DNA from: Eubacterium sp.
GTDB lineage: Bacteria; Bacillota; Clostridia; Lachnospirales; Lachnospiraceae
Length of the DNA stretch: 38,302 nt
Direction: 5' to 3'
Assembly: GCA_017433295.1 (NCBI GenBank)
Contig: JAFRHL010000052.1
Location: 1 to 38,302 of the forward strand
The notes beneath the pieces are model-generated. The model was not told the origin of the DNA. It saw only the letters and a list, made by a program, of their open reading frames with translations, and searched no databases. Position numbers and translations under genes: made by a program. Positions 1 through 38,302 of the stretch are shown piece after piece (position 1 is the stretch's first letter; the number at the start of each line of letters is the position of its first letter).

Positions 1-103
1 AAATCAAATAATAGAACTATTTGCGTTCGAATAAAATTGTATCATATATCATTAAAATGTATAATTGTGTTATATAATATTGCAATTTACAGGAGGATGT
101 TAT

Positions 104-934
104 ATGTCTGATATTCGAGTCGTCATAGTGGACGATAATGAGAGGATACGGCAGTCATATGTCGATGCAATTTCCGGACAGAAGGATATGAAGGTGTCAG
201 GGGCTGCCGGTAATGGTCAGGAAGGGCTTGACCTGATCAAAGCCAGTAAACCGGATATTGTTATTCTGGATATTATCATGCCGAAAATGGACGGGCTGCA
301 GGTTATGGAGGAAATCAGGCAGACAGGAGGTCTGAACCCTGTGCCCAGAATAATCATAGTAACTGCCATGAACCGGGAAAATATCATTCAGGAAGCCCTT
401 CGGCTGGGAGCTGCCTGCGTTATGATCAAGCCTGCGGAGCCGGATACCCTGATACATAAAATAAGACAGATCCATTCGGGGCTTATCCTGTATGATCAAA
501 AGCCGGCACCTGAACCGGGAGCTGAAGGAATTCCGTCTGATAACAGCCGGTATCAGATGGAGCTCGTCATAACAGATATCATCCATGAGATCGGTGTGCC
601 GGCCCATATAAAAGGATATCATTACCTGAGAGATTCTATTATGATGGCTGTCACGGACATGGATATTCTGAATTCCATTACAAAACAACTTTACCCCACC
701 ATTGCTGCCAGGCACCACACCACGTCTTCCCGGGTAGAGAGGGCTATCCGGCATGCCATCGAGGTGGCATGGAACCGGGGCAAAATGGATACCATCAATG
801 AGCTTTTCGGTTATACCATCCAGGCGGGCAACGGAAAACCGACCAATTCAGAATTCATTGCCCTGATCGCCGATAAAATACGTCTTGAATACAAAAATGT
901 AATTGATTTCGATCAATTAGCGAGCACATTTTAA
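104..934 (+). CDS. spo0A: Sporulation response regulator Spo0A
   Basis: Master response regulator that binds 0A boxes and controls entry into sporulation; cytoplasmic, 276 aa. The N-terminal receiver (about residues 4-125) has the acidic pair Asp-Asp in VDDN, the phospho-acceptor Asp in [12 protein letters not shown], the conserved Thr in IIVTAMN and the Lys in MIKPAEP. After a linker, the C-terminal Spo0A domain (about 155-276) carries [12 protein letters not shown], the recognition helix [16 protein letters not shown] and KPTNSEFIA, all diagnostic of the family. The ATG at 104 is chosen because AGGAGG at 91-96 lies 7 nt upstream; an in-frame upstream start at 65 has no ribosome binding site. 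A paralogue follows 18 nt downstream, so the two are probably co-transcribed. The usual neighbour spoIVB would lie outside the window. Confidence 0.96.
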
Positions 935-952
935 ATAAAGGAGGAAAAGAGG

Positions 953-1816
953 ATGAGAGAGGAAACTTACCTGCAAAAAGATGCGCTTAGAATTCTCATA
1001 GCGGATAATTCCAGAAACTACTGTGATTCACTGAATGTATATCTGCGGCAGCAAAAGGGTGTTGCCTTTACAGAGATCGTTGACAACGGTCACGATGCCT
1101 GCAGCTTTATACTGAACAATAAACCTCAGGTCGTGCTGCTTGATGTTGTCCTTCCGAAACTGGATGGATTTTCTGTCATTGAAAAGACAAATTCCGTGCT
1201 GCCTGCTGAAGAGAGACCCGTCTTTGTGATCGTTTCATCCTTAGGCAATGAATCCATGATCGAGTGTGCTTGCAGGCTCGGTGTATCCTACTATGTGATG
1301 AAACCCTGCTCACCGGAGATCCTGACCAGGAGAGTCCTGCAGATCGCCGAGAAGAAAACAGGGAGATCAGAGGGTAGATCCACGGAGGAAGACCAGTCGA
1401 AAAATATGGCAAAAAGATTATCGGACCGGGAAAGAGAAAAGGGGCGAGATTATCAGGAGAACACACTGGAGACCGATATCACAGGCATCATAAGGGAAAT
1501 CGGTATTCCGGCCCATATTAAGGGCTATCAATATATACGGGAGGCCATTATGATGACCGTAAACGATATGAATCTTCTGAATTACATTACAAAGCTGCTT
1601 TACCCAACCATCGCCAAAAAGTACAGGACGACTTCCAGCAGTGTGGAAAGAGCCATCCGGCATGCCATTGAGGTGGCATGGAACCGGGGGAAGATAGACG
1701 TTCTGGAGGACCTGTTCGGGTATACGGTCAGTGCAGGAAAGGGCAAGCCCACCAATTCGGAGTTCATTGCCCTGATCGCGGACAAGCTCAGGCTGGAATA
1801 TCGTATGAGAGCATAG
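953..1816 (+). CDS. Spo0A paralogue with altered receiver pocket
   Basis: A second full-length Spo0A-type regulator, 287 aa, immediately downstream of spo0A with GGAGG just before its ATG. The C-terminal DNA-binding domain is nearly that of its neighbour ([47 protein letters not shown]), so it probably recognises a similar site. One recognition-helix residue differs: SSRVER in the first copy is SSSVER here. The receiver keeps the phospho-acceptor Asp ([11 protein letters not shown]), a Ser in place of the conserved Thr, and the Lys (YVMKPC). The usual Asp-Asp acidic pair is Asp-Asn (IADNSR), so Mg2+ binding and phosphorylation may be weakened or differently controlled. The interdomain linker is long and charged (about residues 135-175). 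It may be a modulator or competitor of Spo0A; that role is inference. Confidence 0.9.
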
Positions 1817-1895
1817 TATTTTTTGCTGGCATATTCTCCGATAATAGGCTAAACTATAGATATCAGATCAACAAGCAACAAAGGAGAATATGCCT

Positions 1896-3332
1896 ATGAA
1901 AAAGATACTGTACGCAGCGGCGGAATGCGCTCCTTTTATCAAGACCGGCGGACTTGGAACAGTGGTGGGATCCGTGCCTGAGGTCCTTATTGATAAAGGC
2001 TATGATGTCAGGGTGGTTCTTCCTCTGTATGAGTGTATAGCCTGGGAATGGAAAGAGCAGATGACAAAGGTCCTGGATTTTCCTGTCCGTCTTGGCTGGC
2101 GGCTGCAGCCGGCAGCTTTATATGAATTCAGATATTACGGAGTTTTGCATTACTTTATTGGAAATGACTTTTATTTTTCCGGCGACAGTCCATATTCCGA
2201 CATATGGCTGGATGTCGAGAAGTTCAGCTTTTTTGCCAAAGCAGTCCTGGAACTGCCGGCATATCTGGACTATGATCCTGAGGTGATCCACTGTCATGAC
2301 TGGCATACAGGACTCATTCCCGTTTATCTTCGCACCGAATATGCCGGGAATCCTTTTTATCAGCATATCCGCACGGTTATGACCATCCATAACCTGAAAT
2401 TTCAGGGACAGACCCCGCTGGATCATTTTAAGGATGCTTCCGGCCTGCCCGATGACCTGTTCACCTATGATAAGCTGGAATACTACGGATGCGGGAACAT
2501 GCTTAAGGGAGGTCTGGCCTTTGCGGACCGGATCACAACGGTGAGTGACACCTATGCCCGGGAGATCATGTGCCCGGAGTATGGGGAGGGCCTGGACGGA
2601 CTGTTAAAATACAGGGAAGAGGATGTATCCGGGATCGTGAACGGTATTGATGCCCGGATCTATGATCCCTGCACAGACCCCAACATCTGTGCCCGGTATG
2701 ATGTTCATTCATTCCACGGGGCAAAAAAGATCAATAAGAAAGATCTGCAGCAGCGGACCGGAATGCCTGAAGAAGATGACATATTTACCATAGCCATTAT
2801 TTCAAGACTGACAGAGCAGAAAGGACTGGAGCTCCTTTTACCGGTCCTTGACAGCATCCTTGAAGAACGTATCCAGTTCTATGTACTGGGAGGGGGAGAA
2901 GAACGTTTTCAGGAAATGTTCCTTCAAGCCAGGGAAAGGTATCCGGAGAAGATATTTGTACAGTTTAATTATAATGATCCCATGGCCAAGAAAATGTATG
3001 CAGGCTGTGACGCGGTGCTGATGCCGTCGCTCTTTGAGCCCTGCGGCCTCTGCCAGCTTATGGCCTTCCGCTACGGAACGGTGCCGGTGGTAAGACTTAC
3101 CGGGGGACTGGTGGATACAGTCAGGCCCTACAGTCAGAAAAAGGGGATCAGCAACGGGTTCGGTTTTGAAGAGTACAGCCCGGAGGCCCTTCTGCATACA
3201 TTAAATGAAGCTGTATCGCTTTTCTATATGAAGCCCAGAGCCTTTACGGGCATTGCCAGAAGGTGCATGCAGGAAGACTATTCCTGGGAGCGGCAGTCGG
3301 AAGGCTATATCAGATTGTATGAAGGACTGTGA
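1896..3332 (+). CDS. glgA: Glycogen synthase (ADP-glucose type)
   Basis: Transfers glucose from a nucleotide-sugar donor, by family ADP-glucose, to the growing alpha-1,4-glucan; cytoplasmic GT5 enzyme of 478 aa, the normal bacterial length. The N-terminal GT5 domain opens with the substrate-binding KTGGLGTVVGSVPE loop, followed by HCHDWHTG and TIHNLKFQG. The C-terminal GT-B half has ISRLTEQKGLELL and the nucleotide-sugar site SLFEPCGLCQLMAFRYGTVP with the paired glutamates. GGAG at 1883-1886 is 9 nt before the ATG at 1896 but only 3 nt before another in-frame ATG at 1890, so the later start is preferred. Other glycogen genes are not adjacent. It ends in a hairpin shared with rqcH. Confidence 0.95.
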   Translation: MKKILYAAAECAPFIKTGGLGTVVGSVPEVLIDKGYDVRVVLPLYECIAWEWKEQMTKVLDFPVRLGWRLQPAALYEFRYYGVLHYFIGNDFYFSGDSPYSDIWLDVEKFSFFAKAVLELPAYLDYDPEVIHCHDWHTGLIPVYLRTEYAGNPFYQHIRTVMTIHNLKFQGQTPLDHFKDASGLPDDLFTYDKLEYYGCGNMLKGGLAFADRITTVSDTYAREIMCPEYGEGLDGLLKYREEDVSGIVNGIDARIYDPCTDPNICARYDVHSFHGAKKINKKDLQQRTGMPEEDDIFTIAIISRLTEQKGLELLLPVLDSILEERIQFYVLGGGEERFQEMFLQARERYPEKIFVQFNYNDPMAKKMYAGCDAVLMPSLFEPCGLCQLMAFRYGTVPVVRLTGGLVDTVRPYSQKKGISNGFGFEEYSPEALLHTLNEAVSLFYMKPRAFTGIARRCMQEDYSWERQSEGYIRLYEGL

Positions 3333-3349
3333 TAAAATATACGTAAAAG

Positions 3350-3416
3350 GGCTGCCGTACCAGGTGATGGTGTCCTGCGTGCGCAGGTCAGGTCACCCGG
3401 TGCGGCAGCCTGTTTT
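3350..3416. terminator. Bidirectional hairpin terminator between glgA and rqcH
   Basis: The arm at 3350-3367 pairs with 3393-3410 over about 18 bp with one wobble and one mismatch. An inner hairpin lies at 3374-3387 (CCTGCG, two-base loop, CGCAGG). A short T-rich run (TGTTTTG) follows on the plus strand. The two flanking genes converge here, so it probably stops both. Confidence 0.75.
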
Positions 3417-3417
3417 G

Positions 3418-5157
3418 TCATAGTTCCCGGATCCCGCTGATATCCGGTTCGATACTCATGGAGTAATTAGTGTGATAGATTACAAATCCGGGCATGGCAT
3501 GGGGAGGTTTCTTCAGGTTGCGGCGCTCGGTATAATCGATCTCCACCTTGGGAGCATTTTTCCCTTTGGAGTAGTATGCCGCCAGCCGGGCTGCTTCCTC
3601 ATAGGTCCTGTCCGGAAGTTCATCCGCCGTCTCCAGCTTCACGATCACGTGGGAACCGGCCATCTTTTTGGCGTGGAACCACATATCCTTCCCATTGGCA
3701 AATTTGAAGGTCAGCTCATCGTTCTGAAAGTTGTTTTTTCCCACATACATATGGAATCCGTCCGATGAAATATAATGGAAGGGCTTGCTTTTTCCCAGTG
3801 AACGGCCCTTCTTTTGCCCGTGACGTTTCATATAGTGGCATTCCACCAGTTCTTCCTTGATCATCTGAAGATCATTTTCATCCCGGGCAATTTCCAGCGC
3901 ATTACTGATTGATTCCAGATGCTTAAGCTGGGCGCTGGTCTCCTCCACCAGGGTGGTCAATGCTTCCCAGGTTCTTTTCAGCTTATTATAACGGTCAAAA
4001 TACTTATTTGCATTTTCCATGGCCGTAAGCTGGGGATCCAGGGGAATCGTGATCTCCTTATTATCATAGTAGTTCACACAGGTGAGCTTCCTGTCTCCCG
4101 GACCGGCGCTGTATCCATAAGTATGCAGCAGCTCTCCGTAGATTCTGTATTTTTCCCTTTTATCCGTATCTTTAAGCTGTTTCCTCTGGAGGTCATATTT
4201 TCTGGCAGTACGCTCCAGAGCATTCTGAACGATACGCCGCAGATAGGCACCCTTCTGCCGGATCCTGGCAACCAGCTCCTTTTCCGAATAAAATGTTTCA
4301 AGGACTTCAGAGATCGTGGCAAAAGATTTTGCCTCAAGGTCCTGAAACATGGTTAATTCAATGGATGAAAAGTCCACCGGCTCCTTTCCCCTGTAAATAA
4401 TATTCGGTCTGAAAGAATGATCATCAACCTGGCCTGAAAGACGTACCAGTTCCCCATATAAACCGGTCTGGTCATCTTCAGTAAGAGAGGAGACCGGAGC
4501 ATCGGTGTCGATCCCTGCCCGGCAGGCCACTTCGCCTGCCACGAGAGGACTGATCCCCCGTATGGAACTGTAGATGGCTTTCTGAACGGAGGATGGCTTT
4601 TTCAGAAGAACCCTCTCCATCCAGTCTGTATTCAGCTGGTCCAGAGGAATCTTCCCCTGATCAGGGGGAGTTACATATTCTCTCCCAGGCAGTACTTCCC
4701 GGACAGAGCTGATCTGATGAGAGATATGCTTAATACTGTCAATGATCATCCCCTTATCGTCGGCAAAAATAATATTGCTGTGCTTGCCCATGAGCTCAAC
4801 GATCAGACGCTTGCCGCATACATCCCCCAGCTCGTTTAGGTGTTCTATGGAGATTTCAATAATACGGTCCATCCCGGGCTGGCAGACTCCGGTGATTCTC
4901 CCGTTGGTGATATGCTTGCGAAGAAGCATACAGAAATTCGGCGCCGTCATGGGGTTGCTCTTGTTTTTGCCGGTAAAGTAGACCAGAGGGAGTCCCGCAC
5001 TGGCAGAAAGAAGCAGCCGGTAAGTTTCCTTATGGTTTTTAATGATAAGCAGCAGTTCATCCGTTTCCGGCTGGTATATTTTATAAATCCGGCCTCCCGT
5101 AAGAAGCCGGCTCATATCATAAACGATATTGGCAATCACAATACCATCAAAGGCCAT
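3418..5157 (-). CDS. rqcH: Ribosome quality control factor RqcH (NFACT family)
   Basis: Bacterial Rqc2/NEMF homologue, older name fibronectin-binding protein A. In Bacillus it binds stalled 50S subunits carrying peptidyl-tRNA and adds C-terminal alanine tails that mark the chain for proteolysis. It has an NFACT-N domain at the start (MAFDGIVIAN), a central helical and coiled-coil region (about 270-430) and a C-terminal NFACT-R domain with DMWFHAKKMAGSHVIV. Counting from the chosen start, Asp97-Arg98 (GMDRIIEI) fall exactly at the DR motif needed for Ala-tailing in B. subtilis RqcH. The start at 5157 lies 8 nt after AGGAGG; an in-frame ATG two codons earlier is too close to it. Length 579 aa is normal. 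A strong promoter lies at 5226-5255. Confidence 0.95.
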   Translation of the reverse strand: MAFDGIVIANIVYDMSRLLTGGRIYKIYQPETDELLLIIKNHKETYRLLLSASAGLPLVYFTGKNKSNPMTAPNFCMLLRKHITNGRITGVCQPGMDRIIEISIEHLNELGDVCGKRLIVELMGKHSNIIFADDKGMIIDSIKHISHQISSVREVLPGREYVTPPDQGKIPLDQLNTDWMERVLLKKPSSVQKAIYSSIRGISPLVAGEVACRAGIDTDAPVSSLTEDDQTGLYGELVRLSGQVDDHSFRPNIIYRGKEPVDFSSIELTMFQDLEAKSFATISEVLETFYSEKELVARIRQKGAYLRRIVQNALERTARKYDLQRKQLKDTDKREKYRIYGELLHTYGYSAGPGDRKLTCVNYYDNKEITIPLDPQLTAMENANKYFDRYNKLKRTWEALTTLVEETSAQLKHLESISNALEIARDENDLQMIKEELVECHYMKRHGQKKGRSLGKSKPFHYISSDGFHMYVGKNNFQNDELTFKFANGKDMWFHAKKMAGSHVIVKLETADELPDRTYEEAARLAAYYSKGKNAPKVEIDYTERRNLKKPPHAMPGFVIYHTNYSMSIEPDISGIREL

Positions 5158-5225
5158 GGTCATATCCTCCTGTATCTATGTCAGCTTTGTGGATACCTTG
5201 TTTACGCGCGACTCAGAATTGTAGT

Positions 5226-5255
5226 ATTATATCATAGAGTACAGGGGAGTGTCAA
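5226..5255 (-). promoter_or_regulatory. Sigma-A type promoter for rqcH
   Basis: Reading the minus strand, TTGACA (5255-5250) is followed after 18 bp by TATAAT (5231-5226), preceded by the extended -10 dinucleotide as TGATATAAT. Both hexamers match consensus. The start point would be near 5219, leaving about a 60-nt leader before rqcH. The -35 sits at the outer edge of the large inverted repeat. Confidence 0.8.
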
Positions 5256-5288
5256 AATGTTGATTTGTGGGGGTGTTTTATTATTCTA

Positions 5289-5431
5289 CATACAGACACC
5301 GGAAGAGGCCTATAAATCTCCCCAGGTTCCGTTCCTCCTCGGAAAACGACGTTATATGGCAGTTCTTGTTTTTTGATTTCCTGCGGTGCAAAGTCACCTG
5401 TGGAGATTTATAGGCCCCTTCCGGCTGTATG
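5289..5431 (-). repeat. Hairpin element, copy 1 (candidate structured RNA)
   Basis: A near-perfect stem pairs 5299-5321 with 5402-5424, extended by CATACAG at 5289-5295 with CTGTATG at 5425-5431 around a 3-nt bulge. It encloses the conserved core of about 77 nt. The single imperfect pair in the 23-bp stem is A opposite C read on the plus strand but U opposite G on the minus strand, which favours minus-strand RNA. No transcript, terminator or known RNA family could be assigned. Confidence 0.5.
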
Positions 5432-5610
5432 CCGGATAGAAAAGCAAAAACTCCGGTCATATCTTTCTCTGAATTCGTCCTATCATCGGCTCAGGGCAGA
5501 TAAGAATAGAAATTAAAAAAATATATCTGCCCGCATCCGGAATTTACGAACCGTATATACCATATCCTCTCCCTGTTACCCAAACAGAAAAATCGGGCTG
5601 GTTTTCCTTT

Positions 5611-5763
5611 GTCAGCCATAAACAGCAGCAGAGGGGGCCAATATGTCTGAAAGTGACTTTGCACCGCAGGAAATCAAAAAACAGCAACCGCCATTTAACT
5701 TCAATTTCCGAGGAGCAACGGAACTTGCAGACATATATGCCCCCTCTGCTGCGTTTACCTGGC
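5611..5763 (+). repeat. Hairpin element, copy 2 (candidate structured RNA)
   Basis: The stem pairs 5627-5649 with 5728-5752 through a small internal loop, and pairing extends through TAAAC/GTTTA and GCC/GGC out to about 5614 and 5763. It encloses the same core as copy 1 in the opposite orientation. The stem bases differ completely from those of copy 1 yet still pair. If both copies are RNAs of one family, this one reads on the plus strand. Confidence 0.5.
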
Positions 5764-5793
5764 AAAACCAAAAACACCCCTACAAATCAACAT

Positions 5794-5822
5794 TTGTAAA
5801 ATCCCCATACCTGCGTTACAAT
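5794..5822 (+). promoter_or_regulatory. Candidate promoter for the sigma-factor operon
   Basis: TTGTAA (5794-5799) and TACAAT (5817-5822) are separated by exactly 17 bp. The -35 lies at the right-hand edge of the inverted repeat, mirroring the rqcH promoter at the left edge. Confidence 0.6.
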
Positions 5823-5925
5823 ACATCAAAGGAAAGAACACTGCAACATATTAAGCGAAATAATTGTTTATATAATATAATTGTTCATTGCCCATGAACA
5901 GTTATCAGTTAACAGGTATATTATT

Positions 5926-6567
5926 ATGATAATCAATCATTTTATCTGCATCCCCTTTGCCGGGATGGGAAGACAGAGCATGGGCCTGCGGCCCCTTAAC
6001 GGAGCCGCTCATTCCAGGGCTTCGGGAGGCGGCAGCTCCAGCGGATCGGGCGGCAGTCCGTATATTTCCGGCGGCAACTCCGGGGCAGGGGATGTCCGGG
6101 AGAATGCTGCAAGGATGCTGGATCAGTATGGGAACAGGATTATGAGACTTGCATATTCCTATCTGCACAATATGTCTGATGCAGAGGATATTTTGCAGGA
6201 CACGCTGATTCAGTACATAAAACACCAGCCATATTTTGCGACACCTTCTAAGGAGAAAGCATGGCTTTTTACGGTGGCGGCTAATCTGAGCAAAAATAAG
6301 ATTAAATATAATCAGCTCCGGGAAACCGATGAACTGGAAGATTCCCTGATACAGGAAGAGAGGGAAGACCTGTCCCTGGTGTGGACTGCGGTGAAAGAAC
6401 TACCGCCTAAGTACAGGGAGGCAATCCACCTGTTCTATTATGAGGGTTATTCAGTAAAAGAAATTGCCCGGATATTACATCGTAATGAGTCCACAGTCCG
6501 GTCTGACCTGCGTCGGGGCAGGGAGAGACTGAGAACCATATTGGAGGAGGCCTACGATTTTGAGTAA
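5926..6567 (+). CDS. ECF-type RNA polymerase sigma factor
   Basis: Group IV sigma-70 factor that would redirect RNA polymerase to a stress or envelope regulon. Region 2 is visible as RIMRLAYSYLHNMSDAEDIL with QDTLIQYIKH. Region 4 is visible as LPPKYREAIHLFYYEGYSVK with EIARILHRNESTVRSDL. The N-terminal part before region 2 is unusual: a Ser/Gly-rich low-complexity stretch (SGGGSSSGSGGSPYISGGNSG). The start is uncertain. An in-frame TTG lies at 5881 and ATGs at 5926, 5965, 5980 and 6116, none with a strong ribosome binding site. The ATG at 5926 (213 aa) is a compromise; if 6116 is used, the low-complexity segment is not translated. It overlaps the next gene by 8 nt, the usual arrangement of sigma and anti-sigma pairs. 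Confidence 0.85.
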   Translation: MIINHFICIPFAGMGRQSMGLRPLNGAAHSRASGGGSSSGSGGSPYISGGNSGAGDVRENAARMLDQYGNRIMRLAYSYLHNMSDAEDILQDTLIQYIKHQPYFATPSKEKAWLFTVAANLSKNKIKYNQLRETDELEDSLIQEEREDLSLVWTAVKELPPKYREAIHLFYYEGYSVKEIARILHRNESTVRSDLRRGRERLRTILEEAYDFE

Positions 6568-7315
6568 ATATGATCAGATCATGGATAGAATCGAGCTCTC
6601 GGAGGAAGCGAAGAAACGTATTTTGAAGAGCACCTCAAAAGCCGCAGAGCAATATTCCGGAAGAACAGCAGGTAAACATGGAATTATGAAAGGACTGGCA
6701 ATGGTGGCCTGTTTTGTGCTGCTTATAACAGGGTCGGTCTGTGTACAGTATTTTATAAAACCCAAATCTGATTTGAAACAGATGGCTGCCGAAGAGGACA
6801 GATATGTTGAGAACGAGGACCTGGAAGGGGCGGGAGCAAATGGTCTGAAGGCAGAAGGAGTAAACCCCCCGGAAGCAGAAGAAGCGGGCAATCCGGAAGC
6901 AGAGGAAGCGGACAATCCGGAAGAAGAAGCGGAGAATGCAGCACCGGCCCGGACGGAGATGGCTTCCGCGGAGGATCTTAGTAAAAAACTGGGATTTGAA
7001 ATCAGTGATTTATCACAGTTGAAAGCCAGGTCCCTGGATACCGGGTATTATGCTTATGACCAGGGGATGGGTGAGATCCTCTACCATATGGAAGACGGCG
7101 TTATATGTTACCGGAAATCCCGGGGAAAGGAAGATAATTCCGGTGTTTATACTGACTATCCCTGGAAGACCGAAATAAAAAATAAAAAAGAAATTATCAC
7201 CTTAAAAGGGCAGGATGGTCTTTATGAACTTGCAGTTTGGCAGTCGGAAGGCTTTTCAAGTTCCCTTTATCTGGAAAAAGGAAAAGAGATCGAGTGGTGG
7301 GAAGAACTCTTTTAA
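6560..7315 (+). CDS. Putative membrane anti-sigma factor
   Basis: 251 aa, probably the regulator of the preceding sigma factor, inferred from the overlap and topology rather than a recognised anti-sigma motif. A short cytoplasmic N-terminus (residues 1-43, beginning MSKYDQIMDRIELSEEAKKR) precedes one membrane segment (about 45-66, GLAMVACFVLLITGSVCVQY). An acidic linker follows with imperfect repeats of NPEAEEAD type (about 95-128). The C-terminal domain of about 115 residues, presumably outside the cell, resembles DUF4367-type sensory domains only loosely. The start codon is TTG at 6560, 9 nt after AGGAGG (6545-6550). That site lies inside the sigma gene, so translation is likely coupled. 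Confidence 0.75.
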   Translation: MSKYDQIMDRIELSEEAKKRILKSTSKAAEQYSGRTAGKHGIMKGLAMVACFVLLITGSVCVQYFIKPKSDLKQMAAEEDRYVENEDLEGAGANGLKAEGVNPPEAEEAGNPEAEEADNPEEEAENAAPARTEMASAEDLSKKLGFEISDLSQLKARSLDTGYYAYDQGMGEILYHMEDGVICYRKSRGKEDNSGVYTDYPWKTEIKNKKEIITLKGQDGLYELAVWQSEGFSSSLYLEKGKEIEWWEELF

Positions 7316-7386
7316 ACTTTAAATCAATTATTGATTAATCCTTGATTAAGTGATAGTATATTCTAGACAAATTATAAATCTGGTAT

Positions 7387-7420
7387 AGGTATCAGCTGTT
7401 AAAAAAAGAAGGTGATACCT
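7387..7420. repeat. Inverted repeat upstream of the F420-ligase-like gene
   Basis: AGGTATCA (7387-7394) and TGATACCT (7413-7420) form a perfect 8-bp inverted repeat around an 18-nt A-rich centre. It lies about 35 nt before the start codon at 7456. It could be a repressor operator or an mRNA hairpin. Confidence 0.45.
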
Positions 7421-7455
7421 GTGTTTTATGCATTTTTATTAAAGGAAAGTATATT

Positions 7456-8646
7456 ATGAGAACAATAGGAACAGTATCAAGAGGTGTCAGATGTCCGGTA
7501 CTTAAAGAGGGAGATGATCTGGTTCGTATCGTCACAGACTCTGTCCTTGCCATGGCCAAAGAGGAAAATGTTGTATTCCATGATAAGGATATTGTGGCAG
7601 TTACAGAGGCGGTCGTAGGCCGTACCCAGGGGAATTATGTGACCATAGATCAGATTGCCGAAGACTGCAGGGCCAAGTTCGGGACAGATATCATCGGTCT
7701 TGTGTTCCCCATATTAAGCCGCAACCGAATCGCCATCTGCTTAAAGGGTATCGCCAAAGCTTTTAAGAAGGTATATATGCTGATGAGCTATCCTTCTGAT
7801 GAAGTGGGCAATCATCTTTTTGACGAGGACCTGCTGGATGAGAAGGGCGTGAACCCTTATTCAGATGTTTTCGGCGAGGACCGCTACAGAGAGCTCTTCG
7901 GTTATCAGCTGCATCCTTTTACCGGCGTTGATTATGTGGCATATTATAAGGAACTCTTCGCTGAAGAGGACTGCGAGCTGGTGATGGTATTCGGCAATGA
8001 CTGCCGGGCTGTCCTTGATTATACGGATACTGTTCTCTGCTGTGATATTCACACAAGGGAAAGATCACGCAGACGCCTGTTGGGAGCCGGAGCGAAGAAG
8101 GTCCTTACCATGGCGGATATCATGAATGCTCCGGTGGGAGACAGCGGATATAATACAGAATACGGATTATACGGATCCAATAAGGCGACGGAGACAACCG
8201 TAAAGCTTTTCCCCAGGGACGGGCAGGCCTTTGTTGATGCGCTTCAGAAGAGTCTAAAGGATGCCACCGGTGTTGAGATGAACTGTATGATCTATGGTGA
8301 CGGAGCCTTTAAGGACCCGGTGGGCAAGATCTGGGAGCTGGCAGATCCGGTGGTCAGTCCGGCCTTTACCGGAAGACTGGTGGGTACTCCCAACGAGCTG
8401 AAGCTTAAGTATCTTGCGGATAATGATTTCAAGCATCTTTCCGGCAGCGACCTTGATAAAGCCATGAAGGAGGCCATCACTCAGAAGCAGGGATCTTTGA
8501 AGGGCCATATGGCTTCCCAGGGAACAACTCCCAGAAGACTTACAGACCTGATCGGATCTCTCTGTGACCTGACTTCCGGATCCGGAGACAAGGGAACACC
8601 CATCGTATTTATCCAGGGTTACTTTGATTCCCTGGCGGATGAATAA
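7456..8646 (+). CDS. Coenzyme F420-0:L-glutamate ligase-like protein
   Basis: 396 aa. It resembles the CofE/FbiB-type F420-0 gamma-glutamyl ligase superfamily, which attaches glutamate to a phospholactyl-flavin using GTP. The sequence starts with RTIGTVSRGVRCPVLKEGDD and continues with DIVAVTEAVVGRTQG, the part most typical of the family; the C-terminal half carries MIYGDGAFKDPVGKIWELAD. AAGGAAAG lies 8 nt before the ATG. It is longer than the archaeal enzyme (about 250 aa), and no other F420 gene is in the window. Lachnospiraceae are not known as F420 producers, so the true substrate is unknown. It stands alone between two intergenic gaps. Confidence 0.7.
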   Translation: MRTIGTVSRGVRCPVLKEGDDLVRIVTDSVLAMAKEENVVFHDKDIVAVTEAVVGRTQGNYVTIDQIAEDCRAKFGTDIIGLVFPILSRNRIAICLKGIAKAFKKVYMLMSYPSDEVGNHLFDEDLLDEKGVNPYSDVFGEDRYRELFGYQLHPFTGVDYVAYYKELFAEEDCELVMVFGNDCRAVLDYTDTVLCCDIHTRERSRRRLLGAGAKKVLTMADIMNAPVGDSGYNTEYGLYGSNKATETTVKLFPRDGQAFVDALQKSLKDATGVEMNCMIYGDGAFKDPVGKIWELADPVVSPAFTGRLVGTPNELKLKYLADNDFKHLSGSDLDKAMKEAITQKQGSLKGHMASQGTTPRRLTDLIGSLCDLTSGSGDKGTPIVFIQGYFDSLADE

Positions 8647-8659
8647 TGTCCCCGTTATT

Positions 8660-8730
8660 GTCAGATTAATAAGATACGACAGGCTGTTAATAAGAAATGG
8701 CAGGCTGTCAATAAAGAATGACAGGCTGAT
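8660..8730. repeat. Short tandem repeat (about 21-bp unit)
   Basis: Units at 8678-8698 and 8699-8719 share the pattern GACAGGCTGTTAATAAGAAAT. A partial third unit follows at 8720-8730 and a degenerate one precedes at 8660-8677. It lies between the stop of the F420-ligase-like gene and the macrodomain gene. No function is evident. Confidence 0.6.
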
Positions 8731-8780
8731 CTGCCGGAACTATTCATGACATCTTTACGGGAAACAGGGAGGGTTTGATC

Positions 8781-9299
8781 GTGATAAATATACAAACTGT
8801 TCAGGGTGATATTACAAAGGTCACCGATGTGGAAGCCATAGTGAACGCAGCCAACACCAGCCTTCTAGGTGGAGGCGGTGTGGACGGGGCCATTCACAGG
8901 GCGGCAGGTCCGCAGCTTCTGGCGGAATGCAGGACATTAAATGGGTGTAAGACCGGGGAGGCCAAGATTACCGGTGCCTACAGTCTGCCGTGTAAATATG
9001 TGATCCATACAGTGGGGCCCATATGGAGAGGCGGGTCTGCGGGGGAAGCCCGGCTTTTGGCCAATGCCTACTGGAATTCCCTGCAGGTGGCCCTGGATCA
9101 TGGTATCAGGACAGTGGCTTTTCCTTCCATATCTACGGGGGTCTATCATTTTCCGCTTAAACAGGCTTCCCTGATCGCCGTTAAGACAGTAGCTGAATTC
9201 TGCAATCAGCATCCTGACGCATTTGATTTTGTAAGATTTGTACTTTTTGATCCGGTGACACTGGCGGCTTATAAAGAGGCAGTCGCAGTATTATCATAG
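8781..9299 (+). CDS. Macrodomain protein (ADP-ribose / O-acetyl-ADP-ribose hydrolase family)
   Basis: 172-aa stand-alone macrodomain. It has the MacroD/YmdB-type signatures: GDIT near the start, [20 protein letters not shown] with RAAGPQL following (substrate-binding Asn and the Gly-rich loop), [10 protein letters not shown], and the second loop [10 protein letters not shown]. Members deacetylate O-acetyl-ADP-ribose or remove ADP-ribose from proteins; which one applies here cannot be told from sequence. The start is a GTG at 8781, 7 nt after AGGGAGGG; an upstream in-frame TTG is too close to that site. No ADP-ribosyltransferase or sirtuin is adjacent. The next gene starts about 20 nt downstream, so the two may be co-transcribed. 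Confidence 0.9.
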
Positions 9300-9320
9300 A
9301 ACATGAAGGAGGATTCCCAT

Positions 9321-9776
9321 ATGAGCAGAACAGAGAATGGTGAGTACAGGGAAGTGGATGCAGGTAAGGCTTCTGTCTGGAGTGACAGAAAGCACTGGCT
9401 CTGGTTTCCTTTCAGTTTTACAAAATATATGGTCCAAAGCGGGAGAATATACATAGGCAGTGGTTTCCTTTCTTCCAGAGAGGATGAATGTCTCCTGTAT
9501 CGTATCACAGATATTACTATGACCAGAAGTCTGGGACAGAGATTATGCGGTACCGGTACCATTCATTTGAATACCAAGGACCGGTCAACTCCGGTCATCC
9601 ATCTTGAGAATATTAAACGTCCGACGGAGATCAAACGCATGCTCAGTAATCTGATCGAAGAAGAACGCATAAAACATAATGTGGTAGGAAAGGAAATGTA
9701 CGGAGCAGTCAGCCATCTGGATTCCTATGAGCATGATATGGATATTGATGACATGGATGATCACGATGGCCATTGA
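9321..9776 (+). CDS. PH-domain-like (DUF304-type) protein
   Basis: 151 aa. A bacterial PH-like fold is suggested by residues about 22-85: FPFSFTKYMVQSGRIYIGSG followed by LLYRITDITMTRSLGQRLCG, typical of bPH2/YdbT-like domains. There is no membrane segment, unlike many relatives. The C-terminus is highly acidic and His-rich (DMDIDDMDDHDGH). The ATG at 9321 is preferred because AAGGAGG lies 8 nt upstream; an in-frame ATG at 9303 has no such site. It ends before a strong hairpin. The role is unknown; similar clostridial proteins are annotated only by domain. Confidence 0.7.
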   Translation: MSRTENGEYREVDAGKASVWSDRKHWLWFPFSFTKYMVQSGRIYIGSGFLSSREDECLLYRITDITMTRSLGQRLCGTGTIHLNTKDRSTPVIHLENIKRPTEIKRMLSNLIEEERIKHNVVGKEMYGAVSHLDSYEHDMDIDDMDDHDGH

Positions 9777-9820
9777 TCATTGCGACTGGATTACCCAGAG
9801 ACAATTTACGACTTATAAAC

Positions 9821-9867
9821 AGCCGGTCAGCAGGGACAGCCTGCTGACCGGCTAAAATGCTTTTTTT
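9821..9867 (+). terminator. Strong hairpin and T-run just upstream of hisZ
   Basis: A perfect 14-bp stem pairs 9821-9834 with 9840-9853 (loop GACAG). AAAATGC and seven Ts (9861-9867) follow. Only 14 nt separate the T-run from the hisZ start codon, so no promoter fits between. It may end the upstream transcript, or act as an attenuator for the histidine operon. Confidence 0.8.
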
Positions 9868-9881
9868 CACGGAGGAATAAC

Positions 9882-11147
9882 ATGAAGGAAAAGCTGCTTC
9901 ACACACCGGAGGGCGTACGGGACATTTATCATTCGGAATGCAAGCGGAAGAAAGCACTTGAGCTTAAGCTTCATGATGTGCTGGCCCTGTACGGATATCA
10001 GGATATAGAGACACCGGCTTTTGAGTTTTTTGACGTATTTAACAGTGATACGGGGACGGTGAGCTCCCGGGAAATGTTCAAGTTTTTTGACAGAAATAAT
10101 AATACGCTGGTGCTGCGGCCTGATATGACACCTTCCATTGCCAGAAGCGCTGCCAAATATTATTATGATTGCCGGTTTCCCCTACGTCTTTCCTATGTGG
10201 GAGATACCTTTATGAATCACCACAGCTACCAGGGGAAACCGGCCCAGAAAACCGAGCTTGGAGCCGAGCATATTAATGACGATTCCCCTGAAGCGGATGC
10301 CGAGGCAGTCATCATGATGATCGACTGTTTTCTGGCTGCGGGACTTGATGAGTTCAGGATCGACATCGGACAGACGGAATTTTACCGGGCAGTGATAGAC
10401 AGCCTCAAGGTCGAGGATGAGATAAAAGCCAGGATCCATGAACTGATTGAGAATAAGAATTCTCTTGGCATGGAGCTTCTTTTATCCGGCCTTGATATCG
10501 AGGAGGAGTACCGGGTCATTTTAGAGGAGTATAATGAGCTGTATGGAGATGTCGCCATGCTGGAAAAGGCCGCAGGCCTTACTGCCAATCCCCGCTGCCG
10601 AAAAGCCCTTGATCGTCTGAAGCAGGTTTATGACGTGATCTGCGAGTATGGGTACGAGAGATACATCGGCTTTGACCTGGGCATGGTGAACTATTATGAC
10701 TACTATACCGGAATCATTTTCAGAGGCTATACCTATGGTACCGGAGATGCCATCGGTAAAGGGGGCCGGTATGATAACCTGCTGCTTCAGTTCGGGAAGG
10801 ATGCGCCGGCCATCGGCTTTACCATATTGATCGATGATCTTATGATGGCTTTAAGCAGACAGAATATCAGTGTTTCCATCAAAGACTTTGATTATGCGGT
10901 CCTTTTATATAAAAAAGCAGACCGCAGGAAGGCCATCTCCCTGGTGAGCAGCCTGCGCGATGACGGGATCCGAACAGAACTTTCTGTTCATGATGAGAAT
11001 GGCTCATTGGACAGCCGCCTTAAGTTTATCAAATATCAGGGGGCCCGTAAGGCCTTCGTCCTTGAGGGGGACATGGTGGACATCCATGATTTTGTTACAG
11101 ACCAGAGAAGCCGTATCAGTCTTCAGGAATTCAGGGAGGAGTACTAG
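9882..11147 (+). CDS. hisZ: ATP phosphoribosyltransferase regulatory subunit
   Basis: HisZ, a class-II histidyl-tRNA-synthetase-like protein that cannot charge tRNA but activates, and gives histidine feedback control to, the short form of HisG. It has 421 aa, the normal length. Motifs include HTPEGVRDI at the N-terminus, the class-II motif LVLRPDMTPSIARSAAKYY, GLDEFRIDIGQTEF, and GKGGRYDNLLLQFGKDAPAI. GGAGGAATAAC directly precedes the ATG. The presence of HisZ agrees with the short HisG 3 nt downstream. It is the first gene of the his operon. Confidence 0.95.
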   Translation: MKEKLLHTPEGVRDIYHSECKRKKALELKLHDVLALYGYQDIETPAFEFFDVFNSDTGTVSSREMFKFFDRNNNTLVLRPDMTPSIARSAAKYYYDCRFPLRLSYVGDTFMNHHSYQGKPAQKTELGAEHINDDSPEADAEAVIMMIDCFLAAGLDEFRIDIGQTEFYRAVIDSLKVEDEIKARIHELIENKNSLGMELLLSGLDIEEEYRVILEEYNELYGDVAMLEKAAGLTANPRCRKALDRLKQVYDVICEYGYERYIGFDLGMVNYYDYYTGIIFRGYTYGTGDAIGKGGRYDNLLLQFGKDAPAIGFTILIDDLMMALSRQNISVSIKDFDYAVLLYKKADRRKAISLVSSLRDDGIRTELSVHDENGSLDSRLKFIKYQGARKAFVLEGDMVDIHDFVTDQRSRISLQEFREEY

Positions 11148-11150
11148 AAT

Positions 11151-11798
11151 ATGAGATATCTTACATTTGCCCTTGCCAAGGGAAGACTGGCCAAGAAAAC
11201 CATGTCCATGTTTGAAGAACTCGGGATCACCTGCGAAGCCATGAAGGATGAAAAGACCCGGAAGCTGATTTTTGTAAATGAGGACTTAAAGCTCAAGTTT
11301 TTCCTGGCCAAGGCTTCTGACGTGCCTGCCTATGTGGAGTATGGGGCGGCAGACATCGGCGTTGTGGGAGAGGATACCATCCTTGAGGAAGGACGCAACC
11401 TGTATGAGATGATGGACCTGGGTTTCGGAAAGTGTAAAATGTGTGTATGCGGCCCTGAATCAGCCAGAGAGAAGCTCAAACACGGGGAACTGATCAGAGT
11501 CGCTTCCAAATACCCTCAGATAGCCAGAGATTATTTCTACAACAAAAAGTATCAGACGGTGGAGATCATCAAGTTAAATGGCTCTGTTGAGCTGGCTCCC
11601 ATTGTGGGATTATCTGAGGTTATTGTTGATATTGTGGAGACGGGTTCTACTTTAAAGGCAAATGGCCTGATGGTCCTTGAGGAGATCTGTGATCTTTCTG
11701 CCCGGATGGTAGTAAACCAGGTGAGTATGAGGATGGAGCAGGACCGGATCCGCAGGCTGATGCTGGGACTCAGAGAGCTTACCATGAAGGAGAACTGA
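11151..11798 (+). CDS. hisG: ATP phosphoribosyltransferase, short form
   Basis: First committed step of histidine synthesis: ATP + PRPP to phosphoribosyl-ATP. At 215 aa it is the short form lacking the C-terminal ACT-like regulatory domain and therefore needs HisZ. Recognisable segments are LTFALAKGRLAKKTMSMFEE, YGAADIGVVGEDTI, KYPQIARDYF and the PRPP-loop-type EVIVDIVETGSTLKANGL. It begins 3 nt after hisZ and ends 1 nt before hisD, so it is clearly part of the same operon. Confidence 0.97.
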   Translation: MRYLTFALAKGRLAKKTMSMFEELGITCEAMKDEKTRKLIFVNEDLKLKFFLAKASDVPAYVEYGAADIGVVGEDTILEEGRNLYEMMDLGFGKCKMCVCGPESAREKLKHGELIRVASKYPQIARDYFYNKKYQTVEIIKLNGSVELAPIVGLSEVIVDIVETGSTLKANGLMVLEEICDLSARMVVNQVSMRMEQDRIRRLMLGLRELTMKEN

Positions 11799-11799
11799 G

Positions 11800-13095
11800 A
11801 TGAAAACGTATAAGATCAATAAAGAGACGACAAAAAATCTTCTTAAAGATCTGCTGCGGCGCAGTCCTGACCAGTACGGAGTCTATGCGGACCGTGTGCA
11901 GGCCATCCTTGAGGAGGTTAAAGAGAAAGGAGACGAAGCCCTTTTCTCCTATACGGAGAAGTTTGACGGCTGCCGTCTTAACCGGGACAGCATCCGGGTC
12001 ACTAAAGAGGAGATCAAAGAGGCCTATGAGAAGGTGGATGCTTCCCTGGTGGAGATTATTAGAAAGGCCCTGGTCAATATCCGTGCATTTCACGAAAAGC
12101 AGAAAAGGACCAGCTGGTTTGAAAGCAGGCCCGACGGGACCATACTGGGCCAGAGAGTTACAGCCCTTTCTGATGTGGGAGTCTATGTTCCCGGCGGGAA
12201 GGCGGCCTATCCTTCCTCCGTCCTGATGAATATTGTTCCGGCAAAGGTGGCCGGGGCAGAACGGATCGTGATGGTGACTCCGCCGGATAAAAATGGCCGG
12301 ATTACTCCTACGACTCTGGTGGCAGCCAATGAAGCGGGAGCCACAGAGATTTACAAGGTGGGAGGGGCCCAGGCGGTGGCGGCCCTTGCCTACGGGACTT
12401 CTTCGATTAAAAAGGTGGATAAGATCGTGGGCCCGGGAAATATTTATGTGGCCCTGGCCAAGAAGGCAGTGTATGGCCATGTGGGTATTGATTCTGTGGC
12501 CGGTCCCAGTGAGATTCTGGTGCTGGCCGATGAAACGGCGGATCCCAGGTTTGTGGCGGCGGATCTTCTTTCCCAGGCAGAGCATGACGAGCTTGCCAGC
12601 GCTATCCTGGTGACCACCAGCGAAGGGCTGGGCAAAGAGGTTGAGAAAGAGATCGAGGGTTTCCTGAAGACTCTCTCCAGAGCAGATATCATAAGGAAGT
12701 CCCTTGACCAGTTTGGCTATATCCTGGTGGCTGTTAATATGGAAGAGGCAGTGGACGCGGTAAACAGCATCGCCTCGGAACATCTTGAAATAGTAACGGC
12801 CAATCCCTTTGAAGTAATGACAAAGGTTCGGAACGCAGGAGCTGTTTTCCTGGGTACCTACAGCTCGGAACCCCTGGGAGACTATTTTGCCGGACCCAAC
12901 CATGTCCTGCCCACAAACGGGACAGCCCGGTTCTTCTCTCCCCTTTCTGTGGACGATTTCATTAAGAAATCCAGTATCATTTATTATTCCCGGGAGGCAT
13001 TGAAGGAAGTACATGAAGACATTGAAGCCTTTGCCCGGGCGGAAGGGCTTACGGCACATGCCAATTCGATTGCTGTGAGATTTGAAAACGAATAA
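11800..13095 (+). CDS. hisD: Histidinol dehydrogenase
   Basis: Zn-dependent, NAD-linked enzyme catalysing the last two oxidations from L-histidinol to L-histidine; 431 aa, normal length. Seen are the fingerprint [28 protein letters not shown], the metal-binding Gln and His in LLSQAEHDE, the SEHLEI segment, and the C-terminal [20 protein letters not shown]. The start lies 1 nt after the hisG stop, with AAGGAGAA inside hisG. A long antisense frame over this gene is judged a composition artefact. Confidence 0.97.
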
Positions 13096-13133
13096 TAAGA
13101 CCGCCCGGAGGCCGGCGGCAGATGGGAGAAAAC

Positions 13134-13720
13134 ATGCGTAAGGCACATATTGAACGGAAAACATCTGAAACAGATATAGTTCTTGATATTAATCTGGATG
13201 GCAGCGGGAAAACAGAGATAGCTACGGGCATCGGTTTCTTTGACCATATGCTCAACAGCTTTGCCCGGCACGGCTTTTTTGACCTGTCCTGCAGGGTGAA
13301 GGGAGACCTTCATGTGGACTGTCATCATACCATTGAGGATACCGGGATCGTTCTGGGACAGGCCATCGCCAGAGCCCTTGGTGAAAAAAAAGGCATCAGA
13401 CGGTTTGGCAACTTCTTTCTCCCCATGGATGAGACGCTGGTGATGTGTGCCATTGACCTGTCGGGACGGCCCTTTCTGGTGTGCGATCTTCCCTTTACCG
13501 TTGAACGGGTAGGGGAATTTGACACGGAGATGGTCCGGGAATTCTTTTACGCAGTTTCATACGGCGCAGCCATAACCTGCATTTAAAGCTGATGTTCGGC
13601 AGCAACAATCATCATATTATGGAAGCAGCCTTTAAAGCCTTCGCCAAGGCGCTGGATGAGGCGGTTTCTCATGATCCCAGGCTTCATGATGTACTCTCTA
13701 CCAAGGGATCACTTATTTAA
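13134..13720 (+). pseudogene. hisB: Imidazoleglycerol-phosphate dehydratase with apparent 1-base frameshift
   Basis: HisB dehydrates imidazole-glycerol phosphate. The first frame (13134-13586) gives [33 protein letters not shown] and the metal-binding [10 protein letters not shown], then runs into a stop after SYGAAITCI. From 13577 a second frame continues as [20 protein letters not shown] and ends [15 protein letters not shown] at 13720, which is the normal HisB C-terminus with its second HHxxE motif. One missing base, probably a C at the CC run 13576-13577, explains the break; restoring it gives a full-length protein of about 195 aa. Every other family motif is intact, so this may be a sequencing error, a very recent mutation or, less likely, programmed frameshifting. 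The ATG at 13134 matches known HisB starts; one at 13122 is also possible. Confidence 0.85.
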
Positions 13721-13740
13721 TAATCAGAATGGAGAATGCA

Positions 13741-15006
13741 ATGGATTATATAAAAATCATTCCCAGGCTCCGCCCGGAGCATATTCTTAAAGACGCGGCC
13801 TATTATGACAACTGCGGGGCGGATGAACTTTACTATTATGATGCCCGGTCCTTCGAGGACGGGCAGGAAGAAGATGTTAAAACCATCAAGGCCATCTGCC
13901 GTGAAGCGGACATTCCCTTAAATGTCATGGCAAAGGTGCTTCGTTTTGAAGATGTAAAGAAAATGTTTTATGCCGGGGCAAAAAGGGTTATCATTGATAC
14001 AGAGGGTTACGATAACCTGGAAGCTGTTAAGGAGGCTTCCGATCGTTTCGGAGCCGACCGGATCTGGCTCTATCTGAGGGAATCCGATTATGAGAAGGCC
14101 CTGATCCGGGCCAGAAGGGCTGTGGAGGAGGAAGGCTTCGGAGGCATTGTGCTGGCGGGAGATCCTTCGGATCAAGCCTATGTCAGGACAGCAGATTTTC
14201 TGAAAATCAAGGTAAAGGTTCCCGTTACAGTCATGGCCGGGGCCGGGGACGACAATGCCACGGCGGATATTCTTAAGATGACCATGGGCGACGGGATCAT
14301 TCTGGATGGTGACGATGCCTTTGACTGTATGGATCTTAAGCAGGCCCTGAAAAAGCAGAGCCTACCCATGAATCTGTATGAAAGCGCCATTTCCTTTGAA
14401 GACTTTAAGCTTAACAATGACGGTATGATCCCATGTATCACTCAGGACTATAAAACCGGCCAGGTTCTGATGCTGGCTTACATGACAAAGGAATCCTTTG
14501 AAAAAACCATCGCTTCCGGTAAAATGTGCTACTACAGCAGAAGCCGGCAGGAGCTATGGACCAAAGGAGATACCTCCGGTCATTATCAGTATGTCAAGTC
14601 CCTGTCCATCGATTGTGACAATGACACGATCCTGGCTAAGGTGGCCCAGATAGGCGCCGCCTGTCATACAGGAAACCGCAGCTGCTTCTACCGTGATCTT
14701 GTGAAAAAAGAGTATGATGATACAAATCCCCTGCTGGTTTTCGAAGAAGTATATAATACCATACTGGACAGGAAAGACCATCCCAGGGAGGGATCCTATA
14801 CCAATTATCTCTTTGATAAGGGCGTAGACAAGATCCTCAAAAAGGTAGGGGAGGAAGCCACGGAGATCGTGATCGCGGCAAAGAATCCCGATTCCGATGA
14901 ACTCAAATATGAGATCTGTGATTTCCTGTATCACATGATGGTACTGATGGCCCAGCAGGATGTCAGCTGGAAGGAGATCACCGACGAGCTGGCCACAAGA
15001 CATTAG
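13741..15006 (+). CDS. hisIE: HisIE bifunctional enzyme with a degenerate N-terminal HisF-like domain
   Basis: 421 aa in three parts. Residues about 1-215 look like a HisA/HisF TIM barrel ([20 protein letters not shown] then GADELYYYD). The HisF catalytic Asp of the IIPCLD motif is replaced by Arg and the phosphate loops are poor, so the domain is probably not catalytic. Residues about 220-335 are phosphoribosyl-AMP cyclohydrolase HisI ([36 protein letters not shown] with the metal-binding residues). Residues about 338-421 are phosphoribosyl-ATP pyrophosphohydrolase HisE ([29 protein letters not shown]). GGAG at 13731-13734 supports the ATG at 13741. hisH, hisA, hisF and hisC are absent from the operon. 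The next gene starts 20 nt downstream. Confidence 0.9.
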
Positions 15007-15026
15007 AAGGAATTATCACAATCTAT

Positions 15027-17273
15027 ATGAAAAATAAGATACTTATCAATAAGAAAAAAGCCATATTCACGATTATCCAGACCGGCGTTCTGATGCTGGT
15101 TTTAACTGCCGTCCTGACCACTTTGTCCTTCCGGAAGAGCCAGACGGACACTTATGTGCATACGGGTCTTTTAAAAACCGTCAGTTCCGTAAGAAAACTG
15201 AATTATGCACTAAGCTTTGGAAAACCCCTGGAAAAGTACTATGGTCTGGAACAGCTTCTTGCCGAGGTGGACTCATTCTCCGAGGATATCCTGGCGGTGG
15301 AGGTCATTGACCAGAAGGGAAATACCATTGAAACGGTCGGTAAAATGGATGAAAGCGTCAGGCAGAGTGCTGCCCTTGAGGAATACACCATCAAAAGAGA
15401 CGGCATCTATGCTTTTACCGGTTTTGATGCCGGCATGATGATACTAAAACTTGACATTTCCAGAATAGACAAGGCGACCAGGGAATATATAGGCTATATC
15501 TCCCGTCTGGGGGCTTTTGTTTTCTGCTTAGTGCTTTTGGCATCGATCCTTGTGCTGATGCCCGGAGCCGAGACCGGTGTAAGTGTCAATCGCCTGAGGG
15601 CAGGGGGAATCATCATTCTCATTTTAGCCCAGTCTGTATTGGGATTTCAGTGGCTGTATCATGTTGACAAAGCCTATAAGAAATCCGTGGACAGTATCGC
15701 GAAGACGGCTGCCAGGATGGTTGAATACGATCTGAATGAAGTGATCGATAAAGGGATCTATTTCCATGAGCTTAAGGGGATCGACAGTTACCTGAATAAC
15801 CTGACGGACGATATTCCGGAGATTTCCCGCCTGTCTATTGATGAAGAAACATCATCTGACAGCGAAATGATAAGCAGCTATTCCATTATCATTTCAACAG
15901 ATTCCGGTAAGGAGATGACCCTGTCCTGTAAATATGACAGGGATCAGGTCAGGGCAAGAGAACAGAAATTGAATAATATTTTTGATATACTGATCCTTAT
16001 TCTGATCACAGTGTTTATCAGTATAGAAGCTGTGAATTTCCAGACCAGGCACGAGGAAATGAAGGGGGAAATAAAAGAAGGGGACCTGTATCTCCCGGGC
16101 TTTCGGATGTTTGTTTTTGTGGAGGGTATCGCATTTACCCTTGATGTGGGCTTTTTCTCGGTATTATGCGCGAAGATGTTTGAAGCCATGAAACTTCCCC
16201 CATCCCTGTCTTTCTTAAGCGGTATGCCCAACACCCTGTATTCTGTCGCGGTACTGACCGGTCTGTTCGGGGCAGGCTCCCTCATCAGCAGGTTCGGCAT
16301 GAAACGTGTGATGACCGGGGGGATCATCATGGGGATCCTCGGTTATATTTTGTGTGCCCTTTCCCCAAACCTGATCTTTCTTATGGGTGCCCGTTTTGTA
16401 TATGGTTTCTGCGATGGTATTATCATCAACTCCATCAGGCTGTATGCTTCTTCACAGACGGATCCGGAAAAGCACACAAGGATTCTGGTGGAATATATGG
16501 CAGCAATCAATCTGGGAGTCAGCTGCGGCGTGGTCATCGGTGGTCTTGTGGCGGATGTGACTTCCTATACCCTGGTATTTCTTACAGGAGCAGGCCTGGG
16601 CATTCTCTGTCTTTTCCTTGTGTATTTTGCCGGCTTCCCCCGGCAGCCCCAGAAGGAAAAGAAGATGTCTTTTATTTCCGCGGTAAAGGAACTCAGGCGC
16701 AAAGAGGTGCTGATTTTTATGGTCATGGCGGTTCTGCCGGTGTATATCGCAACCCTTTTTGTGGGTTATACCTTCCCCTTATTTGGAAGTGAAGCCGGTT
16801 TCTCAAACTCCATGGTATCAGGCTGCCTGATGCTCAATTACATTATTATTGCCTATCTGACAGATCCCATATCAGCCTGGGTCATAAAGCGGATAAAACC
16901 GGAAAATGCAATGGTCATCTATATGCTTTTACAGAGCATCAGCATAGGGATCTTTGTTCTGACATCCAGGGTATGGGCAGCCATACTGGCCCTGGTTCTT
17001 ACCAGCCTCTGGGACTGCTTCGGGATGGTAGTCATGGATTCAGGCCTTGACTATGTTGAGGGTACCAGCAGGGAAAAATGTACCATGCTGCAGATGGTAT
17101 TCGGTAAGATCGGCCTGGCCATAGGCCCTGTGGCCATAACAGCCAGACTTTCAGCGGGTGCTGCCGGCGCAACGGGAGTGATCGTGGCCATTCTTCTCGT
17201 GGGACTGGTCTTTTATGGTGGTTTTATATTTTACGGAAAGCGTTTCAAGCCGGGACGGGAGGGAAGCGTATGA
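15027..17273 (+). CDS. MFS transporter fused to extracellular sensor modules
   Basis: 748-aa membrane protein. Two sensor-like units come first: a membrane segment (about 12-34), an extracytoplasmic region (35-158), a membrane pair (about 159-178 and 190-210), a second extracytoplasmic region (211-308) and another membrane segment (about 310-332). From about residue 355 a major facilitator permease of 11-12 helices follows, with the loop GAGSLISRFGMKRVMTGG between helices 2 and 3. The extracytoplasmic parts resemble Cache-like sensor domains of the kind also seen in the phosphatase at 28841. Substrate and direction are unknown; lying upstream of an NRPS, it could export the peptide or sense it. 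The ribosome binding site (AAGGA) is far from the ATG, so translation may be modest. It follows hisIE by 20 nt and overlaps the next gene by 4 nt. Confidence 0.75.
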   Translation: MKNKILINKKKAIFTIIQTGVLMLVLTAVLTTLSFRKSQTDTYVHTGLLKTVSSVRKLNYALSFGKPLEKYYGLEQLLAEVDSFSEDILAVEVIDQKGNTIETVGKMDESVRQSAALEEYTIKRDGIYAFTGFDAGMMILKLDISRIDKATREYIGYISRLGAFVFCLVLLASILVLMPGAETGVSVNRLRAGGIIILILAQSVLGFQWLYHVDKAYKKSVDSIAKTAARMVEYDLNEVIDKGIYFHELKGIDSYLNNLTDDIPEISRLSIDEETSSDSEMISSYSIIISTDSGKEMTLSCKYDRDQVRAREQKLNNIFDILILILITVFISIEAVNFQTRHEEMKGEIKEGDLYLPGFRMFVFVEGIAFTLDVGFFSVLCAKMFEAMKLPPSLSFLSGMPNTLYSVAVLTGLFGAGSLISRFGMKRVMTGGIIMGILGYILCALSPNLIFLMGARFVYGFCDGIIINSIRLYASSQTDPEKHTRILVEYMAAINLGVSCGVVIGGLVADVTSYTLVFLTGAGLGILCLFLVYFAGFPRQPQKEKKMSFISAVKELRRKEVLIFMVMAVLPVYIATLFVGYTFPLFGSEAGFSNSMVSGCLMLNYIIIAYLTDPISAWVIKRIKPENAMVIYMLLQSISIGIFVLTSRVWAAILALVLTSLWDCFGMVVMDSGLDYVEGTSREKCTMLQMVFGKIGLAIGPVAITARLSAGAAGATGVIVAILLVGLVFYGGFIFYGKRFKPGREGSV

Positions 17274-18436
17274 TCAGAAAAAAAACCTTGAGCAAAGCAT
17301 TATGCTGTCTATTGCTTTCCCTGTCCGTTTTTTGCGGTTTTTCTTTGGAGGGAAGGGCCGAAAGCGCTCCCAAAAAAGAAGAGGATGTCATTTATTTCGG
17401 CTATGCCCAGGTGAAGGATTATGGTTCCTTTGCCCAGGTCCTTCTGGATATCGCCAGGAACCTGGTGGAGGAGGGAAGTATTCAGGAAAGCTTTCTGGCA
17501 AAATATGAGAATGCAGATTTCGAGGCGGATCTCAAGGATGGAGATACCAGAAAGCTGTGGAATGATATCTGTGACGCAAATGTGGAAGGGGCAAGATACC
17601 GCTTCAGGCGGGAAGCCTTTTTTGACATGAATGAGATGGAGGAGGCAGATTATCCGGAAATGGCAAACAGGGATGACGTGGATATCACCTTTGCCATGGG
17701 TACGGCGCCGGGTGTTTATCTGGCGGAAAATGAAAAGAAAAACAGGTTTATGTGCATCTATGCTGCTGATCCCGTGGCTTCGGGCATTGTAGATCCCCAT
17801 AACAGGAATGATCATGCATTTGCCACATTGGATCTTACCTCCTATGGCAGGCAGCTGGATGTGGGATACCGTTTCCTGCATTTTAAAAAACTGGGTGTAG
17901 TTTATGAGGATTCGGAAGATGCCTATGCCTATTCGGCCATTTCCTTTGTGGAGGAAAAGTCCCGGGAGCATGGCTTTGAAGTGGTTTACGAGCATGTGAA
18001 GGAACCGGTTTCGGATGACGATTATGAAAGATATTACAAAGAGCTGAAAGAAGCCTACCGCAAACTTGCGGATGCCGGAATCGACTGCCTTTACGTTACG
18101 ATATGTTCCATCGATTATGATAGCAGAATGCAGGAGCTTTTAGATGACTGCATTATACCCGCCGGCATAAAGACCCTTGCACAGGATGATTTCGCGCCCC
18201 TGGCAGGCGGCGCCCTTTTCGGCGTCACCTTAAGTGACGCAGGGGAGACGGCAGACCATGTCGTAAGGCAGATAAAAAATTTTGCGGAAGAAGGTACTCC
18301 TTTCCGGGAACTGGACATGGTATGCGAGGCAACTCCCAAAATAGGAATCAATGTCACCACTGCCGACCGGATCGGCTTTGCCCTTTCCTTTGAAGACCTT
18401 CAGATGGTGGATAAAGTGTTCAGGAGCGGGAAATAA
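17270..18436 (+). CDS. Substrate-binding-protein-like secreted protein
   Basis: 388 aa with a Sec signal peptide (about residues 1-30: basic start, hydrophobic core LSKALCCLLLSLSVFCGFSL, likely cleavage after GRA). The mature part looks like a two-lobed type-1 periplasmic-binding fold of the ABC substrate-binding family PF04392: DVDITFAMGTAPGVYLAENE, ADPVASGIVDP, FKKLGVVYEDSEDAYAYS, GIDCLYVTICSID and PAGIKTLAQDDFAPLAGGAL. There is no lipobox Cys directly after the signal and no ABC permease or ATPase nearby, so it probably works with the sensor-MFS protein that overlaps it (ATGA) or acts as a receptor. The ligand is unknown. GGGAGGG precedes the ATG. Confidence 0.7.
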   Translation: MIRKKTLSKALCCLLLSLSVFCGFSLEGRAESAPKKEEDVIYFGYAQVKDYGSFAQVLLDIARNLVEEGSIQESFLAKYENADFEADLKDGDTRKLWNDICDANVEGARYRFRREAFFDMNEMEEADYPEMANRDDVDITFAMGTAPGVYLAENEKKNRFMCIYAADPVASGIVDPHNRNDHAFATLDLTSYGRQLDVGYRFLHFKKLGVVYEDSEDAYAYSAISFVEEKSREHGFEVVYEHVKEPVSDDDYERYYKELKEAYRKLADAGIDCLYVTICSIDYDSRMQELLDDCIIPAGIKTLAQDDFAPLAGGALFGVTLSDAGETADHVVRQIKNFAEEGTPFRELDMVCEATPKIGINVTTADRIGFALSFEDLQMVDKVFRSGK

Positions 18437-18443
18437 ATGATCC

Positions 18444-18481
18444 GGCTGTCCTTTTTTGTTGATGACAGGACAGCCCTTTTT
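18444..18481 (+). terminator. Hairpin and T-run between the binding-protein gene and the NRPS gene
   Basis: GGCTGTCC (18444-18451) pairs with GGACAGCC (18468-18475), followed by CTTTTT. The NRPS ribosome binding site starts 10 nt later, leaving no room for a promoter. It is either a partial terminator or an attenuator that sets NRPS expression. Confidence 0.75.
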
Positions 18482-18503
18482 AGCATGTCAGGAGATTTTA
18501 AAT

Positions 18504-21500
18504 ATGTCAGAAAAACCTGAAGCCTTAAGAGAAAAGACAGATGCCCCGTCTCTGCTCGACCAGATAAGGGTCAGCATGGAGGATTTTGCTTCTCGCAGGG
18601 CTCTTGTTTATAAAGAAAAACAATACACATATAAAGAACTGGAGCAGATAACGGGCAGGCTGGCGTCCCGGTTAAAGGCAGCAGGGGCAGGACGGGGAAA
18701 AACCGTCTCGATCCTGGTTCCCAGATGCGAATATATCACCATAGCTCCCCTGGGCGTGCTGAGGACCGGCGCGGCCTATCAGCCCCTTGACAGTTCCCAT
18801 CCGGCAGAGCGGATCAATCTGATGATAGAGGATGCTCATACCTCCCACGTGATCGTTTCAAAAGAGCTTGAACATCTTTTAAATCCGGATATTTTTTCAG
18901 ACGGCAGAAAAAAACTCTATATAGAAGACATAGAAGACATCGCCGCTCCGGCTGTGGACGCCGTCCCGGTCTGGGAGGAGGAAAAAGGAGAGGATACCTT
19001 TGTCGTCCTCTATACCTCCGGCTCAACGGGCAGGCCGAAGGGTACAGAGCTTTTGCGAAAAAATGTAAACTCCCTTCTGGAATGGTACAAGAGTTATTAT
19101 GAGGTGGACCGGAACTGCCGTATGGCCCAGCATGCCAGCTTTGTTTTTGACCTGGCCATCGTGGAAAGTCTGCTGCCCCTGGCCTCGGGAGCCGCTGTCT
19201 ATATTATTCCGGAGGAGATCCGCAGGGATATCCTTCTTTTGAACCGGTTTTTTGAGGAAAACAGGATCACCCATACCTCCATGACAACCCAGCTTGGCAG
19301 GCAGTTTGCCAGGAATATCCGTAACACTTCTTTAAGGCATCTGACGGTGGGAGGAGAGGCCCTGATGTCTGTTGACCCGCCGGAGGGCTACATGCTGCAT
19401 AACGGATACGGTCCGACAGAATGCACGGTATTTGTGACCATGTTCCCGGTTTTGAAGCATTATCAGGGAGTCGTTCCCCTGGGCAGGCCCCTGCCGGAGG
19501 TCGCCATTTATATTCTGAATGATAAGGGAGAACAGGTAGGACAGGGCCGGACAGGGGAACTATGTATCGCAGGACCCCATGTAGGCAGGGGCTACCTTAA
19601 TAACCGGGAGCTCACTGACAAGGTTTATACTGTAAATCCCTTTTCCAAAGATCCGGATTATGACAGGCTCTACCATACCGGCGATCTGGCCAGGAAAGGT
19701 GAGGATGGGAATATCGAATATATGGGCAGGGCGGACAGGCAGGTCAAAATACGGGGCTTCCGGGTGGAACCCGCAGAGATAGAGGCCCTGCTTAAGGAGT
19801 TTAAAGATATCAAGGACGCTGCGGTCTCAGCCCCCCTCCTTTCCGGAGGGCGTATCCTGGCCGCCTATTATCTGTCGGAGGAGCCCCTGGATGAAGGGCT
19901 GCTTAAAGAATATATTCTGAAGGAAAAACCCTCCTATATGCTCCCGTCTTTTTTCATTCACCTTGATCGCTTCCCCTTAAATACCAACGGTAAGGTGGAT
20001 TATGACAAATTACCCCTTCCTGTCCCCAAAGAGGAAGGAATTTATGAAGCCCCTGCCGACTCTGTGGAGAAAGGGCTGGCCGCTCTTTATGAGGAGATTC
20101 TGGGAATTCCGCAAGCGGGACGAGGCACGGATTTTCTCCGGCTGGGAGGTAATTCGCTTCTGGCAGCGATCCTATTGTACAGAATCTATCAGACATTTTC
20201 CTGCCATATCAGTATCAGGGATATTATGGAATATCCGACCATTGCCGGGCTGGCCTCCCGTATTAAGAGCCTGACTGATGGAAGAGAGGAAACAGGCAGC
20301 CGGGAATTGTTAATTCCGGAAAAGCTGCCCATCCGGGATGAATACCAGGTAAGCGCTGCCCAGGAGAGGGTCTATACCGCCCAGGCGATGCTTCCCCCGG
20401 ATGATGATACCTACCTTTTACAGCTTAAAGTACGTACAAAAGGAGAGTTTTCCAGAGAAAAAACCAGGGAAGTGCTTATGGCATTATTTGAGCGCCATGA
20501 AAGTCTGCGGACAGGCTTTTATATGACTGACGGGGGGTTGGTGCAGAAGATTTCCGGTCCCGGGGAAAGTTTGCGGATGGTGGAAAAGTCGGAAAGAAAG
20601 ACTTTGTCAGACAAGTCGCCGGTGACCTTCCTGTTAAATGAACCACCTTTGTTTGCCTGGCATTTTGAAAAGAAGGAACTGACATTTTTCTGGCATCATA
20701 TCATCAGTGACGGGAAGAGCAATCTCTTATTTGCCAGGGAGTTTGCTGCCCTCTATACAGGCCAGTGTGTCCCGTCTGCTGCATTTCACCAGAAAGAATT
20801 TGCAGCCCTGGAGAAGACGGAGCTGTACGGGATCCGAAGGGCAGAAAAACGTAAGAAATGGAAGGACCTGTCTAATGAATTCCGTGATACCGGGGAGACA
20901 GAGCTTCCCTCCGACGGGGTATGGGAGCCTTCCTTCCCGAGGGAAGCCGGACACGTGGTCAGGGTCCTTTCCGGGGATCTGTCGGAGAAAATCATGGCTT
21001 TTTGCAGAAAAGAGGGCTGTACGCCCTACATGCTTCTGCTGGCAGTCTTTTCTCTCGTGATCAGCCGCTATTCCAGGCAGGATGAAATCATTCTGGGCAC
21101 AGTGATGGACGGTCGAACCATCCCCGGAAGCGAGGACCTGCAGGGAATGTTTGTAAATACAGTTCCTCTTTTCCTTAAGGTCAGTGAGAAGGAGACTTGG
21201 GATACATTTTTGAAGAAAATAAAGGACAGGGTCCTCTTTGCCCTGGAGAACCAGGATGTCCCCCTGGAGGACATAGCCGGTGATTTCTCTGAAATGGGAG
21301 CTTTTGCACGCACAAAGCACGGGCATCTCCTTTTTAATGTCCTTTTTGTCATGCAGAGCCTTGACAGAAAACTGCCGGACATGACCGGGGAAGAAACGCA
21401 TCTTGTGTTTGAGCCGGCAAAGAAGGCCATGTATGACCTGACCCTGGAGACGGAAATAAGGGACGGCTGTTTCTGTTTCGACTTTGAGTATGACGGGAAG

Positions 21501-24500
21501 CTGTTTTTACGGTCATCCATGGAGACCATGGCGGACCATCTGCTGACCCTTCTGGAGAACTGCCTGCAGGCAGGAGAGGAGGAGCTGTCGGCCCTTTCCA
21601 TGATCAATTCGGAGGAAAACAGGAAGCTTCTTCATGCTTTTGCGGGAAAGGACCTGCCTGATACAGGGAATACCGTGATCAGTCTTCTTGCAAAAAACGT
21701 GGAAACCCAGCCTGATAAAACGGCGGTGGTGATCGGAGAGCAGGAGCTGACCTACAGGGAGCTCTGGGAGAGATCCGGGTCACTGGCCGGAAAACTTGGC
21801 CGGCTCATAAAGGCAGACAGGGGATCCCGGGAGGAAGAAAGACGGGTGGCCGTCATTGCCAAACGGTCTTTGTCCATGGTGGTTTCTCTCTGGGCTGTTT
21901 TAAAGAGCGGATGTGCTTATGTTCCCATACTGCCGTCCTATCCCGGAGACCGTATCAGTTACCTGCTGTCTGACAGCAGACCTTCTGCCGTGATCCTGGC
22001 GGAGACGGACATACCGGACGAAGTCATGGAGAAGATCCATGAGACCGGATTACCGGTGATCACAGTAAAGGATTCCCGGCAGGCCATCCCGGAAAAGACC
22101 GGAGGAGAATGCCGTAAGTTCAGTCCCGACCGGCCCGCATATCTTATCTATACATCGGGAACCACAGGCCGGCCCAAAGGAGTCGTGGTGGAGCACAGGC
22201 AGCTTGCCAATATGCTTGATGGCTATAACGATATTTACCGTCTGGGAAAAGAAGATACAGTCCTTGCCTTTGCGGAATTTGTCTTTGACCAGTCCGTATG
22301 GGACATGTTCCATATACTTACCGTGGGGGGGACCCTCTGTCTGATTCCTGAAGAAATCGTCAGGGATCCGGAGGCATTGACGGATTATTGTGAAGAGAAA
22401 AAGGTTACCGCAGCCTCCCTTACACCGGCCTATTTAAGGCTTCTTGATCCGGAAAGGTTTCATAGTCTTAAGCTTTTGGATGTGGGTGGAGAGGCTCCGG
22501 ACCGGTCCCTGCTCTTAAAATGGTGCGGGGCCAGGAGAGTATTCAACACCTACGGACCAACGGAAACCACGGTAAACGCCACCAGCTATCTTTTTTCCGG
22601 AGACAAGGGCCTTAAGGAAAACGTTCCCATCGGGCGCCCTGTGCCCGGTACCCGCATTTATATCATGAACGGGGACAGATTAAGCGGCCTGGGGGTTCCG
22701 GGAGAGCTCTGCATTGCCGGCAGGCAGGTGACCAGGGGCTACTTTAACAGACCCGGGCTGACTGCCGAAAAGTATGTAAGAGATCCATTTTCAGAGGGCA
22801 GGATGTACAGGAGCGGAGACCTGGCAAGACTGATGGCGGATGGAAATGTGGAATTTATGGGACGTCTTGATGATCAGGTCAAGTTTTTGGGCTACCGGAT
22901 AGAAACCGGAGAAATTGAAGCGGCCATCCGGTCTTTGGAAGGGATCGCCGATGCCGCTGTTGTAATAAAGAAGGATGCAGGCGGGGAAAAACGGCTGTGC
23001 GCATATTATGTGTCCAAGGAGCATACAGGGTCAACCAGTGAAAAGTATATCAGACAGTCCCTGAAGGATATTCTGCCGGCCTACATGGTGCCGGGCTTTT
23101 TCGTAAGGCTTGATAAGCTGCCGCTGACAGTGAACGGGAAGCTTGATAAGCGGGCTCTGCCTGACCCGGTCATCCGGGAGGAAAGTGGTTATCTGGCTCC
23201 CCGCACGGTGCTGGAAAAGGAAATGGAACAGGTCTTTTGCACGATCCTGGGGACTGACAGGTGCAGTATAGATGCAGACTTTCTGGAGATGGGTGGAGAT
23301 TCCATAAAGGCCATCGCCGTGGTATCCGCCCTCAGGAAAAGAGGATACCGGCTGGAGGCAGCCACTGTCTTAAAGGAAGGAAGCATAGAGCGGCTTTCCC
23401 GTAAGATGGGTCAGGGCAGAGAAGAGTCCTTTCAGGAATACAGCCGGGTAAAACCCGTTCCCGTCATGAGACAGTATTACCGGTCAGACTTTTATAACCC
23501 CTCCTGGTACAATCAGTCAGCTGTATTACGTCTGCCTGATGGACAGGTAAATCAACGGGCGTTGGAGAATGCCTTATACGGTCTGATTCTCTGTCATGGT
23601 ATGCTCCGGCTGATACAGACAAAGTCCTATGACGAGATGGCAGGAAAAGCAGAAGAAGGAGGTCTCTGTATCCGGAAACCGGAGGAAATGAATCCGGTGG
23701 ACCTGCCTGTCTGTCGTGATCTGCCGGAAAATGAGAGGAGATCTCTTTTCGGATCCCTGCAGGCCCGGATGGATCCCATGAAGGGAGAGGTCATGAAGGC
23801 TGCCCTCTTTATAAACGGGCAGACAGCCAGACTCTATCTGGCCTTTCATCATCTGGTGATCGACCAGGTGTCCTGGGGGATCCTCTGTGATGACCTGAAT
23901 ACCCTGTATCATGCTGCTGTGACCTGTCCGGAAGAGGACGGGATCCATGCTGCCCGGCAGGCCCTGATCACAAACAGAACGGTATCCTTTGGAGAATGGT
24001 CAGAAAAGCTGTGGCTTTATGCTTCTTCAGATGCTTTCCGCAGGGAAAGAGAATGGTGGCAGGACCAGCACCTCATCTATGACAAAGAAAAGAAAGGCAT
24101 GGAGGCTTTCCTTAAAGGTTACAGGACAAAAGAAGATGCGGGGCCGGGCTATGGACACATAAGGCGGACCCTTTCTTCCGGGATTTCCGGGAGGCTTTTG
24201 TCCATCTCCAAAAAACGTTATCATACAGGTCTCCATGTGATCCTGCTGGCTGCCTTTTGCAGGGCTGTCAGGGAAGAAAAAAAGAACAGGGATCCTTTCC
24301 CCGTGACCCTTTTCCTTGAAAGCCACGGCAGGGGAAATCTGATGGTAGCCTGTGACAACAGCCGGACCGTGGGCTGGTTTACATCGGTATTTCCGGTGCT
24401 GATCCGGGAAGCGTCAGGGCAGGAAGAACAGATCGTTTTCGTCAAGGAAACTCTGGCGGGAATTCCCAATTTCGGAATCGGCTACGGACTCCTCTATGAA

Positions 24501-27500
24501 GCACCCGTGGGAAGGGGGGCTGTGCTATTTAACTATCTGGGAGAAGAGCAGCCGGTCCGGACAGACCAGATCAGTCTGACGGCAGAAGAAGCCGGACCGG
24601 AGGCAGACCCCCTTAACGGAGAAAAGGGGACGGTGTCCCTTGACATGAGGATGACCCCGTCAGGCCTTATGATCCACTGCCTCTATGACAAGATTTATGA
24701 CAGAGAAAAGCTTGACAGGCTGCTGGATGTTTTCTGCGGTCAACTTGAAGAATTTGCCGCAACAGACAGGGAGGATAAGAGGATCTACACGCCGTCGGAT
24801 TTTTGCCATGGAAAGCTTATGGATCTTCACGACTGGGCGGTGGCAAAAAGGATGATCCAACCGGAAAGGATCCAAAGCTGTCTGGGACTGACGCCCATGC
24901 AGCAGGGAATGCTTTACCATTATTTTATGGAGCCTGAAAGCAGGGCCTACTATTATCAGGACCGGCTTATCCTTTACGGACCATGGAAGCCTGCCTGCTT
25001 TGCAGCGGCACTGGGATTGCTGTCCATGCGCTATGACGCGCTGAGACTCCGCTTCATCAGTGCCGGCTTAAAGGAACCCTGGCAGGTGGTCCTTAAGGAT
25101 GATACTGACTTATTTAAGGAAACCGGTGAGGGACTTCTTAAAGCAGCTCGTATAAACAGCGGGCCCGGGAAGGCAAGATGTTCAAACAATGAGTCCGGGG
25201 ATACGGATGTCTGTTTCAGCCTCTCCCGTGAGACACCCTTCCATGTCATGGTGGGTGCCCGGGATAAAAACAGGACCGAGCTTTTGATCTCTTCCCACCA
25301 TATTATTATCGACGGGTGGAGTTTTCCGATCCTCATAGAAAAACTTATGGACTATTACAGGAGACTGTCAGAAGGAGAAGAGGAAAAGACCCTGCGGAAG
25401 GATGTAAAAAGAGAAGCGAAAGAATCCTGTTCCTTTGCTGACTACCTGAGGACCTATGAAGATTATGATAAAAGGAGGGGGCTTAGTTACTGGAAGAGCT
25501 ATCTTGAAGGAATTGAAGAAGGCTGCGGATTGTCGGCCCTTTATGGAGAACAGGATAAGCCTGCGAAAATGACTTCCCTTTCTTTTCAATTCGAGAAAAA
25601 TACGGAGGAGCGGATAAAGGAATTTACGGTCAGACACCATCTTACGGAAAGCTGCTTTTTCGCTGCCCTGTGGGGAATCCTTCTGGGATTTGAAAATGGG
25701 GGCAGGGATGTGGTTTTCGGGGAAACTGTGTCCGGACGGAATGTGGACCTGACCGGGATTGATGAAGCGGTGGGAATGTTCGTTAATACTCTTCCGGTGC
25801 GGATACGCTGGGATGAGGACACAGACCTTGCGGCTCTCTTTGAAAAGAAACAGGAGGAAAATCTGGGGAGAATACCCTTTGAAAGGAGCGCCTTAAGTGA
25901 AATCGGAGCTGCGGCCGGATTTTCGGCAGGAAATCTGGTCCGGACAATTTTCGCCTTTGAAAATTATCCGAAAAAGCAGAGGATCAATGATTACAGCTTC
26001 CTCCCCGGCAGGGAGGAAATTGATCAGGAAGCTGCTTTTATTGTAGACAAGGGCGACGGTTTTTCCTTTACCCTTCTCTATAATAGTGCCCTGTATCCGG
26101 ATGATTACATGGAACTGGTCGCAAAACGTCTTGAAAACCTCGCGCTGCAGATCACCGCAGGACAGGCTGGAAAAGTCTGTGATCTTGAGAGGATCACAGA
26201 GGAGGAAAAAGCCCTGATGGTGGGGGAGATCTGTGGGACCGGGAAGGATTTTCCCGCAGAAAGCTTCCTGGATATGCTGAAAAAACAGGTCAGGACCGAT
26301 CCGGAGAAAACAGCCCTTTTCATGGAGGGAAGGACAGTAAGCTACGGCCAGCTCTGGCGTGCCTGCCTGAGACTGTCCGCCCGGATCCCGGGTCGTGGTG
26401 AGCGGTTCCTTGTCATAATGGCTGACAGGAGCATTGAGATGATCCTGGCCATGATCGCCGCCTTTATGGCGGGAGCTGCTTATGTCCCCCTGGATCCTGC
26501 TTATCCCAAAGAGAGGATCGCCTTTATCCTTCAGGACATCAGACCCTGCGGGGCATTTTATTTAAGACAGCAGACCCCGGCATCCTCCTCAAGTACAGAG
26601 GAAGAGATAAAAGGTCTGTTTGCAAAGGAAGGGATCCCACTGATCAGCCGGTCCCTGGATACTTTATTAAAGGAGAGCGGCGATGATGGACAGTTATGTT
26701 CCGACGGGAAAATGTCTTCTGACCCCAACCGTATCGCCTACATGATCTATACCTCCGGGACCACGGGCAGGCCCAAGGCTGTCATGATAGAACACCGGGC
26801 CCTCGCGGATATGATCCATGTCCACGAAGAATTTTTCGGAAGCCTCAAAGACGATGTGGTGATGCTCATGTCCAATATAGTTTTTGACGCCTCTGTTCAG
26901 CAGATATTTCCCGCCCTGGCCCAGGGAGGAAGGGTGGCTGTTATGCCCGCCCGGTTTATGGGCAGCCCAAAGGATATGGCAGCTTATTTCCGCCGGGCCG
27001 GCGCAACCTTTTTCGGAGCCACCAATGCCCTTTTAAAGAATCTTACGCCCTCGGATTTCGGATCCTTCCGGGTCATCAGTATCGGCGGAGATGCCGCAGA
27101 TCCGGCTTTATTTAAAGCATGGGCACCCCATACCGAACTGCTGGTAAATGATTATGGCCCGACGGAAGTTACTGTTCATGCAGCGGCGGAAAGGTTTATG
27201 GGAGAAGAAGAAAAAACTGTCCCCATAGGCAGGCCCTACCTGAATAAAAGGATTTATATTCTGCAGGACGGCAGGCTTTGCGGACCGGGACAAAAAGGAG
27301 AAATCTGTATCGGGGGAGAGGGCCTCGCCCGGGGCTATTATCACCGCAAGGAGCTTACGGAGAAGGCTTTTGTAAAAAATCCCTTTGACGGCGGCATCAT
27401 GTACAGGACCGGCGACCTGGGGATATTCAGGCCGGACGGGAAGCTTATCTATGAAGGTCGCCGGGATTCTCAGATAAAAATCCGGGGCTATCGTATAGAA

Positions 27501-28838
27501 GCGGGAGAAATTGAGGAACATATTAAGGAGATAAAGGGTGTTTATGATACTGTGGTGATGAGCCGTAAAAAGAAGGGAAGGGATGCCTTCCTGACGGCTT
27601 ACATTACCTGCCGGGAGGATCTTGCCCCGGAAAAGATAAAGGAACACCTGGAAAAGAGCCTTCCGGCCTACATGGTTCCCTCCTATATCATGCGGATTGA
27701 AAGCTTCCCCCTTAACCTGAGCGGGAAAAAGGACCTTGCCAGACTCCCGGATCCTTTGCGGGATCACAGGGCCGTTTCGGATAAAGCAGAGGATTATTTT
27801 GAAGAACGGATCATAAACCTGTTTAATTCAATTTTAGGAATTGAGGGAACAGGCAGGAGGGATTCCTTCTTTGAGCTGGGCGGAAATTCTCTGGACCTGA
27901 TGCGGCTGATGGCAGGCCTTTCCGACTTCCGGTTAAAGGCTTCTGATGTGCTTACCCACCCGACTCCGGCAGCGCTGGGAAGGCTCTTAAAGGATGATTT
28001 CAGGCGAAAGGAGAGGGGCAGCTGCTGCCATTTACTGAAAGAAGGAGCGTCTGATGTGCCTGCGATCTTCTGCATCCCTCCGTCCGGAGGAATGAGCATG
28101 TGCTATCTGGAGCTTTTGGGGCTGCTTGAATATACAGGCCCGGTCTACGGCTTTACCGATGAAAGATACAGGCTGTTTGACCAGATGACCATGGAGGAAA
28201 TGGCGTCTTTCGATCCGGAGAAGAGGAATCTCTGGCCCGGTACTTTAAAAGCCTACAGGAAAGAACTTGACCGGCTCTTTAAGCCCGGAGATATCCTCAT
28301 GGGTTATTCCCAGGGAGGAAATGCGGCTTACATACTGGCCGGGCTGCTGGAAAGCCGGGGCAAAGACCCCGGGGCACTTATCCTGCTGGAATCGGTTCCT
28401 CTCCATAAAACTCTGTGTGAGGATATCCGGAGGGAGAACCTTATGGACAGGCTCCATGAGGCAGAGGAGATCTTTTTCGGCAGGAAGACCGGTTTTCTTA
28501 CAGAAGGAAAAAGACCCGGAGAGAATATGACGGTGAGGGAATATCTTGCCCTCTGTCTTAAAGCCCATGGAGAAGAAGGGGAAGGAGCCCTGCTGAAGGC
28601 TTTTTATGAGACATATCTGGTCTATTCCTCCGCCTGTGCCTTTCCTTTATTCTCTGAAGGGAAAGTGAAAGCCCCGGTCTATTCTGCCCTGCTGGGCTCC
28701 ACTGGCGGTACGGCAGAGGGAGAGACCGCTTTCATAAAAGGAAATGAGGAAGACCATTTTGTATTTCTTTCTAAATACAAAGTGGAACTGGTGAAACTGA
28801 TACAAAAATGGATCGATAATACATTACGGGGAGAATGA
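18504..28838 (+). CDS. Three-module non-ribosomal peptide synthetase
   Basis: 3444 aa, domain order A-T-C-A-T-E-C-A-T-TE. A1 about 20-500 (YTSGSTGRPKG near 170), T1 with Ser551 (LGGNS). C1 has HHIISDG at 731-737. A2 has YTSGTTGRPKG at 1216, T2 has Ser1600 (MGGDS). An epimerase follows with HHLVIDQVSW at 1782 and RTVGWFTSVFPV. C2 has HHIIIDG at 2265. A3 has YTSGTTGRPKA at 2749, T3 has Ser3129 (LGGNS). The C-terminal thioesterase has GYSQGGN with Ser3269. The expected product is a tripeptide with a D-residue at position 2, released by TE as an acid or ring. By-eye specificity codes are DLVSTGGVFK, DQWSDGTVNK and DAQGSGDVHK; I recognise none, so the residues are not predicted. All three T domains need the phosphopantetheinyl transferase, perhaps that at 37494. 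Start: GGAG 9 nt before the ATG at 18504. No tailoring enzymes are adjacent. Confidence 0.96.
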   Translation: MSEKPEALREKTDAPSLLDQIRVSMEDFASRRALVYKEKQYTYKELEQITGRLASRLKAAGAGRGKTVSILVPRCEYITIAPLGVLRTGAAYQPLDSSHPAERINLMIEDAHTSHVIVSKELEHLLNPDIFSDGRKKLYIEDIEDIAAPAVDAVPVWEEEKGEDTFVVLYTSGSTGRPKGTELLRKNVNSLLEWYKSYYEVDRNCRMAQHASFVFDLAIVESLLPLASGAAVYIIPEEIRRDILLLNRFFEENRITHTSMTTQLGRQFARNIRNTSLRHLTVGGEALMSVDPPEGYMLHNGYGPTECTVFVTMFPVLKHYQGVVPLGRPLPEVAIYILNDKGEQVGQGRTGELCIAGPHVGRGYLNNRELTDKVYTVNPFSKDPDYDRLYHTGDLARKGEDGNIEYMGRADRQVKIRGFRVEPAEIEALLKEFKDIKDAAVSAPLLSGGRILAAYYLSEEPLDEGLLKEYILKEKPSYMLPSFFIHLDRFPLNTNGKVDYDKLPLPVPKEEGIYEAPADSVEKGLAALYEEILGIPQAGRGTDFLRLGGNSLLAAILLYRIYQTFSCHISIRDIMEYPTIAGLASRIKSLTDGREETGSRELLIPEKLPIRDEYQVSAAQERVYTAQAMLPPDDDTYLLQLKVRTKGEFSREKTREVLMALFERHESLRTGFYMTDGGLVQKISGPGESLRMVEKSERKTLSDKSPVTFLLNEPPLFAWHFEKKELTFFWHHIISDGKSNLLFAREFAALYTGQCVPSAAFHQKEFAALEKTELYGIRRAEKRKKWKDLSNEFRDTGETELPSDGVWEPSFPREAGHVVRVLSGDLSEKIMAFCRKEGCTPYMLLLAVFSLVISRYSRQDEIILGTVMDGRTIPGSEDLQGMFVNTVPLFLKVSEKETWDTFLKKIKDRVLFALENQDVPLEDIAGDFSEMGAFARTKHGHLLFNVLFVMQSLDRKLPDMTGEETHLVFEPAKKAMYDLTLETEIRDGCFCFDFEYDGKLFLRSSMETMADHLLTLLENCLQAGEEELSALSMINSEENRKLLHAFAGKDLPDTGNTVISLLAKNVETQPDKTAVVIGEQELTYRELWERSGSLAGKLGRLIKADRGSREEERRVAVIAKRSLSMVVSLWAVLKSGCAYVPILPSYPGDRISYLLSDSRPSAVILAETDIPDEVMEKIHETGLPVITVKDSRQAIPEKTGGECRKFSPDRPAYLIYTSGTTGRPKGVVVEHRQLANMLDGYNDIYRLGKEDTVLAFAEFVFDQSVWDMFHILTVGGTLCLIPEEIVRDPEALTDYCEEKKVTAASLTPAYLRLLDPERFHSLKLLDVGGEAPDRSLLLKWCGARRVFNTYGPTETTVNATSYLFSGDKGLKENVPIGRPVPGTRIYIMNGDRLSGLGVPGELCIAGRQVTRGYFNRPGLTAEKYVRDPFSEGRMYRSGDLARLMADGNVEFMGRLDDQVKFLGYRIETGEIEAAIRSLEGIADAAVVIKKDAGGEKRLCAYYVSKEHTGSTSEKYIRQSLKDILPAYMVPGFFVRLDKLPLTVNGKLDKRALPDPVIREESGYLAPRTVLEKEMEQVFCTILGTDRCSIDADFLEMGGDSIKAIAVVSALRKRGYRLEAATVLKEGSIERLSRKMGQGREESFQEYSRVKPVPVMRQYYRSDFYNPSWYNQSAVLRLPDGQVNQRALENALYGLILCHGMLRLIQTKSYDEMAGKAEEGGLCIRKPEEMNPVDLPVCRDLPENERRSLFGSLQARMDPMKGEVMKAALFINGQTARLYLAFHHLVIDQVSWGILCDDLNTLYHAAVTCPEEDGIHAARQALITNRTVSFGEWSEKLWLYASSDAFRREREWWQDQHLIYDKEKKGMEAFLKGYRTKEDAGPGYGHIRRTLSSGISGRLLSISKKRYHTGLHVILLAAFCRAVREEKKNRDPFPVTLFLESHGRGNLMVACDNSRTVGWFTSVFPVLIREASGQEEQIVFVKETLAGIPNFGIGYGLLYEAPVGRGAVLFNYLGEEQPVRTDQISLTAEEAGPEADPLNGEKGTVSLDMRMTPSGLMIHCLYDKIYDREKLDRLLDVFCGQLEEFAATDREDKRIYTPSDFCHGKLMDLHDWAVAKRMIQPERIQSCLGLTPMQQGMLYHYFMEPESRAYYYQDRLILYGPWKPACFAAALGLLSMRYDALRLRFISAGLKEPWQVVLKDDTDLFKETGEGLLKAARINSGPGKARCSNNESGDTDVCFSLSRETPFHVMVGARDKNRTELLISSHHIIIDGWSFPILIEKLMDYYRRLSEGEEEKTLRKDVKREAKESCSFADYLRTYEDYDKRRGLSYWKSYLEGIEEGCGLSALYGEQDKPAKMTSLSFQFEKNTEERIKEFTVRHHLTESCFFAALWGILLGFENGGRDVVFGETVSGRNVDLTGIDEAVGMFVNTLPVRIRWDEDTDLAALFEKKQEENLGRIPFERSALSEIGAAAGFSAGNLVRTIFAFENYPKKQRINDYSFLPGREEIDQEAAFIVDKGDGFSFTLLYNSALYPDDYMELVAKRLENLALQITAGQAGKVCDLERITEEEKALMVGEICGTGKDFPAESFLDMLKKQVRTDPEKTALFMEGRTVSYGQLWRACLRLSARIPGRGERFLVIMADRSIEMILAMIAAFMAGAAYVPLDPAYPKERIAFILQDIRPCGAFYLRQQTPASSSSTEEEIKGLFAKEGIPLISRSLDTLLKESGDDGQLCSDGKMSSDPNRIAYMIYTSGTTGRPKAVMIEHRALADMIHVHEEFFGSLKDDVVMLMSNIVFDASVQQIFPALAQGGRVAVMPARFMGSPKDMAAYFRRAGATFFGATNALLKNLTPSDFGSFRVISIGGDAADPALFKAWAPHTELLVNDYGPTEVTVHAAAERFMGEEEKTVPIGRPYLNKRIYILQDGRLCGPGQKGEICIGGEGLARGYYHRKELTEKAFVKNPFDGGIMYRTGDLGIFRPDGKLIYEGRRDSQIKIRGYRIEAGEIEEHIKEIKGVYDTVVMSRKKKGRDAFLTAYITCREDLAPEKIKEHLEKSLPAYMVPSYIMRIESFPLNLSGKKDLARLPDPLRDHRAVSDKAEDYFEERIINLFNSILGIEGTGRRDSFFELGGNSLDLMRLMAGLSDFRLKASDVLTHPTPAALGRLLKDDFRRKERGSCCHLLKEGASDVPAIFCIPPSGGMSMCYLELLGLLEYTGPVYGFTDERYRLFDQMTMEEMASFDPEKRNLWPGTLKAYRKELDRLFKPGDILMGYSQGGNAAYILAGLLESRGKDPGALILLESVPLHKTLCEDIRRENLMDRLHEAEEIFFGRKTGFLTEGKRPGENMTVREYLALCLKAHGEEGEGALLKAFYETYLVYSSACAFPLFSEGKVKAPVYSALLGSTGGTAEGETAFIKGNEEDHFVFLSKYKVELVKLIQKWIDNTLRGE

Positions 28839-28840
28839 GT

Positions 28841-30640
28841 ATGAATGCTTCTACCGGAAAAAAACGGAGTCTGGTAACAAAATTTATGATCATGTTCATA
28901 GTATTCGGAATCTTTTTTCTGATCATGAACGCCCTTTATACCTTTTCAAATCAGACATTATCCTATCATAATAAGTGCAAAAATAATCTGAAAAATATCA
29001 CCAGATATCTGGATACGCTTATCAGACAGGATGGGAAAGAATTTGTCGAGCTTAAAGAATACTTCCATGAGAATTATTCACAGATGCGGATTCCCGCTGA
29101 TTATTCAGGAGATTATCATCCTGCCCTTGCGCATTTTGAGGAACTCTTTTCGGAGAATTATCCGGACAAAGAGTATGGAAAGGATATATTATTCAAGGAT
29201 CTTGAAGGAGACACAAAAAAGGCCTATGCCGAGTACAGGCTTGAGTACTGGATCTCAGTGTTTACCAGTGCCACCGAAAGCTTTGATCTAAGCTATACTT
29301 ATTTCTTATATCCGGATGAGGAGCCTGTTATGTACTATCTCATTGACCCGGTTCCCGATGCGGTCACAATCGATGGAAAGAAGTATATTTCCCTGGGCTT
29401 TCACGGTGCGGAAGATTCGAAAAAGTATCCTATGATGTGGGAGGCCTGGCATACGGGAAAACAGCCTGAAAGCTTCGATATATTTGATAATGAATACGGC
29501 AATACCTATGCTTATTATTCCCCGGTTATCATTGATGGCGAAAAGATCGGCCTGGTATGTGCTGACCTGAATGTGGAGACAGTGACCAGGGATATTCTCA
29601 TGGCAGTGGTCAATCAGACCCTGGGCTCCCTCATCGTTTTCATTGTCGGTGTCCTTATCATCATTGCTTTAATAAAGAAGATCTTTTTGAACCGGCTGCT
29701 GCGGCTGGAGAAAAGTGTTGCCCTTTACGCGAAAGAAAAGGATGCGGCCATCAGCACCTCCATCATGGAGTCCGAACAGGGTAATGATGAGATCCGCAGT
29801 CTGTCCGATCAGTTTGCGGGGATGATCATTGAGATTACGGATTACATGGAAAACCTTAAGCGTATTACGGCAGAAAAAGAAAGGATCGGAGCCGAACTGA
29901 ATGTCGCAACCCAGATCCAGGCTGATATGCTGCCGAGAATCTTTCCGCCCTTCCCGGAAAGAAAGGAATTCTCCATCTATGCCACCATGAATCCTGCCAA
30001 GGAGGTGGGCGGTGATTTCTATGATTTCTTCCTGGTGGATGATGACCATATCGCCCTGGTTGTCGCCGACGTCTCGGGTAAGGGAATTCCTGCCGCCCTC
30101 TTTATGGTGATCGCAAAAACCCTGATTAAAAACAGGACCTTAATGGGAGAAAGTCCTGCCGAGGTTCTTAAAAATGTCAATAATCAGCTCTGTGAGGGGA
30201 ATGAGGCGGAAATGTTTGTTACAGTCTGGCTGGCGGTGATCCAGATCTCCACCGGGAAAGGTATTGCCGCGAATGCCGGTCATGAACACCCGGCTCTCCG
30301 GCGCAGGGATGGACACTTTGAGCTGGTAAAATACAGGCATTCACCGGCTGTGGCCACCATCGAAGGCATCAGGTACAGAGAACATGAATTTGAGCTTCAT
30401 CCGGGAGATATGATCTTCCAGTATACGGATGGTGTGTCAGAGGCTACGAACTCCAATGATGAGCTTTTTGGAGAAGAACGTCTGGTCCGCGCACTGAATC
30501 TGAAACCCGAGTCAGAACCCGAAGACCTGCTTTGTACGGTCAGGAAGGAAATTGATGCTTTTGTCGGGGAAGCTCCTCAGTTTGATGATATTACCATGCT
30601 GGGCTTTGCCTACTATGGCAGGGAAGATGATGGGGTCTGA
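28841..30640 (+). CDS. Membrane-bound SpoIIE/RsbU-type serine phosphatase with extracellular sensor
   Basis: 599 aa. A membrane segment (about 12-36), an extracytoplasmic Cache-like domain (about 37-250) and a second membrane segment (about 252-278) precede a HAMP-like and coiled linker (about 280-350). The PP2C-type SpoIIE domain follows (about 355-595) with metal-binding EVGGDFYDFF, VADVSGKGIPAALFM, NAGHEHPALR, YTDGVSEATN and FDDITMLGF. Such proteins dephosphorylate STAS-domain anti-sigma antagonists in partner-switching pathways. The ATG at 28841 lies 2 nt after the NRPS stop and 7 nt after GGGGAG; an overlapping ATG at 28835 is possible. This tight coupling links signalling to peptide production. 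No STAS protein is in the window. Confidence 0.88.
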   Translation: MNASTGKKRSLVTKFMIMFIVFGIFFLIMNALYTFSNQTLSYHNKCKNNLKNITRYLDTLIRQDGKEFVELKEYFHENYSQMRIPADYSGDYHPALAHFEELFSENYPDKEYGKDILFKDLEGDTKKAYAEYRLEYWISVFTSATESFDLSYTYFLYPDEEPVMYYLIDPVPDAVTIDGKKYISLGFHGAEDSKKYPMMWEAWHTGKQPESFDIFDNEYGNTYAYYSPVIIDGEKIGLVCADLNVETVTRDILMAVVNQTLGSLIVFIVGVLIIIALIKKIFLNRLLRLEKSVALYAKEKDAAISTSIMESEQGNDEIRSLSDQFAGMIIEITDYMENLKRITAEKERIGAELNVATQIQADMLPRIFPPFPERKEFSIYATMNPAKEVGGDFYDFFLVDDDHIALVVADVSGKGIPAALFMVIAKTLIKNRTLMGESPAEVLKNVNNQLCEGNEAEMFVTVWLAVIQISTGKGIAANAGHEHPALRRRDGHFELVKYRHSPAVATIEGIRYREHEFELHPGDMIFQYTDGVSEATNSNDELFGEERLVRALNLKPESEPEDLLCTVRKEIDAFVGEAPQFDDITMLGFAYYGREDDGV

Positions 30641-30697
30641 GTCTTTAAGAAAGAAAATTTATTACGAAAAGTCAGGCAATTGTATGATCAGTTAATA

Positions 30698-30726
30698 TTT
30701 ACGAAACATTTAATATGTGGTATATT
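30698..30726 (+). promoter_or_regulatory. Candidate promoter for the unknown-protein/rsbW-like unit
   Basis: TTTACG (30698-30703), a 17-bp spacer and TATATT (30721-30726), with TGG just before the -10 (extended type). It lies 27 nt upstream of the start codon at 30754 and would make this a transcription unit separate from the NRPS operon. Confidence 0.55.
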
Positions 30727-30753
30727 TAAAAGGTGACAAAAGGGAGGTATCAT

Positions 30754-31386
30754 ATGCAGACCAATAAGATTGAAGTAGATAAGTCCGGCCGGGGTAGAGA
30801 AGAGGTGTTAAATGAAACCTCGAAATTTGCCCTCTATAATGAGCTGGACAAAAAAACATCCTTTCATCTGCGTTTACTGGCGGAGGAGACACTGGGCATG
30901 ATCAATGCCATAACAGAGGATTTTAAGGCCCTTTTCTGGCTGGAGACAACCGGGGAGAATACCTGCCTTTTACACCTCACTGTTCATACTGATATGGACT
31001 ACGAAAAGAAGCAGCATTTTATGGATGTCTCGGCAAACCATGAAAATATGGCTGCCAGAGGGTTTATGGCAAAGATCGGTGAGATGATAAAGGATGCCTT
31101 GTTTAATCTCAATGAGTATGCCAATATCCAGACAGAGTATGGCGGTCCCCTTCTTTATGGCAGTATGGGAATGGGGGATATTGAAAGCATCAATACCAAC
31201 TCCATGATTTATATGTGGTCCATGAAGCGTTATCAGGACGGCCTCTCGGAAAACCGGGAAGAAGACCAGGAGGCTTCTGAGGCATGGGATGAGCTGGAGA
31301 AGTCTATTGTTGCCAGCATCGCGGACGATGTTCTGGTGGGCATCCGGGGCGATGAGGTGGAACTGATCATAGAAAAGAAGTTATAG
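30754..31386 (+). CDS. Uncharacterised protein, possible divergent GHKL ATPase
   Basis: 210 aa, cytoplasmic, no signal or membrane segment. I do not recognise the family firmly. The segment LRLLAEETLGMINAITEDFK resembles the N-box helix of histidine-kinase-like ATPases (the Glu and Asn positions), but clear G-boxes are not visible. A Gly-rich stretch, YGGPLLYGSMGMGDIE, lies in the middle. Its position between a PP2C phosphatase and an RsbW-like kinase supports a place in the same partner-switching circuit. The ATG at 30754 follows AGGGAGG; an in-frame start at 30733 has no site. Confidence 0.6.
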   Translation: MQTNKIEVDKSGRGREEVLNETSKFALYNELDKKTSFHLRLLAEETLGMINAITEDFKALFWLETTGENTCLLHLTVHTDMDYEKKQHFMDVSANHENMAARGFMAKIGEMIKDALFNLNEYANIQTEYGGPLLYGSMGMGDIESINTNSMIYMWSMKRYQDGLSENREEDQEASEAWDELEKSIVASIADDVLVGIRGDEVELIIEKKL

Positions 31387-31415
31387 GGGTCAGGAATTAC
31401 AGGAAGGAAAGCTCA

Positions 31416-31826
31416 ATGAATACTTTTAAAACACAGGCAGATCTTAATAATCTGTCAGAGGTTCTCGCCTTTGTGGATGAGCAGGTGGAAAGATATTTTT
31501 GTTCCATGAAGATCCAGATGCAGATCGATATTGCGATAGAAGAAATATTTGTTAATATAGCGAATTATGCCTATGGAGACGGGACCGGCCCTGTGGAGAT
31601 CCGCTGCCTTGTTGACGGAGATCCCCCATGTCTTGCAGTGACATTTATTGATGAGGGAATCCGGTACGATCCCCTGGCAAAGGAGGATCCGGATACTACC
31701 CTGTCGGCAGACGAAAGGCAGATCGGCGGCCTGGGGATTTTTATGGTTAAAAAATCCATGGACAGTATGGAATATGAATACAAAGACGGTAAGAACATGC
31801 TGACCATCCGGAAGAAGCTTTGTTGA
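31416..31826 (+). CDS. RsbW-like anti-sigma / serine kinase (HATPase)
   Basis: 136 aa, a single GHKL ATPase domain of the RsbW/SpoIIAB type (HATPase_c_2). The N-box is IDIAIEEIFVNIANYAY, the G1 motif is FIDEGIRYDPL and the G2 region is QIGGLGIFMVKKSMDSMEYE. Relatives bind a sigma factor or phosphorylate a STAS antagonist; the phosphatase at 28841 would reverse that reaction. Its cognate STAS protein and sigma factor are not adjacent, so the output is unknown. It is separated from the upstream gene by 29 nt, with GGAAGGAAAG before the ATG. Confidence 0.88.
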   Translation: MNTFKTQADLNNLSEVLAFVDEQVERYFCSMKIQMQIDIAIEEIFVNIANYAYGDGTGPVEIRCLVDGDPPCLAVTFIDEGIRYDPLAKEDPDTTLSADERQIGGLGIFMVKKSMDSMEYEYKDGKNMLTIRKKLC

Positions 31827-31869
31827 GAAGCAGAGAAATGATAAAAGAGAGAAAAGGACAGATATCACA

Positions 31870-33339
31870 ATGGAGAGAGTAAGATTTACCTGCAGGACCA
31901 TTGTCATGTTTGCGCTGATGGCACTGGTCTTTACCGGGCCGGGATTCACCCGGACCCGGGCAGCGGAGCAGGACCAGGAGACTGTGTCTGAGGGCCAAAG
32001 TCCGGAATCCACCGGAAAAGAAGCTGTGACTGAGGGTCAAAGTCCGGAATCCGCGGAAAAAGGACCTGTAACTGGGGAACAGAGCCCGGAATCCGTGGAA
32101 AAAGGACCTGTATCAGAAGAAAACAACCGTAGTTCAGATGATACAAAAGAAAATGCTGAGACGGTACAAAGTCCCACGGCAGAGAAGAGCCTGAAGTCAG
32201 ACAGGGAAAATGTTCGCACTGCTAAGAGCATAAAACTTTCCGGTAAGACACTGACATTTATGCAGAAAGTAGAAACCGGCAGATTTCTTTCCTCTGACAC
32301 TCTGCCCGATAAACTTAAATTAAAGGCCGGCAGAAAAAAAAACATGCTGACCTGGAAGAAGTCGAAGGCTTTAAGTAATATTTCGGGCTTTATTGTACTT
32401 CGAAAAAGTACTGCGACCGGAAGTTATAAACAGATTGCCATACTTCCCGCATCGAGAAAGTATTATACAGATAAAACTGCAGCCAAAAAGAATCAGCAGT
32501 ATACATATTGTATTGTTTCTTACAAAAAAGGAGATACCATACAGATAACTGATGAAACCACAGACTGGGTCAGCGGAGTTATCACCGGCAGCAGGAAAGT
32601 CAATGTTTATTCGGTAAAGATCAGTAACCTGTCTAAAGTTAAAAACATGAGTATGGGAACATCCGTTAAGATGGAAATGGTTTTCCCCAAAAAGGCAGTT
32701 AGCACATCCATGAGATGGTGCAGTAGTGATACGAATATTGTGACAGTGAATAATAAGGGCCTTGTATATGCGAAAAGTGTCGGTAATGCTGTGATAACGG
32801 GCAGGACAGCCACCGGATACACGGTTGCGGTAAAAGTAAAAGTTATAGAAGGCGGTACTGCCCAGGCTTTGCTGAAGGTCATGAGCAGCTGGCTGAATTA
32901 TTCGGAAAGTAACCGCAAACACAGGAAGATCATTGACATTTACAATTCCTATGGGAATCTCCCGGTGGGATATAAGGTTAAATACAGTGATGCCTGGTGT
33001 GACACCTGTGTCAGCGCTGCAGCTATTATTTCCGGAAATGTGGCTCAGATTGGCCGTGAATGCGGAGTGACCCGTCATGTAGAATTATTTAAAAAGAAAA
33101 AAATCTGGATCGAAAACGGATCAATAATCCCCAAACCGGGTTATCTGATCGTATATAATTGGGGGAAGTCCAGACAGCCCAATAATTCAGGTGGTTCCCA
33201 TATCGGTGTAGTTTATTCTGTAAAGAAGAGATGGATCACCACCCTGGAGGGGAATTATGGCGACAAGGTCAAAATGCGCCGGATCCCGGTGGGCTGGGGA
33301 TTTATCAGAGGTTACGCGAAACCCAAATACAGAAAGTAA
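31870..33339 (+). CDS. Secreted Fn3/Big2 protein with C-terminal CHAP-like amidase domain
   Basis: 489 aa. A signal peptide (about 1-33, cut near TRA-AEQ) is followed by three 14-residue repeats of VTEGQSPESAEKGP type (residues about 39-80) and a Ser/Thr/Glu-rich linker. An Fn3-like domain follows (about 140-230, KLKAGRKKNMLTWKKSKALS). Next is a Big2-like domain (about 238-330, KMEMVFPKKAVSTSMRWCSS and VNNKGLVYAKSVGNAVITG). The C-terminal CHAP/NlpC-like domain (about 335-485) has a candidate catalytic Cys in DAWCDTCVSAAAI, His in GGSHIGVVYSV and TLEGNYGDKV. It probably cleaves or binds peptidoglycan; either Cys in WCDTC could be the nucleophile. Confidence 0.75.
   Translation: MERVRFTCRTIVMFALMALVFTGPGFTRTRAAEQDQETVSEGQSPESTGKEAVTEGQSPESAEKGPVTGEQSPESVEKGPVSEENNRSSDDTKENAETVQSPTAEKSLKSDRENVRTAKSIKLSGKTLTFMQKVETGRFLSSDTLPDKLKLKAGRKKNMLTWKKSKALSNISGFIVLRKSTATGSYKQIAILPASRKYYTDKTAAKKNQQYTYCIVSYKKGDTIQITDETTDWVSGVITGSRKVNVYSVKISNLSKVKNMSMGTSVKMEMVFPKKAVSTSMRWCSSDTNIVTVNNKGLVYAKSVGNAVITGRTATGYTVAVKVKVIEGGTAQALLKVMSSWLNYSESNRKHRKIIDIYNSYGNLPVGYKVKYSDAWCDTCVSAAAIISGNVAQIGRECGVTRHVELFKKKKIWIENGSIIPKPGYLIVYNWGKSRQPNNSGGSHIGVVYSVKKRWITTLEGNYGDKVKMRRIPVGWGFIRGYAKPKYRK
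31984..32109 (+). repeat. Three in-frame 42-bp tandem repeats
   Basis: Units at 31984-32025, 32026-32067 and 32068-32109 encode 14 residues each and lie just after the signal peptide of the CHAP-like protein. A partial fourth unit follows. Such repeats often vary in number between strains and may act as a surface spacer. Confidence 0.8.
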
Positions 33340-33389
33340 GATAACTTAATTTTTACGATACCAAAGGGCATGTCAGTCAGGTGGCGGTT

Positions 33390-34883
33390 ATGAGAAAAAA
33401 CCTTTCTTATTTCTATTTATTATTGATTCTGGCACTGGTTGTATGTCTGGTACTCTCCAGACGGTCCCACAAGAAGATCGGCGCATCTGTTGCTGTGCTT
33501 GTGGGAGCCCTTATAGGGCCTGTGACCGGAAACCTTATTATCATCATGTCAGGGAACCGGCAGGTCTCCACAGCCGGTTGCTATATCTATTTTATCGGCA
33601 TGGATCTGGTTATGGTTGCCCTGCTCAGGTTTACCTTTGACTATTGCGATCTGATCTGGCCCGGAGAAAAGATCTGGTACCTGGTGCATTCTGTTCTGAT
33701 CATCGATGTGGTTCAATTTCTCTTTAATCCATTTTTCGGACATGCCTTTGATATTGAACCGATAGAAGTGGAAGGATTCGATTATTACCGTCTCATCCCT
33801 CATTTCGGCCAGACATTCCACAGGCTGTTGGATTATGGCGTTTTTCTTGCTGTACTTATCATTTTTTCTGTAAAGGTATTCCATTCTTCAAGGTATAATT
33901 CGGAACGATATACGGTAATACTTATCACAATGGTCTGTACCGGTTTGCTCCAGACCTATTATATTTTTTCCAGGACACCCGTAGACAGGTCCATGACAGG
34001 ATACGGTATTTTCGGTATTCTTGTTTTCTATTTTTCCCTGTATTACAGACCCTTGCGGCTTTTAGACCGTATGCTGGTCAATATTACCTCCCAGATGCCG
34101 GAAGCCCTGTTTTTCTATGATGCCGAAGGTCAGTGTATCTGGGCCAATACATCGGGAATCCGCCTGGCAGACCTTAAAGAGGATGATTTTGAAAAGTCCA
34201 CAGACCAGCTCTGTCAGAAATTCGGACAGCTGGATATGGGGGAGGGTGACTGGTCCTGCCAGCGTGTTTCAGGAGCCGGAGACAATGCCAGATCTTATGT
34301 TCTGGAAAATCATATTATGAAAGATTCCCATAAGAGAGTTGCCGGTTCCTTCTTGATCATCCGGGACAATACAGATGAACATAAAAATCTCCAGCGGGAG
34401 ACCTGGAATGCCAACCATGACAGGCTGACAGGACTCTATAACAGGGCTGCCTATGAAATCATTCAGGAGAGCCTGGAGCTTAATAAAGTCTATATGTTCA
34501 TGATAGACATCGATCATTTTAAAGATGTAAATGATACATATGGCCATGAAATCGGTGACAGGATACTGATCAAAGCAGCAGGCATCATTAAGAAAAACTT
34601 CAGATCCGATGATTTTGTCTGCCGGCTGGGCGGGGATGAGTTTCTTGTATTCATGGTGAATGCAGGGGAAGAACAAAAACCCCTGTCCGGTACCAAAATT
34701 GACCGGATCAACACAGCTCTTTCTGCATCCGCAGATGGTCTTCCGCCGGTTTCTGTCAGTGCCGGGATAGCCTTCGGTAAGGACGCGGCAGATTTCAGGG
34801 ACCTGTTTGAAAAGGCGGATAAGGCCCTTTACAGGACCAAACAGAGGGGACGTGTCGGTTATACTCTGGATGGGGATTTATGA
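33390..34883 (+). CDS. Membrane diguanylate cyclase (7TM-PAS-GGDEF)
   Basis: 497 aa. The N-terminal half (about 5-230) has six to eight hydrophobic helices like the 7TM sensor regions found on some histidine kinases and cyclases. A PAS-like domain follows (about 232-335, MPEALFFYDAEGQCIWAN). The C-terminal GGDEF domain (about 345-497) starts with NHDRLTGLYNRAAYE, has the substrate and metal segment MIDIDHFKDVNDTYGHEIGD and an intact active site RLGGDEFLVF near residue 414. The RxxD inhibitory site (RSDD) lies five residues before GGDEF. It should therefore make cyclic di-GMP with product feedback. AGGTGG lies 6 nt before the ATG at 33390; a GTG at 33381 is an alternative. It follows the CHAP gene by 50 nt. 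Confidence 0.92.
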   Translation: MRKNLSYFYLLLILALVVCLVLSRRSHKKIGASVAVLVGALIGPVTGNLIIIMSGNRQVSTAGCYIYFIGMDLVMVALLRFTFDYCDLIWPGEKIWYLVHSVLIIDVVQFLFNPFFGHAFDIEPIEVEGFDYYRLIPHFGQTFHRLLDYGVFLAVLIIFSVKVFHSSRYNSERYTVILITMVCTGLLQTYYIFSRTPVDRSMTGYGIFGILVFYFSLYYRPLRLLDRMLVNITSQMPEALFFYDAEGQCIWANTSGIRLADLKEDDFEKSTDQLCQKFGQLDMGEGDWSCQRVSGAGDNARSYVLENHIMKDSHKRVAGSFLIIRDNTDEHKNLQRETWNANHDRLTGLYNRAAYEIIQESLELNKVYMFMIDIDHFKDVNDTYGHEIGDRILIKAAGIIKKNFRSDDFVCRLGGDEFLVFMVNAGEEQKPLSGTKIDRINTALSASADGLPPVSVSAGIAFGKDAADFRDLFEKADKALYRTKQRGRVGYTLDGDL

Positions 34884-34968
34884 AATATATCAGACATGAT
34901 TTCGTCATAAATTACTCACAGGAAATTCATAATTCTTCTTTACTATTTATATCAGAAATAATCAATGG

Positions 34969-34986
34969 AAATCGTCCTGGCGATTT
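34969..34986. repeat. Small hairpin upstream of the small protein gene
   Basis: AAATCG (34969-34974) pairs with CGATTT (34981-34986) around a 6-nt loop, about 50 nt before the start at 35035. It may be an mRNA leader hairpin; support is weak. Confidence 0.3.
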
Positions 34987-35034
34987 AGCATAAGGTGTGC
35001 GGCAGCTGTACCCCACCGGGAAAGGAGAAGCATT

Positions 35035-35220
35035 ATGATGAAAAAAGAGTATAATAACAGAGAATTAGAACAGCTTCTCGCTGTATGTACCAGTACATTT
35101 TATAACCTGAACGGCTTTCTCCCCGATATGGAAGAGCTTTGCAGGCAGATCGGCAATGAATACCGTAACGCCATCGGAAGACTTCTGGGTGCTCCCCTGT
35201 ATAAAGAAGGGATAGCCTGA
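35035..35220 (+). CDS. Small uncharacterised protein (61 aa)
   Basis: A 61-residue protein with a good ribosome binding site (AAGGAGA, about 8-11 nt before ATGATG at 35035/35038) and its own terminator right after. The sequence is soluble and mostly helical, with NNRELEQLLAVCTSTFYNLN followed by FLPDMEELCRQIGNEY. It has two cysteines and no membrane segment or helix-turn-helix that I can see. I do not recognise the family. The clean start signal, separate leader of about 150 nt and following terminator argue that it is a real gene. Confidence 0.6.
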   Translation: MMKKEYNNRELEQLLAVCTSTFYNLNGFLPDMEELCRQIGNEYRNAIGRLLGAPLYKEGIA

Positions 35221-35249
35221 ACAAATCGCATTAAAATTTCCAACCCCCG

Positions 35250-35288
35250 GGGTCCCATGTAATAAAGCATGGGATCCTGTTTTTGTTT
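35250..35288 (+). terminator. Terminator after the small protein gene
   Basis: GGGTCCCATG (35250-35259) pairs with CATGGGATCC (35269-35278) with one mismatch, followed by TGTTTTTGTTT. It lies 30 nt after the stop at 35220. Confidence 0.8.
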
Positions 35289-35675
35289 ACGATTTCTGTA
35301 TGGTAAGGAAATGGTGAATAAGATATAAAAAATCGAGGGAAAATACCAACTTTCTACGCTGTTTTTTACATTTTTATTGGTTACATCAATTTTTACACTA
35401 TTCATATCAGACATCTGCTGATAAAAATCTATTTTTTTTAGATGCTAACTATTACATTCAAAAGATACATCAAATAAATACGGTATTGGACCTGGGAAAA
35501 CAGGGTTTGTATCAACATATACATAAACTTTAATATGAAATCTTTCCCAGCCAGATGGTCTGATAGTAACTACAAATGAAAAAGGAAGCTGTCCATTTCT
35601 GCGTCAGATACCTCTGGAACAGACTGTATTCTTATCATATGCGGGAAGTCTTAATAAACCTGACGGTTCGAGGGC
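35289..35675. other. Gene-free AT-rich stretch
   Basis: No convincing gene is seen between the terminator and the sufC promoter. It has an eight-T run at about 35434-35441 and an 8-bp inverted repeat CTGGGAAA (35492-35499) / TTTCCCAG (35543-35550) with a 43-nt interval. A 75-codon frame starting at 35576 lacks a ribosome binding site and runs through the sufC promoter. Confidence 0.5.
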
Positions 35676-35704
35676 TTGAAAATACATTTTGTTTTTGTTA
35701 TAGT
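35676..35704 (+). promoter_or_regulatory. Sigma-A type promoter for sufC-sufB-PPTase
   Basis: TTGAAA (35676-35681), a 17-bp spacer and TATAGT (35699-35704). The start point would be near 35711, giving a leader of about 95 nt before sufC. No typical regulator site was recognised in it. Confidence 0.65.
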
Positions 35705-35806
35705 ATCCATGTCTGTTCTTTTGGCCGAGGCGGTCTGTACAGATTGGCTGCGGCAATGGACAAGAATTATATTAGAAGAGAAATTAATGGAGGGAGCATT
35801 TGAGAT

Positions 35807-36556
35807 ATGCTGGAATTAAAGAATATATCCTTCGGTGTGAATGAAGATGGGCAGGAAAAGGAGATTATCCGGGATATCAGCCTGACAATTCCTGATGGAA
35901 AGCTGGTGGTAATCACCGGACCGAACGGAGGGGGAAAGTCCACACTGGCCAGATTGATCGCCGGAATTGAGACACCGGATTCCGGGCAGATTTTTTACCG
36001 GGGAAAGGATATCACAGAGATGTCCATTACAGACCGGGCCAGAATGGGAATTGGCTTTGCTTTCCAGCAGCCGGTAAGATTCAAAGGCCTTCAGGTTCTG
36101 GATCTGATTCGACTGGCTACCGGAAAGAACCTTTCTGCGGCAGATGCCTGTACCTACCTTTCCAGGGTGGGACTATGTGCCAGAGATTATATTGACCGGG
36201 AAGTCAACAGCAGTCTTTCCGGCGGAGAGCTTAAACGGATAGAGATTGCCACGGTGCTGGCCAAGGCTCCGGCACTGGCTGTGTTTGATGAGCCGGAAGC
36301 TGGGATTGACCTGTGGAGCTTCCAGAATCTGATCGAAGTATTTGAGAGCATGAGAAAAGAGATTAAAGACAGTTCCATCCTGATCATATCTCATCAGGAA
36401 CGGATCCTGAATATCGCCGACGATGTGATCGTGCTCAGGGATGGCCGGCTGGTTAAGCACGGAGCAAAGGAAGAGATTCTTCCGGAACTGATCGGCACGC
36501 CTTCCATGGTCAAGGAATGTCAGAAGTTTGGAGCGGATAAAGGGGGTAATTGCTGA
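35807..36556 (+). CDS. sufC: Fe-S cluster assembly ATPase SufC
   Basis: ABC-type ATPase of the SUF system, 249 aa, which drives conformational change in the SufB/SufD scaffold. Walker A is GPNGGGKST (about residue 39), the Q-loop is GFAFQQPVRF, the signature is LSGGELKRIEIA, Walker B is ALAVFDEPEAGID and the switch His is in ISHQERIL. The LSGGELKR signature and the DEPEAGIDLWSF segment identify SufC rather than a transport ATPase. GGAGGG lies 12 nt before the ATG. The stop overlaps the next start by one base (TGATG). No sufS, sufU or sufD gene follows, so this is a minimal two-gene arrangement. Confidence 0.93.
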   Translation: MLELKNISFGVNEDGQEKEIIRDISLTIPDGKLVVITGPNGGGKSTLARLIAGIETPDSGQIFYRGKDITEMSITDRARMGIGFAFQQPVRFKGLQVLDLIRLATGKNLSAADACTYLSRVGLCARDYIDREVNSSLSGGELKRIEIATVLAKAPALAVFDEPEAGIDLWSFQNLIEVFESMRKEIKDSSILIISHQERILNIADDVIVLRDGRLVKHGAKEEILPELIGTPSMVKECQKFGADKGGNC

Positions 36557-37482
36557 TGATAAAGCTTGATGAGATACAGAAAAGATTGCTGATGGAAGTA
36601 GCCGACCTGCATAAAGTGCCGGAAGGAGCCTATAACATTCGCTCTGACAGCAAGGCAGTGGGAAGAGTATCCACAGCCAATATTGAGATCGTTCCCAAGA
36701 CGGAGGAGGACGGGCTGGATATATATATTAAACCCGGGACAAAGAACGAGAGTGTCCACATTCCGGTGGTCATGACAAAAAGCGGTCTTACGGAACTGGT
36801 CTACAATGATTTCCACATCGGAGAGGACTCGGATGTGTTTATCGTAGCCGGCTGCGGTATTGACAATTGCGGACCAAAGGATTCCGAGCATGACGGCATT
36901 CACCGTTTTTATGTGGGTAAGAATGCAAAGGTCAGGTACGTTGAGAAGCATTACGGTTCCGGTGATGGAAGCGGCAAACGAATCCTGAATCCGGGAACAG
37001 AGCTTTACCTGGAGGAGGGAAGTACTGCTGAGCTGGAAATGGTCCAGATCAAAGGTGTGGATGATACCGACCGGGTGACCACTGCCGAGCTGGCTGCCGG
37101 TGCCAAACTGGTGGTAAGGGAACGTCTCATGACCCATGGTTCCCAGAGGGCCATCAGCAAATATGTAGTAAACTTAAATGGCGAGGGCGCCACTGCGGAT
37201 GTGGTGTCAAGGTCAGTGGCCAGGGATGATTCCTATCAGAAGTTTGACGCAGTATTAAACGGCAATGCGGCCTGTTCCGGCCACACGGAGTGTGACTCCA
37301 TCATTATGGACAGGGGAAGGATCCTGGCGGTGCCCGGACTGGAAGCCAATGATGTGGATGCCGCCCTGGTCCATGAGGCAGCCATCGGAAAGATCGCCGG
37401 AGATCAGATCATCAAGCTGATGACACTGGGCCTGACCGAGCAGGAGGCCGAGGAGCAGATTATCAACGGATTTCTGAAATAA
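36556..37482 (+). CDS. Short SufB/SufD-family scaffold protein
   Basis: 308 aa, shorter than classical SufB (about 470-495) or SufD (about 420), matching the minimal SufB-like partner found with SufC in many anaerobes (called SmsB in the SMS system). The beta-helix core region includes FIVAGCGIDNCGPKDSEHDG and ELYLEEGSTAELEMVQIKG. Near the C-terminus are GHTECDSIIM, whose Cys aligns with the functional E. coli SufB Cys405, and LVHEAAIGKI, whose His/Glu align with His433/Glu434. These residues suggest real cluster-scaffold activity. It overlaps the sufC stop by one base; GGGGG lies 10 nt before the ATG. The PPTase gene starts 11 nt after its stop. Confidence 0.88.
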   Translation: MIKLDEIQKRLLMEVADLHKVPEGAYNIRSDSKAVGRVSTANIEIVPKTEEDGLDIYIKPGTKNESVHIPVVMTKSGLTELVYNDFHIGEDSDVFIVAGCGIDNCGPKDSEHDGIHRFYVGKNAKVRYVEKHYGSGDGSGKRILNPGTELYLEEGSTAELEMVQIKGVDDTDRVTTAELAAGAKLVVRERLMTHGSQRAISKYVVNLNGEGATADVVSRSVARDDSYQKFDAVLNGNAACSGHTECDSIIMDRGRILAVPGLEANDVDAALVHEAAIGKIAGDQIIKLMTLGLTEQEAEEQIINGFLK

Positions 37483-37493
37483 AGAGATAGTAT

Positions 37494-38147
37494 ATGGCTG
37501 AAAACATAAAAGTTTTTTACGGGAATATCTCTGAGCACGACCAGTCTTTCTGGAATAGTTGGAAAGAGATGCTTCCCTGGGAAGAACGCAGGACAGCAGC
37601 TGACCGGTTTCGTGCCGTGCCGGATAAAAAGCGGTGCATCGGAGCCGGTATTCTTTTATATAAAGTACTGAATATTTATAATATTACTGATTTTTCCCTG
37701 GGACAGGGCAAATACGGCAAACCCTATCTGATCAACACGCCGGACCTGCACTTTAATATATCCCACAGTGGAGATTATGTCCTGTGTGCTGTCGGGACCA
37801 GTCCTGTGGGTGTGGATGTGGAGCAGTATGACCATGGGAATCCGGGCATTGCAAAGCATTTTTTTACAGGAAAAGAATACCGGTGGGTCATGGATTTACC
37901 AGATGACCGGGATTGTCAGGATCTTCGGGATAGCCGGGAACGCTTTATCAGGCTCTGGACCATGAAGGAGAGCTATTGCAAGATGAAGGGCCTTGGTTTA
38001 AACCTTGCCCTTTCGGATTTTGAGATCCTCCCGGATGAGGGGGTATACCCTGCAGGGATTCAGATGGCTGAATTCCTGCTCCCGGGATATCACGTATCAG
38101 TATGCTCAGAGCAGGAAACAGCTTCGGCAATGAAACGGTTGTTTTAG
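37494..38147 (+). CDS. Sfp-type 4'-phosphopantetheinyl transferase
   Basis: Transfers phosphopantetheine from CoA to the Ser of carrier domains; 217 aa, normal for the Sfp/Gsp class. Seen are the substrate-pocket segment GKYGKPYL followed by LHFNISHSGDYVLCAVG, the Mg2+-binding GVDVEQYD, and FIRLWTMKESYCKMKGLGL with the catalytic WTxKES..K pattern. It is the only such enzyme in the window and the obvious candidate to activate the three T domains of the NRPS at 18504, although it is transcribed with the suf genes (11-nt gap) about 9 kb away. It could also serve other carrier proteins. Confidence 0.93.
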   Translation: MAENIKVFYGNISEHDQSFWNSWKEMLPWEERRTAADRFRAVPDKKRCIGAGILLYKVLNIYNITDFSLGQGKYGKPYLINTPDLHFNISHSGDYVLCAVGTSPVGVDVEQYDHGNPGIAKHFFTGKEYRWVMDLPDDRDCQDLRDSRERFIRLWTMKESYCKMKGLGLNLALSDFEILPDEGVYPAGIQMAEFLLPGYHVSVCSEQETASAMKRLF

Positions 38148-38172
38148 TATTATCAGCATATTAGGATTAGGG

Positions 38173-38198
38173 TGTCAAAAGGTATCTTTCTTTTGACA
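38173..38198. repeat. Inverted repeat after the PPTase gene
   Basis: TGTCAAAAG (38173-38181) and CTTTTGACA (38190-38198) form a perfect 9-bp inverted repeat with an 8-nt centre. There is no T-run after it, so an operator is as likely as a terminator. Confidence 0.45.
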
Positions 38199-38251
38199 TA
38201 TAAGTGTACCTTGAAAATTTAACACGACTGGTAAATATAGCCTCATTTTGT

Positions 38252-38257
38252 TATAAT
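38252..38257 (+). promoter_or_regulatory. Candidate -10 box of the next gene
   Basis: A consensus TATAAT lies 28 nt upstream of the ATG at 38286. A weak -35 (TGGTAA, 38229-38234) sits 17 bp before it. Confidence 0.4.
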
Positions 38258-38285
38258 AAAAGTATCAATATATGGGGTGATAACT

Positions 38286-38302
38286 ATGGCTTTTGTACCT
38301 AA
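38286..38302 (+). CDS. 5' end of next gene (cut by window edge)
   Basis: ATG at 38286 after GGGGTGATAAC, encoding M-A-F-V-P before the window ends. Too short to identify. Confidence 0.4.

What the first reader, a model, noticed from the sequence alone, without database searches (positions are those of the whole stretch)
18504..31826. Tripeptide NRPS tied to a sensor-transporter and a partner-switching circuit
The NRPS (A-T-C-A-T-E-C-A-T-TE) is packed between a sensor-MFS fusion plus a binding-protein-like gene upstream and a membrane PP2C phosphatase with an extracellular sensor downstream (2-nt gap). An unknown protein and an RsbW-like kinase follow. There are no tailoring enzymes or resistance genes. 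Seen: domain order, motifs, gene spacing. Known: SpoIIE/RsbU phosphatases and RsbW kinases work together in partner switching. Inference: the peptide is an extracellular signal that is exported, sensed and fed into a sigma-factor switch. The cluster would then be an autoinducer-like system rather than an antibiotic locus.
Basis: partly seen in the sequence, partly recalled or inferred. Interest (0 to 1): 0.8.

Follow-up and report, generated by a model that had tools for sequence, protein, structure and literature searches.

The report
Tripeptide synthase with built-in sensing module
A gut bacterium carries a small-peptide factory locked in one gene block with an exporter, a binding protein and a membrane sensor; related blocks elsewhere keep the binding protein, and usually the sensor and exporter, but carry different factories, which suggests a family of chemical-signalling systems that has not been tested in the laboratory.

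Summary
The NRPS (ATG 18504-28838; A-T-C-A-T-E-C-A-T-TE) lies in a tight block: sensor-MFS, ABC_sub_bind-like binding protein (SBP), NRPS, Cache-sensor SpoIIE phosphatase. The unknown protein and RsbW accompany only 2 of the 6 loci, lying upstream in the second.

New here: the SBP is a distinct family. Its 41 loci found across the phylum usually have the sensor-MFS beside it, not the permease-ATPase pair of ordinary relatives. Nearby enzymes differ by clade: NRPS; aminomutase plus D-Ala-D-Ala-ligase-like; alanine racemase; GH3; formyltransferase-like; GNAT-like. NRPS-linked SBPs form one clade. No such enzyme was matched in controls (20 ordinary SBP loci; 65 SpoIIE loci).

Best reading: a synthase-exporter-receptor module for a self-made small amide or peptide, read out by partner switching in this order. 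Signalling is inferred, not shown. A sigma-factor output is unsupported: only SigF and one taken as SigG pass the SigB/F/G cut-off, and the candidate STAS partner is on another contig.

The parts
15027..17273 (+). Sensor fused to MFS transporter (748 aa; about 340-aa membrane sensor part, then MFS)
   Evidence: Pfam MFS_1 at 398-701; nearest NCBIfam models are mostly efflux types, all below cut-off; 54-61% identical in the 4 relatives, 53% in G1484
17270..18436 (+). Exported binding protein, divergent ABC_sub_bind relative (SBP)
   Evidence: family profile hits 6hni 2.9e-18, 3lkv, 3lft; signal-peptide-like N-terminus by eye; 57-60% identical in the 4 relatives, 58% in G1484
18444..18475 (+). 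Hairpin followed by a T run between SBP and NRPS genes (possible attenuator or processing site)
   Evidence: -16.8 kcal/mol, z -1.8, 11 of 200 shuffles fold as well; 67-nt gap here, whereas the relatives have overlapping or closely spaced genes
18504..28838 (+). Three-module NRPS, A-T-C-A-T-E-C-A-T-TE
28835..30640 (+). SpoIIE/PP2C phosphatase with extracellular Cache-like sensor
30754..31386 (+). Unknown protein: divergent anti-sigma-kinase fold (RsbW/SpoIIAB/SiaB-like)
31416..31826 (+). RsbW-like HATPase_c_2 kinase
   Evidence: Pfam 79.8 bits; E-x3-N, DxG, GxG boxes
37494..38147 (+). Sfp-type phosphopantetheinyl transferase (candidate NRPS activator)
   Evidence: Pfam ACPS 54 bits plus AASDHPPT_N 35 bits; homologue directly after SpoIIE in RGIG4385

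Best explanation
The block is a synthase-exporter-receptor module. The NRPS makes a short peptide (aa1 - D-aa2 - aa3, released by the TE). The MFS half of the fusion exports it. The exported binding protein, a relative of Tyr/Phe/Trp binders but without their ABC permease, captures it outside and presents it to the sensor half of the fusion and/or the Cache sensor of the SpoIIE phosphatase. SpoIIE then dephosphorylates a STAS protein opposed by RsbW-type kinases (the adjacent RsbW and perhaps the RsbW/SiaB-fold unknown). The same SBP, usually with the sensor-MFS, is coupled elsewhere to other small amide, peptide or amino-acid-modifying enzymes, so the synthase is the exchangeable part. Shown: gene content, order, conservation, fold classes, co-variation of SBP clade with enzyme type. 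Inferred: product identity, export, binding, and signalling.
For: MFSsens-SBP-NRPS-SpoIIE in 6 of 6 loci incl. the window with different flanks (his operon; RsbW; a second SpoIIE; an antiporter gene). Of 72 SpoIIE loci the 4 with near-full-length matches at 59% identity or more are all NRPS-linked. SBP family: clear score gap (193 bits or more vs 68 or less; 241 vs 114). Of 41 loci, 33 have the sensor-MFS (1 split, 1 decayed), 3 the sensor only; of 31 assessable intact sensor-MFS loci 30 have an enzyme within three genes, the 3 sensor-only loci none of these. SBP tree: NRPS rows one clade 100/100; enzyme labels 11 changes vs shuffled mean 25.8, min 21. Controls: 20 ordinary ABC_sub_bind loci have permease and ATPase (19 and 18 of 76 neighbours), none of the 76 matched the enzyme references by BLAST, none of these families among the 25 of 52 shown; 65 SpoIIE loci without SBP: 0 with such an enzyme. 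Middle A-domain code DQW[S/M]DGTVN kept in 6 of 6 while modules 1 and 3 vary.
Against: No experiment or expression data. The class 'enzyme' was drawn up after seeing the loci; of the 30, 19 rest on clear family matches, 7 are formyltransferase-like with at best weak Pfam support (L170 below cut-offs, L224 none), 4 are weak GNAT-like genes. MFS-enzyme coupling has only 2 independent contrasts, p 0.5; L230 has the MFS and no such enzyme (two radical SAM genes on the opposite strand). Label clustering on the tree partly reflects plain common descent. SpoIIE proteins alike over nearly full length also occur without NRPS (L126, L162, L225 at 44-51%; L027 at 38%, with no SBP). Known SBP relatives bind free amino acids (PMC6816091, passages), so nutrient sensing is possible. 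RsbW and unknown stay with 2 of 6 NRPS loci; no STAS was found in the window; no dedicated SigB-type sigma. Only 2 of 24 genus genomes hold the SBP.
Confidence: 0.52

Rival explanations
1. The sensors read an outside cue (amino acids or other nutrients) and the NRPS is the output: an environment-gated secondary metabolite, exported by the MFS, with no feedback through the peptide.
For: SBP relatives bind Tyr/Phe/Trp; SpoIIE sensor resembles Cache domains including amino-acid chemoreceptors Tlp3 and PctC; SBP plus sensor also occurs with no such enzyme (L124, L161, L169), and SBP plus sensor-MFS in L230.
Against: SBP subclades follow the enzyme type, not expected if all sense common nutrients, though common descent gives part of it; 3 of the 4 loci without enzyme also lack the MFS.
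Confidence: 0.25
2. Antibiotic or bacteriocin-like locus: the peptide is a weapon, the MFS the efflux immunity, and SBP/SpoIIE a drug-sensing self-protection circuit.
For: MFS nearest to efflux models; pairs of peptidase-type ABC exporters (NHLP type by recall) follow SpoIIE in RGIG3585 and Tb.RUG.133; SBP relatives sit in radical-SAM loci with similar exporters (L212, L216, L217) and near contractile-injection-type genes (L129, L168, L169, L214, L215, L218, L220).
Against: No dedicated resistance or target-protection gene recognised in the block; alanine racemase, formyltransferase-like or GH3 cassettes do not look like antibiotic pathways (judgement).
Confidence: 0.15
3. Metallophore or nutrient-scavenging peptide retrieved by the SBP.
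For: Export MFS plus extracellular binding protein; weak NCBIfam hits to rhizoferrin and staphylopine-type exporters.
Against: No ABC importer beside the SBP in the six NRPS loci, in contrast to the 20 control loci; no metal-binding tailoring domain seen.
Confidence: 0.05

Closest known systems
RsbU/RsbV/RsbW and SpoIIE/SpoIIAA/SpoIIAB partner switching
   Same: SpoIIE-family PP2C phosphatase and HATPase_c_2 kinase with intact catalytic boxes
   Different: Membrane Cache sensor on the phosphatase; no STAS or SigB-type sigma gene in the window; tied to a peptide synthetase
SiaABCD of Pseudomonas aeruginosa (PMC7647112, abstract and section list read)
   Different: No SiaC-like gene seen; the GGDEF gene at 33381 has only one weak match (34% over 113 aa, over 8 kb away in L014) in the relatives' flanks; Sia has no synthetase or SBP (recalled)
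Pvf (pvfA-D) signalling of Pseudomonas (PMC10194917, abstract and section list read); recalled: its signal is made by NRPS-type enzymes
   Same: A signal system encoded by one gene cluster
   Different: No SBP, sensor-MFS or partner switch there (recalled); enzymes unrelated
LuxP/LuxQ with LuxS (AI-2), recalled
   Same: Periplasmic-type binding protein presents a self-made signal to a membrane sensor
   Different: Histidine kinase output, separate synthase locus, no MFS, different SBP family
CD0873 / TrpX-type aromatic amino-acid SBPs (PMC6816091, passages read)
   Same: Binding-protein family and the DPV region
   Different: Those belong to amino-acid importers; this family lacks their permease and ATPase neighbours and matches them mainly in its C-terminal two thirds

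Membership tests
Partner-switching module (RsbU/V/W type) | SpoIIE-type PP2C phosphatase | tested here: met
   161 bits vs cut-off 25; motifs intact
Partner-switching module (RsbU/V/W type) | HATPase_c_2 kinase encoded with it | tested here: met
   window 31416-31826, but in 2 of 6 NRPS loci only
Partner-switching module (RsbU/V/W type) | STAS antagonist substrate in the locus | tested here: not met
   none on the window contig; 4 STAS matches elsewhere incl. a free 99-aa one at C37, 54-61% identical to STAS proteins near SpoIIE, RsbW or unknown-type genes in L020, L021, L023
Partner-switching module (RsbU/V/W type) | Dedicated SigB-type sigma target | tested here: not met
   two hits over the SigBFG cut-off: SigF in the spoIIA operon and one at C22 taken as SigG; genome 91% complete
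ABC_sub_bind amino-acid SBP (CD0873/TrpX type) | Sequence/fold of the family | tested here: met
   profile E 2.9e-18 to 6hni; single protein gave no Pfam hit at E 0.01
ABC_sub_bind amino-acid SBP (CD0873/TrpX type) | Adjacent BPD_transp_2 permease and ABC ATPase | tested here: not met
   neither beside the SBP in the window; ABC_tran 1 of 100 case neighbours and BPD_transp_2 not among the 25 of 108 families shown, vs 18 and 19 of 76 control neighbours
NRPS cluster | A, T, C domains with TE and epimerase, core motifs intact | tested here: met
   TE by motif, Pfam score below cut-off
Autoinducer (quorum-sensing) system | Product is secreted and sensed by the producer | not testable with these tools
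   inferred from gene content only

The most novel reading that the evidence does not exclude
The NRPS locus is one member of a phylum-wide, plug-and-play family of chemical-communication modules: one conserved SBP receptor, usually with a sensor-exporter, paired with exchangeable synthases (tripeptide NRPS, beta-amino-acid dipeptide ligase, GH3 amide synthetase, racemase/N-acyl or N-formyl enzymes), each SBP clade tuned to one chemistry, and wired to partner switching in this order and found beside contractile-injection or RiPP-type genes in other lineages. Within the NRPS branch the middle D-residue is fixed while the flanking residues vary, giving lineage-specific dialects.
Probability: 0.38. 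Interest if true: 0.92.

Novelty: new variant of a known kind. Interest (0 to 1): 0.74.

Why it matters
If true, gut anaerobes of a family with few described small-molecule signals (recalled) use a modular receptor-exporter chassis into which different synthases are fitted. It would give a genome-readable key (SBP clade) to find new signals and turn many small biosynthetic genes beside it into testable signal synthases. It would also tie peptide synthetases to serine/threonine partner switching. I found no report of that link in three full-text searches, read as listings only: 25 of 31 papers listed; only PMC9540692 had both the NRPS term and SpoIIE, one mention each; 6 papers, none with 'nonribosomal peptide'; 0 papers.

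Tried and rejected

Limits: the enzyme references were taken from the case loci, which favours finding them there. The Pfam scan of neighbours used 100 neighbours of 29 of the 41 loci, picked by me from the list within two genes; it left out 12 loci (5 NRPS loci, near-duplicates, cut ones), the NRPS itself, many short ORFs and some large or opposite-strand neighbours. Only the first 25 of 108 and of 52 families were shown. Of the 9 radical SAM members there, one is a HemN/HemW-type gene (L124) and two are the opposite-strand genes of L230. L130, L213, L221, L223 and L227 are cut short by contig ends.

Full report
What is there. The window is one whole contig (C42) of a 2.9-Mb, 91% complete genome. 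After a histidine operon (hisIE ends 15006) and a 20-nt gap come a 748-aa sensor-MFS fusion (15027-17273), a 388-aa exported protein (17270-18436), the NRPS (ATG 18504 behind AGGAG, to 28838) and a SpoIIE phosphatase (28835-30640). After 113 nt follow an unknown 210-aa protein (30754-31386) and an RsbW-like ATPase (31416-31826), then a CHAP/Big_2 protein and a GGDEF protein. A 4'-phosphopantetheinyl transferase lies at 37494-38147. An E domain in module 2 (HHxxxDxxSW, FNYLG) followed by a C domain predicts a D residue in the middle of a tripeptide (established NRPS knowledge, recalled).

Conservation. A scan of the named genome collection with SpoIIE gave 72 loci. The four with near-full-length matches at 59% identity or more, L014-L017 (MAGs of two roe deer gut samples, goat rumen and one Tb.RUG isolate), all have the NRPS directly before SpoIIE. 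Fetching upstream shows MFSsens-SBP-NRPS-SpoIIE in 4 of 4. A later search added G1484, a different genus of the same family, with the same four genes. So 6 of 6 loci, counting the window, keep the order, with different flanks: his operon (window), RsbW (RGIG4385), a trmD-like gene plus a second SpoIIE (RGIG3585, Tb.RUG.133), an antiporter gene (G1484); RGIG4930 starts at a contig end. Less similar SpoIIE proteins that also align over nearly full length occur without an NRPS: L126, L162 and L225 at 44-51% (all with the SBP) and L027 at 38% (none). In the genus only the window genome and one other of 24 carry the SBP: the block is accessory. The unknown protein and RsbW are present in the window (downstream) and in RGIG4385 (upstream, with one opposite-strand ORF between them); tblastn finds neither in the fetched flanks of the other four, but does find a 40-residue RsbW-like fragment downstream of the RGIG4385 transferase gene. 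SpoIIE sensors are 46-53% identical, the linker and phosphatase parts 72-78% (which compared L111, L112, L113 and G1484).

NRPS codes. Nine specificity positions (placed by motif, recalled numbering) give for module 2 DQW[S/M]DGTVN in 6 of 6; module 1 (DLVSTGGVF, DPVSVGGQL, DVESTAGYV, DLATTGGLF, DLVTTGDLY twice) and module 3 (DAQGSGDVH, DAQGSGDLH, DASDLGDVH, DAQICGDVN twice, DAYSVGDVN) vary. The core D-residue therefore seems fixed and the ends vary by lineage. No substrate is claimed.

The receptor family. The SBP has no Pfam or NCBIfam match alone, but its family profile hits 6hni (E 2.9e-18), 3lkv and 3lft, binding proteins found with Tyr, Phe and Trp respectively (PMC6816091, passages). 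Profile searches show a sharp gap between the family and ordinary ABC_sub_bind proteins (193 bits or more against 68 or less; 241 against 114). Members were found in 10 of 397 family genomes, 5 of 391 class genomes, 12 of 398 phylum genomes and 15 of 392 order genomes, own genome included each time and some genomes drawn more than once. With the four relatives and the window this makes 41 distinct loci.

What sits beside it. Of the 41 loci, 33 have the sensor-MFS within three genes (split into two genes in L123, decayed in L223), 3 have the sensor without MFS (L124, L161, L169), 4 are radical-SAM loci without an adjacent sensor-MFS (L212, L213, L216, L217; an MFS-like match lies about 14 kb from the SBP in the L212 genome) and 1 is cut (L221). 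In the 31 intact, assessable sensor-MFS loci (33 without L223 and the cut L227) the enzymes within three genes are: NRPS 6; lysine-2,3-aminomutase-like radical SAM plus D-Ala-D-Ala-ligase-like ATP-grasp 2 (L125, L127); alanine racemase plus an unknown 478-490-aa protein 3 (L126, L162, L225); other alanine racemase 3 (L215, L218, L219; and BLAST); GH3 2 (L129, L130); clear GNAT 2 (L123, L220); formyltransferase-like 8 (L128 over the Pfam cut-off; L170 below cut-offs; L224, L226, L228, L229, L231 and L232 by 64-72% identity to L170, L224 itself without a Pfam match); weak GNAT-like 4 (L167, L168, L211, L214; L167 without any Pfam hit). That is 30; L230 has none of these. In L127 the sensor-MFS and SBP are one polypeptide. 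SpoIIE lies within three genes in 22 of the 41 loci, all of this order where kinship is told (it is not told for three NRPS relatives, whose records are named Lachnospiraceae); none of the 14 loci outside the order has it in the genes examined. Seven loci lie beside contractile-injection-type genes (L129, L168, L169, L214, L215, L218, L220): eCIS_core in L169 and Pvc16_N in L218 are Pfam matches, the others rest on similarity to those loci, in L214 only on a MORN-type gene, a DUF4280 gene and resemblance by eye.

Controls. Around 20 ordinary ABC_sub_bind genes, 76 neighbours hold 19 BPD_transp_2 and 18 ABC_tran; none matched the enzyme references by BLAST, and none of SpoIIE, HATPase_c_2, radical SAM, alanine racemase, GH3, GNAT or D-Ala ligase is among the 25 of 52 families shown. 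Around 29 of the 41 SBP loci, 100 neighbours hold SpoIIE 10, radical SAM 9 (one a HemN/HemW-type gene, two the opposite-strand genes of L230), alanine racemase 5, HATPase_c_2 5, D-Ala ligase 2, GNAT 2, GH3 1 and ABC_tran 1. Around 65 assessable of 68 SpoIIE loci that lack the SBP: RsbW in 25, STAS in 17, any of the enzymes in 0. So SpoIIE-RsbW pairing is common background in these bacteria; the enzyme link belongs to the SBP module.

Co-variation. In a tree of 40 SBPs the six NRPS-linked ones form one clade (100/100), as do the two aminomutase/ATP-grasp ones (100/100) and the two GH3 ones (100/99); the formyltransferase-like label appears in two places, L128 being nearest to GH3 (92/82). Nine labels on 38 rows need 11 changes against a shuffled mean of 25.8 and minimum of 21 in 300 shuffles. 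Common descent alone would give part of this. Loss of the MFS goes with absence of an enzyme, but only in 2 independent contrasts.

Conclusion. The conserved block plus the swapped-synthase family best fit a self-made-molecule export-and-sense module, read by partner switching here. The chain product, export, capture, phosphatase control is inferred. The closest alternatives are nutrient-gated synthesis without feedback and a self-sensing antimicrobial locus.

Noticed in passing
L129, L168, L169, L214, L215, L218, L220: The SBP/sensor family lies beside extracellular contractile injection (eCIS) type genes in seven loci (eCIS_core in L169 and Pvc16_N in L218 by Pfam, the others by similarity), suggesting that the receptor may govern injection systems in other lineages.
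   Followed up: partly
L212, L216, L217 (also L213): SBP with radical SAM maturases, and in the first three with similar ABC exporters and a GNAT-like gene; in L216 a 111-aa protein that looks like an NHLP leader peptide (recalled resemblance).
   Followed up: partly
L127:7011-10454: Sensor-MFS and binding protein fused in one 1147-aa protein: exporter and receptor in a single chain.
   Followed up: no
L126:1926-3374, L162:10553-12025, L225:11102-12538: A 478-490-aa protein family near alanine racemase; the L126 member has no Pfam or NCBIfam match.
   Followed up: partly
window 18444-18475: Hairpin with a T run between SBP and NRPS genes, where relatives have overlapping or close genes; possible attenuator.
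   Followed up: partly
window 15006-15027: The cluster starts 20 nt after hisIE, so it may be read through from the histidine operon.
   Followed up: no
L113 and L115, upstream of the MFS gene: A second SpoIIE phosphatase (711 aa; dCache and HAMP in L113) sits directly upstream of the sensor-MFS in two NRPS loci.
   Followed up: partly
L015:12687-12806: A 40-residue RsbW-like C-terminal fragment lies downstream of the transferase gene in RGIG4385, which also has a full RsbW upstream; possibly the trace of a rearrangement.
   Followed up: no
L120 (own genome C30:5000-22000): Repeated adenylate-forming-enzyme-like and hydrolase-like genes, a MATE-like protein with an HATPase_c_2 match, and proteins with many MGCDQ/Cys repeats; a shortened SpoIIE with an in-frame TGA nearby.
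   Followed up: no
L022:5408-8419: The unknown anti-sigma-kinase-like protein is the C-terminal part of a 1003-aa protein.
   Followed up: no
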